From Micromonospora narathiwatensis (GTDB lineage Bacteria; Actinomycetota; Actinomycetes; Mycobacteriales; Micromonosporaceae), in the NCBI RefSeq assembly GCF_900089605.1, contig NZ_LT594324.1, forward strand, positions 496,001-560,000: a stretch of DNA of 64,000 bases, in the 5' to 3' direction. This document shows positions 1 through 64,000 of the stretch, piece after piece; the first letter of the stretch is position 1, and each line of letters starts with the position of its first letter. The notes beneath the pieces were generated by a model. The model did not search any database. It had not been told where the DNA came from and saw nothing but the letters and a program-made list of their open reading frames with translations. The position numbers and the translations under genes are program-made.

Positions 1-1706
1 GCAGCAACGGGATCGCGATCGGCGCGGAAGGCGCGGCGCGCGACAACAGCATTCTGCTCGGCAATCCGCACTTCATCTGGCACGGCGTCAACCGGTTCTG
101 GCAGGCGCACCTGACCGTGCCCGGCAAGTTGAACGCCGCCGGCGCCGGCCTGCTCGGCACGCCGTTCCTCTCCATCGGCTTCAACGACAAGATCGCGTGG
201 ACGCACACCTGGGCCGCGCCGGTGACGTTCGGCCTGTACGAACTCAAGCTCGCCCCCGGCGACCCGACCTCCTACCTGGTGGACGGGAAGAAGGAGCGGA
301 TGATCCGGACGACCGTGTCGGTCCCGGCCAGGCAGCCGGACGGCAGGTTGGCCGTGGTCACCCGGACGCTCTACGCGACCCGCTTCGGACCGGTGACGAG
401 CAACGCGGCGTCGATGGACCTGCCGTGGACCACCACCTCGGCCTACGCCGTACGGGACGCCAACGCCACCAACATGCGGCTGATGAACACCTCGTTCGGC
501 CTCGCCACCGCGCAGGACACGGCGGGCGTCGTCGACGCGCTCTCCCGTACCCAGGGTCTGCCGATCTTCAACACCCTGGCGGTCGACCGGTCCGGCAACG
601 CGCTGTACGCCGACATCCAGGTGGTCCCGCACGTCACCGACGCGCTCGCGCAGCGCTGCGCCACGCCGCTCGGGCAGTACCTGTTCCACACCGCCGGGCT
701 GGCGCTGCTCAACGGTGCCGACTCGACCTGCGCCTGGGGAGCCGACGCCGACTCGGTCGAGCCGGGGCTGCTCGGGCCGTCCCGGATGCAGCGGCTGGTA
801 CGCCGGGACTACGTGACCAACTCCAACCAGAGCCCGTGGTTGTCCAACCCGCACGCGCCGATCACCGGATACCAGCGGATCCTCGGCGACGCCTACACCG
901 AGCGCACGCCGCGTACCCGGGAGTCGATCCTCAGCGTCGAGGAGGGGCTGGCGGAGGGCGGCTTCACCGCCGCGTCGATGCGGCAGATGCTTTTCGCCAA
1001 CCGGAGCCGGGTCGCCGAACTGGCGGCGGCGGACACCGCCCGGATGTGCGCCGCGTTCCCCGGCGGGCTGGCGCCCTCGGCCGGCGGACCGGTCGACGTC
1101 ACCGGGGCCTGTGGCGCGCTGAGCACCTGGGACCGCACCTACTCGCTGGACAGCCGCGGCTCGCTGCTCTTCGAGCGGTTCGTCATGAAGCTGGTGCCGA
1201 GCGCCCCGGTGCCCGCCTCCCTGCCGTGGCGGGTGCCGTTCGATCCGCAAGCGCCGCTGACCACGCCGAACACGCTCGACACCGGCCGGGCCGACGTGCA
1301 GCGGGCGTTCGGTGACGCCGTCGCGGAGTTGCGCGCGGCGGGCATCCCGCTGGACGCCCGGCTCGCCGATCACCAGACGGTGACCCGGGGCGACCAGCGG
1401 ATCCCGTTGCCCGGCGGATCGTGGCAGATGGGGATCCTGAACGTGGTCCACCCGGTCTGGCATCCGCTGGCGGGCAACGTCGAGGTGGCCACCGGCAGCA
1501 CGTACATCCAGGTGGTGGCGTTCGACGGGAGCGGCTGCCCGAACGTCACCACGCTGCTGGCGTCGTCGCAGTCGGCCGACCCGACCTCGCCGTACTACGC
1601 CGACCAGACGGCGATGTTCTCGGCCGGCCGGTGGGTGCCGAGCCGGTTCTGCGAGGAGTCCAACCTCGCCGCGCCGGCGCTGCGGGTCGTGCACCTGACG
1701 CGGTAG
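1..1706 (+). CDS. Penicillin acylase family Ntn hydrolase, beta-subunit portion (5' end outside window)
   Basis: The gene enters from the left edge. Its reading frame starts at base 3 with Ser-Asn-Gly, the autocatalytic N-terminus of the beta chain in penicillin/cephalosporin/aculeacin acylases; the two preceding bases (gc) fit the usual Gly just before the cut. Counting that Ser as beta-1, a His falls at beta-23 in LLGNPHF, as in cephalosporin and aculeacin acylases. SNQSPWLSNP further on fits the region of the oxyanion Asn. About 567 residues remain, a normal beta-chain length. Members are exported or periplasmic amidases acting on beta-lactams, acyl-homoserine lactones or lipopeptides; the substrate cannot be told from sequence. 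The methionine at 117 is internal and is not the start. Tandem hairpins follow the stop. Confidence 0.9.
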   Translation, partial: SNGIAIGAEGAARDNSILLGNPHFIWHGVNRFWQAHLTVPGKLNAAGAGLLGTPFLSIGFNDKIAWTHTWAAPVTFGLYELKLAPGDPTSYLVDGKKERMIRTTVSVPARQPDGRLAVVTRTLYATRFGPVTSNAASMDLPWTTTSAYAVRDANATNMRLMNTSFGLATAQDTAGVVDALSRTQGLPIFNTLAVDRSGNALYADIQVVPHVTDALAQRCATPLGQYLFHTAGLALLNGADSTCAWGADADSVEPGLLGPSRMQRLVRRDYVTNSNQSPWLSNPHAPITGYQRILGDAYTERTPRTRESILSVEEGLAEGGFTAASMRQMLFANRSRVAELAAADTARMCAAFPGGLAPSAGGPVDVTGACGALSTWDRTYSLDSRGSLLFERFVMKLVPSAPVPASLPWRVPFDPQAPLTTPNTLDTGRADVQRAFGDAVAELRAAGIPLDARLADHQTVTRGDQRIPLPGGSWQMGILNVVHPVWHPLAGNVEVATGSTYIQVVAFDGSGCPNVTTLLASSQSADPTSPYYADQTAMFSAGRWVPSRFCEESNLAAPALRVVHLTR

Positions 1707-1712
1707 TGACGG

Positions 1713-1782
1713 GGTGGAGCCGGGCGGGACACCCCCGGCTCCACCTCGTCCGGCGACGCCGAGGCCGCCACGGGCGTCGCCG
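1713..1782 (+). terminator. Two tandem stem-loops after the acylase gene
   Basis: The first hairpin has a perfect 12-bp stem (1713-1724 with 1734-1745, 9-nt loop) starting six bases after the stop codon. A second 10-bp stem (1751-1760 with 1773-1782) follows directly. No clear U-run is present, as is common for actinobacterial terminators. Confidence 0.7.
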
Positions 1783-2008
1783 CCCGCCAGGAAGTCGTGG
1801 AAAAAATCTTGGTCGCGGGTCGTGACAGATTGGGGTCCCGTGACGCGAGAATGTGCAACAGCGCATCGAGGATCTTCCCCGCATCGATGTCTCGTGCGCC
1901 GTCGTGTCCGGCCACCCGCGCCGGCTGCGGCCAGCCCGTCGTACACCGGCGGGCGCCCGCCGGTCGGCAACCCCCCCGATCGGCAGTCCTAGTGAAAGTA
2001 GGGACTTC
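1783..2008 (+). other. Intergenic leader before the M4 protease
   Basis: This stretch holds no convincing gene. It starts with a purine/AT-richer patch (around 1796-1812), which may belong to the promoter, and ends with a ribosome-binding site-like gaaagtaggga just before the ATG at 2009. I see no recognisable riboswitch or operator. Confidence 0.4.
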
Positions 2009-3544
2009 ATGCGTCGTACCACTCTCCTCGGCGGGCTGGCCACGGCCGCCCTGCTGGCCGCCGCCGGCACCCTGCCGGCCACCGCCTCCGCCGCCCCCGT
2101 CTCCGGCGACGCGTTCACCCGCGCGGTCGCCCAGCTCAAGGCCCGCTCGGGCAGCGGCCTCGTCGCCGACGGCCAGACGTTCACGCTGAAGAACGTGCAG
2201 ACCGACGCGGACGGCACCGAGCACGTCCGGCTCCACCGCTACCAGGACGGCCTGCCCGTCCTCGGTGGCGACACCGTCGTGCACCTGGGCAAGGGCGACA
2301 CCTGGCGGGGCGCCAGCCAGACGCTCGGCGCGGCCCCGACGCGGGGGGCCAAGGCCCGGGTCGGCGCCGCGGCCGCCGCCCGTACCGCGCTCGCCGCCTC
2401 CACCGCCACCAACCGCCGGGTCGACGGCAGCCAGCTCGTCTACGACGCCACCGCGACCGGTACCGCGCTCGCCTACGAGGTCGTCGTCGGCGGTGTGTAC
2501 GCCGACGCCACCCCGAGCGAGCTGCACGTGCTGGTCGACGCCACCACCGGCAAGGTCCGCGACAAGTGGGAGGGCGTGCACGCCGGCACCGGCAACACCT
2601 ACCACTCCGGCACGGTCACCGTCGGCAGCACCCTGTCCGGCAGCACGTACCAGCTCACCGACGGCACCCGGGGCGGGCACAAGACGTACGACCTGAACGG
2701 CGGCACCAGCGGCACCGGCACCCTGGTCACCAGCACCAACAACGTCTTCGGCAACGGCACCCTGTCCAACCGGCAGACCGCCGCCGCCGACGCCGCCTAC
2801 GGGGCGCAGGTGACCTGGGACTACTACAAGAACACGTTCGGCCGTAACGGCATCCGCAACAACGGGGTCGCCGCGTACAGCCGGGTGCACTACAGCACCA
2901 ACTACGCCAACGCCTTCTGGAGCGACTCCTGCTTCTGCATGACCTACGGCGACGGCAGCTCCGGCTGGTACCCGCTCACCTCGCTGGACGTGGCCGGGCA
3001 CGAGATGACGCACGGCGTGACCAGCTACACCGCCGGCCTCGTCTACAGCGGTGAGTCCGGTGGCCTCAACGAGGCCACCAGCGACATCTTCGGCACGCTG
3101 GTCGAGTTCTACGCGAACAACGCGAAGGACCCGGGCGACTACCTGATCGGCGAGAAGCTGCGTACCAGCGGCGTCCCGCTGCGCTACATGGACAAGCCCT
3201 CCAAGGACGGCAAGTCGGCCGACTGCTGGAGCAGCTCCGTCGGCAGCCTCGACGTGCACTACTCCTCCGGCGTGGCGAACCACTTCTTCTACCTGCTCGC
3301 CGTGGGCAGCGGTTCGTCGTCGTACGGCAACAGCCCGACCTGCAACGGCAGCACCGTGACCGGCATCGGCAACGCCAAGGCCGGGGCCATCTGGTACCGC
3401 GCGCTCACCACGTACATGACCTCGCGGACCAACTACGCCGGCGCCCGCACCGCCACCTTGAACGCCGCCAAGGACCTGTACGGCAGCACCAGCACCGAGT
3501 ACAGCCGGGTGGCCGCCGCCTGGTCGGCCGTCTCCGTCAACTGA
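2009..3544 (+). CDS. Secreted thermolysin-like (M4) neutral metalloprotease
   Basis: A 511-aa preproprotein. The ATG at 2009 was chosen because it has a purine-rich RBS and opens a classical signal peptide (RR, hydrophobic core, ATASAAP cleavage region); the frame is open further upstream but lacks this. An FTP/PepSY-like propeptide follows to about residue 200. The catalytic domain has HEMTH at 331-335 with Glu355 in GGLNEATSD, i.e. two His and a Glu zinc ligands spaced exactly as in thermolysin (His142/His146/Glu166), Glu332 as general base, and a later DVHYSSGVAN segment matching the thermolysin His231 region. It should be an extracellular zinc endopeptidase matured by propeptide removal. 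A strong hairpin follows the stop. Confidence 0.95.
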   Translation: MRRTTLLGGLATAALLAAAGTLPATASAAPVSGDAFTRAVAQLKARSGSGLVADGQTFTLKNVQTDADGTEHVRLHRYQDGLPVLGGDTVVHLGKGDTWRGASQTLGAAPTRGAKARVGAAAAARTALAASTATNRRVDGSQLVYDATATGTALAYEVVVGGVYADATPSELHVLVDATTGKVRDKWEGVHAGTGNTYHSGTVTVGSTLSGSTYQLTDGTRGGHKTYDLNGGTSGTGTLVTSTNNVFGNGTLSNRQTAAADAAYGAQVTWDYYKNTFGRNGIRNNGVAAYSRVHYSTNYANAFWSDSCFCMTYGDGSSGWYPLTSLDVAGHEMTHGVTSYTAGLVYSGESGGLNEATSDIFGTLVEFYANNAKDPGDYLIGEKLRTSGVPLRYMDKPSKDGKSADCWSSSVGSLDVHYSSGVANHFFYLLAVGSGSSSYGNSPTCNGSTVTGIGNAKAGAIWYRALTTYMTSRTNYAGARTATLNAAKDLYGSTSTEYSRVAAAWSAVSVN

Positions 3545-3554
3545 TCAGCCGATG

Positions 3555-3586
3555 CCGCGCCCCGGGGGTTCGCCTCCGGGGCGCGG
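3555..3586 (+). terminator. Terminator hairpin after M4 protease
   Basis: Perfect 11-bp GC stem (3555-3565 with 3576-3586) around a 10-nt loop, ten bases after the protease stop. Confidence 0.75.
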
Positions 3587-3595
3587 TCGCGCCAG

Positions 3596-3645
3596 GTCGG
3601 CGAGGTGGCGACAACCCGCCGCCGGGATGCCGCCACCTCGCCGAC
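3596..3645 (-). terminator. Terminator hairpin after the RibD-like reductase gene
   Basis: Perfect 15-bp inverted repeat (3596-3610 with 3631-3645, 20-nt loop) lying five bases beyond the stop of the leftward reductase gene. With the neighbouring hairpin it separates two convergent genes. Confidence 0.7.
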
Positions 3646-3650
3646 CCACG

Positions 3651-4436
3651 TCAGGCCGCGGGGGCAGCACCGCCCGGCGGCGCGTCGCCCGGGTCGCGGG
3701 CGTAGCGGAGCAGCAGTACGCCGTCCTCGGCGGTGAGCACGTGGCGCAGCGGAAGCCGGCGTGGCGGGCTGCCGTCCCCGGCGGTGATCCGGCCGGGGCC
3801 GGCCCCGGCGAGCAGCGGCGCCACGGTCAGGCACAGCTCGTCCACCAGGTCGGCGGCGGTGAGCGCGCCGAACAGTTGCGGACCGCCCTCGCAGAGCAAC
3901 TGCCCGATACCCCGGCGGCGCAGCTCGGCCAGGCCGACGGCGAGATCCACCCGATCCTCGCCGCAGCGGACCAGGTCGGCCACCTCGGTCAGGCCGGGTG
4001 GTGGCTGCGCGGCGGCCCGGGTGAGCACCACCGGTCGGACGGGCGCGTCGGCGAAGGCCGCCTGGGCCGGGTCCAGGTCGAGCGAGGCGGAGACCACCAC
4101 CAGGGTCGGATACCCGGCCAGGCCGTGCTTGCGGCGCCAGGCCCGGCGCGCCTCGTCCAACCGGACCGCCCGGTAGCCCTCATGGCGCAGCGTGCCGGCG
4201 GCCACCACGAGCCCGTCGCAGAGCATCCGCAGCAGGCCGAAGACCCGCTTGTCCGGCTCGCCGGAGAGTCCGGCGGAGTAGCCGTCCAGGGCGACCGCGC
4301 CGTCGGCGCTGGCCACGAAGTTCATCCGCAGGTGGGGCCGGTCGGCGCGGCCGTAGAGCGCGGCCAGCTCCGGGTCGGTCAGCGGCCCGGTCGCGGGCGT
4401 CGGCCAGATCCGCGCGATCGGCGTACCGGCGCTCAT
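3651..4436 (-). CDS. Pyrimidine reductase / RibD C-terminal domain protein
   Basis: 261 aa. It matches the RibD C-terminal (DHFR-like fold) NADPH-dependent reductase family used in riboflavin and related pathways: an N-terminal MNFVASADGAVALDG substrate segment, VVAAGTLRHEGY, and a C-terminal LLCEGGPQLFGAL nucleotide-binding motif. There is no deaminase domain, so it is a stand-alone reductase; actinomycetes often carry such paralogues outside the rib operon. The ATG at 4436 overlaps the TGA of the upstream 39-aa gene (ATGA), so the two are translationally coupled and this start is secure. The exact substrate is not known. Confidence 0.85.
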   Translation of the reverse strand: MSAGTPIARIWPTPATGPLTDPELAALYGRADRPHLRMNFVASADGAVALDGYSAGLSGEPDKRVFGLLRMLCDGLVVAAGTLRHEGYRAVRLDEARRAWRRKHGLAGYPTLVVVSASLDLDPAQAAFADAPVRPVVLTRAAAQPPPGLTEVADLVRCGEDRVDLAVGLAELRRRGIGQLLCEGGPQLFGALTAADLVDELCLTVAPLLAGAGPGRITAGDGSPPRRLPLRHVLTAEDGVLLLRYARDPGDAPPGGAAPAA

Positions 4437-4552
4437 TCGCCGGCCGGACCGGTGACCGGCGGGGTCGGTTCGGGGGTACGGTGCTGGCAGTCGCACCACT
4501 TCCGGCCTGGACAGTCGTCGTGCCGTCGTTCCCGGCACGCTCGGCAGATCAT
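4433..4552 (-). CDS. 39-aa cysteine-rich microprotein (zinc-knuckle-like) coupled to the reductase
   Basis: A 40-codon ORF (ATG at 4552, TGA at 4433) just upstream of and overlapping the reductase start by four bases. The peptide begins MICRACRERRHDDCPG and continues KWCDCQH, so Cys3, Cys6, Cys14, Cys20, Cys22 and His24 lie within 22 residues, followed by a Pro/Thr tail. Clustered CxxC and CxC/CxH pairs suggest zinc or another metal centre. Similar tiny ORFs are, to my recollection, found in related actinomycetes, but I know of no assigned function. It starts 34 bp from the divergent pRiA4b-like gene, so its promoter must be in that gap. It may be an accessory factor of the reductase; this is inference from gene overlap. 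Confidence 0.72.
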   Translation of the reverse strand: MICRACRERRHDDCPGRKWCDCQHRTPEPTPPVTGPAGE

Positions 4553-4586
4553 GCTGGCAGCCTAGTGCCGAGGAGGATGGGGCAGC

Positions 4587-5132
4587 ATGCCGCGTCAGAT
4601 CTTCCAGCTGAAGGTTTCCCTGGCCGGGGTACGCCCGCCGGTGTGGCGGCGGGTGCTGGTCCCGGGCGGCTACACCCTGGACCGGCTGCACCGGGTGTTG
4701 CAGCACGCGATGGGCTGGCGGGACTGCCACCTGCACTCGTTCGAGATCGACGGCCTGCAGTACGGCGAGCCCGACCCGGACGGCGAGCTGGCGCTCCGCG
4801 ACGAGCTGGACGTCCGGATGGACGCGGTGGTGGGCAAGGGCAGCCGGTTCCGTTACACCTACGACTTCGGCGACTGGTGGGAGCACGACCTGGTGGTGGA
4901 GGACGCCTGCACCGCCGACCCGGACGAGCGCTACCCGTCCTGCCTGTACGGGGAGCGGGCCTGCCCGCCGGAGGGGGTCGGTGGACCGTCCGGGTACGCC
5001 GTTCTGCTCGCCGCGCTCGCCGACCCGGCCCACCGGGAGCACCGGGCGATGCGGGAGTGGGCCGGCCCCGGCTTCGACCCGGACGCCTACGACGCCACCC
5101 GGGCCACCACCCTGCTGCGCCGCTTCTGCTGA
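4587..5132 (+). CDS. Plasmid pRiA4b ORF-3-like family protein
   Basis: 181 aa, matching the pRiA4b ORF-3 (PRiA4_ORF3) family along its whole length: the opening QIFQLKVSLAGVRPPVWRRV, then LHSFEIDGLQYG, the acidic/aromatic YDFGDWWEHDL signature and a C-terminal FDPDAYD. The family is widespread on plasmids, beside IS1096-like elements and on chromosomes; its biochemical role is not established. An aggagg-like RBS lies 12-18 bases before the ATG. No transposase is nearby, so there is no local evidence of a mobile element. Confidence 0.85.
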   Translation: MPRQIFQLKVSLAGVRPPVWRRVLVPGGYTLDRLHRVLQHAMGWRDCHLHSFEIDGLQYGEPDPDGELALRDELDVRMDAVVGKGSRFRYTYDFGDWWEHDLVVEDACTADPDERYPSCLYGERACPPEGVGGPSGYAVLLAALADPAHREHRAMREWAGPGFDPDAYDATRATTLLRRFC

Positions 5133-5171
5133 TCGCGCCGCCGACGCCCTGAGATCGGCGCGGTAACGATC

Positions 5172-5185
5172 TGGGAACGCTCCCA
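5172..5185. promoter_or_regulatory. CebR operator 1 upstream of cebE
   Basis: TGGGAACGCTCCCA is a 14-bp palindrome with one mismatch to TGGGAGCGCTCCCA, the established CebR site of Streptomyces. It lies just upstream of the -35 element of the ceb operon. Confidence 0.88.
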
Positions 5186-5193
5186 TAGGTCTA

Positions 5194-5222
5194 TTGACAC
5201 CCCTGTCACCTGGCGGCAATCT
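5194..5222 (+). promoter_or_regulatory. Promoter of the ceb operon
   Basis: A TTGACA -35 hexamer (5194-5199) and a weak CAATCT -10 (5217-5222) are 17 bp apart. CebR boxes flank the promoter on both sides, and the second begins two bases after the -10, where a bound repressor would block RNA polymerase. Confidence 0.6.
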
Positions 5223-5224
5223 CA

Positions 5225-5238
5225 TGGGAGCGCTCCCG
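5225..5238. promoter_or_regulatory. CebR operator 2 upstream of cebE
   Basis: TGGGAGCGCTCCCG matches the CebR consensus at 13 of 14 positions. It is identical to the box at 18755 before the GH9 cellulase, including flanking CAT and CG. Confidence 0.9.
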
Positions 5239-5371
5239 CGAGTGGTCTGGATCTCATCTCCGCCCGCTCCCGGGTCGCCGCCGGTGACCCCCTTCAGGTC
5301 GATGGTGGCGAGACGCGCGACAGGCACCCCCCACCACACGACACAGCCTCACCACCGAAAGAGGGGTTCGG

Positions 5372-6682
5372 ATGAGCGTCCCAATCCGCCGTCGTCGACT
5401 CGCGGCCATCGCGCTCGCGTCCGTGACGGTGCTCGCCACCGCCACCGCCTGCGGCGACGACTCGTCGGGCAGCAGCAGTGACGGCCCAATCACCCTGGTC
5501 GTCGACGTCTTCGGCGACCAGGGCTTCGGCTACGAAGAGCTCTACAAGCAGTACGAGGCGGACCACTCGAACATCAAGATCCAGGAGCGGGGCAAGGGCC
5601 TCGGCCTCGGGGACTACAACACCCGGCTGACCCAGCAGATCACCGCCGGGTCCGGTGCCGGCGACGTGGTGGCCCTGGAAGAGGGCACCATCGTGCAGTA
5701 CTACGCGCAGACCGACAAGTTCCAGAACCTCGCGGACTACGGCGCGAACGACCTGAAGGGCAACTTCCTGCCGTGGAAGTGGGAGGCGGGCACCACGCCG
5801 GACGGCAAGGTGCTCGGCCTCGGCACCGACGTCGGCTCGATGGCGCTCTGCTACCGCAGTGACCTGTTCAAGGCCGCCGGCCTGCCCACCGACCGCGAGC
5901 AGGTCGCCGCCCTCTGGCCGAGCTGGGACGAGTTCATCGCCACCGGCCAGAGGTTCGCCGCCGCCGACAAGAAGCACAAGTTCGTCGACTCGGCGACCAA
6001 CTTCTACAACGTGGTGCTGATGCAGAAGGCGGGCGACGGCACCGGCTACACCTACTACGACAAGAGCAACAAGCTGGTCATCGGCGATAACCCGGACATC
6101 AAGGCGGCGTACGACCTCACCACCAAGATGATCGCGGCGGGGCTGTCGAACAACCTCCAGTCGTTCTCCAACGAGTGGAACGCCGGTTTCAAGAACGGCA
6201 CCTTCGCCACCATCGCCTGCCCGGCCTGGATGACCGGTGTGATCAAGGGCAACGCCGGTGACTCGGCGGCCGGCAAGTGGGACATCGCCAAGGCCCCCGG
6301 CAACGGCGGCAACTGGGGCGGCTCCTGGCTGGCCGTGCCGAAGTCGAGCAAGCACCCCAAGGAGGCCGCTGAGCTGGCCAAGTTCCTGACCAGCGCCAAG
6401 GGTCAGGTCGAGGCGTTCAAGAAGGTCGGCAACCTGCCCTCCTCGCCGCAGGCCCTGTCCGACCCGGCCGTCGCCGCCGCGAGCAACGACTATTTCAGCA
6501 ACGCCCCGACCGGCACCATCTTCGCCGCCGGCGCCACCTCGCTGAAGCCGGTCTACCTCGGCCCGAAGAACAACGCCGTCCGCACCGAGGTGGAGAACAC
6601 CCTGCGCGCCATCGAGCAGGGCAAGTCCGCCGAGGAGCAGTGGCAGGCCGCGCTGAAGAACGGTGAGGCCGCCGGCAAGTGA
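5372..6682 (+). CDS. cebE: Cello-oligosaccharide ABC transporter substrate-binding lipoprotein
   Basis: 436 aa, extracellular solute-binding protein family 1. The N-terminus is a lipoprotein signal peptide (four Arg, hydrophobic core, LATATAC) with Cys27 as the probable lipidated residue, followed by a Ser/Gly-rich linker. The remainder resembles CebE-type sugar-binding proteins, with aromatic sugar-contact motifs such as SWDEF and GNWGGSW. An aaagagg RBS precedes the ATG. The assignment to cellobiose/cellotriose rests mainly on context: CebR boxes in the promoter, cebFG-like permeases and a GH1 beta-glucosidase downstream, and a LacI-type regulator at the end. The ATPase (MsiK in Streptomyces) is not in the window. 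Confidence 0.88.
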   Translation: MSVPIRRRRLAAIALASVTVLATATACGDDSSGSSSDGPITLVVDVFGDQGFGYEELYKQYEADHSNIKIQERGKGLGLGDYNTRLTQQITAGSGAGDVVALEEGTIVQYYAQTDKFQNLADYGANDLKGNFLPWKWEAGTTPDGKVLGLGTDVGSMALCYRSDLFKAAGLPTDREQVAALWPSWDEFIATGQRFAAADKKHKFVDSATNFYNVVLMQKAGDGTGYTYYDKSNKLVIGDNPDIKAAYDLTTKMIAAGLSNNLQSFSNEWNAGFKNGTFATIACPAWMTGVIKGNAGDSAAGKWDIAKAPGNGGNWGGSWLAVPKSSKHPKEAAELAKFLTSAKGQVEAFKKVGNLPSSPQALSDPAVAAASNDYFSNAPTGTIFAAGATSLKPVYLGPKNNAVRTEVENTLRAIEQGKSAEEQWQAALKNGEAAGK

Positions 6683-6696
6683 TCCGGCCGCCCCGG

Positions 6697-6740
6697 CCGC
6701 GGGTGGCGTCGACAGCCCTGGCTGTCGGCGCCACCCGCGG
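6697..6740 (+). terminator. Intercistronic stem-loop between cebE and cebF
   Basis: A 12-bp GC arm (6697-6708 with 6729-6740) continues, after one mismatch, into a CGACAGCC/GGCTGTCG stem, giving about 20 bp with a tiny loop. It lies 14 bases after the cebE stop. Such structures commonly attenuate or protect transcripts so that the binding protein is made in excess over the permeases. Confidence 0.75.
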
Positions 6741-6803
6741 TGCCCGGAGAGCCCGGCGCCGCCCGTGTGGGCGGGTGGCGCCGGCCGAGGAGAAGGACTC
6801 CCC

Positions 6804-7784
6804 ATGAGCCTCGACCTGCACGCCCCGGCGCCTCCCGGACGGGGACCGGCCAGCGCCGGCCGCCCCGTACACCGTCGCCGCGCCTCACTCACCCGGCTGG
6901 ACCTGAAGTACTCGCCCTACCTCTACGTCCTGCCGTTCTTCGTGATCTTCGCGGTGTTCAGCCTGTACCCGATCGTGTACACGGTCTGGATCGCGCTGAC
7001 CGACCGGTCGCCGCTGAACCCGACGATCTCCTTCGTCGGCCTCGACAACTTCGTCGAGCTGATCACCGATGACCCGAAGTTCTGGAACGCCGTCGTCAAC
7101 ACCTTCGGCATGTTCGTGCTCTCCACCGTGCCGCAGCTGTTGCTGGCGCTGATGCTGGCCAACGCGTTGAACCGGAAGCTGCGCGGACAGACCTTCTTCC
7201 GGATGGCCATCGCGATGCCGATCATCACCTCGACCGCGGTGGTCGCGCTCGTCTTCTCGATGATCTACGCGAGGGAATTCGGCCTGATCAACTGGTTGCT
7301 CGACACCGTCGGCCTGGACAAGATCGACTGGCGGGCCAACCGGTACGCCTCCTGGTTCGCCATCTCGACCATGGTCGACTGGCGGTGGGTCGGCTACAAC
7401 GCCCTGATCTATCTGGCCGCCATGCAGTCCATCAGCAAGGACATGTACGAGGCGGCGGCACTGGACGGTGCCTCCCGCCGCCGCCAGTTCTGGTCGATCA
7501 CCGTCCCGCAGCTCCGCCCGACGATCATCTTCACGCTGATCATCTCGACCATCGGCGGGTTGCAGCTCTTCACCGAGCCGCTGCTGTTCACCAGCGGCGC
7601 CGGCGGCATCTCCGGCGGCTCGGAGGGCCAGTACCAGACCATCACGATGTATCTGCTCGACGTGATGAACCAACGCTTCCGGTGGGGCTACGCCGGCGCG
7701 GTCGCGCTCGTGCTCTTCCTGCTCATCGCGCTGATGTCGACGGTGAACTACCTGCTGGCCCGTCGCATCAGCTCAGACAAGTGA
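6804..7784 (+). CDS. cebF: Cello-oligosaccharide ABC transporter permease (MalF type)
   Basis: 326 aa inner-membrane permease. The ATG at 6804 follows a gaggagaagga RBS; the longer in-frame extension would run back through the cebE tail and the hairpin and is rejected. About six membrane segments are evident, starting at YLYVLPFFVIFAVFSLYPIV, and the EAAxxDGA-x9-I-x-LP coupling loop of sugar permeases is present as EAAALDGASRRRQF. It should pair with CebG to form the channel and dock to an ATPase encoded elsewhere. It is separated from cebG by 9 bp. Confidence 0.88.
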   Translation: MSLDLHAPAPPGRGPASAGRPVHRRRASLTRLDLKYSPYLYVLPFFVIFAVFSLYPIVYTVWIALTDRSPLNPTISFVGLDNFVELITDDPKFWNAVVNTFGMFVLSTVPQLLLALMLANALNRKLRGQTFFRMAIAMPIITSTAVVALVFSMIYAREFGLINWLLDTVGLDKIDWRANRYASWFAISTMVDWRWVGYNALIYLAAMQSISKDMYEAAALDGASRRRQFWSITVPQLRPTIIFTLIISTIGGLQLFTEPLLFTSGAGGISGGSEGQYQTITMYLLDVMNQRFRWGYAGAVALVLFLLIALMSTVNYLLARRISSDK

Positions 7785-7793
7785 GGTGACGAG

Positions 7794-8690
7794 ATGACGA
7801 CCACCACGCACCGCCCCCCCGCCCGGCCATCGGCCCCGGTGCGCGCCAGCCACCAGGCGGCGCGGCTCTGGCGGGCCAGCCCGCTGACCATGGTCGGGCT
7901 GATCCTCGGGGTGATCCTGTCGCTCTTCCCGTTCTACTGGATGATCGTGATCGCCTCGCGTACCAACGACGCGGCCAACTCCTGGCCGCCGCCGTTCCTG
8001 CCCGGCGGCAATCTCGGCGAGAACATCCAGCGGGTGCTCGACAACGGCGACGCCAACATCGTCAAGGGCCTGCTGAACTCGTTCCTGGTCTCCGGCACGA
8101 TCACCGTGGCCACGGTCTTCTTCGGCTCCCTGGCGGGATTCGCCTTCGCCAAGCTCCGCTTCCGGGGCAAGAACGCGCTGCTGCTGATCATCCTGGCCTC
8201 GATGATGGTGCCCATCCAGCTCGGCGTGCTGCCGCTGTACATCCTGATGGCGAAGCTCGAATGGCTGAACACCATGCCCTCGGTGACCGTGCCGTTCCTG
8301 ATCGGCGGCTTCGGCATCTTCATGATGCGCCAGTACGCCGAGCAGGCCGTCCCGAACGAGTTGATCGAGGCGGCCCGGGTCGACGGCTGCTCGACCTGGG
8401 GGGTGTACTGGCACGTGGTGGCGCCGGCCCTGCGGCCCGCCGCCGCGGTGCTCGGCCTGCTCACCTTCATGGACCAGTGGAACCAGTTCTTCTGGCCCTT
8501 CGTGGTGCTGGCCGACCCGGCCAACCCGACCGTCCAGATCTCCCTGCGTAGCCTGAACACCGCCTACTTCGCGGACAACTCGCAGATCTTCGCCGGTACG
8601 TTGATCGCGACCCTGCCCCTGTTCATCGTGTTCGTCCTGTTCGGCCGCCAGATCATCGGCGGAATCATGGAAGGCGCCGTCAAGTCGTGA
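7794..8690 (+). CDS. cebG: Cello-oligosaccharide ABC transporter permease (MalG type)
   Basis: 298 aa, binding-protein-dependent inner-membrane permease. Multiple hydrophobic helices begin with a long segment near residue 33, and the EAA loop is present as [15 protein letters not shown], the surface that contacts the ATPase. The ATG lies 9 bp after the cebF stop with a gaggtgacgag RBS. Its stop overlaps the bglC GTG by four bases (GTGA), which ties uptake and hydrolysis together translationally. Confidence 0.88.
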
Positions 8691-10120
8691 GCAACCCAGC
8701 CAGCCCGCCCGCCGTCGGTCTCCTCGACCAGGGGCCGGAGCTCACCTTCCCGCCCGGCTTCCGCTGGGGCGCGGCGACCGCCGCGTACCAGATCGAGGGC
8801 GCGGCGACCGAGGGCGGCCGTACCCCGTCGATCTGGGACACCTTCAGCCACACCGAGGGCCGGACGGTGGCCGGGCACACCGGCGACGTGGCCTGCGACC
8901 ACTACCACCGGATGTCCGAGGACGTGCGGCTGATGGCCGACCTGGGGCTGAAGGCCTACCGGTTCTCGGTCTCCTGGCCCCGGATCCAGCCGGGCGGGAC
9001 CGGGCCGGCCAACGCCGAGGGGCTGGACTTCTACCGGCGACTGGTCGACGAGCTGCTGGCCCACGACATCGAGCCGTGGGTGACCCTCTACCACTGGGAC
9101 CTGCCCCAGCCGCTGGAGGACGCCGGCGGCTGGCCGGCCCGGGACACCGCCGGCCGGTTCGCCGACTACGCGCAGCTCGTCGCCGACGCCCTCGGCGACC
9201 GGGTACGACACTTCACCACCCTGAACGAGCCGTGGTGCTCGGCCTTCCTCGGCTACGGCTCCGGGGTGCACGCGCCGGGCCGCTCCGACGGGGGCGACGC
9301 GGTGCGGGCCGGGCACCACCTCATGCTCGGCCACGGGCTGGCCGTGCAGGCGATGCGGGCGGCCCGGCCGCAGGCGCGGCTCGGCATCACGGTCAACCTC
9401 TACCCGGTCACCCCGTCGACCGACTCGCCGGCGGACGCGGACGCCGCCCGCCGTATCGACGGACTGGCCAACCGGTTTTTCCTCGACCCGGTGCTGCGCG
9501 GGGCGTATCCGGCGGACCTGCAGGCCGACCTGCGTCAGGTCACCGACTTCGGGCACGTCCGCGACGGCGACCTGGCGGTCATCTCGACCCCGCTCGACAC
9601 GGTGGGCATCAACTACTACAGCCGGTACGTGGTCGCCGCGCCGGTCGAGCGGGAGGAGCCGGAACGCTACTGGCGGGCGCCGTCGTGCTGGCCGGGCAGC
9701 GAGGACGTCCGGTTCGTCGCCCGGGGCGTGCCGGTGACCGACATGGACTGGGAGATCGACGCTCCCGGCCTGTTGGAGACCCTGGAACGCGTCCACCGGG
9801 ACTACACGGAACTGCCGCTCTACGTCACCGAGAACGGCTCCGCGTTCGTCGACGCGGTGATCGACGGCCGGGTCGACGACCCGGACCGGCTGGCGTACTT
9901 CGACGCGCACCTGCGCGCCGCGCACGCCGCGATCAGCGCCGGGGTGCCGCTGCAGGGATACTTCGCCTGGTCGCTGATGGACAATTTTGAATGGGCCTGG
10001 GGTTATACCAAGCGTTTCGGCATGGTTTACGTCGACTATGACAGCCAGGCCCGAATCCCCAAGTCGAGCGCCAGCTGGTACGCCGAGGTGATCCGACGCA
10101 ACGGCCTGGCCGCACAATAG
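8687..10120 (+). CDS. bglC: GH1 family beta-glucosidase (intracellular cellobiase)
   Basis: 477 aa, full-length GH1 enzyme without a signal peptide, so it acts in the cytoplasm on imported cello-oligosaccharides to release glucose. The N-terminal GH1 signature is [15 protein letters not shown]. The acid/base Glu181 lies in TTLNEP and the nucleophile Glu382 in YVTENG. The conserved DNFEWAWGY substrate-binding segment near the C-terminus is present. The GTG start overlaps the cebG stop. The last ~90 bases of the region around 9981-10070 use unusually A/T-ending codons (ttt, gaa, tat, gtt) compared with the rest of the gene. Confidence 0.93.
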
Positions 10121-10140
10121 GCTGGGCCAGCAGTTACGGA

Positions 10141-10176
10141 CGGCCCGGCACCGACGCCGTAGCAGGTGCCGGGCCG
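10141..10176 (+). terminator. Hairpin between bglC and cebR
   Basis: Perfect 12-bp stem (10141-10152 with 10165-10176) with a 12-nt loop. It probably ends most cebEFG-bglC transcripts, leaving cebR at a low read-through level or under its own promoter. Confidence 0.7.
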
Positions 10177-10198
10177 GTCCGACGTCGGAGGAGCAGAG

Positions 10199-11245
10199 AT
10201 GACAACGCAGCGCACGCGGTCGCTCGGGCGCCCGACCCTCGACGCGGTCGCCGCCCGCGCCGGCGTGGGGCGCGGCACGGTATCCCGCGTGGTCAACGGC
10301 TCGCCCCAGGTCAGCCCGGAGGCCCGGGCCGCCGTCCAGGCGGCGATCGCCGAGTTGGGGTACGTGCCCAACCGCGCCGCCCGGGCACTGGTGACCCAGC
10401 GGACGGACTCCGTGGCCCTGGTGGTCTCCGAGTCGGGGGAACGGGTCTTCACCGAGCCGTTCTTCGCGGCCATCGTCCGGGGCGTCAGCTCCGGGCTGCT
10501 GGAGACACCGATGCAGCTCTGGCTGGCCATGGTGCAGTCGCCGATCGAGCGGGAGCGGGTCGAACACCACCTGACCAACCAGCACGTCGACGGCGTGCTG
10601 CTGCTCTCCCTGCACGACGCCGACCCGCTGCCCACCCTGCTGGAGGAGCGTGGCCTGCCGACCGTGCTCGGCGGCCGGCCGGCCCGGATGCTGCTCCCGG
10701 ACGCCCAGCCCGCCTGGTTCGTCGACGTCGACAACGTCGGCGGCGCCCGGCAGGCGGTGGAGTATCTGTTCGCGCGGGGCCGGCGGCGGATCGCCACCAT
10801 CGCCGGTACGCAGGACATGGGCGCCGGCCTGGCCCGGTTGACCGGCTACAAGGAGGCGGTCCGGGCGGCCGGCGACGACGTCAAACCGGAACTGATCGCG
10901 TACGGGGACTTCAGCGAGGGTGCCGGTGCCGCCTGCATGCGGCGGCTGCTGGAGATCTGCCCCGACCTCGACGCCGTCTTCGTCGCCTCCGACCTGATGG
11001 CCTTCGGCGCCCTGCGTACGCTGCGGGAGGCCGGCCGCCGGGTGCCCGAGGACGTGGCCGTGATCGGCTTCGACGACGCCCCCATCGCCCGGCAGTCCGA
11101 GCCGCCGCTGACCACCGTCTTCCAGCCGGTCGAGGAGATGGGCCGCCAGATGGCCCGCCTCCTGGTCTCCCGCATCCGCGGCGACGAGGTCCCCAGCCCA
11201 CAGGTCGTCCTCGAAACCGAGCTCATCCACCGCGCCTCCGCCTGA
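10199..11245 (+). CDS. cebR: LacI-family repressor of the cello-oligosaccharide regulon
   Basis: 348 aa. The ATG at 10199 has a strong ggagga RBS; an upstream in-frame GTG/ATG region overlaps the terminator and is less likely. The LacI helix-turn-helix is at about residues 13-34 (TLDAVAARAGVGRGTVSRVV), followed by the hinge helix (PNRAARALV) and a periplasmic-binding-protein-like effector domain ending with VIGFDDAPIA. In Streptomyces, CebR binds TGGGAGCGCTCCCA and is released by cellobiose or cellotriose; three such boxes occur in this window. Position at the end of the ceb operon and the boxes support the name. Confidence 0.9.
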   Translation: MTTQRTRSLGRPTLDAVAARAGVGRGTVSRVVNGSPQVSPEARAAVQAAIAELGYVPNRAARALVTQRTDSVALVVSESGERVFTEPFFAAIVRGVSSGLLETPMQLWLAMVQSPIERERVEHHLTNQHVDGVLLLSLHDADPLPTLLEERGLPTVLGGRPARMLLPDAQPAWFVDVDNVGGARQAVEYLFARGRRRIATIAGTQDMGAGLARLTGYKEAVRAAGDDVKPELIAYGDFSEGAGAACMRRLLEICPDLDAVFVASDLMAFGALRTLREAGRRVPEDVAVIGFDDAPIARQSEPPLTTVFQPVEEMGRQMARLLVSRIRGDEVPSPQVVLETELIHRASA

Positions 11246-11246
11246 C

Positions 11247-11282
11247 CCCCGCCCCGGCTGCCCGCCCGCCGCCGGGGCGGGG
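11247..11282. terminator. Bidirectional terminator between cebR and the acyl-CoA dehydrogenase gene
   Basis: A 12-bp GC stem (11247-11258 with 11271-11282) lies between the convergent stop codons of cebR (11245) and the acyl-CoA dehydrogenase gene (11287), so it can serve both. Confidence 0.75.
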
Positions 11283-11286
11283 CGGG

Positions 11287-12498
11287 TCAGGACCAGCGGC
11301 GGAGTTCGGCTCTGGCCAGGGACGCGCGGTGGACCTCGTCGGGGCCGTCGGCCAGGCGGAGGGTGCGGGCCTGGGCCCACAGGGCGGCCAGCGGGGTGTC
11401 CTGGCTGACGCCGGCCCCGCCGTACCCCTGGATGGCCTTGTCGATCACCCACTCCGCCATCGCCGGCGTGGCGATCTTGATCGCCTGGATCTCGGTGTGC
11501 GCGCCCCTGTTGCCGACGGTGTCCATCAGCCAGGCGGTCTTGAGCACCAGCAGCCGGGACTGCTCGATGCGCACCCGCGACTCGGCGATCCACTCCCGCA
11601 CCACGCCCTGCTCGGCGAGCGGCCGGCCGAACGCGACCCGGTCCAGGGCCCGCCGGCAGAGCAGCTCCAGGGCGCGCTCGGCCATCCCGATCAGCCGCAT
11701 GCAGTGGTGGATCCGGCCCGGGCCGAGCCGGGCCTGGGCGATCGCGAAGCCACCGCCCTCGACCCCGACCAGGTTCTCCGCCGGCACCCGGACGCCGGTG
11801 AAGTCGATCTCGGCGTGCCCGCCGTGCGGGGCGTCGGAGTAGCCGAAGACGGTCATGCCCCGGCGTACCGTGACGCCCGGCGTGTCCCGGGGAACCAGGA
11901 TCATGCTCTGCTGCCGGTGCCGCTCGGCACCCGGATCGGTCTTGCCCATCACGATGAAGATCTCGCAGCGCGGGTCCATCGCCCCGGACGACCACCACTT
12001 GCGGCCGTCGACCACGTACGAGTCGCCGTCGCGGATGATCCGGGTCGCGATGTTGGTGGCGTCGGAGGAGGCCACCTCCGGCTCGGTCATGCAGAACGCG
12101 GAGCGGATCTCGCCCGCCAGCAGGGGCATGAGCCAGCGTTCCCGCTGCGCCGCGGAGCCGAACTCGGCGAGCAGCTCCATGTTGCCGGTGTCCGGGGCGG
12201 CACAGTTCAGCGCCTCCGGCGCCAGGTGCGGGCTGCGCCCGGTCAGCTCGGCGAGCGGGGCGTACTGGAGGTTGGTCAGCCCGGCGCCGTAGCGGGGGTC
12301 GGGGAGGAACAGGTTCCACAGGCCACGCGAACGGGCCTCGGCCTTCAGCTCGTCCAGCACCGGCGGCCGGGCCCACGGGTCGCCGGCGCCGGCCACCTGC
12401 GCGGCGTGCACCGGCTCGGCCGGGTAGACGCACTCGGCGAGGAAGGCGGCCAGCCGCTCGCGCAGCTCGACCGTCCGGGCGTCGTACGCGAAGTCCAT
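11287..12498 (-). CDS. Acyl-CoA dehydrogenase (ACAD10/11-type)
   Basis: 403 aa, full-length flavin acyl-CoA dehydrogenase. The FAD-binding signatures are present: [16 protein letters not shown] in the middle and [16 protein letters not shown] near the C-terminus. The protein begins [16 protein letters not shown], typical of the actinobacterial subgroup next to APH-like kinases. Its ATG overlaps the TGA of the upstream phosphotransferase gene by one base (TGATG). In animals the fused ACAD10/11 proteins, and in Pseudomonas the lva genes, combine this type of dehydrogenase with a kinase to process 4-hydroxyacyl-CoA through a 4-phospho intermediate. That role here is inference from the pairing. 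Confidence 0.88.
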
Positions 12499-13574
12499 CA
12501 GTTCTCCCTGACCGCGTGCAGACCGTGCTCGACCAGCGGTGCCACCAGCTCGCCGATCCGGTCGAAGCCCCCGCCGAGCGTCTGCCCGAGGGTGTGCCGG
12601 TAGTGGATGCCCTCGCAGATCACCGCGAGCTTGAAGCAGCCGAGCGCCACGTGCCAGTGCAGCGGGCCGACGTCGACGTCGCTGCGGCCCGCGTACCGGT
12701 CGATCAGCTCGGCGCCGGTGGGGAAGCCGGCCCTCGGGCCGAGGCCGTCGGCGACCGGGTTGCCCTCGGCCGCGTCGCTGTCACCCAGCACGTCCCAGTA
12801 CGTCAGCAGCAGCCCGAGGTCGGCGAGGGGGTCGCCGAGGGTGGCCATCTCCCAGTCGAGCACCGCCCGGACGGCGACCGGGTCGACCGAGGCGAGGAGA
12901 TTGTCCAGCCGGTAGTCGCCGTGCACGATGCGGCCGGCGTTCGCGCCCTCCGGCACGCTGCCGGCGAGCGCGTCGCGCAGCTCGTCGATGCCGGGCAGCG
13001 GGCGGCTGCGGGACCGGTCGAGCTGGCCGGCCCAGCGGCGGACCTGCCGGGCCAGGTAGCCGTCGGGGCGGCCGAAGTCGGCCAGCCCGACCGCGGCCGG
13101 CTCGACCAGGTGCAGCGCGGCGAGGCTGTCCATCATCGCCAGCGCCAGGTCGCGCCGCTGCCCGTCGGTGAGCGGGTCGGTCTGCGACCGGCTCCGGTAG
13201 ACCACGCCGTCGACCCGCTCCATCAGGTAGAACGGTGCGCCGATCACCTCGTCGTCGGGGCAGAGCAGCAGCGCGCCGGGCACCGGCACCTCGGTGGGCG
13301 CCAGCGCGGAGATCACCCGGTGCTCGCGGGCCATGTCGTGCGCGGTGGCCAGCACGTGCCCGAGCGGCGGCCGGCGCAGCACCACCTCGCGGTCGCCGCC
13401 GCGCAGCAGGTACGTCAGGTTGGACTTGCCCCCGGCGATCAGCCGCGCGGAGAGCGGCCCGGTGGCCAACTCGGGCAGGTGCGCGGCCAGGTACGCGGCG
13501 AGCCGGTCGAGGTCGAGCCCGCGGGGAGCCGGACCGGTCGGATTCCGTGCTGGATCGACGGCCGGATCGGTCAT
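12498..13574 (-). CDS. APH-family phosphotransferase (ACAD10/11 kinase-domain / LvaA-like)
   Basis: 358 aa. The ATG at 13574 fits the family N-terminus; the open frame upstream is GC-biased non-coding sequence. Kinase motifs are the nucleotide region around [10 protein letters not shown] (48-57), catalytic HGDYRLDN with Asp220 and Asn225, and metal-binding [11 protein letters not shown] with Asp240. The family includes aminoglycoside phosphotransferases, but this subgroup with an acyl-CoA dehydrogenase partner resembles the kinase half of ACAD10/11 and LvaA, which phosphorylate 4-hydroxyacyl-CoA. An antibiotic-resistance role is unlikely given the operon. Confidence 0.85.
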
Positions 13575-13594
13575 CCGGTTAGTTGATGGCAGCT

Positions 13595-13614
13595 CAACCT
13601 TCTTGTCAAGGTTG
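13595..13614. promoter_or_regulatory. Inverted repeat, candidate operator between APH kinase and ACT genes
   Basis: CAACCTT-N6-AAGGTTG is a perfect 7-bp inverted repeat starting 20 bp before the kinase start codon in the divergent region. The geometry suits a TetR- or GntR-type dimer. No cognate regulator adjoins it, so the binding protein is unknown. Confidence 0.5.
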
Positions 13615-13633
13615 GATTTTCCCGATGGGACAT

Positions 13634-13688
13634 GCCCCTGCAACAGGGGCGAAATGGTCAACCGGCAGGCTGGTGCCCAGCCTGCCGG
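13634..13688 (+). other. Two hairpins in the 5' leader of the ACT-domain gene
   Basis: A 7-bp stem with a 3-nt loop (13634-13650) is followed by a perfect 12-bp stem with a 3-nt loop (13662-13673 with 13677-13688). Both lie in the leader of the ACT-domain gene and not after a gene end, so attenuation or mRNA stability is possible. No known riboswitch is recognised. Confidence 0.4.
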
Positions 13689-13723
13689 ACGCCCGGCCGG
13701 CCCGCCGAGCGAAGGGATCGGAG

Positions 13724-14425
13724 ATGTTGCTGAGAGTTCGGGTGACCCTGCCGGACCGGCCCGGCACGCTCGGCCAGGTGGCCCGGACACTCGGCGTGGC
13801 CGGCGCCGACATCGTCCAGGTGGTGGTGCTGGAGCGGCTCGGCGGCCGGGCGGTGGACGACTTCACCGTGGTGTGGCCGGGCGCCGCGCGGGTGGAACGG
13901 CTGCTGGCCGGCCTGGCCGCCATCCCCGGCGTACGGGTGGACGGGGTGTGGCGGGCGATCGGCACGCCCACCACGGCGGGGCAGGACGCCGAACTGCTCG
14001 CCCAGATCGCCGCGAACCCGGCCGACGGGGTGGCCACCCTGGTCGACGCGGTGCCCGGGCTGCTCGCCGCGGACTGGGCGGTGGCCGCGGTCGTACCCCT
14101 GGACTGGGCCTCCCGGCACGGCGCGGGCGTGGCCACCGTCGGGCACGCGAGCTGGCGGGCCCCGGTCCCGCCCCGGCTGCCGGAGGTGACCCCGCTGCGG
14201 GCCCGGGCGATGCTCGGCCCGGACGGGCACCACTACGCGGTCGCGCCGTTCGGTCGCGCCGGCCTGGTGCTGGTGGTGGCGCGGGACCACACCGTGCCCC
14301 TCACCGCCGCCGCGTTCCACTCCATCGAGGTGGACCGGCTCGCGCAGCTCGTCCGGGCGAGCGCGGTGATCCTCGGCGACCGGCTGGACCTGGTCGGCGC
14401 CCCGCCCGTGACCACCATCACCTGA
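13724..14425 (+). CDS. ACT-domain protein, possible amino-acid sensor
   Basis: 233 aa. An N-terminal ACT domain spans about residues 1-75 (LLRVRVTLPDRPGTLGQVAR, then GADIVQVVVLE and DDFTVVWP), the fold that binds amino acids to control enzymes. The remaining 155 residues are hydrophobic-rich and not recognised; they end near DRLDLVGAPP. I chose the ATG at 13724 because the ACT domain begins immediately and gaaggg precedes it; a longer frame back to 13583 is open but not protein-like. The next gene also begins with an ACT domain 80 bp downstream, so the two look like a diverged pair. Confidence 0.75.
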   Translation: MLLRVRVTLPDRPGTLGQVARTLGVAGADIVQVVVLERLGGRAVDDFTVVWPGAARVERLLAGLAAIPGVRVDGVWRAIGTPTTAGQDAELLAQIAANPADGVATLVDAVPGLLAADWAVAAVVPLDWASRHGAGVATVGHASWRAPVPPRLPEVTPLRARAMLGPDGHHYAVAPFGRAGLVLVVARDHTVPLTAAAFHSIEVDRLAQLVRASAVILGDRLDLVGAPPVTTIT

Positions 14426-14505
14426 CCTGTCCCACCGTTTCACCCGTGCGCAACGGCCGCGCAACAGGCGGCCGGCAGGGTGTTCACCGGGGAAGGGAGC
14501 GAATC

Positions 14506-15588
14506 ATGGCGCTGTGGCGGATCCGGGCCACCGTGGACGACCGACCGGGCTACCTGTCGGTGCTCACCGCGAGTCTCGCGTTGCGCGGGGTCAACATCCT
14601 CACCGTGCAGGTGCACACCACCGAGGTGGGAGCGGTCGACGACTTCCTCGTCGACGCGCCCGACCAGCTCACCGAGGCGGACCTGCGGGCGGCCGTCGAG
14701 CGGGGCCGGGGCCGGGAGTGCTGGGTCGCACGCAGCGAGGCGCGAGGTCTGGCCGACCAGCCCACCCGGGTCCTCGGCCTGGCCACCCGGCTGGTCCGCG
14801 ACCCGGACGCGACGGGCGAGGCGCTGCGTGCCCTGCTCGGCGCCGACGATGTCACCTGGCGGCCGACGCCGGCCGGCCCGCTCGGCGGGGTGGGCGCCAC
14901 GACGATGCTGCTGGCCGACGCGTCCGGCGGCTCGTACGAGCTGCACCGGCGGGAGCCGACCTTCACCCCGGCCGAGTACGCCCGGGCCCAGGCCCTGCTC
15001 GAGTTGGCCGCGACCGTGGCCCGCCGGGACGCCGACCGGGTCACCCTGGTGCTGCCCGACGCGGCCGAGGCGCTGGTCCGTCCGGCGACCGTCGACGATC
15101 TGCCCGGCGTGACCCAGCTGCACGAGACCTGTTCGGAGCGCAGCCGGCAGCGGCGGTACCTGGGTGGGGCGGCCCTGCCGTCACCGGCCCGGCTGCGCCG
15201 GCTGCTGGAGCCGGAACGGGGGCTCACCCTCGTCGCCACGGCCGGCCCCGGGACGGCGGAACCCGTCGTGGCGATGGGGAACCTGCTCGGCGAGGGGGAC
15301 GAGGCGGAGGCGGCGCTGCTGGTCCGCGACGACTGGCAGCGTCGAGGCCTCGGCTCGGCCCTGCTGCGGCGGCTGCTCGGGCACGCCGACCGGGCCGGTT
15401 ACGCCGTCGTGCTGTTGCACGTGCAGGCCGGGAACACGCCGATGTTGCGCACCGTGAGCCGGCTGGGCCGGCCCACGTCGGTGGTCCGCGACGGCAGCCT
15501 GCTGACCGTGGCGGTGCCGCTGGACATCCGCCGGGCCGGGCTGCCCCGGCAGACCGACGCGGCCGGCCGGGCGGGCCGGTCGTACTGA
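14506..15588 (+). CDS. ACT-GNAT fusion: amino-acid-regulated protein acetyltransferase
   Basis: 360 aa, ATG at 14506 with ggaaggga RBS. The N-terminal ACT domain occupies residues 1-75 (WRIRATVDDRPGYLSVLTAS, then VDDFLVDAP). A linker of unclear fold follows, and a C-terminal GNAT domain spans about 200-340 with acetyl-CoA-binding RDDWQRRGLGSALLRR. This architecture matches the ACT-GNAT lysine acetyltransferase described in Micromonospora aurantiaca, which acetylates acetyl-CoA synthetase and is modulated by amino acids such as Cys and Arg. Orthology is inferred from architecture and lineage; the ligand and target here are untested. Confidence 0.8.
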   Translation: MALWRIRATVDDRPGYLSVLTASLALRGVNILTVQVHTTEVGAVDDFLVDAPDQLTEADLRAAVERGRGRECWVARSEARGLADQPTRVLGLATRLVRDPDATGEALRALLGADDVTWRPTPAGPLGGVGATTMLLADASGGSYELHRREPTFTPAEYARAQALLELAATVARRDADRVTLVLPDAAEALVRPATVDDLPGVTQLHETCSERSRQRRYLGGAALPSPARLRRLLEPERGLTLVATAGPGTAEPVVAMGNLLGEGDEAEAALLVRDDWQRRGLGSALLRRLLGHADRAGYAVVLLHVQAGNTPMLRTVSRLGRPTSVVRDGSLLTVAVPLDIRRAGLPRQTDAAGRAGRSY

Positions 15589-15700
15589 CCCGACGGCCGC
15601 GCGCCGGCGCGGCCCCGTACCGCAACGGCGCGGCGCGGGGACGGCGACCGGCGGGTGGCCGGCACCGGTGTCGGGCAATCCCCGGCGCCACCTGGGCCGA

Positions 15701-15760
15701 CCCCCGGTGCGGGGGACGGTGCCCCGGCAGGGCCCCCGGTGCGGGGGCCCTGTCCGGGGC
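15701..15760. terminator. Tandem terminator hairpins between convergent genes
   Basis: A 5-bp CCCCC/GGGGG stem (15701-15715) is followed by a long hairpin (15721-15737 with 15743-15760) of 17 bp with one bulged T. Both have the same 5-nt loop ggtgc. They separate the ACT-GNAT gene from the leftward aldehyde dehydrogenase gene. Confidence 0.8.
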
Positions 15761-15784
15761 CGGGGCCGTCGGGCGGGTGTGGGC

Positions 15785-17350
15785 TCAGGTCGCCGGGTAG
15801 CTGCTGTAGTCGGGGAAGTTGCCGTAGAGCCGGCCGTCGCCGCCCACGGTGACCGCCTGCACCAGCAGGTCGCCGCCGACGAAGGCGCCCTTCCAGGACG
15901 CGCCCCGGCCGCCGAACGGCTCATCCCGGTCGCCCCGGGAGCGGGGCTTGTTGATGCCCACCTTGAACGCCTGGAGGTCGACCGCGAGCTTGCCGGCCTG
16001 CTCCTCGTCGTCACAGGCGAGGGAGGCGACCAGCGCGCCGTTGGAGGCGTTCATCTGGGCCAGCAGTTCGTCGGTGGTGTCCACCACGACGATGGTGTCG
16101 ACCGGGCCGAACGGCTCGGCGTGCATCAGCCGGGACCGGCCGGGCGGGGCGAGCAGCACCGCCGGCGCCACGTACGCCGAGGTGTCCTGTCCGTCGAGGA
16201 AGGACGCCCCGTCCAGCTTGCCCCGGTGCAGCGGCACGGCGCCGCCGCGTACCGCCTCGTCGACCTTGCGGCGCAGCTCGTCGGCCTTGGCCGCGCTGAT
16301 CAGCGGGCCGAAGTCCAGCTCGGGCAGCGGGTCGCCGGCCCGCCACGTCTCGTCCACCGCGAGTGGGTGGCCGAAGCGGATCGATCGCACCACCGGCAGG
16401 TACATGTCGAGGAACTCGTCGACCAGGTCCCGCTGGACCACGAACCGTGGGTACGCGGTGCAGCGCTGCTTGCCGTACTCGAAGCCCTTCTTCAGGTGGG
16501 CGGCGAGCAGGTCCCACTGGGAGAAGTTCCAGATGCCCCAGGCGTTGAGGCCCTCCTGCTCGATGAAGTGCCGCTTGTCGGAGTCGAGCAGCGCGGCGGC
16601 CACCTTGCCGCCGTTGGAGCGACCGCCGACGAACGCCACCGCGCCGATCTCCGGGGCGCGGACCAGCACCTCGGACAGCTCCTCGCCGCCGCCGGAGAGC
16701 AGGGTGGCGGGCAGCCCGGCGCGGCGCAGCAGCGCGTGTGCCACGGTGAGGCACACCGCGCCGCCCTGGGACGGGGTCTTGGCGATCACCGCGTTGCCGG
16801 CGAGCAACTGCACCAGCTCGGCGTGCACCAATACGCTCATCGGGTAGTTCCAGGAGGCGATGTTGCTGACCGGGCCGGGCAGCGGCTCGCGGCCGTCGGC
16901 CAGCATCCGGTCGATCTCCCGCACGTACCAGCGCACGCCGTCCAGGGCGCGGTCGACGTCGGCGCAGGCCAGCCGCCACGGCTTGCCGATCTCCCAGACC
17001 AGCAGCATGGCGAGCAGGTCGCGGTGGGCGGTGAGCGCGTCGAGGGCCGCGGCGACCCGGGCCTTGCGCTCGGCGAGCGGGGTCCGCGCCCAGTCGGCGT
17101 GCGCGGCGGCGGCGTGGGCGACGGCCCCACGCGCCGCGTCGGCGTCGAGTCGGGCCAGGTGCACGAGCACGGTGTTGTCGACCGGGGTACGGGCCGGGGT
17201 CGGCGTGCCGACCGCCCGCCACTCGCCCTCGATCAGGTTGTGCAGGACGGCGCCGCCGTCCGGCGCGGCGCCGAAGGCCTCCGGCGTGGCGGCCACCGCG
17301 CGGGCGAGGGTGTCTGACCAGGAGGTGCCGTCGGCGATTTCGAGAGCCAT
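15785..17350 (-). CDS. Aldehyde dehydrogenase family protein
   Basis: 521 aa NAD(P)-dependent aldehyde dehydrogenase. The cofactor-site Asn168 and Lys191 are in SNIASWNYPM and AKTPSQ, the general base Glu266 is in FIEQEG, and the catalytic Cys297 is in GKQRCTAY. The start is supported by GGAGATCGCG immediately before the ATG. The motif environment (QRCTAYPRFVV in place of the usual GQxC) places it in a divergent actinobacterial subgroup; the aldehyde is not predictable. It is monocistronic. Confidence 0.88.
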   Translation of the reverse strand: MALEIADGTSWSDTLARAVAATPEAFGAAPDGGAVLHNLIEGEWRAVGTPTPARTPVDNTVLVHLARLDADAARGAVAHAAAAHADWARTPLAERKARVAAALDALTAHRDLLAMLLVWEIGKPWRLACADVDRALDGVRWYVREIDRMLADGREPLPGPVSNIASWNYPMSVLVHAELVQLLAGNAVIAKTPSQGGAVCLTVAHALLRRAGLPATLLSGGGEELSEVLVRAPEIGAVAFVGGRSNGGKVAAALLDSDKRHFIEQEGLNAWGIWNFSQWDLLAAHLKKGFEYGKQRCTAYPRFVVQRDLVDEFLDMYLPVVRSIRFGHPLAVDETWRAGDPLPELDFGPLISAAKADELRRKVDEAVRGGAVPLHRGKLDGASFLDGQDTSAYVAPAVLLAPPGRSRLMHAEPFGPVDTIVVVDTTDELLAQMNASNGALVASLACDDEEQAGKLAVDLQAFKVGINKPRSRGDRDEPFGGRGASWKGAFVGGDLLVQAVTVGGDGRLYGNFPDYSSYPAT

Positions 17351-17641
17351 CGCGATCTCCTCAGGGTTGTCCGGGGAGCGGCGGCGTCGATGGCACCGCT
17401 GGTGTCGCGTACTGTCCCGCGTGGCCGAGCGCGCGGGCAACCGTACGCTCGTATGCCAGGATGCCCGGTCCACCGGCTGGCACCCGTAACATGCCCGCGC
17501 GCGGCCTCTGAACTGGACGTACGCCTGACATGCATCGAGAATCGTCGATAATGTGATTCGGCTCCGGGCGTCGTCGGCGGGGGTTGTCGGCCGCGGCGGT
17601 CCCGCTCGACCCGGGTCGGCGCCGAGGTGGCCGGAGACGCG
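17351..17641. other. Intergenic region upstream of the aldehyde dehydrogenase gene
   Basis: No gene is apparent. It must contain the aldehyde dehydrogenase promoter. Patches of lower GC around 17521-17560 are the most promoter-like part, but no convincing -35/-10 pair stands out. Confidence 0.35.
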
Positions 17642-17677
17642 GCACCGGCCGCCGGACCGGGATCCGACGGCCGGTGC
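17642..17677 (-). terminator. Terminator after the LPXTG protein gene
   Basis: Perfect 10-bp stem (17642-17651 with 17668-17677) with a 16-nt loop, placed 16 bases beyond the stop of the leftward LPXTG gene. Confidence 0.55.
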
Positions 17678-17693
17678 TCGGCCGACGCCAGGG

Positions 17694-18518
17694 TCAGCTG
17701 GTGAAGGTGATCTTGTCGCGCCGGCGGCGCAGGGCCATCAGGGCGACACCGCCACCGATCAGGGCGAGGCCGGTGAGCGCGATGCTGGTCGCGGCCACGC
17801 CGGTCAGCGGCAGCCCGCCGTCCGTGCCGCTGCCGCCACCGTTGCCGCCACCCGGCGAGGAGGGCGCGCCCGACGGGTTCTCCGACGAGCCCTCGGACGG
17901 GTTCTCGGAGGGGTTCTCCGACGGGTTCTCGGACGGGTTCTCCGAGCTGCCCGGGGTCGGGGTCGGCGACTCCTGGCCCGGGGTGGACGGGCTCGGCGAC
18001 GGCGACGGCGACTCGGATGAGGCGCACGGCTGCAGCCAGAAGACCTTGTGCTTGCCGCCGGCCGACTTGCCGTTGATCAGCTGCACGTCGAGCTTGATGT
18101 GGTAGCCCTGCTTCGGCTGCAGCTTCAGCCCGGTCAGGTCCAGGTCGTTCGCGGAGAGCCTGATGACCGCGTCGTGGTCGTTCTCCGCGCCGGAGGCCGG
18201 GTCATCGCTGATCAGCACGTCCTGCTGAGACCAGACGACCTTGTCCTTCGGGGTGGCGGACGGTGCCTGCGCCCAGAGGGTGAGATTCGCCCGCTGGTTC
18301 TCGTCGAAGTTGAAGAACTCCAGCTCGAACTCGCAGGTGACGTGCGGTTGGTTGTCCACCTTGTCGGTGAACGGCATTCCGTCGATCTTCACGGTGCCGT
18401 TGTCGCCCGGTGGGTTGTGCGGATTGCCGGCGGCCCAGGCTGGAGCCGCGAGCCCAAGGCAGGCCGTGACGGCGGCCGCGGTGAGGGCCGCGCGCGCCAC
18501 GTGCCGACGCTTTGGCAT
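17694..18518 (-). CDS. LPXTG-anchored cell-wall surface protein
   Basis: 274 aa. Signal peptide at 1-34 (KRR, hydrophobic core, APAWAAG), then a ~150-residue globular ectodomain with two Cys that I do not recognise. A Ser/Pro/Glu linker with repeated ENPS units follows. The C-terminal sorting signal is complete: LPLTG, a hydrophobic segment (SIALTGLALIGGGVALMAL) and a basic tail RRRRDK. It should be covalently attached to peptidoglycan by a sortase not in the window. GGAGG precedes the ATG at 18518; the in-frame extension upstream is not used. It is divergent from the GH9 cellulase gene, so a carbohydrate-adhesion role is conceivable but unproven. Confidence 0.85.
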   Translation of the reverse strand: MPKRRHVARAALTAAAVTACLGLAAPAWAAGNPHNPPGDNGTVKIDGMPFTDKVDNQPHVTCEFELEFFNFDENQRANLTLWAQAPSATPKDKVVWSQQDVLISDDPASGAENDHDAVIRLSANDLDLTGLKLQPKQGYHIKLDVQLINGKSAGGKHKVFWLQPCASSESPSPSPSPSTPGQESPTPTPGSSENPSENPSENPSENPSEGSSENPSGAPSSPGGGNGGGSGTDGGLPLTGVAATSIALTGLALIGGGVALMALRRRRDKITFTS

Positions 18519-21688
<3,170 letters not shown>

Positions 21689-21702
21689 CGCCGACCCGAC
21701 GG

Positions 21703-21739
21703 TCGTGGCCGGTCACCGTTCCGCGGTGGCCGGCCACGA
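21703..21739 (+). terminator. Terminator after GH9 cellulase gene
   Basis: A 10-bp outer stem (21703-21712 with 21730-21739) encloses a 5-bp inner stem, starting 14 bases after the stop. Confidence 0.7.
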
Positions 21740-22220
21740 TGTCGTCGGCGCCCGACCCACCCGGGCGGTCCGCGGCACCGGACATCGACGGTCTTGTGTC
21801 CGTGTCCATGTGATCTCTATACTGCTTCCAAATTTCAACGATCATCGATGCCGCGGGGGGCAACCGATGGCTGCACGTCTGGACGCTGGACGCGTAATCG
21901 AACGTCCACGCCACCACGGGCCGGATTCCGGGCCGCGCGTTCATCGTCGGGTGGCGCGGCCGGCACTCGTCCGGCGACCCGCCCGGCACCGTCGCCCGGC
22001 GGCCCCGCCGCGGCGCTCCCGCGCGATCCGGTACCGGCCGTAGGCCCACCGCGCCGATCTCCTCATCCACCGACCGGTCCCGGTCCTGGCCCGATCTCCC
22101 CGGGTCCGGCCGACCCTCCTGGCTGCCCGTCGACGGCGTGTGTCCCGACCCGGTCCACGTCGATCGACGCCTGTCGAGATTCATCGAATGCGGTAATCAC
22201 GCATGCTTCGAGGAGCACAC
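21740..22220 (+). promoter_or_regulatory. Long upstream region of the RHS toxin gene with a candidate promoter
   Basis: No gene is seen in these 481 bases. A candidate promoter has TTGTGT (21794-21799) and TATACT (21818-21823) spaced 18 bp, in a clearly lower-GC patch (21790-21850). It would give a leader of roughly 390 nt before the RHS start, long enough for post-transcriptional control. Confidence 0.45.
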
Positions 22221-25200
22221 ATGGATGGCGTCCGCCTGCCGCTACCCTCCCTGCCGCGTCCCGGCCGGACACGACTGCTGACCGCCGCCGCCACCGCGGC
22301 CCTCATGGCCATGGCGCTGATCAGCGCACCCCCGGCCGCGTCGGCCGCGACCGAGTACCGGCCGCCCGCGCCACGGAAGGTGCCGACGGTGCCGGTGTCC
22401 CCGGTGGCGCCGGGCACCTCGGGCGCCCGGGCCGCGATGCCCGACGCGACCCGCAACCCGGCGCCGGCCTGGCCGGCCGCGGGAGCCGCCGAGGTGGACC
22501 TCGCCGCCCGTCCGGCCGCGCCGGTCGGCGCTGGTGCGCTCCCGGTACGCGTCCGCGCGGCGGGCGCGGGCGCGGTCTCCTCGGCCGGGCGGGCTCTCGC
22601 GCCCGCCGCCACCCCGTCCCGCATGCGGGTGGAGGTGCTGGACCGGGCCGCCACCGAGCGGGCCGGAGTCCGGGGCGTCCTGCTCCGGGTTGGCCGTACC
22701 GACGGTGTCCCGGAGGCGGGCAGTGCCCAGCTGACCGTCGACTACGCCAGGTTCGCCACCGCCTACGGCGCGGACTGGGCCGCCCGGCTGCGCCTGGTCT
22801 CGATGCCGGTATGCGCGCTCACCGAACCCGGCGGGAAGGAGTGCGCGGGTACGCCGCTGCGATCGACCAACGATCTGAAGGCGCGTACCGTCTCGGCGGC
22901 CGTGCCGGTCGCCGCGACCAACAGCCTGGTGGCGGTGATGGCCGGCGACTCCAGCGCCGCGGGCGACTACAAGGCCACCTCGCTCCAGCCGTCCTCGACC
23001 TGGACGGCCGGCGGGAACTCCGGCGCCTTCACCTGGAACTACCCGATGCGGGTCCCGCCGTCGCTCAACGGGCCGGCACCGAGCCTCGCCCTGTCGTACT
23101 CGTCGCACTCCGTCGACGGCCGCCAGGCGGCGAGCAACAACCAGCCCTCCTGGGCTGGTGAGGGCTTCGAGGCCAACCCGGGGGGCTTCATCGAGCGGCG
23201 CTACCTCGGTTGCGGCCAGGACATGGACGGCTCGGCCAACAACACCAAGAAGACCAGCGACCTGTGCTGGGCGACCGACAACGCCACGCTCTCCCTCGGC
23301 GGCCACTCCGGCGAACTGCTCTACAACGCGACCGAGGGCCGCTGGCACCTGCGCTCGGACGACGGCTCGCGGATCGAGCGCAAGACCGGCGCCAGCAACG
23401 GCGACAACAACGGCGAGTACTGGGTGGTGACCACCACCGACGGCACCCAGTACTGGTTCGGGGTGAACCGGCTGCCCGGCTGGGCGTCCGGGAACGCGGT
23501 CACGAACTCGACGCTGACCGCGCCGGTGTTCGGCAACCACGCGGGCGAACCCTGCCACGCCACCGCGTTCATCGATTCCTCCTGCGCCCAGGCGTGGCGG
23601 TGGAACCTCGACTACGTGGTGGACGTGCACGGCAACTCCGCCTCGTACTGGTACACCAAGGAGACCAACAAGTACGGCCGTAACCTCGACGCCAACGACG
23701 CCACGTCGTACGACCGCGCCGGCTACCTCGACCACATCTCGTACGGCACCCGCCGCGACAGTGGCGTGGAGTCGGTGCTGAGCACCCCGGCGCCGGCGCA
23801 GGTGGTCTTCGGGGTGGCGGACCGCTGCCTGTCGAGCTGTGCCACCCACGACGCGGCGCACTGGCCGGACACCCCGTGGGACCAGCAGTGCACCGGGTCC
23901 AACTGCGGCACGGTCTTCTCGCCCACCTTCTGGACCACCAAGCGGCTGGCGACCGTGACCACCCAGATCCGCTCCGGCAGCTCGTACTCCGACGTGGAGC
24001 GCTGGACGCTGACCCACACGTTCCCCGACCCGGGTGACGGCACCCGGGCCGGCCTATGGCTGTCGAAGATCTCCCACGCCGGCCTGGTCGGCACGGCCAC
24101 CACCGTGCCGGACATCGAGTTCACCGGGGTACAGCTGCCCAACCGGGTCGACACGATCGACTTCGCGGCGGCGATGAACTGGTGGCGGATCGCCAAGATC
24201 CAGACCGAGACCGGCGGCACGATCAGCGTCACCTACTCCGGCCCGGACTGCGTGGCCGGCCAGACGCCGACACCGCAGACGAACACGAAGCGCTGCTACC
24301 CGTCGGTCTGGACCCCGGAGGGCTACAGCAACCCGGTCACCGACTGGTTCCACAAGTACGTCGTGACCACCGTCTACGAGCAGGACAACACCGGCGGGGC
24401 GCCACCGCAGGGCAGCCCCCGGGTGGTGCACACCTACAGCTACCTCGACGGCGCGGCGTGGCACTACAGCGACGACGACGGCCTGATCGAGAAGAAGTAC
24501 AAGACCTGGTCGAGCTACCGGGGCTACGGCCGGGTCGCCGTGACGACCGGTGACCCGGGGGAGCAGACCTACACCGAGACCCGCTACTTCCGGGGCATGG
24601 ACGGCGACCGGGCCGCGCCGTCGGGCGGCACCAAGTCGGTCACCATCGACGGGTTCGCCGACGCGGACTGGTTCGCCGGCCTGACCCGCGAGGTCAAGAC
24701 GTTCAACGGGCCGGATGGGGCGGTGGTGTCGCGTGAGACGAGCGACCCGTGGGGTTCCGCGGCGACCGCGACCCGCACCATCAACGGCGACACGGTGACC
24801 GCCCGGTTCACCCGGGTCGCCACGACCCGCAACTACACCACGCTGGACGGCGGACGCGGCGAGCGGGCCACCCGGACCACAACCACCTACGACTCGCTCG
24901 GCATGGCCATTCAGGTCGACGACTTCGGCCAGGACGGGGTCGCCGGCGACGAGCAGTGCCAGAAGATCGACTACGGCCCGCGCAACGACACCCTCTGGCT
25001 GATGGACAAGGTGCACCGCACCCGGTCGTACGCGGTGCAGTGCTCGGCGACCACCGGCACCCTCACGGACGCCGACGTGATCACCGAGGAGCGGACCAGC
25101 TTCGACGGTCAGGCCTTCGGGACCGCGCCCACCCGGGGCCTGGCCACGAAGACCGAGAAGATGACGGCCTGGAACGCGGGCGCGCCCGCCTTCGCCACCG

Positions 25201-28200
25201 TCTCCCAGGGCGCCTACGACAAGTACGGGCGGGTCACCACGGCGTGGGACGCGATGAACGCCAAGACCACCACGGCGTACACCCCCGCCACCGGTGGGCC
25301 GGTGACCGCGACCACGGTCACGAACGCGCTGCAGCACGTGGCCTCGACGACCGTGAACCCGGCGTGGGGCAGCAACTCCGCGATCGTCGACGCCAACAAC
25401 AAGCGGACGGAGCTGGCCTACGACGGCCTCGGCCGGCTGACCGCGGTGTGGCTGCCCGGCCGGGACAAGGCGACCCAGTCGGCCAACGTCACCTTCAGCT
25501 ACCTGATCCGTAACAACGCGGCCACCGTGGTGTCCACCTCCCAGCTGAACCCGGCTGGCGCGTACAACTCGATCTACGCCCTCTACGACGGCCTGTTGCG
25601 GCTCCGGCAGACCCAGTCGCCCTCGCCGTCGGGCGGCCGGCTGCTGACCGACACCTTCTACGATACGGCCGGCCGGGAGGTGAAGGCGTTCGGCAGCTAC
25701 CACAGCACCGGGACGCCGGGCACCACGCTGGTCACCGCCACCGAGCGGGCGTTCGTACCGACCCAGACCCGGACCGTGTACGACGGCGCCGGTCGGCCGA
25801 CCGCGTCCGTCTTCCAGCCCTACGACGCGGAGCGCTGGCGGACGTCCGTCTACTACGCCGGTGACCGCACCGACACGACGCCCCCCGCCGGGGGCACCGC
25901 CACCTCCACGCTCACCGACGCCCGGGGCCGAACCGTCTCGGTGCGCCAGTACCACGGCACGACCCCGACCCCGGGCACGGTCGGTTCCTGGGACACCACG
26001 TCGTACGCGTACAACCGAAAGGGGCAGCTGACCGGCGTCACGGACGCGCTGGGCAACCAGTGGCTCTACGAGTACGACCTGCAGGGCCGCCGGACCAAGA
26101 CGACCGACCCGGACACGGGCGTCAGCACCTTCGGGTACGACGCGGCCGACCGGGTCACCCTGTCCACTGACGGCCGCGGCAAGAAGCTGGCGTACCTCTA
26201 CGACCCGCTGGGCCGCAAGCGGGCGGTGTACGACAACGCGGTCGGCGGCACCATGCGGGCGCAATGGGTCTACGACACCATCGCCAAGGGCCGGCTGTCG
26301 CAGTCGACCCGGTTCGTGGGCAGTGCCGCCTACCAGACCAAGATCGTTGGATACACCGACCAGTACCAGCCGACCGGCGTCCAGGTGGTGATCCCGACCT
26401 CGGAGACCAACCTGGCCGGCACCTACGACTTCTTCAGCACGTACAACATCGACGGGAGCGTCAACTCGGCCAGCCTGCCGTCCACCGGTGGTGACCTGCC
26501 GGCCGAGACCCTCTCCTACACCTACGACGCCCTCGGTCAGCCGACCACGATGACCTCGCTGTACGGCGCGGCGAACCTGTCCTACGTGGCCGGCACCACG
26601 TACAACGCTCTGGGTGAGCTCGACCAGCTCACGCTCGACACGGACGACACCGCCGGCGGCCGGGTGTGGCAGGCGTTCACCCACGAGCTGGAGACCGGGC
26701 GGCTGACCGGTGTCCGGGTGGACCGGGACACCGTTGCCCCCAACACGCTGTCGGACGTCCGCTACACCTACGACAACGCTGGCAACATCACCAAGGCGGT
26801 GGACGTCGCGCCGGACCCGGTCGACGACACCCAGTGCTTCACGTACGACCACCTGCGCCGGCTCACCGATGCGTGGACGCCGAGCAACGGCGACTGCGCA
26901 GCCGCGCCGTCGGCCACCGCGCTGGGCGGTCCGGCACCGTACTGGCACTCGTGGACGTTCGACCCGGTGGGCAACCGCAAGACGCAAGTTGTGCACACCA
27001 GCACGGGCAACACCACCACGACGTACGGCTACCCGGCCGCCAAGGCGGCGCAGCCGCACACCCTGTCGACCACCACCACCGGCTCTCTGGTCCAGAACTA
27101 CAAGTATGACGAGTCGGGCAACACGATCTGCCGGCCGGCGGGGACGGCCACCAACACCTGCCCGACCGGCACCGGGTCGCAGGTGCTCACCTGGGATCCC
27201 GAGGGGCACCTGGAGACCAGCACCGACGCCACCGGCACCACCACCTACATCTACGACGCGGACGGCAACCGGCTGATCCGCCGCGACCCGGCCGGCAAGA
27301 CCCTCTACCTGCCGGGTGAGGAGCTGCGCTACACCAACGGCACCGGGACCGCCACCTGCACGCGCTACTACGCGTACGGCGGATCGCTGGCCGCCTCCCG
27401 GACCGGCGGGGGCCTGACCTGGCTCGCCGCTGACCACCAGGGCACGGCGAATGTGTCGGTCAGCGCCAACGCCGCACAGACCGCCACAGTGCGCCGGCAG
27501 AACCCGTACGGCAACCCGCGGGGCGGCAGCCCGACCTGGGCCAACGACAAGGGCTTCGTCGGCGGCACCAAGGACAACACCGGGCTGACCCACCTCGGCG
27601 CCCGGGAGTACGACCCCGCCACCGGCCGGTTCGTCTCCGTCGACCCGGTCTTCGACCTGCAGAATCCGCAGTCCTGGACCGGATACGGGTACAGCAGCAG
27701 CTCGCCGGTTACCTTCAGCGACCCGAGCGGGCTGAAGGACTGCGCCGGTGCCTACACCTGCGACGGCACCTCCGAGGGAGTAGGAAAACCACCGAAGGAC
27801 GAGTGCTTCAACTACACCGGGAGCGCCCAGCGTCGCTGCGAGGAGAAAGGCCCCAGCGGGCAGAACACGAGCGCCGGGCAGGCCACCGGTGGCTCGGGGT
27901 CCGGCGACAGCCCAAGGGCGAACCTGCCGACCATCCCGCCGGAGAAGAAGCGGCAGCTGGACAACTACATCCGGATGGTCGTCGACCAGAACCCGGACAC
28001 CTGGAACATCCCCGGCTCGCCCGCCTACAACGCCATCATGGTCCGCCTCAAGCACGCCCTGTTCGGGTCACCCACTTGGAAGGACTACTGGGAGGCGCTG
28101 GACCAGATGGTGGTCACCACCGTCGTGGCCGCCGTCGGCGCCGCCCTCTGCCCGGAGACGGCCGGCGCGGGCTGCATGCTCGCCGTCGCGGCGTATGCCG

Positions 28201-28619
28201 GCGCTGCCGGACAGTGCATGGACGACTGCGAGGACACCCAGGCCCTGGCGCTGGCGGCGGTACTCGGGGCGGCGACTGACGGACTAGGGAGACCGAGCGC
28301 GCGCATTCCAGGGCGGCTGGTCCCCAGTGGCGTCAGGAACCTGACCGACGGCGCGCACATGTCGACCAGTGATGCCCTGAACACAGCGGTCGAGTTCCTT
28401 GGTCCTGGATATCGGGACATGGGAGGTGGTAGGTTCCTCAGCCAGGATGGGCTGCGACAAGTCCGATTGACGGATGCGGATCTGGCACACCCGCGCCAAG
28501 ACCCACACATCAATTTCGAGACTTACAATCAGCCAATCGGTCCCGGCGTAAGAAGCGGCGGTCCGGCTACCAACATTCACATTTATCTACCCGAGGAGCC
28601 GGGATGGCACACGCCGTAG
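22221..28619 (+). CDS. RHS/YD-repeat polymorphic toxin, secreted
   Basis: 2132 aa. The ATG at 22221 was preferred over the one at 22203 because GAGGAG lies six bases before it. A signal peptide ends near PPAASAATEY. An SpvB-like region follows (around NYPMRVPPSLNGPAPSLALSY), then many YD repeats (GRLTAVWLPG, YDPLGRKRAVYD, YDADGNRLIRR) that form the RHS shell. The core closes with GAREYDPATGRFVSVDP and DPSGL at about 1834-1838. The last ~294 residues are the variable tip: a hydrophobic pretoxin stretch and a ~100-residue terminal domain with DPHINFETYN and NIHIYLPEE, compatible with a BECR-type nuclease but not firmly assigned. The tip is lower in GC than the shell. Immunity genes follow, the first overlapping by 16 bases. 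Confidence 0.9.
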   Translation: MDGVRLPLPSLPRPGRTRLLTAAATAALMAMALISAPPAASAATEYRPPAPRKVPTVPVSPVAPGTSGARAAMPDATRNPAPAWPAAGAAEVDLAARPAAPVGAGALPVRVRAAGAGAVSSAGRALAPAATPSRMRVEVLDRAATERAGVRGVLLRVGRTDGVPEAGSAQLTVDYARFATAYGADWAARLRLVSMPVCALTEPGGKECAGTPLRSTNDLKARTVSAAVPVAATNSLVAVMAGDSSAAGDYKATSLQPSSTWTAGGNSGAFTWNYPMRVPPSLNGPAPSLALSYSSHSVDGRQAASNNQPSWAGEGFEANPGGFIERRYLGCGQDMDGSANNTKKTSDLCWATDNATLSLGGHSGELLYNATEGRWHLRSDDGSRIERKTGASNGDNNGEYWVVTTTDGTQYWFGVNRLPGWASGNAVTNSTLTAPVFGNHAGEPCHATAFIDSSCAQAWRWNLDYVVDVHGNSASYWYTKETNKYGRNLDANDATSYDRAGYLDHISYGTRRDSGVESVLSTPAPAQVVFGVADRCLSSCATHDAAHWPDTPWDQQCTGSNCGTVFSPTFWTTKRLATVTTQIRSGSSYSDVERWTLTHTFPDPGDGTRAGLWLSKISHAGLVGTATTVPDIEFTGVQLPNRVDTIDFAAAMNWWRIAKIQTETGGTISVTYSGPDCVAGQTPTPQTNTKRCYPSVWTPEGYSNPVTDWFHKYVVTTVYEQDNTGGAPPQGSPRVVHTYSYLDGAAWHYSDDDGLIEKKYKTWSSYRGYGRVAVTTGDPGEQTYTETRYFRGMDGDRAAPSGGTKSVTIDGFADADWFAGLTREVKTFNGPDGAVVSRETSDPWGSAATATRTINGDTVTARFTRVATTRNYTTLDGGRGERATRTTTTYDSLGMAIQVDDFGQDGVAGDEQCQKIDYGPRNDTLWLMDKVHRTRSYAVQCSATTGTLTDADVITEERTSFDGQAFGTAPTRGLATKTEKMTAWNAGAPAFATVSQGAYDKYGRVTTAWDAMNAKTTTAYTPATGGPVTATTVTNALQHVASTTVNPAWGSNSAIVDANNKRTELAYDGLGRLTAVWLPGRDKATQSANVTFSYLIRNNAATVVSTSQLNPAGAYNSIYALYDGLLRLRQTQSPSPSGGRLLTDTFYDTAGREVKAFGSYHSTGTPGTTLVTATERAFVPTQTRTVYDGAGRPTASVFQPYDAERWRTSVYYAGDRTDTTPPAGGTATSTLTDARGRTVSVRQYHGTTPTPGTVGSWDTTSYAYNRKGQLTGVTDALGNQWLYEYDLQGRRTKTTDPDTGVSTFGYDAADRVTLSTDGRGKKLAYLYDPLGRKRAVYDNAVGGTMRAQWVYDTIAKGRLSQSTRFVGSAAYQTKIVGYTDQYQPTGVQVVIPTSETNLAGTYDFFSTYNIDGSVNSASLPSTGGDLPAETLSYTYDALGQPTTMTSLYGAANLSYVAGTTYNALGELDQLTLDTDDTAGGRVWQAFTHELETGRLTGVRVDRDTVAPNTLSDVRYTYDNAGNITKAVDVAPDPVDDTQCFTYDHLRRLTDAWTPSNGDCAAAPSATALGGPAPYWHSWTFDPVGNRKTQVVHTSTGNTTTTYGYPAAKAAQPHTLSTTTTGSLVQNYKYDESGNTICRPAGTATNTCPTGTGSQVLTWDPEGHLETSTDATGTTTYIYDADGNRLIRRDPAGKTLYLPGEELRYTNGTGTATCTRYYAYGGSLAASRTGGGLTWLAADHQGTANVSVSANAAQTATVRRQNPYGNPRGGSPTWANDKGFVGGTKDNTGLTHLGAREYDPATGRFVSVDPVFDLQNPQSWTGYGYSSSSPVTFSDPSGLKDCAGAYTCDGTSEGVGKPPKDECFNYTGSAQRRCEEKGPSGQNTSAGQATGGSGSGDSPRANLPTIPPEKKRQLDNYIRMVVDQNPDTWNIPGSPAYNAIMVRLKHALFGSPTWKDYWEALDQMVVTTVVAAVGAALCPETAGAGCMLAVAAYAGAAGQCMDDCEDTQALALAAVLGAATDGLGRPSARIPGRLVPSGVRNLTDGAHMSTSDALNTAVEFLGPGYRDMGGGRFLSQDGLRQVRLTDADLAHPRQDPHINFETYNQPIGPGVRSGGPATNIHIYLPEEPGWHTP

Positions 28620-28924
28620 ACGTTGGTGGTGCCCATGACCGTCGCAAGTCGCCGGTTACCATCGACGTGCTCACCTACGATCCCGCACACGGCGTCGGAA
28701 CGTGGTGGGACGACGAGACCGTCCTCCGAGCGGAGGTATGGGACGCGCCGGAGCGGACTGTCGTCATCTCTGGAAATCGGGCCGGGCTGCGCTCTCTTGC
28801 CAGGCACTTGTTGACGTTGGCGCAGGATGCGGTGCCCGATGGTCGACACCTCGATTTCGATACGTACTGCGGGTGGCTGGAAGAAGGCTCGGCAGCCATC
28901 CGAATCGAGGTGGAGAAAGAGTAG
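28604..28924 (+). CDS. Imm32-like immunity protein
   Basis: 106 aa. The ATG at 28604 sits inside the toxin's last codons with a GAGGAG RBS six bases upstream, so it is translated with the toxin. The sequence VVISGNRAGLRSLARHLLTLAQ followed by HLDFDTYCGWLEEGSAAIRIE resembles the Imm32 immunity family that sits beside RHS and other polymorphic toxins. It should neutralise the toxin tip in the producing cell by direct binding. Family assignment is from remembered motif; the role as immunity protein is well supported by position. Confidence 0.72.
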   Translation: MAHAVDVGGAHDRRKSPVTIDVLTYDPAHGVGTWWDDETVLRAEVWDAPERTVVISGNRAGLRSLARHLLTLAQDAVPDGRHLDFDTYCGWLEEGSAAIRIEVEKE

Positions 28925-28933
28925 GACCGGACG

Positions 28934-29344
28934 GTGGAGCGTCGTCCGGACGTCACGCCTGTGGCGGCCTCGGAGATCGAGGCCGCCACGGCGGCTGCCC
29001 GCGCACAAAACGTGCGCGTGTACCTGCTGTCGACCGGAGCAGGCGGCGGGCGGGACGCCTTTTTCGACGCCGTCCGGGCGACGCTGCCACTCGATCCGCC
29101 GCTGGTGAGCAACAACAGCTGGGACGCGCTGGCGGACTCGATGTTCGGCGGCTTGGTGCTCCTCGACGTCGGCCAGGTCCTCGTGGTGTGGACCGACCCG
29201 GCGGAAATGATCGTCACCGCATCCGAGGACGCCGACACCGCCGTCAGTGTGCTGGTGCAGACCGCAACCGATCTGGCCGAGCCGAAGTACACGCAGGGCC
29301 GCCCGGTCTCAGTCACGGTGTTGCTGGCCACGGACCAGTCGTAG
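28934..29344 (+). CDS. Barstar-like immunity protein
   Basis: 136 aa with GTG start nine bases after the previous stop. The centre NNSWDALADSMFGGL plus the preceding LPLDPPLVS matches barstar-related inhibitors (barstar core: alpha helix with W-D-A-L and acidic surface). Barstar inhibits barnase-type ribonucleases, which share the BECR fold proposed for the toxin tip. Having it behind an Imm32-like gene gives two unrelated immunity candidates for one toxin. It could instead be an orphan immunity gene kept from a replaced tip. The terminator begins within its stop codon. Confidence 0.72.
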   Translation: MERRPDVTPVAASEIEAATAAARAQNVRVYLLSTGAGGGRDAFFDAVRATLPLDPPLVSNNSWDALADSMFGGLVLLDVGQVLVVWTDPAEMIVTASEDADTAVSVLVQTATDLAEPKYTQGRPVSVTVLLATDQS

Positions 29345-29377
29345 TGGCGACGCCTGGCCGGCAGGCGTCGCCACTAC
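29341..29377 (+). terminator. Terminator overlapping the barstar-like gene stop codon
   Basis: Perfect 16-bp stem (29341-29356 with 29362-29377) and a 5-nt loop. The left arm includes the TAG stop codon. It clearly ends the toxin-immunity operon. Confidence 0.88.
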
Positions 29378-29487
29378 GCTCTCGGCTGGGCCTGCCCGCG
29401 GTGCCGGTGCGGCTGCCCGTCGTCGCCCCGAGGTGGGTCGCCGTCAGTTGACGGGTGGATGGTGGCGCACCGGGGCAAGCTGACCTG

Positions 29488-30018
29488 ATGGAGTGCGAGT
29501 TGCTGACCGTCGGGCACGGCGCCGCCGACCGGGAACGGCTCGCGGCGCTGCTGGCCGGCGCGGGAGTCGCCCTCGTGGTGGACGTACGGCGGTACCCGGC
29601 CAGCCGGACCAACCCGGACGTCCGGCGCGAGGCGCTCGAACGCTGGCTGCCGGAGCGGGGGATCGGCTACCGCTGGGAGCCCCGCCTCGGTGGCCGCCGG
29701 CACGTACGCGCCGGGGAACCGGAGCCGGACACCTGGTGGACCGTCGCAGCGTTCCGGGCGTACGCCGCGTACACCCGGACGCCGGAGTTCGACGCGGCGC
29801 TGGACGCGGTGCTGGCCGACGCGGCGCGGCGGACCACGGCGGTGATGTGCAGCGAGAGCGTGTGGTGGCGCTGCCACCGACGCCTGATCGCCGACGTGGC
29901 CGTGCTCGGTCGCGGGGTGCCGGTGCGCCACCTCATGCCGGACGGCCGGCTCGGCCCGCACCGGCCGGCCGAGGGCGCCCGCCGTCTCCCCGACGGCCAC
30001 TTGACCTGGGACCGCTGA
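29488..30018 (+). CDS. DUF488 family protein
   Basis: 176 aa. It shows the DUF488 hallmarks: an opening LLTVGHG, VVDVRRYPASRTNPD, and a C-terminal MCSESVWWRCHRRLIAD with the conserved Cys-His-Arg. The family is common in bacteria but has no established reaction. The ATG at 29488 begins at the conserved N-terminus; an in-frame GTG at 29455 would add 11 unconserved residues. It has no clear operon partner. Confidence 0.8.
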   Translation: MECELLTVGHGAADRERLAALLAGAGVALVVDVRRYPASRTNPDVRREALERWLPERGIGYRWEPRLGGRRHVRAGEPEPDTWWTVAAFRAYAAYTRTPEFDAALDAVLADAARRTTAVMCSESVWWRCHRRLIADVAVLGRGVPVRHLMPDGRLGPHRPAEGARRLPDGHLTWDR

Positions 30019-30067
30019 CCGCGGGAACTCGCTCGCCTCTACCCGGCCGCGCCACTAGCCTGCACCC

Positions 30068-30595
30068 ATGCCGGAACTGATCACCCCGACCACCCGCCTG
30101 CACCGGTCCTGGCTGGCCGCCCGGGACGACTGGGGTCGGGGCGTCCATCAGGACGGCAGCGGACTGCAGCCCACCGACGACGTGGACTCACCGGAGGGCT
30201 TCGCGGACTGGGTGGGGCGGCTGCAGGACGGTGCGGGCGAGTCCCGGCCGCTGCCGGAGGGCTGGGTCCCCGCGGTCTACTGGTGGATCGTCGAGGGCGA
30301 CGAGGTGCTGGGCACCATCTCGCTGCGGCTGCGACTCAACGACTTCCTCCTGCGCGCCGGCGGCCACATTGGCTACGGCGTGCGCCCCTCCGCCCGGCGC
30401 CGGGGCGTGGCGACCTTCGCCCTCGGCGTGGCGCTCGCCGAGGCCGCCCGGCGGGACATCGATCCGGTCCTGGTCACCTGCGACGACGCCAACGTCCCCT
30501 CCGCGCGGATCATCGAGCGGCACGGTGGGGTGCTGGAGGACGTCCGGGAGACCGAGCGGGGGCGAGCCAGGCGGTACTGGATCCGTACCCGCTGA
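30068..30595 (+). CDS. GNAT family N-acetyltransferase
   Basis: 175 aa. The acetyl-CoA-binding motif is IGYGVRPSARRRGVATFAL and the C-terminal part has NVPSARIIERHGGVLE, as in RimJ/RimL-like GNATs. The substrate cannot be inferred. Its stop codon is one base from the stop of the convergent GNAT gene on the other strand. Confidence 0.82.
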   Translation: MPELITPTTRLHRSWLAARDDWGRGVHQDGSGLQPTDDVDSPEGFADWVGRLQDGAGESRPLPEGWVPAVYWWIVEGDEVLGTISLRLRLNDFLLRAGGHIGYGVRPSARRRGVATFALGVALAEAARRDIDPVLVTCDDANVPSARIIERHGGVLEDVRETERGRARRYWIRTR

Positions 30596-30596
30596 G

Positions 30597-31103
30597 TCAG
30601 TCGCGCAGGTCCTCGGCGAGCAGGTCCATCAGCAGGCCGTCGTGCCAGCGGCCGTCCGCGCCGCGCTCGTAGCGGCGCATGATGCCCACCGGGCGGAAAC
30701 CCACCTTCGCGTACGCCCGGATGGCCGCGGTGTTCGCCGCCGCCGGGTCGATGGTGAAGCGGTGGTGGCCGTGCTCGTCGATCAGATGCCGGACCAGGGT
30801 ACGGATGGCGTCCCCGCCGAGGCCCGCGCCGCGTACCTCGGGGTCGAGGAAGAGGTCCAGGCTGGCGTGGCGGTAGTCCGGCTCAGTCTCGGCGGACCAC
30901 TGGATCGCGCCGACCACCCGGCCGTCGTGCTCGATGGCGTAGACGGTCAGCTCGTCGTCGGCCAGGTCGGCGCGGATCTCCCCGGCCAGATCGTCGCCGC
31001 CACGCCACCAGCGCCGGACCTCCGGGGTGGCCCGGATCGCCGCGAGGGCGGGCACGTCCGCGTCCGTCGCCGGTCGCAGTGTCACCGCCCGCCCGCGCAG
31101 CAC
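30597..31103 (-). CDS. GNAT acetyltransferase co-transcribed with bioB-bsaP
   Basis: 168 aa, GTG start. It resembles the AAC(6')/RimJ-like GNAT group: LRPATDADVPALAAIRATPE at the N-terminus, acetyl-CoA motif DPEVRGAGLGGDAIRTLVRH, and AANTAAIRAYAKVGFRPVG. It starts three bases after the bsaP stop and so is the third gene of the bioB operon. No GNAT is known to be required for biotin synthesis; resistance or metabolite acetylation are alternatives. Its operon placement is the notable point. Confidence 0.8.
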   Translation of the reverse strand: MLRGRAVTLRPATDADVPALAAIRATPEVRRWWRGGDDLAGEIRADLADDELTVYAIEHDGRVVGAIQWSAETEPDYRHASLDLFLDPEVRGAGLGGDAIRTLVRHLIDEHGHHRFTIDPAAANTAAIRAYAKVGFRPVGIMRRYERGADGRWHDGLLMDLLAEDLRD

Positions 31104-31106
31104 CGG

Positions 31107-31298
31107 TCAGCCCCGGGTCTCGCCGTGCTCGACGCAGACCGCCGACCAGCCCGTCGGCACCACCTGCACCTTCATCCGCCGCCGGCAGTACGCGCAGTAG
31201 CGCGGCGGCTCCAACGCCCGCGCCGCCGCGCACGCCTCGTGCGGACCCGCCGCGGCGGACTCACCGCAGCGGTCGCACCACAGCTCGCTCAGGGTCAC
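31107..31298 (-). CDS. bsaP: Biotin synthase auxiliary protein BsaP
   Basis: 63 aa, GTG start, nine bases after the bioB stop. Cysteines at 8, 11, 23, 35, 38 and 55 (CDRC, YCAYC and VC-x2-H) and the conserved LEPPRYC and KVQVVPTGW segments match BsaP, a small actinobacterial protein reported to be needed for activity of the BioB type lacking a conventional auxiliary cluster. It probably carries or delivers an iron-sulfur cluster used as sulfur source. The gene is too small for many annotation pipelines, but position and motifs are clear. Confidence 0.87.
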
Positions 31299-31307
31299 GT
31301 CTCAGCC

Positions 31308-32303
31308 TCACAGGGTCGCGGAGAGCGCCTTGACCGGCATCTTCAGATCGTCCAGCAGCTTCAGGTCGTCGGTCGCCGACCGGCCCAGCGTGGTCAGGTA
31401 GTTGCCGACGATGACCGCGTTGATGCCGCCGAGCAGGCCGTCCCGGGTGCCCAGGTCGCCGAGGGTGAGCTCCCGGCCGCCCGCGTACCGCAGGATGGTG
31501 CGCGGCATGGCCAGCCGGAACGCGGCGATGGCCCGCAGCGCGTCCTTGCCCGCCACCACCTGGCGGTCGCCGAGCGGGGTGCCCGGCCGGGGGTTGAGGA
31601 AGTTCAGCGGGACCTCGTGCGGGTCCAGCTCGGCGAGCTGCGCGGCGAACTCGGCGCGCTGCTCCACCGTCTCGCCCAGGCCGAGGATGCCGCCGCAGCA
31701 GACCTCCATGCCGGACTCGCGGACCATCCGCAGGGTCTCCCAGCGCTCCTCCCACGAGTGCGTGGTGACCACGTTCGGGAAGTAGGAGCGGCAGGTCTCC
31801 AGGTTGTGGTTGTAGCGGTGCACACCCATCTCGACCAGCTCGTCGACCTGCTCCTGGGTGAGCATGCCCAGCGAGGCGGCGACCTGGATGTCCACCTCCG
31901 CCTTGATGGCCGCCACGCCCTCGCGCATCTGCTTCATCAGCCGGGCGTCCGGGCCGCGTACCGCCGCCACGATGCAGAACTCGGTCGCCCCGGTGGCCGC
32001 GGTCTGCTTCGCCGCCTCGACCAGCGCCGGGATGTCCAGCCAGACCGAGCGGACCGGCGAGGTGAACAGGCCGGACTGCGAGCAGAAGTGGCAGTCCTCC
32101 GGGCAGCCGCCGGTCTTGAGCGAGACGATCCCCTCGACCTCGACCTCCGGGCCGCACCAGCGCATCCGTACCTCGTGGGCGAGCTGGAGGGCGGCCGGCA
32201 GGTGCTCGTCGGGCAGGTTCAGCACGGCGAGGACGCCGGCCTCGTCGAGGCCGACGCCGTTCTCCAGTACCTGGGTGCGGGCCTGGTCGAGGATCTCTGG
32301 CAT
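31308..32303 (-). CDS. bioB: Biotin synthase (radical SAM)
   Basis: 331 aa. The radical-SAM cluster motif C-x3-C-x2-C is at Cys67, Cys71 and Cys74 ([10 protein letters not shown]), followed by the BioB motifs [13 protein letters not shown] and [12 protein letters not shown]. The enzyme inserts sulfur into dethiobiotin to make biotin in the cytosol. The gene leads a leftward operon with bsaP and a GNAT gene and is divergent from bioF-bioD. A TAGGGT -10-like box ends about 8 bases before the ATG, so the mRNA may be leaderless. Confidence 0.96.
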
Positions 32304-32443
32304 GGCTCGTACCCTACAAGGCCGGTTGACGGGGAGAAATCGGCTCCGCGCCCGGGTCGAGGTCAGGGCGGGAGTGGATCCGCCGAGGTCCGGCGGGTGG
32401 GTGGTAACTTCGCCGCGAAGCGGTCGACGGCAGGGGAGTGACG
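32304..32443. promoter_or_regulatory. Divergent bioB / bioFD promoter region
   Basis: Leftward, TAGGGT at 32316-32311 is a possible -10 giving a leaderless bioB mRNA. Rightward, TAACTT (32405-32410) is a possible -10 for bioF, followed by the near-palindrome CTTCGCCGCGAAG (32408-32420). No BirA or BioR box is recognised. Confidence 0.4.
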
Positions 32444-33592
32444 GTGGCGGACTGGCTGGCGGCCCTGGACCGCCGCGCCGAACTGCGGGCCAGGGCGGGG
32501 CTGACCCGTCGGCTGCACCCGCGCGCCGCCGCCGACGCCGTGGTCGACCTGGCCGGCAACGACTACCTCGGCCTGGCCACCCACCCGGAGGTCACCGCCG
32601 CCGCCACGCGGGCGTTGTCCGCGTATGGGCTGGGCGCCACCGGGTCGCGGCTGGTACGCGGCTCGACCGACGTCCACCACGCGCTGGAGGACGCCCTCGC
32701 GGAGTGGCTCGGCACCGACCGGGCGCTGGTCTTCTCCTCCGGCTACCTGGCCAACCTCGCCGCCGTCCGGGGCCTGGCGCGACCGCGTACGCTGCTCGTC
32801 TCCGACGCCCACAACCACGCCTCGCTGATCGACGGGTGCCGGATCTCCGGCGCGGAGACCGTGGTGACCCCGCACGGTGACGTCGACGCGGTGGCCGCCG
32901 CGCTCGCCGCCACGCCCGGCCGACCCGCGGTGGTGGTCACCGAGTCGGTCTTCTCCGTCGACGGCGATCTCGCCCCGCTGGCCGCGCTGCACGCCGTGGC
33001 CCGTCGGCACGGTGCCCTGCTGCTGGTCGACGACGCGCACGCGCTCGGCGTCACCGGTCCGGCCGGGGCGGGCGGGGTGGCCGAGGCGGGCCTGGCCGGC
33101 GAGCCGGACGTGGTGGTGACCGCCACGCTCTCCAAGGCGCTCGGCGGGGCCGGCGGGGTGGTGGCCGGGCCGGCGGAGTTCGTCCGGCACCTGGTGGAGA
33201 CCGGCCGTACCTTCATCTTCGACACCGCGCTGCCGCCGGCGGTGGCCGCCGGCGTGCTGGCGGCGGTCCGGCTGGCCCGGTCCGGCGACGGGTTGCGCGC
33301 CGAACTCGCCGAACGGGCCGCGCTCGCGGTCCGCCGGCTGGGCGCGGCCGGGCTGGACGTGTCCGCCCCCGACGCGGCCGTGGTGTCGGTGACCGCGCCC
33401 AGCCCGGAGGCGGCGACCGCGTGGGCGGCCGGGTGCCGGGAGCGGGGCGTCGCCGTAGGCTGCTTCCGGCCGCCGTCCACCCCGGACAGCCGGTCCCGGC
33501 TCCGGTTGACCATCAGCGCCGGGGTGGCCCGGGCGGACTTCGTCCGGGCCCTGGACGTCATCGTGGACTGTGCCCCGAAGGAGGGCTCATGA
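32444..33592 (+). CDS. bioF: 8-amino-7-oxononanoate synthase
   Basis: 382 aa PLP enzyme that condenses pimeloyl-ACP/CoA with alanine in biotin synthesis. Motifs: [12 protein letters not shown] at the N-terminus, [11 protein letters not shown] around 195-205, and the PLP lysine Lys231 in ATLSKALGG. Two in-frame GTGs are possible (32438 and 32444); the second has the AGGGGAG RBS at proper spacing, whereas the RBS abuts the first. The stop overlaps the bioD ATG. Confidence 0.94.
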
Positions 33593-34317
33593 CTACTGGC
33601 TGGACCGGGCCGGTGTTGGTGACGGGCACGGACACCGAGGTGGGCAAGACCGTGGTCACCGCGGCGATCGCGGCGGCGGCGCAGGCCGCCGGGCTGCGGG
33701 TCGCGGTGGTCAAGCCCGGCCAGACCGGTACGGCCACCGGCGAGCCGGGCGACGTCGACTCGGTCACCCGACTGGCCGCCCCGCTGACCGGCCGGACCCT
33801 GGCCGCCTATCCGGACCCGCTCGCCCCGCTCGCCGCGGCCCGGGTCGCCGACCTGCCGCCGCTGGAGCTCTACACCGCCGTCGACGCGATCCGCGAGGAG
33901 ACCGACAAGCACGATCTGGTGCTCGTCGAGGGGGCCGGCGGGCTGCTCGTACCGATGGGGCTGCGGCCGTCGGGCGAGCCCTGGACGGTGGCTGACCTGG
34001 CGGTGTCGCTGGGCGCGCCGGCCGTGGTGGTGGCCCGCGCCGGCCTCGGCACGCTCAACCACACCGCGCTCACCCTGGAGGCCCTCGAACGCCGGGCGAT
34101 CCCGGCGGGCGTGGTCATCGGCGCCTGGCCGGCCGAGCCGGAGCTGGTGCACTGGGCCAACCTGACCGAGCTGGCGCCCAACCTGATCGGCGCGGTCCCG
34201 ATGGGCGCCGGCGCGATGGACCCGGGGGTGTTCCGCCGCTCCGCGCCCGGCTGGCTCACCCCCGCCCTCTACGGCGTGCTCGACGATTGGCGGACCTGGG
34301 CCGAGGACGCCAGCTGA
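33589..34317 (+). CDS. bioD: Dethiobiotin synthetase
   Basis: 242 aa ATP-dependent carboxylase that closes the ureido ring of dethiobiotin. P-loop GTDTEVGKT at 13-21, the KPGQTG substrate segment and VEGAGGLLVPMG are all present. The ATG overlaps the bioF stop (ATGA), so the two are coupled. No bioA is found in this window; DAPA aminotransferase must be encoded elsewhere. Confidence 0.95.
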   Translation: MTTGWTGPVLVTGTDTEVGKTVVTAAIAAAAQAAGLRVAVVKPGQTGTATGEPGDVDSVTRLAAPLTGRTLAAYPDPLAPLAAARVADLPPLELYTAVDAIREETDKHDLVLVEGAGGLLVPMGLRPSGEPWTVADLAVSLGAPAVVVARAGLGTLNHTALTLEALERRAIPAGVVIGAWPAEPELVHWANLTELAPNLIGAVPMGAGAMDPGVFRRSAPGWLTPALYGVLDDWRTWAEDAS

Positions 34318-34422
34318 ACAGTCGCCGCCGCCCGCAGGTCGCCCTGAGCGTCCTGTCGAGCTGAATCGGATACGACATCAGGGCGGCCGGGTGATGCGAC
34401 GAAGGCGCGAGGTCGGGTGCGG

Positions 34423-35586
34423 TCAGGGCCGGCGGATCACGAACGCGTCCGGCATCCGGAAGGTGAGATTGTCCGGGCACCACGGCGGACGGACCACGGT
34501 CACGCCGTCGAGCAGCGGCGTCGCCTCGGCGACCACCACCGCGGCCTCCATCCGGGCCAGTTGCGCGCCGACGCACCGGTGCGCGCCCGCCCCGAAGGCC
34601 AGGTGCCGGCGGGAGCCGCGCTGCCCCGGCCGGAACTCACCCGGCGCGGCGACCACCTCCGGGTCCCGGCCGGCCCGGGCCAGCCAGGCCACGATGCTGG
34701 TGCCGGCGGCGACAGGGGTGCCGCCCAGCGTGGTGTCCACCGCCGCGACCCGCCGCCAGGTGACGATCGGCGGCTCCAGCCGCAGCCCCTCCTCGACCAC
34801 GTCGGCGACCGCGACCTCGCCGGCGCGTAACCCGGCCCGGACCGCCGGTTCGCCGGTGAGCCGGTGCAGCAGCAGGGTGAGGAACTGCGAGGTGGTCTCC
34901 TGGCCGGCGACCAACAGGAAGAACAGCGCGCCGACGACCACGTCGGGAGAGTGCCCGGCGGCCCGCAGCCGGGCGGCCAGCCCGCCGCCGGTCGCGGCGA
35001 ACGCGCGCAGCACGGTGTGGAACCGCCCCACCTCGGCGGCGAGGGCGAGCTGACGGTCCTCGTCGAGCGGCGCCCAGAACAGTTCCAGGGCGGCCCGGGC
35101 GAAGTCCTTGACCGCGCCGACCGGGGCGTCCGGCAGCTCGACCAGCCGGGCCAGCACCAGCAGTGGCAGGTCGGCGGCGAGTTCGGCGTACAGGTCGACC
35201 GGCGCGCCGGCGTCGAGGGCGGCGGCGAGCCGGGTCACCCGCCGCCGGACCAGGTCGGTCAGCCAGGGCTGCTGCGCGGCCACCCGGTCGGGGTGCAGCG
35301 CGTCGGCGACGATGCCGCGGATCTCGGGGTGGCTGGCTCCCGAGTTGTTGGCCAGCGTCGGCGGCAGCCGGAACCGGTGACCGGCGAGGACCCGCAGGGC
35401 GGCCACCGGGATCGGGGTCACCGCGTCGAGGGCGTTGTCCGGCCGGAAGGTCGCCGGGTCGGTGAGCAGCTGCCGAACCAGCGCGTGCCGGGTCACCACC
35501 AGGTGCGGCACGCCGACGTGGTCGACCACGGTGGCCTGGTCGGGCCACGGACCGTCGACGGACTCTCCCCAGCCCCGGAACAGCAC
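34423..35586 (-). CDS. Cytochrome P450
   Basis: 387 aa, soluble bacterial P450. Heme-binding FGAGAHRCVG with axial Cys338, I-helix AGQETT (227-232) for oxygen activation, and the ExxR pair Glu266/Arg269 are intact. It is slightly shorter than the usual ~400 aa and has a compact N-terminus starting MLFRGWGES. No ferredoxin or reductase gene adjoins it; a methyltransferase gene is 9 bases upstream on the same strand and may be co-transcribed. No biosynthetic cluster surrounds it, so the substrate is unknown. Confidence 0.92.
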   Translation of the reverse strand: MLFRGWGESVDGPWPDQATVVDHVGVPHLVVTRHALVRQLLTDPATFRPDNALDAVTPIPVAALRVLAGHRFRLPPTLANNSGASHPEIRGIVADALHPDRVAAQQPWLTDLVRRRVTRLAAALDAGAPVDLYAELAADLPLLVLARLVELPDAPVGAVKDFARAALELFWAPLDEDRQLALAAEVGRFHTVLRAFAATGGGLAARLRAAGHSPDVVVGALFFLLVAGQETTSQFLTLLLHRLTGEPAVRAGLRAGEVAVADVVEEGLRLEPPIVTWRRVAAVDTTLGGTPVAAGTSIVAWLARAGRDPEVVAAPGEFRPGQRGSRRHLAFGAGAHRCVGAQLARMEAAVVVAEATPLLDGVTVVRPPWCPDNLTFRMPDAFVIRRP

Positions 35587-35595
35587 GGCGTCACG

Positions 35596-36264
35596 CTAGC
35601 GGGCGGCCCCCGGCGGAGCCGGGTCCAGCTCCCACACGGTGGTGTGCTTCACCCGTACGCTCTCCAGCGCCTCGGGCACCGGCACGTCGTACCCGGCCAG
35701 CTCGTGGAACCGCTCGCGGGGCAGGAACGCCCGGCCCGGGTCGCCGACCAGCACGCGGGCCCCGGACCGGGCGGCCCGGAGCAGGAAGCGCAGCACCCGG
35801 CGGGCCATCGCCTCGCTGTAGAAGACGTCGCCGGCCAGCACCACCTCGGCGTCCCCGGCGTCGCCGTCGAGGATGTCGCCGAGTTCGGCGTCGACGCGTA
35901 CCCCGTTGGCCTCGGCGTTGAGCGCGACGGCCGCGACCGCCCGCTCGTCCACCTCGACGGCCCGGACGGCGGCGGCGCCGGCGCGGGCGGCGGCGATGGC
36001 GACCAGGCCGGAGCCGGAGGCGAGGTCGAGCACCCGCCGTCCGGCGACCAGCTCGGCGTGGTCGGTGACGTAGCGGGCGAGCGCCTGCCCGCCGGCCCAG
36101 GCGAAGGCCCAGAACGGCGGCGGTTGGGCGCTGCGGAACTCACCCTCGGTCAGCTCCCAGAGGCCGATCGGCTCGTCGGCCTGGTGCAGCCGCACCTCGG
36201 GGACGAAGGCGACCGGGGCGAGCCGGGCGTGCAGCCGGACGAAGGCGGCGGACAGGTCGGACAC
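35596..36264 (-). CDS. Class I SAM methyltransferase (nicotinamide N-methyltransferase-like / protein lysine MTase group)
   Basis: 222 aa. SAM-binding motif I is VLDLASGSGLVAIAAARAG, with acidic EVDERAVAAV after it and LAGDVFYSE as motif IV, typical of the NNMT/FAM86-like group. PFWAFAWAGGQALARY at the N-terminus is also characteristic. I chose the GTG at 36264, where the conserved sequence begins (VSDLSAAFVRLHARL); CAGAAT about eight bases upstream could be a -10 for a leaderless message. A longer frame to 36435 is open but not protein-like. It is likely co-transcribed with the downstream P450. Confidence 0.75.
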   Translation of the reverse strand: MSDLSAAFVRLHARLAPVAFVPEVRLHQADEPIGLWELTEGEFRSAQPPPFWAFAWAGGQALARYVTDHAELVAGRRVLDLASGSGLVAIAAARAGAAAVRAVEVDERAVAAVALNAEANGVRVDAELGDILDGDAGDAEVVLAGDVFYSEAMARRVLRFLLRAARSGARVLVGDPGRAFLPRERFHELAGYDVPVPEALESVRVKHTTVWELDPAPPGAAR

Positions 36265-36468
36265 CGGGTGATTCTGTCGTACGGTCCGGCGCCGGCCGCC
36301 GCGCGGTGCGTGCCGGGCGGATCCCGGCGTGTCGCGGCTCGGCGGTGAGCGGTTCACCACGGTCGGTGAGAACCGCCCCCGGAGTTGGCGGTCGGTGCGA
36401 ACCCGCCCGTCTACCGGCCCGCCCGGGGCGCTCATAGCGTTGCCCCAGGGACGACGGGAGGACGGGCG

Positions 36469-37359
36469 GTGGTGAGCGTGTGGCGGTACGCGCTGCGGAT
36501 CGGGATGGCGTTGACCTGTCTGTCGGGCGTGGGGCTCGGCGTGGCCGTGCCGGCGCGGGCGGCGGCACCCTTCGCGACCGAGCTGAGCGGCCTGCCGGAC
36601 GAGTTCACCGCCGGTGACCGGGTGGAGACCCTCGCCGCGGTGGTGTCCCGGTCCGATCGGGGCGGCTGCGTCAAGGTGCGCTGGTCGATGCTGCTGCGGG
36701 TGCAGGGGCTGCGGCTGGACCAGGTGCGGGTGGACCGGGTGGAGGACGGCGGCTCGTTCCCGCTGGACATCCGGACCGAGGGGGACGTGGCGCGGCTGAC
36801 CGACCGGCAGCTCGACCCCGGCATCCTCTGCCCGGGGCGCACGGTCACCGCCCGCTACCGGGTCGCCTTCGCGGCGGACGTCACCCGGGGTCGGGTGAGT
36901 TTCGCGGCCGAGGCCTACGACCCGGAGCTGCGGCTGCTGGCCCGGCGGACCGCGACCCGCCCGGTGGTGGGCCGGAACGCGGGCACCACCGAGGCGACAC
37001 CGGAGCCGACGGAGAGCCCGGTCGCCCCCACCGCCCCGGCGACGGAGGTACCGGCCGCCGTGGCCCCGGCGACGGACGAGCCGGCCGCGGCGACGGACGA
37101 GCCGGCCAACCCGGACGACCCGGCGGCGGACGACGCGGCGGTGGAACCGCCGCCGCCCGGCGCGGCGGGCCGGCCGGTCGCGTCCTCGGGCGGCTTCGGG
37201 GTGGTCCAGGCGGCCTTCCTCCTCGGTGGGCTGCTGCTCTGCCTCGGCGCCGGGATGTTGCTGCGGATGCGGCGCCTGCTGCGGCCGGTCGGCGAGGCGG
37301 CGGGGGAGGACCCGGAGCCGGCGTACGCGCGGCCGGTCAGACGGGCGCGGTGGCGATAG
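36469..37359 (+). CDS. Exported, C-terminally membrane-anchored protein of unknown function
   Basis: 296 aa, GTG start with gggagg RBS seven bases before. Signal peptide at 1-33 (VSVWRYALRIGMALTCLSG to ARAAA), a ~140-aa beta-rich ectodomain with two Cys (GGCVKVRW and GILCPGRT), a long Ala/Pro/Thr/Asp/Glu linker (about 165-240), then one transmembrane helix (VVQAAFLLGGLLLCLGAGML) with a basic cytoplasmic tail. It lacks an LPXTG motif. The ectodomain resembles a DUF11/CARDB-like beta sandwich only in general character. No function can be assigned. Confidence 0.75.
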   Translation: MVSVWRYALRIGMALTCLSGVGLGVAVPARAAAPFATELSGLPDEFTAGDRVETLAAVVSRSDRGGCVKVRWSMLLRVQGLRLDQVRVDRVEDGGSFPLDIRTEGDVARLTDRQLDPGILCPGRTVTARYRVAFAADVTRGRVSFAAEAYDPELRLLARRTATRPVVGRNAGTTEATPEPTESPVAPTAPATEVPAAVAPATDEPAAATDEPANPDDPAADDAAVEPPPPGAAGRPVASSGGFGVVQAAFLLGGLLLCLGAGMLLRMRRLLRPVGEAAGEDPEPAYARPVRRARWR

Positions 37360-37372
37360 GCCGGGCGCGGGA

Positions 37373-37975
37373 TCAGTCGAGCTGGCCTGGTTCCAGCCCC
37401 AGCTCGCGTGCGGCGACGAGGCGGATCCACTCGGCGATCTGCCGTCGGGTGATCACCCGCTCGTGCACCGCGAGCTGCACCGCCAGGCCGTCCATCACCG
37501 CGCTGATCCGCCACGCCGCGCCCGCCGGATCCGGGCAGTCGAAGGTGCCGTCGGCCACCCCGTCGGAGATCACCGTGGCGAGATCCTGCCGCCACCGCAG
37601 GTCGAGCCGACGGGAGAGTTTCTCCAACTCGGGGGTGCGCAGCGACTCCGCCCAGCCGTCGATCCAGATGGACCACGAGGTCGACCGGCCGGTCGGGGCG
37701 TAGAGGCGCAGCATCCGGCGCAGCTTGGCCAGCGGTGGGGCGGAGGAGCGGAGCACCGTGTCGAGCCGGGTCAGGTCCTGTTCGACGGCGTACGCGAACG
37801 CCTGCGCGAGCAGCCGGTCCTTGGTGGCGAAGTGGTAGAAGACCAGGGCCTGGCTGACCCCGGCGGCCTCCGCCACGTCGGCGGTGCGGGTGTTGGCGAG
37901 TCCGCGTTCCGCGATCACGTCACAGGCCGTGCGAAGCAGGGCATCCAGGCGGATTTCGGCGGCGCGTCTCGTCAC
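37373..37975 (-). CDS. TetR family transcriptional regulator
   Basis: 200 aa, GTG start. The N-terminal TetR helix-turn-helix is intact (ACDVIAERGLANTRTADVAE, then GVSQALVFYHFATKDRLL). The C-terminal domain with WSIWIDGWAESLR resembles the BetI-type TetR_C group. It converges on the preceding membrane-anchored gene with a 13-bp gap. Its target is unknown; the nearby 5' region has GTTACCG twice, about 32 bp apart. Confidence 0.85.
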   Translation of the reverse strand: MTRRAAEIRLDALLRTACDVIAERGLANTRTADVAEAAGVSQALVFYHFATKDRLLAQAFAYAVEQDLTRLDTVLRSSAPPLAKLRRMLRLYAPTGRSTSWSIWIDGWAESLRTPELEKLSRRLDLRWRQDLATVISDGVADGTFDCPDPAGAAWRISAVMDGLAVQLAVHERVITRRQIAEWIRLVAARELGLEPGQLD

Positions 37976-38180
37976 GCCCGTTACCGTAGCCCATCGATGT
38001 GACCACGAGGAGTTACCGGCGCGGCCGGTCGGTCGGGTGTGAGTCGGAAGCCGGACACTTCCCGCCTGGCGTGTCGGCGCGGACGTCCCCGTCCGACCGG
38101 CGGATGCCACCCAGGCTCCTAGGAAGCTCTACGCGAAGCCGGACGCGGTCACCCAGACGCGCCCGAATGCCGACCCCGAT

Positions 38181-38210
38181 TTGGCAACCGTTCCCGGGCT
38201 CGGCTAAAGT
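38181..38210 (+). promoter_or_regulatory. Promoter of the first tRNA cluster
   Basis: TTGGCA (38181-38186) and TAAAGT (38205-38210) are spaced 18 bp and precede tRNA-Gly by about 32 bases. A related sequence (TACAGTTCTACCCGTCACCG) precedes the second cluster at about 40919. Confidence 0.6.
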
Positions 38211-38242
38211 TCTCATCCGTCACCGGGAAACACCGGGGGCAC

Positions 38243-38315
38243 GCGGACGTAGCGCAGCTGGTAGCGCATCACCTTGCCAAGGTGAGGGTCGCGGGTTCGA
38301 ATCCCGTCGTCCGCT
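38243..38315 (+). tRNA. tRNA-Gly (GCC), copy 1
   Basis: Cloverleaf with acceptor GCGGACG/CGTCCGC, anticodon loop TTGCCAA on a TCACC/GGTGA stem, and TTCGAAT T-loop. CCA is not encoded. Identical to the copy at 40956. Confidence 0.97.
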
Positions 38316-38349
38316 CGGAGATGCCGCCACGCATGTCGGGGGCACACTC

Positions 38350-38420
38350 GGTGGAGTGGCCGAGAGGCGAGGCAACGGCCTGCAAAGCCGTGTACACGGG
38401 TTCAAATCCCGTCTCCACCT
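38350..38420 (+). tRNA. tRNA-Cys (GCA)
   Basis: Acceptor GGTGGAG/CTCCACC, anticodon loop CTGCAAA on an ACGGC/GCCGT stem, TTCAAAT T-loop; 71 nt without encoded CCA. It has no second copy in the window. Confidence 0.96.
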
Positions 38421-38433
38421 CGGCAGTAGACGA

Positions 38434-38508
38434 GGGCGATTGGCGCAGTGGGAGCGCGCTTCCTTGACACGGAAGAGGTCACTGGTTCAAACCCAGTATC
38501 GCCCACCA
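38434..38508 (+). tRNA. tRNA-Val (GAC), copy 1
   Basis: Acceptor GGGCGAT/ATCGCCC, anticodon loop TTGACAC on a CTTCC/GGAAG stem, TTCAAAC T-loop, and CCA encoded at 38506-38508. Identical to the copy at 41087. Confidence 0.97.
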
Positions 38509-38520
38509 GTTCGATGAGCA

Positions 38521-38555
38521 GAAGGCTCGTCACCGGACACCGGTGACGAGCCTTC
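38521..38555 (+). terminator. Intrinsic terminator of the first tRNA cluster
   Basis: A 16-bp perfect stem with a 3-nt loop (AAGGCTCGTCACCGG arm) is followed by ctgttt. It starts 12 bases after tRNA-Val. Confidence 0.92.
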
Positions 38556-38582
38556 CTGTTTCCGCTGTCCGCGTCGGCACGC

Positions 38583-39563
38583 TCACGCCGACGCGGACAG
38601 CAACGCCTCCGCGACCGCCGTCCGGCTGCTGAGCAGCGACCGGCCGTGTCGGTGCGTCACCACCAGGCCGGCCGCGCGCAGCGCGGTGAGATGCTGCGAC
38701 ACGCCGGCCGGGGAGAGGCCCGTCCGCCGGGCCAGCTCGGTGGTCGACCGGGGCGCGTCCAGCGCCGCGAGCAGCCGCGCCCGCCCCCGACCGAGTACGG
38801 CGCCCAGCGCGTCCGGCGCGTCCGGCGGGCAGGCCCACAGCGCGCCGAGGCCCCGGGCCGGGTACGCCAACTGCGGCACGTCCCCGGCGGCGATGCTGAG
38901 CACGGACGGCCAGACGAAGATCGACGGCACCAGAACCAGCCCGCTGCCGTCGGGCACGTCCGGAGCCGTGCAGTGCCGCTGGCTGATCAGCAGGGCGTCG
39001 CCCTCCCAGCGGACCCGCTCGTGCAGGTCGTTGAGGAGCCCGGCCGCGCCGTCCTCGGCCAGCCGGCAGGCCCGCCGGAAAACCTCCGCGTCCAGCAGGG
39101 CCCGGATCCGGGGCCAGTCGCCGGCGAGGGCGAGCCGCCAGTACGCCCCGATCTCCCCGGCGAGCCGGCGCAGCCCGTCCTCCGGGTCGGCGTAGAGGGC
39201 GGCCAGCGCCGGTGGCCGGTGGCCGGGGTAGAGGTCCAGGTGGGCGCGGACGGTCCCGGGTGGGGTGGCGCGGAGAGCGGCGAGTTCCTGCCCCAGGTCG
39301 GGGGCCAGCCCGGCGGGCGGCGGGGTGAGGAAGTCGGCCAGGTACCCGGGCGCGGGCGGGACGAGGTGCCAGAGCAGGCCGCCGTCCGGGCCGATCAGGT
39401 TCGCCTCGGCCAGGCGTGGCCGGACCCGGTTCACCCACGGCAGGTGGATGGCGTGCTGGCCGGGGTCGCGGAGCACCCGTACGCTGGCGACCGTCTCCCA
39501 GAGGCAGGACAGCGCGAACCGGACCCGTGCCACGGCGCCCGCCGACAGGCCGATCGCGACCAC
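38583..39563 (-). CDS. ArsR-like winged-helix transcriptional regulator
   Basis: 326 aa, GTG start with AAGGAGG upstream. The C-terminal winged HTH is ArsR-like (TTELARRTGLSPAGVSQHLT, then GLVVTHRHGRSLL); the ~240-residue N-terminal part is the unassigned domain common to actinobacterial DUF5937-type regulators. The divergent PEP-mutase-like gene starts 70 bp away, and a perfect inverted repeat lies between them, consistent with autoregulation and control of that neighbour. Confidence 0.82.
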   Translation of the reverse strand: MVAIGLSAGAVARVRFALSCLWETVASVRVLRDPGQHAIHLPWVNRVRPRLAEANLIGPDGGLLWHLVPPAPGYLADFLTPPPAGLAPDLGQELAALRATPPGTVRAHLDLYPGHRPPALAALYADPEDGLRRLAGEIGAYWRLALAGDWPRIRALLDAEVFRRACRLAEDGAAGLLNDLHERVRWEGDALLISQRHCTAPDVPDGSGLVLVPSIFVWPSVLSIAAGDVPQLAYPARGLGALWACPPDAPDALGAVLGRGRARLLAALDAPRSTTELARRTGLSPAGVSQHLTALRAAGLVVTHRHGRSLLSSRTAVAEALLSASA

Positions 39564-39575
39564 GCAGCCTCCTTC

Positions 39576-39595
39576 GTTTCAGCTGGGACTGAAAC
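39576..39595. promoter_or_regulatory. Candidate operator of the ArsR-like regulator
   Basis: GTTTCAG-N6-CTGAAAC is a perfect 7-bp inverted repeat in the 69-bp divergent gap, overlapping a lower-GC promoter-like stretch (aaacattac). Confidence 0.65.
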
Positions 39596-39632
39596 ATTAC
39601 GGCGACCGGCGGCGTACACCCAGACTGGTCGG

Positions 39633-40451
39633 GTGAACGATCAACACAGCCTGGCCCTGCACTTCCGTTCCCTGCACGTTCCCGGCGAGCCGCTGGTCCT
39701 GGTCAATGCCTGGGACGCCGCGAGCGCCCGGATCGTCGCCGCCGCCGGCGCCCGCGCGGTCGCCACCACCAGCGCCGGCGTGGCCTGGAGCCTCGGCGCC
39801 CCGGACGGCGACACCCTCGGCCGTGACGCCGCCGTCGACCTGGTGCGCCGGGTCGTCGCGGCGGTTCCGCTGCCGGTCACCGCCGACATCGAGTCCGGGT
39901 ACGGCGGCACCGCCGACGAGGTCGCCGAGAGCGTCGCGGCGGTGATCGCGGCCGGCGCGGTCGGCGTCAACGTCGAGGACGCCCGGCACGACGGGGCGAC
40001 CCCGCTACGGGAGGTCGACGATCAGTGCGACCGACTGGCGGCCGTCCGGTCCGCCGCGAACCGGGCCGGGATCCCGCTGTTCGTCAACGCACGCGTCGAC
40101 ACGTTCCTGCGGGGCGCCGGAGGCGTCGCGGAGACGGTGGCGCGGGCCCGGGCGTACCTGGCGGCCGGCGCCGACGGGGTGTTCGTGCCCGGGACGGTGG
40201 ACCCCGGCACGCTGGCCGCCCTGGTCGAGGCGATCCCGGCGCCGCTGAACGTCCTGGCCGGCCCGGGCGCCCCGGCGGTGGCCGAACTGGCGAAGACCGG
40301 GGTGGCCCGGGTCAGCCTGGGCTCCTCGGTCGCCGAGGCGGCGTACGGGGTGGCCCGCCGGGCCGCCGAGGAGGCGTTCGCCGCCGGGACGTACGACGCC
40401 CTCGCCGGTGCCCTCGACTACGGCACGCTCAACGAGTTGATGCGCGGCTGA
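39633..40451 (+). CDS. Isocitrate lyase / PEP mutase superfamily protein
   Basis: 272 aa, GTG start. Superfamily motifs: LVNAWDAASARIVAAAGA, the metal-site VTADIESGYGG (Asp/Glu ligands), VNVEDARHD and NARVDTFLR. The catalytic loop of true isocitrate lyase (KKCGH) is not seen, so it is likely a lyase/hydrolase such as a 2-methylisocitrate-lyase-like or oxaloacetate-type enzyme. The divergent ArsR-like regulator and shared operator suggest inducible expression. Confidence 0.85.
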   Translation: MNDQHSLALHFRSLHVPGEPLVLVNAWDAASARIVAAAGARAVATTSAGVAWSLGAPDGDTLGRDAAVDLVRRVVAAVPLPVTADIESGYGGTADEVAESVAAVIAAGAVGVNVEDARHDGATPLREVDDQCDRLAAVRSAANRAGIPLFVNARVDTFLRGAGGVAETVARARAYLAAGADGVFVPGTVDPGTLAALVEAIPAPLNVLAGPGAPAVAELAKTGVARVSLGSSVAEAAYGVARRAAEEAFAAGTYDALAGALDYGTLNELMRG

Positions 40452-40461
40452 CCCGGCACCC

Positions 40462-40495
40462 GCCCGGGGTGCCGGCGGCGGCCGGCACCCCGGGC
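40462..40495. terminator. Bidirectional terminator
   Basis: Perfect 14-bp stem (40462-40475 with 40482-40495), 6-nt loop, 10 bases after the PEP-mutase-like stop and facing the leftward DUF6458 gene. Confidence 0.8.
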
Positions 40496-40544
40496 GCAGG
40501 TGTCCCGTGACCGGTCAGCTCCGCCGGCCACGGGTGCCCGTACG

Positions 40545-40784
40545 TCACAGCGGCGGCGCCACGTCCCGGCGTTGCTCGACCTGCCGGTACTCCACCGGCT
40601 CGGTCCTGGTGACCACCTCGCGGCGGCGACCCCAGACCAGCGCGGTCATGATCAGGCCGAGTACGCCGGCCGCCATCAGGATCCAACCGACGACGTCCAG
40701 GCTGACCCCGCCGATGTTGGCGTCCAGCGCGAAGGTGAGGATCGCGCCGACCGCGATGAGGAAGATGCTGGTTCCGATTCCCAC
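40545..40784 (-). CDS. Small two-helix membrane protein (DUF6458-like)
   Basis: 79 aa, GTG start with AAGGAGG RBS. Two transmembrane helices (GTSIFLIAVGAILTFAL and VVGWILMAAGVLGLIMTALV) precede a charged cytoplasmic tail (RRREVVTRTEPVEYRQVEQRR). The architecture matches a small protein family common in actinobacteria. Function unknown. Confidence 0.82.
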   Translation of the reverse strand: MGIGTSIFLIAVGAILTFALDANIGGVSLDVVGWILMAAGVLGLIMTALVWGRRREVVTRTEPVEYRQVEQRRDVAPPL

Positions 40785-40955
40785 GACAGCCTCCTTCGGA
40801 GGACGGGTTGTGCTGTCGGGAGCAGTCAGTACCCTGCCGGCGCCCAGCGCAATCCCGAGGCGGTGGCGGGCGACACCCCGCGAGTGGGGGCCACCCGTGC
40901 GGCGATCTTGCCATCGGGTACAGTTCTACCCGTCACCGACGAACGCCGGTGACAC

Positions 40956-41028
40956 GCGGACGTAGCGCAGCTGGTAGCGCATCACCTTGCCAAGGTGAGG
41001 GTCGCGGGTTCGAATCCCGTCGTCCGCT
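40956..41028 (+). tRNA. tRNA-Gly (GCC), copy 2
   Basis: Base-for-base identical to the tRNA-Gly at 38243, with similar sequence just upstream. A TACAGT -10-like hexamer lies at 40919-40924. Confidence 0.97.
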
Positions 41029-41056
41029 CGCGATCCGCCCCTCGCGGGGCCGACCG

Positions 41057-41080
41057 TCGCCGGATTTTTCGATCCGGCGA
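41057..41080 (+). other. Hairpin between tRNA-Gly and tRNA-Val
   Basis: TCGCCGGAT (41057-41065) pairs with ATCCGGCGA (41072-41080) around ttttcg. It replaces the tRNA-Cys of the first cluster and may be a processing or partial termination element. Confidence 0.45.
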
Positions 41081-41086
41081 GCGCTC

Positions 41087-41161
41087 GGGCGATTGGCGCA
41101 GTGGGAGCGCGCTTCCTTGACACGGAAGAGGTCACTGGTTCAAACCCAGTATCGCCCACCA
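41087..41161 (+). tRNA. tRNA-Val (GAC), copy 2
   Basis: Identical to the tRNA-Val at 38434, including the encoded CCA (41159-41161). Confidence 0.97.
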
Positions 41162-41215
41162 GATGGTTGAGCGGGCCGACGCCCGTGCTGGTTTGGTTGG
41201 GGCAGGGGTGCCGGC

Positions 41216-41683
41216 CTACTGGCCGAGCCCGGCGGAGCGGGCACGGATGATGGCTTCGGCCCTGCTGGCGACCTGAAGCTTCGCGAAGATGCTGCTGATG
41301 TGGTTGCTGACGGTGGCCGGTGCCAGTCCGAGCCGTACCGCGATGGCGGCGTTGCCGAGGCCGGCGGCGATCAGGTTGAGTACCTCGTGTTCTCTCGGCG
41401 TCAGCTCCGGGAAGGTGCGGTGATCCGGCGTACGGCCGGAGAGGTGGTTGAGGGCGCGGCGGGCGACGCCGGGGCCGAAGATGGCCTCGCCCGCGGCGAC
41501 GGCGGCGATGGCGCGGATGACGTTGTCGGGGGCGGCGCCTTTGAGGACGTACCCTTGGGCGCCGGCGCGCATCGCGGCGAAGACCGACTCGTCGTCGTCG
41601 AACATGGTGAGCATGAGCACGGCGACGTCCGGAGCGACACGCGAGATTTCCCGCGTCGCTTCGACGCCGGTCAGGTCGGGCAT
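41216..41683 (-). pseudogene. LuxR/NarL response regulator lacking its N-terminal half-receiver
   Basis: About 155 codons remain from an ATG at 41683. The sequence starts MPDLTGVEATREIS, which in intact regulators lies just after the phosphorylated Asp (the M of D-x-x-MP). The acidic pocket, the phosphoacceptor and ~50 residues are therefore gone. The rest of the receiver (LMLTMFDDDESVF, GYVLKGA) and the LuxR-type HTH (LTPREHEVLNLIAAGLGNAAIA, then ATVSNHISSIFAKLQV) are intact. The break lies within a few bases of the beginning of the opposing gene remnant at 41690. A truncated DNA-binding protein could still be made, but the message would need a new promoter. Confidence 0.8.
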
Positions 41684-41689
41684 CTCGCC

Positions 41690-42397
41690 GCCACGGTCGC
41701 CGCGACGACCGGCACCCGGCCACGAGATGTCCGCGGCTTCTGGCGGATCCTGCTCGCCGTCATCGCCCCGCTGCCCATGCTGTTCATGGGCGTGCAGTAC
41801 GTGCTCCTGCCGGTCGACGGTGGTGTGTCGTTCGAGAAGAGCGTCGCCGCCTTCGCCGCGCACCAGGACCGAATGGACCTGCTGGAGTGGCTCCAGGTGC
41901 CGTTCCTGGTTCTGCTCGTCCCGGCCACGTACGCCGTGGTCTGGGCGGCGCGCCGCGCCGCGCCCCGCCTGACCACGGCCGGAGCGCTGGTCGCGCTCAC
42001 CGGGCTGCTCGCCGGCTTCGGCATCCTGGGCGGCACGCCGCGACTGGAGAACGTCACCGTCAGCGAGGGCCTCGACGTCGCGACCATGGCACGGGTCGCC
42101 ACCGCGATCGAGGAACACCCGACCACCCTGCTCGGTGGGCTGCTGTTCATCCTCGGCATCACGATCGGGCTGCTGCTGCTCGGCATCGCGCTGTGGCGCA
42201 GCCGCGTCGCGCCCGCCTGGATGGGTATCGCCCTCGCCGCCGGCGGCTTCACTCACCCGTTCATGCCAGGTCACGTCGCGGCCGGCATCGGTCTGATCGT
42301 GGCCGCGGTCGGCTTCGCCGGCGCCAGCGTGGCGCTGCTGCGGACGCGCAACGACGACTTCGACCTGCCCCCGGTGGTGCCGGCCCGTCCGAGCTGA
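41690..42397 (+). pseudogene. Membrane protein gene lacking its start codon region (four-TM family)
   Basis: The protein-like frame opens around 41690 (ATVAATTGTRPRDVRGFW) with no ATG/GTG/TTG in phase before the first membrane helix; the first in-frame Met is inside that helix (LPMLFMG). Four or more helices follow (AVIAPLPMLFMGVQYVLL, VPFLVLLVPATYAVVWAA, LGGLLFILGITIGLLLLGIA, IGLIVAAVGFAGASVALL). The family looks like Micromonosporaceae membrane proteins of unknown role. Only the first few residues and the promoter appear lost, joined to the broken response regulator on the other strand. Confidence 0.65.
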
Positions 42398-42420
42398 GGC
42401 CCGAGCCGGGCGAGACGCGG

Positions 42421-42456
42421 GACGGCCCGCGCCGCGGTTGTGCGGCGCGGGCCGTC
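42421..42456. terminator. Bidirectional terminator
   Basis: Perfect 15-bp stem (42421-42435 with 42442-42456), 6-nt loop, between the membrane-protein remnant and the leftward MMPL gene. Confidence 0.85.
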
Positions 42457-42463
42457 GGCGCCC

Positions 42464-44746
42464 TCAGCTCACCGGGACAGGCTCGCGCGTGGTCTCCGGC
42501 CGTTCCGTGTCCTCCGCCCTCGCCGGCTCCTCGTCGTGGGAGAGGCTGGGCAGCCAGTCGAGCCAGCCCGGCAGGTACCAGGCCCGCTCGCCGAAGAGCT
42601 TCATCGTGGCCGGCAGCAGGACGGCGCGTACGACGGTGGCGTCGATCAGGATGGCCACCGCGAGTCCCACGCCCATCTGCTTGAAGCTGAGCAGCGACAT
42701 GGTGCCGAACACCGCGAACACCGCCACCATGATCAGCGCCGCGTTGGTGACCACGCCCGCGGAGGACCTGATGCCGTGGGTGACCGCGCGCTCCGTGGAC
42801 ATCCCGCTGTCGTACGCCTCGCGGATCCGGCTGAGGATGAAGACCTGGTAGTCCATCGACAGTCCGAACAGGATCACGAAGAGGAACAGCGGCAGCCAGT
42901 TCACGATCGCGCCCGGCGTGAAGCCGAGCAGGTCCGCGCCGAGCCCGTCCTGGAACACCAGCACCAGCACGCCGTAGGCGGCGGCCACCGAGAGCAGGTT
43001 GAGCAGGATCGCCTGGATCGCCACCAGGAGCGAGCGGAAGCTGCTCAGCAGCAGGACGAACGCCAGCACCAGCACGAACGCGAGGACCAGCGGCGCGGTA
43101 CGGGACATCTGACGGTTGAAGTCGACGGTGGCGGCCATGGTGCCGGTGACGTACGCCTGGGTGTCCGGCAGCGCGCCCACGGTCTCGGGCACGATCGTCT
43201 CCCGCAGCGCCTCGACCGCCTTCCGGCCCTGCTCGCCGTAGCCGATGCTGAGCGAGATCGTGGCCACCGTCCGCGCCGGATTCACCTGGACGCTCACCGG
43301 TTCGTGCGCCACCCCGCTGGCCAGCGCCCGATCCTTGAGCCGTTCGATCGCCTGCTGCGCCGCGGGGCTGGACACGTCCGGTGCCTTGACCGCCACGGTG
43401 GCCGGTTCGTTGCCGCCCGGGAACGCCTTGTCGATCGCCTTGAACGTGGCCGCGATCGGGTAGTCGCCCTGGAGGTCGTCGATGCCGGGCTGGCCGAGGC
43501 GCATGCCGAGGGCGGGAACCGCCAGCGCGGCGAGCACGCCCACCGTCAGTACGGTGGAGATCCACGGGCGGCGCAGCACGCCGGTCAGGACGACGTTCCA
43601 CACCCGACCGCCGCCGGCCCGGCCACCCAGCCGCCGCGGCCAGGTGACCCGGCCCCGGGTGACCAGCCGTACGATTCCGTGGATCACCCGGGCGTCAACG
43701 GCGTCGCCGAACACGGCCAGCGTCGCCGGGAGGACGGTCACCGAGGCCACCATCGCGGTCAGGACGACCAGGATGGTCCCCTGCGCGAAGCCCATGAACA
43801 CGCCGTGGTCGGTGAGGAACATGCCGGCCATCGCCACGATCACGGTGACCCCGGAGATCAGCACCGCACGACCGGAGGTGGCCGCCGCGATCTCCAGGGC
43901 GCGCTCCTTCGACCGGCCGTTCGCCCGTTCCTCCCGTTCCCGGCGTACGTAGAACAGGGAGTAGTCCACGCCCACCGCCAGCCCGATGAGCAGCATCAGG
44001 TTGGTGGTCGTGTCGGCCACGTGCAGCACCTTGCTGGCCAGCGCCAGCAGACCGGTGGCGGCGAAGAACGCGGTCATCGACACCCCGAGCGGGATGAGCG
44101 TGGGCAACAGGGTGCCGAAGGCGATCAGCAGGATGATCGCGGTGATCGGCAGCGACAGCGCCTCGGCCCGCTGGAAGTCCTCGTTGACCGCCACGCCGGC
44201 CAGCCGCTGTATGCTGGCCGCGCCCGCCTGCTCCACCCGCAGTTCGGGGTGTCGGTCCTGTACGCCGGCCACCGCGTCGAGGACCGGCTGCACCCGCTCG
44301 TCCGCGGTGTCGCCGGCGCCGGCCATGTCGAACAGCACCAACGCGGTCGTCCCGTCGCTGGTCCGGGGCGCCGGCCCGGCCGGGTCGTACGGGGTGCGCA
44401 GGTGTTCCACCTGGCCGGTGGCCTCGACCGCGCTCCGGACGTCCTGCACCGCCTGGCGGAACTCGGGGCTGTCCACCGTGATCCGACCGTCGCGGGACTG
44501 GACCAGCACCATCTCGCCGGCCACGTCGGGGAAGCCGGCCTCGTCGATGATCTGCTGGGCCCGGCGCGAGTCGCCGTTCTGGCCCTCGTAGCTCTTCATC
44601 GGCGTGGTGCCCACCGCGTTGCCGACAACGGTGGCGACCACCACGAACCCGAGCCAGATCAGGATTGCCCACCAACGGTGGCGGGCGCTCCAGCCGCCGA
44701 CGAGGGCAGCCACGTTCTTTGTCTTCCTAGTCCGTTCCCCGGTCAC
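42464..44746 (-). CDS. MMPL family (RND-type) transporter
   Basis: 760 aa, GTG at 44746 with GGAGG six bases upstream. It has the duplicated MMPL/RND layout: one helix (WWAILIWLGFVVVATVVGNA), a large external loop, a five-helix bundle with GLAVGVDYSLFYVRREREE, then a second loop and bundle with LFGLSMDYQVFILSRIREAY. The charged residues of these GxxxDY motifs relay protons. MMPLs export lipids, glycolipids or drugs; the cargo is unknown. No lipid-biosynthesis gene adjoins it, and the nearest intact regulator is not adjacent. Confidence 0.92.
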   Translation of the reverse strand: MTGERTRKTKNVAALVGGWSARHRWWAILIWLGFVVVATVVGNAVGTTPMKSYEGQNGDSRRAQQIIDEAGFPDVAGEMVLVQSRDGRITVDSPEFRQAVQDVRSAVEATGQVEHLRTPYDPAGPAPRTSDGTTALVLFDMAGAGDTADERVQPVLDAVAGVQDRHPELRVEQAGAASIQRLAGVAVNEDFQRAEALSLPITAIILLIAFGTLLPTLIPLGVSMTAFFAATGLLALASKVLHVADTTTNLMLLIGLAVGVDYSLFYVRREREERANGRSKERALEIAAATSGRAVLISGVTVIVAMAGMFLTDHGVFMGFAQGTILVVLTAMVASVTVLPATLAVFGDAVDARVIHGIVRLVTRGRVTWPRRLGGRAGGGRVWNVVLTGVLRRPWISTVLTVGVLAALAVPALGMRLGQPGIDDLQGDYPIAATFKAIDKAFPGGNEPATVAVKAPDVSSPAAQQAIERLKDRALASGVAHEPVSVQVNPARTVATISLSIGYGEQGRKAVEALRETIVPETVGALPDTQAYVTGTMAATVDFNRQMSRTAPLVLAFVLVLAFVLLLSSFRSLLVAIQAILLNLLSVAAAYGVLVLVFQDGLGADLLGFTPGAIVNWLPLFLFVILFGLSMDYQVFILSRIREAYDSGMSTERAVTHGIRSSAGVVTNAALIMVAVFAVFGTMSLLSFKQMGVGLAVAILIDATVVRAVLLPATMKLFGERAWYLPGWLDWLPSLSHDEEPARAEDTERPETTREPVPVS

Positions 44747-44859
44747 TACCGACCTCCGCCGTCTTCGATGAACGCTGTTCGTGGTCGCCCCGACCGTCGA
44801 CTGAAGCAACCTGTCCTCGAAGCAGCCTCGACGCCGTCGACCTGCACGTCCGGAGACGC

Positions 44860-44896
44860 CGCTGGCCGGCACCCCGTGCTCGGGTGCCGGCCAGCG
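44860..44896. terminator. Terminator after the secreted lysozyme-like gene
   Basis: Perfect 15-bp stem (44860-44874 with 44882-44896), 7-nt loop, 22 bases beyond the stop of the leftward gene at 44919. Confidence 0.8.
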
Positions 44897-44918
44897 GTGT
44901 TGTTCATGTTCGGTTGTG

Positions 44919-45458
44919 TCAGCTGTTCCAGTTCTGGGCGACCAGGTCAGCGGCCTGCTGCTCCCACTGGGCGTAGGCGTCCGGGTACGCCGACACCTGC
45001 ACCGTCTGCGCGGCCTTGGTCAACGGCATGTCCTGCCACCCGTCGACCTGCTTCAGACCCTTCAGGAACGCGGTCGTCGCGTACTCGGGGTCGGTGATCT
45101 GCTCCGGGCTACCCCAACCAGAGGACGGGCGCTGCTGGAACAGACCCAGCGAGTCGTGGTCGTTCTGGTCACCGAGGTGGCCCAGGTTCTCCAGCTTCGA
45201 CTCCTGAAGCGACGTGGCGATCGAGATGACCGCGGCCCGTTCGGGCATGCCGGCCTTCTTCGTCGCCGCGATGATCGCCTTCGCGTTCGCGGTCTGCTCA
45301 CCGTTCAGGCTGATCTTCGACTGGGCGCCCTGCACCGCGGCGACCGGGACGCTGTGCACGGGCTCAGCCGCGTGAGCGGCGATCGGACCAGCGAACACAC
45401 CACCGGCGAAAGCCAGACCAGCAACACCCAGAACACTCTTACGCAGCATCGAATTCAT
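44919..45458 (-). CDS. Secreted lysozyme/transglycosylase-like protein
   Basis: 179 aa. Signal peptide cleaved near AAHA-AEP (about residue 30). The mature domain has ISIATSLQESKLENLGHLGD with a Glu after the helix and SLGLFQQRPSSGWGSPEQI, the GLFQQR pattern of lysozyme-like transglycosylases and resuscitation-factor relatives; Gln/Glu geometry suggests peptidoglycan binding or cleavage. ATG at 45458 has GGAGC eight bases upstream. Its leader of about 180 nt contains long complementary C/G runs. Codon use is less GC-extreme than neighbours, typical for highly expressed secreted proteins. Confidence 0.8.
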   Translation of the reverse strand: MNSMLRKSVLGVAGLAFAGGVFAGPIAAHAAEPVHSVPVAAVQGAQSKISLNGEQTANAKAIIAATKKAGMPERAAVISIATSLQESKLENLGHLGDQNDHDSLGLFQQRPSSGWGSPEQITDPEYATTAFLKGLKQVDGWQDMPLTKAAQTVQVSAYPDAYAQWEQQAADLVAQNWNS

Positions 45459-45640
45459 GACCAAAGCTCCATTCGGGGGTTTGGCACACACGCCGACAGG
45501 GGGGTCGGGGCATGCGCAAGCACCGTCAGGCGCCCAAACAGGGGGGGAAGGTCTTCGACCGGCTGGCTCGCGGGGCGGGGGATCGCCTCTTCGCGGCGCC
45601 GGGACCATGTACAACGACCGACGACCCACCAACATTCCGG
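45459..45640 (-). other. Structured 5' leader of the lysozyme-like gene (candidate cis-regulatory RNA)
   Basis: The leader carries GTTTGG (45479-45484) complementary to CCAAAC (45534-45539), closing a ~60-nt domain, plus runs of five to seven G. Cell-wall hydrolase genes in actinobacteria are often controlled by c-di-AMP riboswitches, but I could not match its conserved core here, so this is only a candidate structured RNA. Confidence 0.3.
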
Positions 45641-45826
45641 GCCCGGGCCACCCCGATCGCAGCGGGCGGCCATCAGCCCCCAGGTTCGGGGGCCTTCCTC
45701 GGCCGTGCAGCCCGGTACAACGCCCGCCGACCGCCGACCATTCCCTCCGCGACGCCACCCCGCCGCCTCCGAGACCGGCCATTCAGCGCATATCGCCCAG
45801 ACAGGCGAGGCGCGCCGGCCAAGATC
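45641..45826. other. Intergenic stretch with no recognised feature
   Basis: Protein-like frames on both strands here lack start signals and family motifs. The promoter of the leftward lysozyme-like gene is probably within it. Nothing else is seen. Confidence 0.35.
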
Positions 45827-46055
45827 CACACGAGATCCCCGAAACGGGCCTATCCCAGCACGAGGAAGCCGCAACTTCCCCGAAATCGGCCCCTCGGGAA
45901 CGCGACGCCGCAACATCCCCGAGGTGGCCCTCCGAAGGCGCGACGCGGCAATTTCCCCGAAATCGGCTCATCTCGGCACGACAAAGCCGCAACTTTCCCG
46001 AAATCCCGTATCTGGCGGAGGAGCGGCGGAGCGAGGCCGCAGTTCCCCGAAGGGT
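45827..46055. repeat. Degenerate ~39-bp tandem repeat, six copies
   Basis: Six copies of a unit centred on GCCGCAACTTCCCCGAAATC. Copies start near 45827, 45868, 45907, 45945, 45986 and 46036, so periods are 41, 39, 38, 41 and 50. TCCCCGAAAT or near variants occur in each, with variable linkers. Length changes not divisible by three show it is not selected as protein. The unit contains a short interrupted palindrome (GCCG...CGGC). Function unknown. Confidence 0.75.
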
Positions 46056-46066
46056 GCGCGGATCTT

Positions 46067-46178
46067 GGCCGGCGGGCCGGCGGGCCGGCGGGCCGGCGGC
46101 GGGCGGCGGGCGGGGGCGGCGCGCGGGCGGCGGGCGGGGACCGGGGGCGGAAGGGGGACCGGGGGCGGGGGTTCTGCC
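46067..46178. repeat. G-rich low-complexity tract
   Basis: Four tandem copies of an 8-bp GGCCGGCG-type unit run into a long strand-asymmetric G-rich stretch (ggcgggcgggggcgg, gggaccgggggcgg repeats) before the epimerase gene. Many GGG runs on the plus strand could form G-quadruplexes. Confidence 0.7.
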
Positions 46179-46244
46179 GTGGGCAGATCCGCTCAGCGTG
46201 AACCTGGCTCGTCGGAGGGCGCGACGGCCGGCAGGGTGGGACGT

Positions 46245-47252
46245 ATGAGACTGCTGGTGCTGGGTGGGTCCGGATTCGTCGGTGGGGCCGTGGTGTCCGA
46301 GGGGGTACGGCGTGGCTGGTCGGTGACGGTGTTCAACCGGGGGCTGCACGGCGACGTGCCGGGGGGCGTACGCCGGTTGCGGGGGGACAGGACGGCGCCG
46401 GACGGGCTGACGGCGCTCGCCGGCGGTGCGTGGGACCTGGTGGTGGACACCTGGGACGGCGCGCCCCGGGCGGTGCGGGACGCCGCGCGGGCCCTGGCCG
46501 GTTCGGTGGGGCACTACGGCTACGTCTCCAGCGGCTCGGTCTACGGCGAACCGGTGGAGTTGGGCTCGGCCGAGGACGCGCCGGTCGTCGAGGCGTCGGC
46601 GGACGCGGTGGACGGCGACTATCCACAGCTCAAGGCGGGCGGGGAGCGGGCCGCAGTGGAGGTCTTCGGCGAGCGGGCGCTGCTGGCCCGCGCCGGGCTG
46701 ATCCTCGGGCCGGGCGAGGACATCGGACGACTGCCGTGGTGGTTGCGGCGGATCGCCCGGGGTGGCGAGGTGCTCGCGCCGGGGCCGCGGGACCTTCCGG
46801 TGCAGTACATCGACGTCCGGGACCTGGCGAGCTGGCTGCTGGATCGGTGTGCCGAGGGCACCGGCGGCGCGTACAACGTGGTGGGGCGCAGCGGGCACAC
46901 GACGATGGGTGAGCTGCTCGACGCGGCGCTCGCGGCCACCGGCGCGGACGCGGTGCTGCGCTGGACGGACCCGGAACCGATCCTGGCCGCGGGTGTCGAA
47001 CCCTGGAACGACCTGCCGATCTGGATCCCGGTCGGGCACGAGTACCGCTGGTTGCAGGAGCGGGGTGTCGAGCGGGCGTACGCGGCGGGGCTGGTCTGCC
47101 GGCCGGTGGCCGAGACGGTCGCCGACACCTGGCGCTGGCTGTGCGAGGTGGGTCAGGTGCCGCCCCGCGCCGGCCGGCCGGCCCGGGCCCCGGTGGGGCT
47201 CGACCCGGAACGCGAGGCGGAACTGCTGGCCGGCGTCGCCCGGCCGGCCTGA
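46245..47252 (+). CDS. NAD-dependent epimerase/dehydratase family protein (extended SDR)
   Basis: 335 aa. The N-terminal Rossmann motif is GGSGFVGG (8-15) immediately after MRLLVL. The SDR tyrosine region is atypical: SSGSVYGEP is present, but the usual YxxxK is replaced by YPQLKAGGE (Tyr-x-x-x-Lys retained as YPQLK). PVQYIDVRDLASW and YNVVGRSG are typical of the isoflavone-reductase/epimerase-like subgroup. The frame is open far upstream through the repeat tract, but the ATG at 46245 begins the conserved domain. Substrate unknown. Confidence 0.87.
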   Translation: MRLLVLGGSGFVGGAVVSEGVRRGWSVTVFNRGLHGDVPGGVRRLRGDRTAPDGLTALAGGAWDLVVDTWDGAPRAVRDAARALAGSVGHYGYVSSGSVYGEPVELGSAEDAPVVEASADAVDGDYPQLKAGGERAAVEVFGERALLARAGLILGPGEDIGRLPWWLRRIARGGEVLAPGPRDLPVQYIDVRDLASWLLDRCAEGTGGAYNVVGRSGHTTMGELLDAALAATGADAVLRWTDPEPILAAGVEPWNDLPIWIPVGHEYRWLQERGVERAYAAGLVCRPVAETVADTWRWLCEVGQVPPRAGRPARAPVGLDPEREAELLAGVARPA

Positions 47253-47287
47253 CCGGGCCCGGCCGCCGGGTAGCGGGACGGGCGGGC

Positions 47288-48262
47288 TCAGGCCGGCGCG
47301 ACCGGCACGTCGAGCACCTCCTCGACGGGGCGGCGCGGGGTGGTGGCGCCCGGCTGGCCGTATCCGATCCGCATCCCCATCTGCGGGGTGCCGAACCGGC
47401 CCAGGGAGAGCCGCAGCGCCTCCCGCGCCCCGGACACCTCGATCGGCTGGGAGATCATCGACACGGCCAGCCCGGCGTCGGTGGCCGTCAGCAGCACCCG
47501 TTGCAGGGCCTGGCCCGCGATGATCTGGTCGGTGGTGGTGTTCCCCGCCGATCCCAGCACCGCGACCAGCGGTTCCGGCTCGAAGTCCCGCCCCGGCCCT
47601 CGGTTGCGTCCCCCGAAGCCGCGCTGGGGCAGCAGGTCCTGCGGCTCGCCCTGCGGCCCGCCCGATGCGGTCGGCACGCCGTCGGGGGAGGGCTCGGAGC
47701 GGATCCAGGCGGCCCGCTCGGCCACGTACGCGGGGTCGCGTTCGAGGACCCGGTGGGCGCTGCGGGCGACCTCGGCGAACGCGTTGACCGCGCCGGTGCC
47801 GATCAGCAGCTCCAGCCAGCACTGCTCGGCCCGGGCGGCCTCGACGAGCCGCCACCGGGCGTCGGCGGGTACCGGGTCGGTCCAGAACGGGGCGCGGTTG
47901 CTGAACCGGCGGCCGATCGCCGCGTACAGGCTCTGCTCGGTGGGGGTGGGGCGGCGCGGCACGTCCGGTTCCAGCCGGGCCACCACGTTCGGGTCGGCGG
48001 GGTACGGGCGGAGCCGGACGGTGGCCGGGGTGCCCGCCACGGCGAGCGCCAGCCGCAGGTTGAACAGGGCGGCCCCGCAGGCGATCCGGGCGCCCCAACC
48101 GCTCGGGTCGGTGGCGGGGAGCCCGCGCAGCGGGTCGACGGAGACCTCGATCCCGCCGTCGCGCAGCCGGAACCGCCACGGCTGGGTGTTGTGCAGGGAC
48201 GGTGCCCGGACGGCGTCGGTGGCGGCGGCCGTCAGCTGCGCGACGGTGAAGCCGGTGTTCAT
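47288..48262 (-). CDS. Acg-type nitroreductase family protein 1
   Basis: 324 aa. The opening APSLHNTQPWRFRL is the signature of Acg (Rv2032)-like flavin nitroreductases, members of the DosR regulon in mycobacteria; GRRFSNRAPFW and a C-terminal MRIGYGQPG also fit. Acg itself sequesters FMN and may lack activity, so redox enzyme and flavin storage are both possible. It is divergent from devR with two DevR-like boxes between them, and GGAAGGAG precedes the ATG. Confidence 0.85.
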   Translation of the reverse strand: MNTGFTVAQLTAAATDAVRAPSLHNTQPWRFRLRDGGIEVSVDPLRGLPATDPSGWGARIACGAALFNLRLALAVAGTPATVRLRPYPADPNVVARLEPDVPRRPTPTEQSLYAAIGRRFSNRAPFWTDPVPADARWRLVEAARAEQCWLELLIGTGAVNAFAEVARSAHRVLERDPAYVAERAAWIRSEPSPDGVPTASGGPQGEPQDLLPQRGFGGRNRGPGRDFEPEPLVAVLGSAGNTTTDQIIAGQALQRVLLTATDAGLAVSMISQPIEVSGAREALRLSLGRFGTPQMGMRIGYGQPGATTPRRPVEEVLDVPVAPA

Positions 48263-48344
48263 GGTGCTGCTCCTTCCGTGGCCAGCGGCGCCGCCTCCCG
48301 GTCGGCTCCCTCCTACGGTGCGTCAACCGGGGGTTACCCGAGCA

Positions 48345-48358
48345 GGGCCCAAGGTCCC
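48345..48358. promoter_or_regulatory. DevR/DosR-box-like palindrome 1
   Basis: On the minus strand it reads GGGACCTTGGGCCC, matching the GGGAC...GNCCC core of DevR boxes. It lies 83 bp before the nitroreductase start. Confidence 0.7.
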
Positions 48359-48398
48359 CATCTCGGGGGGACCGTCTACCCGCCGCGCCGTCGCGGTC

Positions 48399-48412
48399 GG
48401 GACCTTCGGCCC
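48399..48412. promoter_or_regulatory. DevR/DosR-box-like palindrome 2
   Basis: GGGACCTTCGGCCC, again the GGGACC/GGCCC core, 37 bp before the devR start codon and well placed for autoregulation. Confidence 0.75.
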
Positions 48413-48448
48413 GTGCACGACCCCGCGGCGTCGGGGTAGAAAGGACGG

Positions 48449-49087
48449 ATGATCCGGGTGTTCCTGCTCGACGACCACGAGGTCGTCCGTCGTGGCCTTG
48501 CCGACCTGCTCACCAACAGCGGTGACATCGAGGTGGTCGGTGAGTCCGGCTCCGCCCAGGAGGCGTCCCGCCGCATCCCGGCGCTCCGCCCCGACGTGGC
48601 GATCCTCGACGCCCGGCTGCCCGACGGCAACGGCATCGACGTGTGCCGGGACATCCGGGCCGTGGACTCCTCGATCAAGGGCCTGATCCTCACCTCGTAC
48701 GAGGACGACGAGGCGCTCTTCGCCGCGATCATGGCCGGTGCCGCCGGGTACGTGCTCAAGCAGATCCGCGGCACCGACCTGGTCGACGCGGTCCGCCGGG
48801 TGGCGGCCGGGCAGTCCCTGCTTGACCCGGCGATCACCACCCGGGTGCTGGAGCGGATCCGCAGCGGGGTCGAGCAGCCGCGCGAGCTGAAGTCGCTCAC
48901 CGAGCAGGAACGGCGGATCCTGGAGTACGTGGCCGAGGGGCTCACCAACCGGGAGATCGCCGGCAAGATGTTCCTCGCCGAGAAGACCGTGAAGAACTAC
49001 GTCTCCAGCGTACTGGCCAAGCTCGGCCTGGAGCGGCGTACGCAGGCGGCGGTGCTGGCCACCCGGCTGCTCGGCCAGCGGCACTGA
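48449..49087 (+). CDS. devR: NarL-family response regulator, DevR/DosR-like
   Basis: 212 aa. It is close to mycobacterial DevR over its full length: VFLLDDHEVVRRGLADLL, phosphoacceptor Asp54 in AILDARLPDGNGI, LILTSYEDDEAL, and the C-terminal HTH with EGLTNREIAGKMFLAEKTVK and VLAKLGLERRTQAAV. In mycobacteria DevR turns on dormancy genes under hypoxia, NO or CO. An AAAGGA RBS precedes the ATG. It converges with devS on the opposite strand, an unusual orientation since the two are co-directional in Mycobacterium. Confidence 0.92.
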   Translation: MIRVFLLDDHEVVRRGLADLLTNSGDIEVVGESGSAQEASRRIPALRPDVAILDARLPDGNGIDVCRDIRAVDSSIKGLILTSYEDDEALFAAIMAGAAGYVLKQIRGTDLVDAVRRVAAGQSLLDPAITTRVLERIRSGVEQPRELKSLTEQERRILEYVAEGLTNREIAGKMFLAEKTVKNYVSSVLAKLGLERRTQAAVLATRLLGQRH

Positions 49088-49107
49088 CGGCATCGGTCCG
49101 CCGACGG

Positions 49108-49131
49108 CCGCCCGGCCCGGGATCCGGGCGG
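49108..49131. terminator. Hairpin between convergent devR and devS
   Basis: CCGCCCGG (49108-49115) pairs with CCGGGCGG (49124-49131) around an 8-nt loop, 20 bases beyond devR. Confidence 0.5.
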
Positions 49132-49156
49132 GCTGCCGCGCGCCGAGTCGGCCCGC

Positions 49157-50887
<1,731 letters not shown>

Positions 50888-50919
50888 CTATCGCCCGGTG
50901 GCGGTCGGAGACGAGCCCG

Positions 50920-51930
50920 CTACCGGCTCCCGCCGTGTGCCGCGGAGGTGTCGACGATCTCCTCGGTGGCCAGGCGCGGGGTGTGCGGGGGCCCCGCGTG
51001 CGCCGGGTCCGCGAGCCCCAGCCGCAGCGCCAGGTACGGGAAGCCGAGCCCGGCCAGCAGCCGGCGCACGGTCAGGCGGGTGCCTTCCACCTCCACCACG
51101 CCGCTGAGCGGCACCACGGAGACCCCGAGCCGGGTGGCGGTCAGCCAGGCGGACGAGAGCCCCTCACCGGCCCGTAGCCAGTTGTCCGGCTCGTCCTCGG
51201 TGCCCCAGAGGATCCCGTAGCGGGCGGCCCGGTCGTGCCCGGGACCGACCGGCAGGGTGCCGGGACGGCCGAAGTCCCGGCCCGGCACGGTGGTCTGCGG
51301 GGCCTGCTCGGGCAGCACCTCGGGCGGCAGCCCGGTGCCGGTGCCGGCCCGGCTGGTCCAGTACTCCAGTTCCTCGCGCGTCTGCGGGTCCTCGGCCGTG
51401 ACCGTGCCGGCCTGCGACGCCGCGGCGGCCAGATCCATCACCTGGTCCGGGTCGAGGAGCTGGAGCCGTATGCCGTCCGCGCGGGCCGCCCCGACGATCT
51501 CGTTGAGGGTCGCGTCCGGAACCGGCTCGTCGCTCACCGGCCGGCGGTCGGTGTGCCGGACCCGCATGCACTGCACGAGGCGCATCGCGTCCCGGTCCGC
51601 CCCGATGTGCCGGAACCCGGTGAGCCGGGCGAGGAATTCCGGCTGGCCCGGGTCGGGCATCCGCTCCACCGCCGCCGTCCAGCCCTCGGCGGCCAGCGCC
51701 ACGCACGCGTGGTGCAGCGCCGTGCCGCAGCTCAGCGTCACCAGCCGGCCCTCCGGGTCGGTGGCGGAGATCCGGGGGTCCCGCACCATCCGCAGCTCCA
51801 GCGCGTCGGGGAGGACCTTCCAACGCCACGGCTGGGTGTTGTGCACCGAAGGGGCACGACCGGACGTCGCGGCGGCCTCCGCGAGCGCGGTGGTCAGCGG
51901 GCGGTCCGTAGCCGTCGTCTCGTGGCTCAT
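50920..51930 (-). CDS. Acg-type nitroreductase family protein 2
   Basis: 336 aa. The ATG at 51930 has AAAGG upstream; the in-frame ATG at 51957 lacks a good RBS. APSVHNTQPWRWKVLP marks the Acg/nitroreductase subgroup, shared with the paralogue at 47288 although the two diverge elsewhere. MRVRHTDRRPVSDEPV and the GLGFPYLALRLG end also match. It lies upstream-adjacent to devS on the same strand but 41 bp after... its own stop precedes devS, so read-through into devS is not possible; transcription runs from this gene toward devS. It may be co-transcribed with devS. Confidence 0.84.
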   Translation of the reverse strand: MSHETTATDRPLTTALAEAAATSGRAPSVHNTQPWRWKVLPDALELRMVRDPRISATDPEGRLVTLSCGTALHHACVALAAEGWTAAVERMPDPGQPEFLARLTGFRHIGADRDAMRLVQCMRVRHTDRRPVSDEPVPDATLNEIVGAARADGIRLQLLDPDQVMDLAAAASQAGTVTAEDPQTREELEYWTSRAGTGTGLPPEVLPEQAPQTTVPGRDFGRPGTLPVGPGHDRAARYGILWGTEDEPDNWLRAGEGLSSAWLTATRLGVSVVPLSGVVEVEGTRLTVRRLLAGLGFPYLALRLGLADPAHAGPPHTPRLATEEIVDTSAAHGGSR

Positions 51931-52049
51931 CGTCACGACCTTTCCATTTTTCCCCATCGTGCCGCACCCCGGGCGGGTCCGGGTGGCGTTGCCTCACCAT
52001 CCTCTGCCACGCGGCGTCCGGTGGCACGGTGCCCCGGGCCCCCGTACCC

Positions 52050-52063
52050 GGGTCCTTCGACCC
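52050..52063. promoter_or_regulatory. DevR-box-like palindrome between nitroreductase 2 and P1B-5 ATPase
   Basis: GGGTCCTTCGACCC differs from box 2 (GGGACCTTCGGCCC) at two positions and keeps perfect outer arms. It lies 59 bp before the ATPase start in the divergent region. Confidence 0.6.
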
Positions 52064-52121
52064 GCGTCGGATTACCCGTGATGCCCTGCCCGGCGACGCG
52101 CCTCGCTGAGACGATCCGCAC

Positions 52122-54470
52122 GTGGATGCGGAACCGCGCGAGTGCGTACCCGAGCGGCCGGTGCGGCCGCGCCGGGTGGACTGGCGGGAGTGGGCGCCGC
52201 TCACCCTGCTCACCCTGGCCGTGCTGGCCGGCGCCGGGTTGTGGTTCGGCGGGCGGCGCGGCGTGGCCGAGCTGGTCTGGGCGGCGGTGACCCTGGTGGC
52301 GCTGCTGCCGGCCGCGTGGACCACCGTGCGGCAGCTGTGGCGCCGGCAGTTCGGCGTGGACGTGATCGCGGTGCTGGCGCTGGTCGGCGCGCTGCTGGTC
52401 CGGGAGTACCTGGCCGGCGCGGTGATCGCCGTGATGGTCGCCACCGGGCAGGGCCTGGAGGACTACGCGCAGCGCCGGGCCAGCCGGGACCTGCGGGCGC
52501 TGTTGGAACGCGCACCCCGGCAGGCCCGCCGGCGCACCCCCGACGGCGACATCGAGGTGGTGCCGCTGGACCGGGTGGCGGTGGGGGACCGGCTGGTGGT
52601 CGGTCCCGGTGACGTGGTGCCGGTGGACGGGACCGTCGAGGAGGCCGCGACGCTGGACGAGTCGGTGGTCACCGGCGAGTCGCAGTTGGTCACCCGCGCC
52701 GCGGGCGAGCAGGTGGCCAGCGGGGTGGTCAACGCCGGCGCGGGCTTCGGCCTGCGGGCCCGCAAGAGCGCGGCGGAGAGCACGTACGCCGGGATCGTCC
52801 GGCTCGCCGAGGAGGCGACCGCGCGCAAGGCCCCGATGGTCCGGCTGGCCGACCGGTACGCCGCCGCGTTCGTGCCGTTCACCCTGTTGGTGGCCGGGGT
52901 GGCCTGGGCGGTCTCCGGCGAGTTCCTGCGGGCGGTGGCGGTGCTGGTGGTGGCCACCCCCTGCCCGCTGCTGCTGGCCACCCCGATCGCCATCGTCTCC
53001 GGGCTGTCCCGGGTGGCCCGGCGCGGGGTGCTGGTCCGCGACGGCGGGTCGCTGGAACTGCTCGGCCGCGCCCGTACCCTGCTGATGGACAAGACCGGCA
53101 CGCTCACCGCCGGCCGGCCGCGCGCCGCCGAGACGGTGGTCGCGCCCGGCGGCGACCGGGACGAGGTGCTGCGGCTGGCCGCCTCCGTCGAGCAGCTCTC
53201 CCCGCACGTGCTGGCCGCCGCACTGGTGCGGCAGGCCCGCGCGCAGGGGCTGCGCCTGACCGAGCCGGCGGAGGTCACGGAGGAGCCGGGCCACGGGGTC
53301 ACCGGCCGGGTGGACGGCCGCCTGGTGCGGGTGGGCCAGCTCGCCGGCGAGCCCCCCGAGTGGGCGCACCGGGTACGCGAGCGCGCCGAGCTGGCCGGCC
53401 GTTCGACCGTCTGGGTCAGCGACGACCACGGTCCGCTCGGCGCGATCCTGCTGGAGGACCCGGTACGCCCCGACGCCCGGCGTACCGTGCGGCGGCTCCG
53501 CGAGAGCGGGCTGGACCGCCTGGTCATGGTCACCGGCGACCGCCCGCGTACGGCCCGGCAGGTCGCGCAGACGGTCGGCGTGGACGACGTCTGGGCCCAG
53601 TGCACGCCGCAGCAGAAGGTCGCCCGGGTGCAGGAGGAGTCCGGCCGGGCGGTGACCGTGATGGTCGGCGACGGCGTCAACGACGCACCGGCGCTGGCCG
53701 AGGCGCACGTCGGCGTGGCGATGGGCGCCACCGGGGCGACCGCCTCCGCCGACGTGGCCGACGCGGTGCTCACCGTGGACCGGCTGGACCGGCTCGCCGA
53801 CGCCGTCGAGATCGCCCGGTACGCCCGCCGCATCGCGGTGCAGAGCGCCACCGTCGGGATGGCGCTGGCCGTGGTGGCGATGGTGGCCGCCGCCGTGGGA
53901 AAACTGCCCCCGGTCGCCGGCGCGTTCCTCCAGGAGGGCATCGACGTGCTGGTGATCGTGAACGCGCTGCGCGCCCTGCGGGGCGGCCTGCGCCACCGGG
54001 ACGTCCCGCCGCGTACCCGGGAACTGCTCGACCGGTACGCGGGCGAGCACGACGGCGTCCGCGAGGTGCTGGACCGGCTGCGTGACACCGCCGACCTGAT
54101 GGCGACCCGCCCGGACGCGCCGGAGAGCCTACCGGCGTTGCGGGAGGTGCACCGCCGGCTGGTCGACGAGGTGCTGCCGCACGAGGCGGCCGAGGAACGG
54201 CATCTCTACCCGGCGCTGGCCGGCCCGCTGGGCAGCGGCGAGGCGACCTCGACGATGAGCCGGGCGCATGTGGAGATCGGCCGGTTGGTGGACCGGATCG
54301 GCGGCCACCTGGCCCAGCACCCGGACGGCCGGCTGCGTCGGGACGAGCTGCCCGACCTGCTCGCCGCCCTCTACGGCCTGGACGCGGTGCTGCGCCTGCA
54401 CATGGCCCAGGAAGAGGAGGACTACTTCTCGCTCAACCCGGAGGACGGACAGACCCCCGCCGGCCGGTGA
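52122..54470 (+). CDS. P1B-5-type metal ATPase with C-terminal hemerythrin-like domain
   Basis: 782 aa, GTG start. The ATPase core has the transmembrane TPCP motif (Cys281), phosphorylation site DKTGT with Asp323, TGES, MVTGDRPRTA and GDGVNDAP, with paired helices at both ends. No N-terminal metal-binding domain is present. TPCP defines the P1B-5 group, whose members export Ni or Fe and carry a C-terminal hemerythrin domain. Here that domain spans about 670-775 with His677, His687, Glu691 and His694, a later SRAHVEI and LHMAQEEEDYF, enough ligands for a di-iron O2-binding site. It fits an O2-responsive metal exporter in the DevRS context. Confidence 0.9.
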   Translation: MDAEPRECVPERPVRPRRVDWREWAPLTLLTLAVLAGAGLWFGGRRGVAELVWAAVTLVALLPAAWTTVRQLWRRQFGVDVIAVLALVGALLVREYLAGAVIAVMVATGQGLEDYAQRRASRDLRALLERAPRQARRRTPDGDIEVVPLDRVAVGDRLVVGPGDVVPVDGTVEEAATLDESVVTGESQLVTRAAGEQVASGVVNAGAGFGLRARKSAAESTYAGIVRLAEEATARKAPMVRLADRYAAAFVPFTLLVAGVAWAVSGEFLRAVAVLVVATPCPLLLATPIAIVSGLSRVARRGVLVRDGGSLELLGRARTLLMDKTGTLTAGRPRAAETVVAPGGDRDEVLRLAASVEQLSPHVLAAALVRQARAQGLRLTEPAEVTEEPGHGVTGRVDGRLVRVGQLAGEPPEWAHRVRERAELAGRSTVWVSDDHGPLGAILLEDPVRPDARRTVRRLRESGLDRLVMVTGDRPRTARQVAQTVGVDDVWAQCTPQQKVARVQEESGRAVTVMVGDGVNDAPALAEAHVGVAMGATGATASADVADAVLTVDRLDRLADAVEIARYARRIAVQSATVGMALAVVAMVAAAVGKLPPVAGAFLQEGIDVLVIVNALRALRGGLRHRDVPPRTRELLDRYAGEHDGVREVLDRLRDTADLMATRPDAPESLPALREVHRRLVDEVLPHEAAEERHLYPALAGPLGSGEATSTMSRAHVEIGRLVDRIGGHLAQHPDGRLRRDELPDLLAALYGLDAVLRLHMAQEEEDYFSLNPEDGQTPAGR

Positions 54471-54515
54471 CCGAGCCCCGGTGGCGTGACCGAGCGTCAC
54501 GGGCCGGGCGCTTCC

Positions 54516-54535
54516 CCCGCGGAACGGTCCGCGGG
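54516..54535. terminator. Hairpin between P1B-5 ATPase and universal stress gene
   Basis: CCCGCGGA (54516-54523) pairs with TCCGCGGG (54528-54535), 4-nt loop, between convergent stops. Confidence 0.55.
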
Positions 54536-54536
54536 C

Positions 54537-55394
54537 TCAGCGTTCCCGGACCACCGCGACGGGGCAGTGCGAGTGGTTGATGAGCTGCTGGCTGACCGAG
54601 CCGAGCAGCATGCCGCGCAGCCCGCCCCGGCCCCGGCTGCCGACCACCACGAGCTGCGCCTCGCGGCTCGCCTCGACCAGCAGCGCCGCCGGGTTGCCCT
54701 GGGTCACCCGGACCTCGATCGGCACGTCCGGGAAGCTCTTCCGCCACTGGGCCAGGTCCTGGTCGACCGCCGCCCGTTCGGTGTCGCCCGGGTCGGCGCC
54801 GGGCGGCACCTGCCGCTCCCCGGACGGCCCCCAGACCCGGAGCACCCACAGCGGGACGTCCCGCTGGGCGGCCCGCTCGACGGCGAAGCCGAGGGCCAGC
54901 AGCGAGGACTCGGAGCCGTCCACGCCGACCACCACCGGCCCGGAGGTGGCCGGCCGCCCGTCGCGTACCACGACCACCGGGCAGTGCGCGTGGGCGGCGA
55001 CGGAGACCGCGGTGGAGCCGGCGAGGAGGCCGCCGAAACCGCCGTGTCCCCGGCTGCCGAGCACCAGCATCCCCGCCTCGGTCGAGCGCTCCTGCAACAC
55101 CAGGGCGGGCGGTCCGTCGAAGACCTCGCCGTGCACGGTGAGGCCGGGCCGGTCGGCCGCGGCATTCGCCGCCGCCGACCGAACCAGCTCCTCGACCTGC
55201 CGCCGGGCGGTCTCGTCCGGCCAGATGCCCGGCGCCACCCCGGGACCGACCCAGCCGGCCACCGTCAGCCACTCGAAGACGTACGCCAGCCGGACCGGCC
55301 GGCCCGAGCGGCCCGCCTCGTCCAGCGCCCAGTTCAGGGCCACCTTGGCGTCGGTCGAGCCGTCGTAGCCGACCAGGATCTGGTCCCCGCTCAC
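54537..55394 (-). CDS. Two-domain universal stress protein (downstream of phosphoketolase)
   Basis: 285 aa, two tandem Usp domains. Each ends with an ATP-binding signature: [18 protein letters not shown] and [18 protein letters not shown] (G-x2-G-x9-G-S/T). The opening [13 protein letters not shown] is typical. The GTG overlaps the phosphoketolase stop (GTGA), so it is the second gene of that operon. Usp genes of this tandem type are frequent DosR-regulon members in mycobacteria. Confidence 0.9.
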
Positions 55395-57793
55395 CCGTCG
55401 CTCCGCAGGCCCTGCTCGGTCTCGCGGATCCACCGCCACTCGGCGACCCGGGGATCGTCCTCGCCGTACCGGCGGGTGTAGTCGCGGCAGGACTGCCGGA
55501 CGTCGATCATCTCCTGGCGCAGGTGCGCGGCGCGCGAGGCGAGCCCCGGCACCCGGTCGATGACGTCGATGACCAGGTGGAAGCGGTCCAGGTCGTTGAG
55601 CATCACCATGTCGAACGGCGTGGTGGTGGTGCCCTCCTCCTTGTATCCGCGGACGTGCAGGTTGTCGTGGTTGGTCCGGCGGTAGGTGAGCCGGTGGATC
55701 AGCCACGGGTAGCCGTGGTAGGCGAAGATGATCGGCTTGTCGCGGGTGAAGATGGTGTCGAACTCGTTGTCCGGCAGGCCGTGCGGGTGCTCCGACGGCG
55801 GTTGCAGGCGCATCAGGTCGACCACGTTGACCACCCGGACCTTCAGCTCGGGCAGGTGCTGGCGGAGCAGGTCGGCGGCGGCCAGGGTCTCCAGCGTCGG
55901 CACGTCGCCGGCGCAGGCGAGCACCACGTCCGGCTCGCTGCCGTCGTCGCTGCTGGCCCAGTCCCAGATGCCCAGGCCGCGCCGGGCGTGCTGGATCGCC
56001 TCGTCCATGCTGAGCCAGTTCGGCGCCGGCTGCTTCCCGGCCACCACCACGTTGATGTAGTGCCGGCTGCGCAGGCAGTGGTCCATGGTGGAGAGCAGGG
56101 TGTTGGCGTCCGGCGGCAGATAGACCCGGACCACCTCGGCCTTCTTGTTGACCACGTGGTCGATGAAGCCCGGGTCCTGGTGCGAGAAGCCGTTGTGGTC
56201 CTGCCGCCAGACGTGGCTGGAGAGCAGGTAGTTCAGCGAGGCCACCGGCTCCCGCCAGGGGATGCGCCGGGTCACCTTGAGCCACTTGGCGTGCTGGTTG
56301 ACCATCGAGTCGACGATGTGGATGAACGCCTCGTAGCTGGTGAAGATGCCGTGCCGGCCGGTCAGCAGGTAACCCTCCAGCCAACCCTGGCACAGGTGCT
56401 CCGACAGCACCTCCATCACCCGGCCGTCGGGGGCGAGGTGGTCGTCGCCGGGGACCGTGTCGCCGACGAAGGCGCGGTCGGTGACCTCGAAGGCGGCGCC
56501 GAGCCGGTTCGACGCGACCTCGTCCGGGCCGAACAGGCGGAAGGTCTGCGGGTTACGGCTGATCACGTCGCGGACCCACGGGCCGAGTGCGCCGGTCGCC
56601 CCGGCGATCGGCTCGCCCGGCTGCTGGACGTCGACCGCGTAGTCGCGGAAGTCGGGCAGATCCAGGTCGCGGAGCAGCCGCCCGCCGTTGGCCACCGGGT
56701 TGGCGCTCATCCGCCGGTCGCCCCTGGGCGGCAGGGCGACCAGCTCGGCGACCGGGCCGCCGGTGGCGTCGAAGAGTTCCTCCGGCCGGTAGCTGCGCAG
56801 CCAGCGCTCCAGCTCGGCCAGGTGCTCGGGGTTGCTCCGCACCTGGTCGACGGGCACCTGGTGGGCGCGGAAGGTCCCCTCGACCGGCTTGCCGTCGACC
56901 TCCTTCGGGCCGGTCCAGCCCTTCGGCGTACGCAGGATGATCATGGGCCAGCGGGGACGCTCGACGGGGCCACCGGAACGGGCCCGGCGCTGGATCGCGG
57001 CGATCTCGTCGACCGCCCGGTCCAGGGCCGCGGCGAGGCTCTGGTGGACCACGGCCGGGTCGTCGCCCTCGACGAGATACGGCTGGTGGCCGTAGCCGCG
57101 CATCAGGTCGAGCAGTTCCTCGGTGGGGATCCGGGCCAGGACGGTGGGGTTGGCGATCTTGTAGCCGTTGAGGTGCAGGACGGGCAGCACCGCCCCGTCC
57201 CGCGCCGGGTTGAGGAACACGTTGGACAGCCAGCTACCGGCCAGCGGGCCGGTCTCCGCCTCGCCGTCGCCGATCACGCAGGCGACCAGCAGGTCCGGGT
57301 TGTCGAACGCGGCACCGTAGGCGTGGCTGAGCGCGTACCCCAGCTCGCCGCCCTCGTGGATCGAGCCGGGCACCTCCGGCGCCACATGGCTGGGGATGCC
57401 ACCGGGGAAGGAGAACTGGCGGAACAGCCGGGCCAGGCCGGTCTCGTCCCGGGTCACCGAATGGTAGAGCTCGCTGTACGTACCCTCCAGCCAGGTGTTC
57501 GCCACCAGCGCGGGGCCACCGTGGCCCGGGCCGGTGACGAAGATGGCGGACAGGTCCCGGTCGACGATGACCCGGTTGAGGTGCGCGTAGAGCAGGTTGA
57601 GGCCGGGGCTGGTGCCCCAGTGCCCCAGCAGCCGTGGCTTGACGTGCTCCGGCCGCAGCGGTTCACGCAGCAGCGGATTGTCGAGCAAATAGATCTGCCC
57701 GACGGTGAGGTAGTTGGCCGCCCGCCAGTAGGCGTCAAGCCGGCGCAGCTCGTCTTCGGTCAGGGGGCTGTGCAGGTCGAGAGCGGTGTCCAT
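55391..57793 (-). CDS. xfp: Xylulose-5-phosphate/fructose-6-phosphate phosphoketolase
   Basis: 800 aa, full-length XFP. Family motifs: [15 protein letters not shown] and [18 protein letters not shown] near the N-terminus, ThDP-binding [12 protein letters not shown] and AGSWLSNVF, and a C-terminal [17 protein letters not shown]. It cleaves xylulose-5-P (and F6P) with phosphate to acetyl-phosphate, giving acetyl-P/ATP without oxidation, useful when respiration is limited. ATG at 57793 starts the conserved domain. The palindrome at 57837 and a half-site-like GGGACTTCTGCC at 57818 lie upstream. Confidence 0.95.
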
Positions 57794-57836
57794 GCTGCAA
57801 TAGCCTCTCGCGGATCGGGGACTTCTGCCACCCTGA

Positions 57837-57850
57837 GGCGGATATCCGCC
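57837..57850. promoter_or_regulatory. Perfect palindrome upstream of phosphoketolase gene
   Basis: GGCGGATATCCGCC is a loop-less 14-bp palindrome in the 125-bp gap upstream of xfp, so it is more likely a protein-binding site than a terminator. The regulator is unknown. Confidence 0.4.
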
Positions 57851-57918
57851 CGGGCAGGTCCAGCCTCGCGCTTCCGCCGCGAATCCGGTCAGGGCCGTTG
57901 GTCCCGGACGTGCGGGCG

Positions 57919-58749
57919 TCATGGCCGCTCCACGCCTGCCGGTCCGAGTCCACGGACGACGATCACCGGCGCCGGCGAATGGTAGAGCAGCGTCTGGCTG
58001 ACCGCGCCCAACATGCCCCGCAGCGGTTCCTCGCCCCGCGCCGCGACCACGGCGAGCTGCGCCGAGCGCGACTGTTCGACCAGGACGTTGCCCGGGTCGC
58101 CGCGCAGCGTGTGGCACTCTGCGGCAACGGTGGGGTGCCGGGCGCCGTGCCGGGCCACCGCCTCGGCGAGCAGGTCGCCGCCGTCGTCGTGGCGGCCGGG
58201 CTCGACGACCCGGATCGCGAGCAGCCGGGCCCCGCGCCCGTCCGCGCAGTCGAAGGCGTAACCGAGGGCCGTGTCGCCGGCCGCCGATCCGTCCACGCCG
58301 ACCAGCACCGGCCCCTGCGGCGCCGGCTCGGCCCGGCCCACCAGCACCGGGCAGCCGGCCCGGGCGGCGAGCTGCACGGCCGGGGCGTCGGACGGTACGC
58401 AGGTCGGGCAGGTGGCGATCCCGCCGTCGCCGAGCGCCACCAGGTACGCCGATTCGGCGGCCCGGAGCAGCGCCTCGACCGGGGCGCCCTCGACGATCTC
58501 GCCGCGTACCGGGACCTCCGGCTCGGCCTCGACGGCCACCCGCTCGGCGCGTTCCAGCAGGTCCTCGGCGGCGGCGCGCGACCCGGCCATCGAGGGCTCC
58601 TGAAGGGCCACCGCCCAGTTGAAGGCGTGCAGCAGGTGCAGTGGACGGTCGTGCGCGGCGGCCTCCCCGGCGGCCGTGCGGACCACCTGTAGGTCCTCCT
58701 CCGAGCCGCCGATGCCGACCACCACCGCGTCGTTGGTGGGCGTGGCCAT
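57919..58749 (-). CDS. Two-domain universal stress protein (upstream of phosphoketolase)
   Basis: 276 aa, two Usp domains. The second has the VDGS opening and [18 protein letters not shown] near the end; the first keeps [12 protein letters not shown] but its ATP signature is degenerate (around [10 protein letters not shown], with a CPTC pair that the other Usp protein lacks). It may therefore bind nucleotide at one site only, and the CPTC motif could be redox-active or metal-binding. It lies 125 bp upstream of xfp on the same strand. Confidence 0.88.
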
Positions 58750-58841
58750 CCCGCCTCACCTCCCGACCGCGCTCTCCTCACCCACCGTAGTCGGGGGTAC
58801 GCCCCCGTGGACCGAGACGGCCGAACCGCTGCCGGCGGTGG

Positions 58842-59642
58842 TCAGCGGGGAGTGGGGACGGTGGGGTGCACGCGGACCATCACGGCGGTGGCGTTGTCGT
58901 CGCCGCCCTCGTCCAGCGTGGCGGAGAGCAGTGCCTCGACGGTCCGCGCCGGGTCCCGCCGGGCGGCCAGCAGGTCCCGTAGCCGGTGGTAGCCGAGCTG
59001 GTCGCTCACCCCGTCGGTGCAGAGCAGCCAGGTGTCGCCGGTGCGCAACGGTACGGCCAGCACGTCCGGCTCGGGCTTGTCCGGGTGGCCGACGTAGCGC
59101 AGCAGCTGGTAGCGGGCCCGGGCCGCCTCCGGTGAGGTCGCCGGCCACCAGCCGTGCAGCACGCCGAGCCAGGCCATGGTGTGGTCGACCGTCATCAGTT
59201 CCAGCAGCCCGTCGCGCAGCCGGTACGCCCGCGAGTCGCCGAGCTGGACCAGCCAGCCCTGCCCGCCGTCGGGCTCCCCGACCAGGGCGGTCAGCGTGCA
59301 GCCGGTCAGACCGGTCAGCGCCGCCCCGGCCTGGCGTACCCGGAGCTGGGTCTCGGTGGTGGCGGCGCGCAGCTCGCGGGCGCCGACGGCCGGCCAGCCG
59401 GCGCGGACCTCCGCGACGAACGTGCTCATCGCGGTGGCGCCGGCGACCCGGCTGCCCTCCCCGTCGCCCATCCCGTCGGCGACCGCGACGAGCGGCAGTT
59501 CGGGGTCGACGTGCAGCACGTCGAAGTTCTCCGGGTAACGGTGCCCCACCACGCTGCCGCCGGCGATCTCCAGGGTGAGCCGCCCGACGGCCAGCCGACG
59601 GGTGGCGTCGACGGGTCGGTCCAGCGAGCGGCGGCGGAACAC
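58842..59642 (-). CDS. PP2C-family serine/threonine protein phosphatase
   Basis: 266 aa. Metal-binding motifs: AVADGMGDGEGSRVAG with Asp56 and Gly57, LVQLGDSRAYRL, LCTDGVSDQLG and GGDDNATAVMV. It should dephosphorylate Ser/Thr-phosphorylated proteins in the cytosol; no transmembrane segment is seen. The GTG at 59642 is a guess, since the frame stays open upstream and no clear RBS is present; other internal GTG starts are possible. Divergent from the lipid kinase gene. Confidence 0.86.
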   Translation of the reverse strand: MFRRRSLDRPVDATRRLAVGRLTLEIAGGSVVGHRYPENFDVLHVDPELPLVAVADGMGDGEGSRVAGATAMSTFVAEVRAGWPAVGARELRAATTETQLRVRQAGAALTGLTGCTLTALVGEPDGGQGWLVQLGDSRAYRLRDGLLELMTVDHTMAWLGVLHGWWPATSPEAARARYQLLRYVGHPDKPEPDVLAVPLRTGDTWLLCTDGVSDQLGYHRLRDLLAARRDPARTVEALLSATLDEGGDDNATAVMVRVHPTVPTPR

Positions 59643-59795
59643 CAGCGGACGGTAACACCGGCCGGGGCCCGTCGCGGGCCGGTCGCCGTCGTGTCGGGCC
59701 GGGCGGTGTCGCCGGCGGGGAAACCTGGTCGCGGTCGACGCGACATCGGTCGCCGTCGAGTCGCCGACCGGTCGCGGCTGCCGCACACTGGCGGC

Positions 59796-60785
59796 GTGGA
59801 CGGTGCAGACGACGAACGCCCGGCGCCGCGTTGCGCCGTGGTGGTGAACCCGGTGAAGGTGGCCGACCTCGACGGGTTCCGCCGGACGGTGAACGACGCT
59901 CTCGCCGCGGCCGGCTGGCCGGAGCCGGTCTGGTACGAGACCACCGTCGAGGACCCCGGCCTCGGCCAGACCCGGGAGGCGGTAGGGGCCGGCGCCGAGA
60001 TCGTCCTCGCCTGTGGCGGCGACGGCACGGTGCGGGCCTGCGTGACCGCGCTCGCCGGCACCGACGTGGCGCTCGCCGTGCTGCCCCTGGGCACCGGCAA
60101 CCTGCTCGCCGCCAACCTCGGCCTCCGCGACGACCTGGCCGCCGGGCTGGAGGTCGCCGTCGAGCGTGGTACGCGGCGGCTCGACGTCGGCGCGGTCGGC
60201 GACCAGTGTTTCGCCGTGATGGCCGGGATGGGCTTCGACGCGCAGCTGCTCGACGGCACCTCCGAGCGGACCAAGCGGCGGCTCGGCTGGCCGGCGTACC
60301 TGGTGGGGGCCGTGCGGCACCTGCGGGACCGGCCGATGCGGGTCAGCGTCCGGATCGACGACCGGCCGCCGCTGCGCCGGCGGGCCCGCTCGGTCCTGGT
60401 CGCCAACGTCGGCCGGCTCCAGGGCGGCGTACGCCTGCTCGCCGACGCGGAGCCGGACGACGGCTGGCTCGACGTGGCGGTGCTGACCCCGCGTACGCTC
60501 GGTCACTGGCTGGCGATGGCGTGGGCGCTGCTGGGCCGGCGTGGCCGGGTGCCCCGGATGGAGCTGTTCCGGGCCCGCCGGGTCGAGATCGTCAGTGACC
60601 GGGCCCAGCCCCGGGAACTCGACGGGGACCTGATCGAGCCGGGCCGGTCGCTGACCGCCGAGATCCGGCCCGGGGCGCTGTGGCTGTGCGTACCGAGGCC
60701 GGAGCGCGACCCCGATCTGGCGGTGGACGCCGACGCGGCGGCCGAGCGCGGCGCGCGTCTGGTCGAGGAGGCCCGGCACGAGTAG
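59796..60785 (+). CDS. Diacylglycerol kinase family lipid kinase
   Basis: 329 aa, GTG at 59796. DAGK-catalytic motifs: nucleotide-binding CGGDGTVRAC at 73-82, PLGTGNLLAANLGL, and the C-terminal LDGDLIEPG-like phosphate contact. Members phosphorylate diacylglycerol, undecaprenol-like or sphingoid lipids. Together with the downstream double PAP2 phosphatase it could form a lipid phosphorylation/dephosphorylation pair. Confidence 0.88.
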   Translation: MDGADDERPAPRCAVVVNPVKVADLDGFRRTVNDALAAAGWPEPVWYETTVEDPGLGQTREAVGAGAEIVLACGGDGTVRACVTALAGTDVALAVLPLGTGNLLAANLGLRDDLAAGLEVAVERGTRRLDVGAVGDQCFAVMAGMGFDAQLLDGTSERTKRRLGWPAYLVGAVRHLRDRPMRVSVRIDDRPPLRRRARSVLVANVGRLQGGVRLLADAEPDDGWLDVAVLTPRTLGHWLAMAWALLGRRGRVPRMELFRARRVEIVSDRAQPRELDGDLIEPGRSLTAEIRPGALWLCVPRPERDPDLAVDADAAAERGARLVEEARHE

Positions 60786-60901
60786 CACCAGCCCGGTCCC
60801 CGCGGCCGGTGGGACGGCCGTGCGCTGACGAGCTGCCGCCCGCGGCGTGTACGCGGCCCGCGAATCGGGTACAGCGCGCCTCGCAGACAAGGAGGTGCGG
60901 G

Positions 60902-62368
60902 GTGACGATCACGCGACGGCCGCTCGGCCATTTCGCGGGGCGCAGCGTCGCGGGGCTGCTCGCCGTCGCCGGTGCGGGGGTTGGTTTCGGCGTCCTGCTC
61001 ATGCTCGTCCGGCTCCACTGGGGCCCGCTCCACCACGCCGACCGCGAGGCGGCGGAGTGGTTCAACGCCCTGGTGGCCCCGCACCACGCGCTGGTCACCG
61101 TGCTCAAGGCGATCACCGACCTGGGCGGGCGGCCGGTGCTGATCTGGCTGGTCACCATCGCGGTGGTGGGCCTGCTCATCCGCCGCCAGCCCCGGCTGGC
61201 GGTCTATCTGGTCATCACCGGGGTCGGCGGGCTGATCCTCGACCCGTCGCTGAAGGCACTGGTCGGCCGGCTCCGCCCGGTCGTCGACGTACCGATCACC
61301 CACGCTCCCGGCAACAGCTTCCCCAGCGGGCACGCGCTCGGCTCGTTCGTCGCGTACGGGGCGCTGCTGCTGGTCTTCCTGCCGGCCGTGGCGCCGCGCC
61401 GACGTCGGCCGGCCGTCGCCGCCGTCGCCGTGCTGGTGTTCCTGATCGGGCTGACCCGGATCGCGCTGGGCGTGCACTTCGTCTCCGACGTGCTCGCCGG
61501 CTGGCTGCTCGGGGTGGCCTGGCTCGGCGTCACCGCGTACGCCTTCCGGCTGTGGCGTCGCGAGCGCGGCCGGCCGGTGCCGCCGATCGGCGAGGGCCTG
61601 GAGCCGGAGGCGGGCGAGGAGATCGCCCCCGCGCCGGCCGAGGAGCACGTGCTGGAGCACCCCCGCTCGTCCGTCGCCGAGCTGCTGGTCGGCTGGGTGC
61701 TCGTCCTCGGCGTCCTCTACGGCTTCGGCATGTTCGTCAGCTACCACGCCGAGGGCACGTTCCTCGACACCCTCGACACCGCGGTGCCGCGGTGGTTCGC
61801 GGCCCGGCGTACCGCCTCGCTCGACGAGCTGAGCTGGTGGTGGAGCAAGTTCGGCGACACCCACGCCATCCTGCTGGTCGCGCTGGTCTTCTGCCCACTG
61901 GTGGTGGCCGTCGGGAAGCGCTGGCGGCCGGTGCTCTTCGTGGTGCTGGCGATGTTCGGCGAGCTGAGCCTCTTCCTCGTCACCGCCCGGTTGGTCGAGC
62001 GGCCCCGCCCGCCGGTGGAAAACCTGGACGGCCGCCTGCCGACCTCGTCCTTCCCGTCCGGGCACATCGCGGCCACCATCTGTCTGTGGAGCGCGATGGC
62101 GATCATCGTGGTCGCCCGGACCGACCGCTGGTGGCGGTGGCTCTTCGTGGCCCTGGCCGTGCTCATGCCGGTCGGGGTGGCCATCTCCCGGATCTACCGG
62201 GGCATGCACCACCCGACCGATTTCGTGGGCGCGATCCTGCTCGGCGTCCTCTGGGTCGGTCTGCTCTGGTGGGTGGTCCGCCCCAACGCCGACCTGCCCG
62301 CCGGCAGCCGGCCGGCCGTCGAGCCGGCGCAGGCGCGCGAGCCGGCCAGGGCCGGCCGCGAGGATTGA
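60902..62368 (+). CDS. Tandem PAP2 lipid phosphatase (two complete catalytic domains)
   Basis: 488 aa, GTG at 60902 with a perfect AAGGAGGT RBS. Two PAP2 domains are fused. Domain 1 has KALVGRLRP (118-126), PSGH (141-144) and TRIALGVHFVSD (His192). Domain 2 has ARLVERPRPP, FPSGH and SRIYRGMHHPTD. Both keep the Lys/Arg, Ser-Gly-His and His-Asp triad, so both should be active. About twelve membrane helices are predicted, with a charged cytoplasmic linker (LEPEAGEEIAPAPAEEH). PAP2 enzymes dephosphorylate lipid phosphates such as undecaprenyl-PP or PA. Next gene 10 bp downstream. Confidence 0.9.
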   Translation: MTITRRPLGHFAGRSVAGLLAVAGAGVGFGVLLMLVRLHWGPLHHADREAAEWFNALVAPHHALVTVLKAITDLGGRPVLIWLVTIAVVGLLIRRQPRLAVYLVITGVGGLILDPSLKALVGRLRPVVDVPITHAPGNSFPSGHALGSFVAYGALLLVFLPAVAPRRRRPAVAAVAVLVFLIGLTRIALGVHFVSDVLAGWLLGVAWLGVTAYAFRLWRRERGRPVPPIGEGLEPEAGEEIAPAPAEEHVLEHPRSSVAELLVGWVLVLGVLYGFGMFVSYHAEGTFLDTLDTAVPRWFAARRTASLDELSWWWSKFGDTHAILLVALVFCPLVVAVGKRWRPVLFVVLAMFGELSLFLVTARLVERPRPPVENLDGRLPTSSFPSGHIAATICLWSAMAIIVVARTDRWWRWLFVALAVLMPVGVAISRIYRGMHHPTDFVGAILLGVLWVGLLWWVVRPNADLPAGSRPAVEPAQAREPARAGRED

Positions 62369-62378
62369 GCGGGCGCCG

Positions 62379-63182
62379 ATGCTGCGGGTGATGACCTGGA
62401 ACATCCTGACCGGTGGACGGGACCGGGACGGCACCGACCGGTGGGACCGGATCGTCGCGGTCGTCGCCGCGCAGCGCCCCGACCTACTGGCCGTTCAGGA
62501 GTTGCGCGGCCTCGACCGCGGCGGCCGGCTGGCGGAGCTGGCCGGCCGGCTGGGCATGACGCCGCACCTGGCCCGCTCCTGGTTCGGGCAGCCGGTCGCG
62601 GTGCTGGTCCGCGCGCCGCTGCGGGCGCTCCGCTCCGGCCGGGTACGCCGCCCGTTCCACCACGCCACCGCCCAGGTCCAGGTGGCCACCGGAGCCGGTC
62701 CGCTGACCGTGTTCAGCACCCACCTGAATCCGTACTCGGGTGGGCAGCGGCGGATGGAGGCGGACTGGCTGGCGGTGGCGGTCGGGCGTACCGGGGGTCG
62801 GCTGGCCCTGCTCGCCGGGGACCTGAACACGCTCGACCCGGCCGTCGACCACACCGCGCGGCTGGCCGGCCTGCCCACCCTCTACCGGCGGCGGCACCTG
62901 CGTCGGGACGGCCGTACCGTCGACACCCGCGCGGTGTCCCGACTGCTCGACGCCGGCCTGGTCGACCTCTGGCCGTACACCGGTGGCGGCGAGCCGGACG
63001 GGCCGACCGTGCCGACCCGGTACGGCGGTGCGGAGTTCGCCCCGACGCGCCTGGACTACCTGCTCGCCACCCCGGAGGTGGCCGCCGTGACCCGCGCGGT
63101 CCGGGTGGTCCGGGGCGGCGGCGCCGACACCGCCTCCGACCACTATCCGGTCGTCGCCGACCTGGCGCTGGACCCCGGCTGA
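62379..63182 (+). CDS. Endonuclease/exonuclease/phosphatase (EEP) family hydrolase
   Basis: 267 aa. EEP motifs are present: MTWNILTGG with Asn, VQELRG with Glu, STHLNPY with His, LLAGDLNTLDP with Asp/Asn, and the terminal SDHYPVVADL with Asp-His. These build the DNase I-like two-metal site. The substrate may be a phosphodiester or an inositol-/phospholipid. It is 10 bp after the PAP2 gene, likely one operon, which favours a lipid or headgroup role over DNA repair; this is inference. Confidence 0.86.
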   Translation: MLRVMTWNILTGGRDRDGTDRWDRIVAVVAAQRPDLLAVQELRGLDRGGRLAELAGRLGMTPHLARSWFGQPVAVLVRAPLRALRSGRVRRPFHHATAQVQVATGAGPLTVFSTHLNPYSGGQRRMEADWLAVAVGRTGGRLALLAGDLNTLDPAVDHTARLAGLPTLYRRRHLRRDGRTVDTRAVSRLLDAGLVDLWPYTGGGEPDGPTVPTRYGGAEFAPTRLDYLLATPEVAAVTRAVRVVRGGGADTASDHYPVVADLALDPG

Positions 63183-63224
63183 CCGGGACCGCGCGGCGTT
63201 GCCGCGGCTGGCTACCGTGACGCC

Positions 63225-64000
63225 GTGACCAGCCCGCCCAGCCCGTCGCCGGCCCGCCCTCCCGCACCGCCGGGCGTGGTCCCGGCCGCCGGCCCGCCCG
63301 CGCCGGCCGCCGCCGAGGAGCCGTCCCCGCTGGTGGTGGCCGTCGCCCGGGCCATCGCCCTGACCGTGGTCCTTCCGGTACGCCTCGGCTGGGAGCTGGT
63401 CGTCGTCGCCGGCCGGCTGTTGGGCCGGTACCTGCTCACGCCCACCGGCCGGTTCCTGCGCCGCTGGTTGCTGCGCCCGCTGGCCTGGGCGGCGCGGACC
63501 CTGCTGTGGCAGCCCCTGGTGTGGCTGGCGCGGGGTGTGGCCTGGTGCGCGGTGTGGCTGCTCTGGCGGCCCCTGGCCTGGGCGGTGCGGACGCTGGTGT
63601 GGCTGCCGCTGGTGTGGCTGGCGCGGGGCGTCGCCGTGGCGATCGACGCCCTGCGGCGTCCGCTGGCCTGGGTGGCCCGGCACCTGATCGCCGCGCCGCT
63701 GGGCTGGCTGCTCCGGCACCTGGTGGTCCGGCCGCTGCGCTGGGTCTGGGTACGGCTGCTCGCCCCGGTGCTCCGGGTGACGCTGTACGGCCTCGCCGTC
63801 GTCGGCGCTGCCGTGCTCGCCGCGCTCGGCTGGGCGCTGAACGTCGTCGGTCGGGCGCTGCTGGCCGTCGGCCGGGTGCTGTGTTTGGCGCTCGAGGGCG
63901 CCTGGCGGCTCGCCGGCCGGTTGCTCCACCTCCTGTACCGGGTGTTGTTGTGCCCGCTGGGATGGGCGCTGCGCTGGGTGTGGCGGCACACCGCGGTGCC
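63225..64000 (+). CDS. Trp/Leu/Arg-rich repetitive membrane protein (3' end outside window)
   Basis: At least 258 codons from a GTG at 63225; no stop before the right edge. The first ~35 residues are Pro/Ala-rich, then repeated amphipathic-hydrophobic units of about 25-35 residues occur with recurrent RPLAWAAR, PLVWLARG, RPLAWAVR, RPLAWVAR and RPLRWVW segments, each rich in Trp, Leu and Arg with Pro before Leu. The periodic charged/aromatic pattern suggests many short membrane-embedded or interfacial helices. I recall comparable proteins in Micromonosporaceae genomes with no known function. Confidence 0.7.
   Translation, partial: MTSPPSPSPARPPAPPGVVPAAGPPAPAAAEEPSPLVVAVARAIALTVVLPVRLGWELVVVAGRLLGRYLLTPTGRFLRRWLLRPLAWAARTLLWQPLVWLARGVAWCAVWLLWRPLAWAVRTLVWLPLVWLARGVAVAIDALRRPLAWVARHLIAAPLGWLLRHLVVRPLRWVWVRLLAPVLRVTLYGLAVVGAAVLAALGWALNVVGRALLAVGRVLCLALEGAWRLAGRLLHLLYRVLLCPLGWALRWVWRHTAV

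Follow-up and report, generated by a model that had tools for sequence, protein, structure and literature searches.

Gene content of the locus

The window analysed here is a stretch of 64,000 nucleotides from the chromosome of Micromonospora, a soil actinomycete, and it harbours a DevR/DevS locus. Profile and structure-library matches recovered within 46245..63182 every gene that a first-pass annotation had named there. These genes and the sites between them are as follows, with no strand assigned to the boxes.

46245..47252, + strand: NAD-dependent epimerase-like protein (PF01370), a flanking gene without a perfect box
47288..48262, − strand: acg1, Acg/Rv3131-family FMN oxidoreductase (NF047509, 310.8 bits, cut-off 199)
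48345..48358: Dev box 1, GGGCCCAAGGTCCC, acg1 side
48368..48381: degenerate box, candidate secondary site, differing from the core at one position and 23 nt away from box 1
48399..48412: Dev box 2, GGGACCTTCGGCCC, 50 nt upstream of the devR ATG
48437..48442, + strand: TAGAAA, candidate −10 element for leaderless transcription of devR
48449..49087, + strand: devR/osdR orthologue, NarL-type response regulator, 212 aa
49157..50878, − strand: devS/dosT/osdK orthologue, 573 aa (GAF-GAF-HisKA_3-HATPase; ligand H148, Y170, G86, phospho-H391)
50920..51957, − strand: acg2, Acg/Rv3131-family FMN oxidoreductase (NF047509, 264.1 bits), same strand as devS and upstream of it
52028..52041: degenerate box, candidate secondary site, 22 nt from box 3
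52050..52063: Dev box 3, GGGTCCTTCGACCC, between the divergent acg2-devS pair and the ATPase gene
52161..54470, + strand (start 52122 or 52161): P1B-type ATPase with a C-terminal hemerythrin domain (PF00122, PF00702, PF01814; TPC motif, DKTGT)
54537..55394, − strand: usp1, two-domain universal stress protein (PF00582), its start overlapping the xfp stop
55391..57793, − strand: xfp, phosphoketolase (XFP_N/XFP/XFP_C; NF003619, 1478 bits)
57892..57905: Dev box 4, GGGCCGTTGGTCCC, preceding the xfp-usp1 pair
57919..58749, − strand: usp2 (PF00582), without a box of its own
58842..59660, − strand (scanned frame; start provisional): PP2C-type phosphatase (PF13672, 9.9e-12), without a box
59838..60785, + strand: diacylglycerol-kinase-like protein (PF00781, PF19279), neighbour without a box
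60902..62368, + strand: double PAP2 protein (PF01569), neighbour without a box
62379..63182, + strand: endonuclease/exonuclease/phosphatase (PF03372), neighbour without a box

The epimerase-like gene begins with an ATG at 46245 that opens a Rossmann motif in the same frame, and only one-mismatch sites lie upstream of it. Genome-wide, acg1 and acg2 encode the only two proteins above the curated NF047509 cut-off (199 bits).

The ATPase carries a TPC motif, which we take to be a mark of P1B-5 ATPases, at residue 266, and its tail passes PF01814, so that it shows the features of the P1B-5/hemerythrin group. Among Micromonospora-group loci with both flanks, the tail is present in 21 of 47 and missing in 14, while the whole gene is missing in the remaining 12. 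A C-terminal hemerythrin domain is likewise described for P1B-5 ATPases of Acidothermus and Sinorhizobium (Nia) (PMC9388753). The TPC motif is a further common feature; unlike these, the Micromonospora gene diverges from acg2-devS, with a Dev box in between.

The response regulator and its kinase

The best solved match of the product of 48449..49087 is DevR (3c3w; E 9.4e-73), with 121 of 209 residues identical. Its NarL-type receiver and LuxR helix-turn-helix are both present, and the phospho-acceptor D54, T82, K104, K179, K182 and N183 are kept relative to 3c3w, the last three being DNA-contact residues of DevR (PMC5999986). As is characteristic of the DevR/OsdR family, Dev boxes are found at its own promoter and at Acg, Usp and Hsp20 genes.

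The best solved matches of the kinase are the GAF-A domains of DosT and DevS (best E 8.7e-54), and the first-pass annotation was right to place its heme-ligand histidine at position 148 of the 573-aa frame. The proximal His (H148), the distal Tyr (Y170) and Gly86 are conserved in all 80 aligned kinases, comprising the window protein and those of 79 of the 80 family loci (the truncated L068 was left out). A genome search with the kinase gave 18 matches, the second-best at 71.5 bits against 1229.4, which leaves a single close homologue.

Gly86 occupies the position of DevS Glu87, and of seven GAF-A positions that separate DosS from DosT (PMC4082495), the window kinase has the DosT residue at five and neither residue at two; the Glu87 and other DosS-specific GAF-A residues of the redox-type DevS subclass were found at none of the seven. 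Since the heme pocket is thus DosT-like, the kinase is predicted to be an O2 sensor. A kinase of the same two-component system that, like DevS, responds mainly to redox state or NO rather than to O2 tension would agree with the Acg-type oxidoreductases adjoining the kinase gene and with the debate over DevS as a redox sensor, DevS being known to bind NO and CO (PMC4082495). This is quite unlikely, given that the DevS Glu87 position is Gly in 80 of 80 kinases and that the discriminating residues lean towards DosT, although the same review cautions that the role of Glu87 is contested.

The first-pass annotation had also pointed to the convergent order of devR and devS. This does differ from mycobacteria, but it is no peculiarity of the locus, being common among relatives: 59 of 80 family loci are convergent and 13 divergent (some with intervening genes), and in 8 of the 80 a devR above 80% identity is missing from the locus. 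A class-wide survey covered the 29 best-scoring loci, 16 of them without a DevR match within reach; of the 13 showing both genes, 11 are convergent (one from Micromonospora) and 2 tandem. In Mycobacterium tuberculosis, devRS forms an operon with Rv3134c.

Dev boxes and their conservation

The boxes first annotated at 48345, 48399 and 52050 are borne out by their positions and by conservation in related genomes. A fourth, previously missed box lies at 57892, and its reverse complement is an exact fit to the proposed GGGACC-N3-GGCCC. Several genes have no box: no site with 0–1 mismatch precedes usp2 or the PP2C, diacylglycerol kinase, PAP2 and endonuclease/exonuclease genes. The entire 46245–63182 block as a single regulon is therefore ruled out, and the lipid enzymes are regarded as neighbours rather than demonstrated targets. 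The degenerate box beside box 1 recurs at similar offsets of 22–24 nt in many relatives, and a further one-mismatch site lies at 52036, near box 3. The tandem boxes blur the −10 register at acg1 and acg2.

Motif counts by themselves carry little weight. Across the 6.61-Mb genome GGGHCSWWSGDCCC is found 17 times against 9 for a reversed control, another genome-wide motif count gave 9 against 6, and a looser pattern, applied to the window only, gave 6 matches where about 7.6 were expected; the genome counts barely exceed their controls, and some sites must therefore be due to chance. Four of the 17 GGGHCSWWSGDCCC sites fall within 9.6 kb here (rough Poisson P 1.5e-8 for a stretch chosen post hoc). 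The argument is instead borne by position and conservation. The acg1-devR intergenic region holds a perfect core in 56 of 56 related loci, and a perfect core precedes xfp in 43 of 51 (the 8 without include three Salinispora loci) and is found no further than 400 nt from acg2 in 46 of 73, leaving 27 without. In control coding stretches, a perfect core was found before usp1 in 3/53 loci and before usp2 in 1/47.

In all 51 loci box 2 lies 49–50 nt before the devR start codon (perfect in 49, with one mismatch in 2), always with TAGAAA at −12 to −7, and on this ground devR is probably a leaderless, self-activated gene. The devR and pta promoters agree in where the box lies and in having a TA-type hexamer near −12, a geometry resembling that of M. 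tuberculosis targets whose proximal box overlaps the −35 element (PMC3029386).

Could these simply be neighbouring stress genes, with boxes that are chance GC-rich sequence? At 73% GC a perfect core is expected in about 7.5% of 260-nt stretches, and the genome-wide counts come close to the reversed control, but the fixed position across the genus, the invariant hexamer and the difference between ppdK orthologues and paralogues described below make this extremely improbable.

Predicted targets elsewhere in the genome

Outside the window, boxes also precede hsp20/usp, ppdK (pyruvate phosphate dikinase) and a CBS gene; those at pta-ackA are less regular. A box was found at 9 of 10 ppdK orthologues and at none of the 14 ppdK paralogues examined, the perfect sites lying at −99 to −112, and among orthologues it was found at 15 of 16 for the CBS gene and 3 of 4 for hsp20; at the cut-offs used, the CBS gene has an orthologue in 12 of 25 genomes and hsp20 in 4. 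The pta box stands at −49/−50 in 16 of 24 loci (12 perfect, 4 with one mismatch), and since 7 of the 8 promoters without it keep the TA-type hexamer, the hexamer is independent of the box and the pta promoter can run without DevR. Upstream of an Rv3818-like gene, 9 of 24 loci show a perfect box at −149 to −152.

Other genome sites were set aside as targets. The proS site at 5391467 is not conserved and served as a chance-site control (3/22, at three different positions); sites 11795, 20825, 287022, 1488583, 5368785 and 6337425 were likewise set aside, as were 796231 and 5314783, which are coding. The conservation check covered 5391467, and the others except 6337425 were read for gene context.

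A Dev-box cluster of this kind might also be a general stationary-phase or development regulon, as has been proposed in part for OsdR, with O2 not the physiological signal. We consider this improbable: the heme-pocket residues checked are kept, and the sites that were followed sit at metabolic, redox and stress genes.

Searches of the open-licence PMC literature found no report of control of acetate genes by DevR, nothing on topic by title for phosphoketolase with DosR and hypoxia, and no match for phosphoketolase with universal stress protein, nitroreductase and Streptomyces. Titles for acetate kinase with DosR, fermentation and hypoxia concerned mostly protein acetylation and, among the matches listed for Micromonospora with DevR, DosR or hypoxia, the genus was named only in a protein-modification review.

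A proposed oxygen-sensing circuit

The locus very probably encodes an oxygen-sensing two-component system orthologous to DevRS/OsdKR, with a kinase proposed to be switched off by O2 and a Dev-box regulon; the first-pass proposal of a DevRS-type O2-responsive locus is well supported by orthology, heme pocket, DNA contacts, conserved boxes and sites beyond the window, but the block as one unit does not hold. In the proposed mechanism, O2 bound to the GAF-A heme (ligand His148, with Tyr170 discriminating and an open, DosT-like channel at Gly86) would hold the kinase off, and loss of O2 would turn it on, so that DevR~P binds Dev boxes. At the box centred near −43, DevR~P would activate devR itself from a leaderless mRNA, and within the window it would act at acg1, at the acg2-devS pair and the divergent P1B-hemerythrin ATPase gene, and at xfp-usp1, the two pairs being putative operons. 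Elsewhere, usp|hsp20, ppdK, the CBS-BON gene and pta-ackA would respond. With devR and devS each under a Dev-box promoter of its own, two positive loops may operate.

The predicted output is a low-oxygen survival programme in which respiratory ATP would be replaced by phosphoketolase, Pta-AckA and PPDK reactions, the phosphoketolase, Pta and AckA forming a putative acetyl-phosphate/ATP module. Acetyl phosphate phosphorylates DevR in vitro. A closed circuit, in which DevR~P raises phosphoketolase and Pta-AckA and the resulting acetyl-phosphate pool feeds DevR phosphorylation, is conceivable but rather doubtful. Were it true, the heme kinase would detect low O2 and central carbon flux would then maintain or terminate the response, so that the dormancy switch would sustain itself metabolically and yield ATP.

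Known systems and significance

The kind of system is already known, since its nearest known relative is OsdK/OsdR (SCO0203/SCO0204) of Streptomyces coelicolor, a published DevRS-type precedent (PMC5069765) that removes the novelty first attached to a non-mycobacterial host. OsdR uses the box AGGGCCGATCGGCCCT, and its targets include, as here, itself, a nitroreductase, Usp genes and pyruvate phosphate dikinase, the last with a site at −102, comparable to the ppdK positions above; the core CGGGACCTTCGGCCC of Micromonospora box 2 appears in the OsdR site table at SCO5979. The S. coelicolor genes are described as an osdR-osdK operon, whereas those of Micromonospora are convergent. The published site table has entries for nitrate reductase and for hemerythrin as a separate gene but none for phosphoketolase, Pta, AckA or a P1B ATPase, all predicted in Micromonospora (the ATPase gene lying beside box 3), so that the predicted regulon differs from that of OsdR by the addition of phosphoketolase, Pta and AckA.

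With M. tuberculosis DevR-DevS/DosT the locus shares protein orthology, heme and DNA-contact residues, paired boxes and a proximal box near −35; M. tuberculosis has two kinases, Micromonospora one close homologue, which is DosT-like. Targets of the Acg/Rv3131, Usp, hsp20 (hspX-like) and CBS types are presumably common to both.

How aerobic, filamentous, antibiotic-producing actinomycetes survive the loss of O2 is poorly known. In this soil actinomycete, a relative of the oxygen sensor of tuberculosis dormancy comes with conserved boxes, and the boxes that also precede genes of acetyl-phosphate energy metabolism hint at how survival without air might work. With a single DosT-like kinase, a single DevR orthologue at the locus and targets footprinted by conservation, the genus would be a simple system in which to study the dormancy switch. 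The predicted link to phosphoketolase, acetate kinase and PPDK would give the non-growing state a concrete energy source, and the regulator may receive metabolic feedback, which could be studied without a pathogen.

The Dev locus and its regulators

The window spans positions 496001-560000 of a 6.61-Mb single-contig genome. The first-pass annotation had proposed a DevRS-like dormancy/redox block at 46245-63182; every gene it named was confirmed by gene calls and family scans, and its epimerase start at 46245 is correct. The locus is better founded than a reading of the bare sequence could know, and it is ordinary in kind because OsdKR of Streptomyces provides a precedent. Elsewhere in the window, tRNA sets are repeated (Gly-Cys-Val at 38243-38508, Gly-Val again at 40956-41161), and a 1998-aa protein is predicted at 22623-28619, where the AT skew is strongly positive. 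The elements discussed here are:

48345, 48399, 52050 and 57892, Dev boxes 1 to 4
48449-49087 (+), devR, encoding a 212-aa regulator
49157-50878 (-), DevS/DosT-type kinase, 573 aa
52161-54470, divergent from acg2-devS, hemerythrin-tailed P1B ATPase of the TPC type

Among solved structures, DevR is the closest to the 212-aa protein (121 of 209 residues identical), and D54, T82, K104 and the DNA contacts K179, K182 and N183 are the same in both. The kinase, encoded on the strand opposite devR, has the DevS/DosT layout and matches Micromonospora proteins over its full length at up to 92% identity, and the host is accordingly taken as a member of that genus. Its GAF-A domain shares 61% of the compared residues with DosT and 54% with DevS. 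The heme ligand His148, already noted in the first pass, and the distal Tyr170 are found in 80/80 aligned sequences (the window and 79 of 80 loci, the truncated L068 being excluded), as is Gly86 in place of DevS Glu87. According to a review (PMC4082495), seven residues consistently separate DosS from DosT. Of these, the window kinase shares five with DosT and none with DosS, the other two matching neither protein; one of the five DosT-like positions, that of DosS Val108, is occupied by His instead in 73/80 sequences. Close homologues of the kinase in the genome number one. We read it as a single, DosT-like O2 sensor, with heme binding predicted.

Dev boxes and the devR promoter

All regulatory statements made here are sequence-based predictions. 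Boxes 1 to 3 had been recognized previously; the fourth, at 57892, had been overlooked. The core GGGNCNNNNGNCCC was scanned in those related loci whose gene starts could be assigned. It is present without mismatch in the acg1-devR region of 56/56 loci (51 of these regions being ≤400 nt long), upstream of xfp in 43/51, and ≤400 nt from acg2 in 46/73; the acg2 set also covers distant loci whose neighbouring genes differ. As controls, the coding sequence preceding usp1 contains a perfect core in 3/53 and that preceding usp2 in 1/47. Many regions have a second, degenerate box at a distance of 22-24 nt, resembling the primary and secondary sites to which M. tuberculosis DevR binds cooperatively (PMC3029386).

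While the devR-acg1 distance ranges from 176 to 1382 nt, the devR box starts 49 or 50 nt upstream in 51/51 loci (with one mismatch in two), and the hexamer TAGAAA occupies -12 to -7 in all 51. The simplest reading would be a leaderless devR transcript and a box centre near -43, because the stretch between hexamer and start is variable and, in our reading, often has no well-spaced ribosome site.

The combination of P1B ATPase and hemerythrin is known (PMC9388753). In the Micromonospora group, both flanking genes are present in 47 loci; the ATPase is tailed in 21 of these, tailless in 14 (L040, L043 and L061, for example) and absent in 12 (such as L017 and L035; relatives L014-L066). It looks like an accessory target.

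Predicted targets outside the window

In the genome itself, GGGMCSWWSGKCCC yields 9 sites vs 6 for the reversed control and GGGHCSWWSGDCCC 17 vs 9; counts alone therefore prove little. With a single exception, each site outside the window was examined for its gene context. Six query proteins were run against 25 genomes (24 others of the genus and the host's own). Two features lie in one locus, L111:

L111:9885-9898 (own genome about 237885), Dev-box-like site, ~150 nt before the Rv3818-like gene
L111:10036-11562, Rv3818-like gene, Rieske/metallo-beta-lactamase, also Rieske/SCP2

This gene, whose namesake Rv3818 we take to be an O2-using UDP-MurNAc hydroxylase, has a perfect box in 9/24 relatives at a nearly constant distance. 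The box of a CBS-BON gene is kept in 15/16 loci from 12 genomes; proS, the chance control, has a perfect core in 3/22 loci, at three different positions. Site 964726 is flanked by an hsp20 gene on one side and by a Usp pair on the other; it is kept in 3/4 hsp20 loci, hsp20 itself occurring in only 4/25 genomes. Directly behind hsp20 is a small cyclic-nucleotide-binding-domain protein (L110:10275-10745, in another locus outside the window); Crp-like genes also appear in the OsdR site table (PMC5069765). Some 4.7 kb beyond 964726, the pyruvate phosphate dikinase gene ppdK has a perfect core, which came from a scan of that stretch and is absent from the list of 17 sites. Close ppdK orthologues occur in 10/25 genomes, 9/10 keeping the core, which is found in 0/14 fetched of the 26 other matches (≤71% identical). 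For OsdR of Streptomyces, too, the dikinase gene is among the predicted targets, with its site at -102 (PMC5069765).

Acetyl phosphate and the pta-ackA module

Since phosphoketolase makes acetyl phosphate, acetate kinase was searched for and found at 4386076, directly after a pta frame whose upstream region holds 4383946, one of the 17 sites. If the pta start is taken 12 nt further upstream, at a codon (GTG or ATG) conserved across the 24 tested loci, a box lies at -49/-50 in 16/24 promoters, 12 of the boxes being perfect and 4 carrying a single mismatch; another locus was too short to count. A hexamer of the TAG or TAA type is present in 23/24, at -12 or -13. This is the devR geometry. Counting against this reading, seven of the eight promoters lacking the site retain the hexamer; DevR control of pta would therefore be lineage-dependent, and the promoter can do without DevR.

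The published OsdR site table (PMC5069765) contains no phosphoketolase, Pta or AckA. Because acetyl phosphate phosphorylates both OsdR (PMC5069765) and DevR (PMC3029386) in vitro, an acetyl-phosphate feedback loop on DevR would be possible. The predicted coupling to acetyl-phosphate metabolism is what would set the Micromonospora locus apart.
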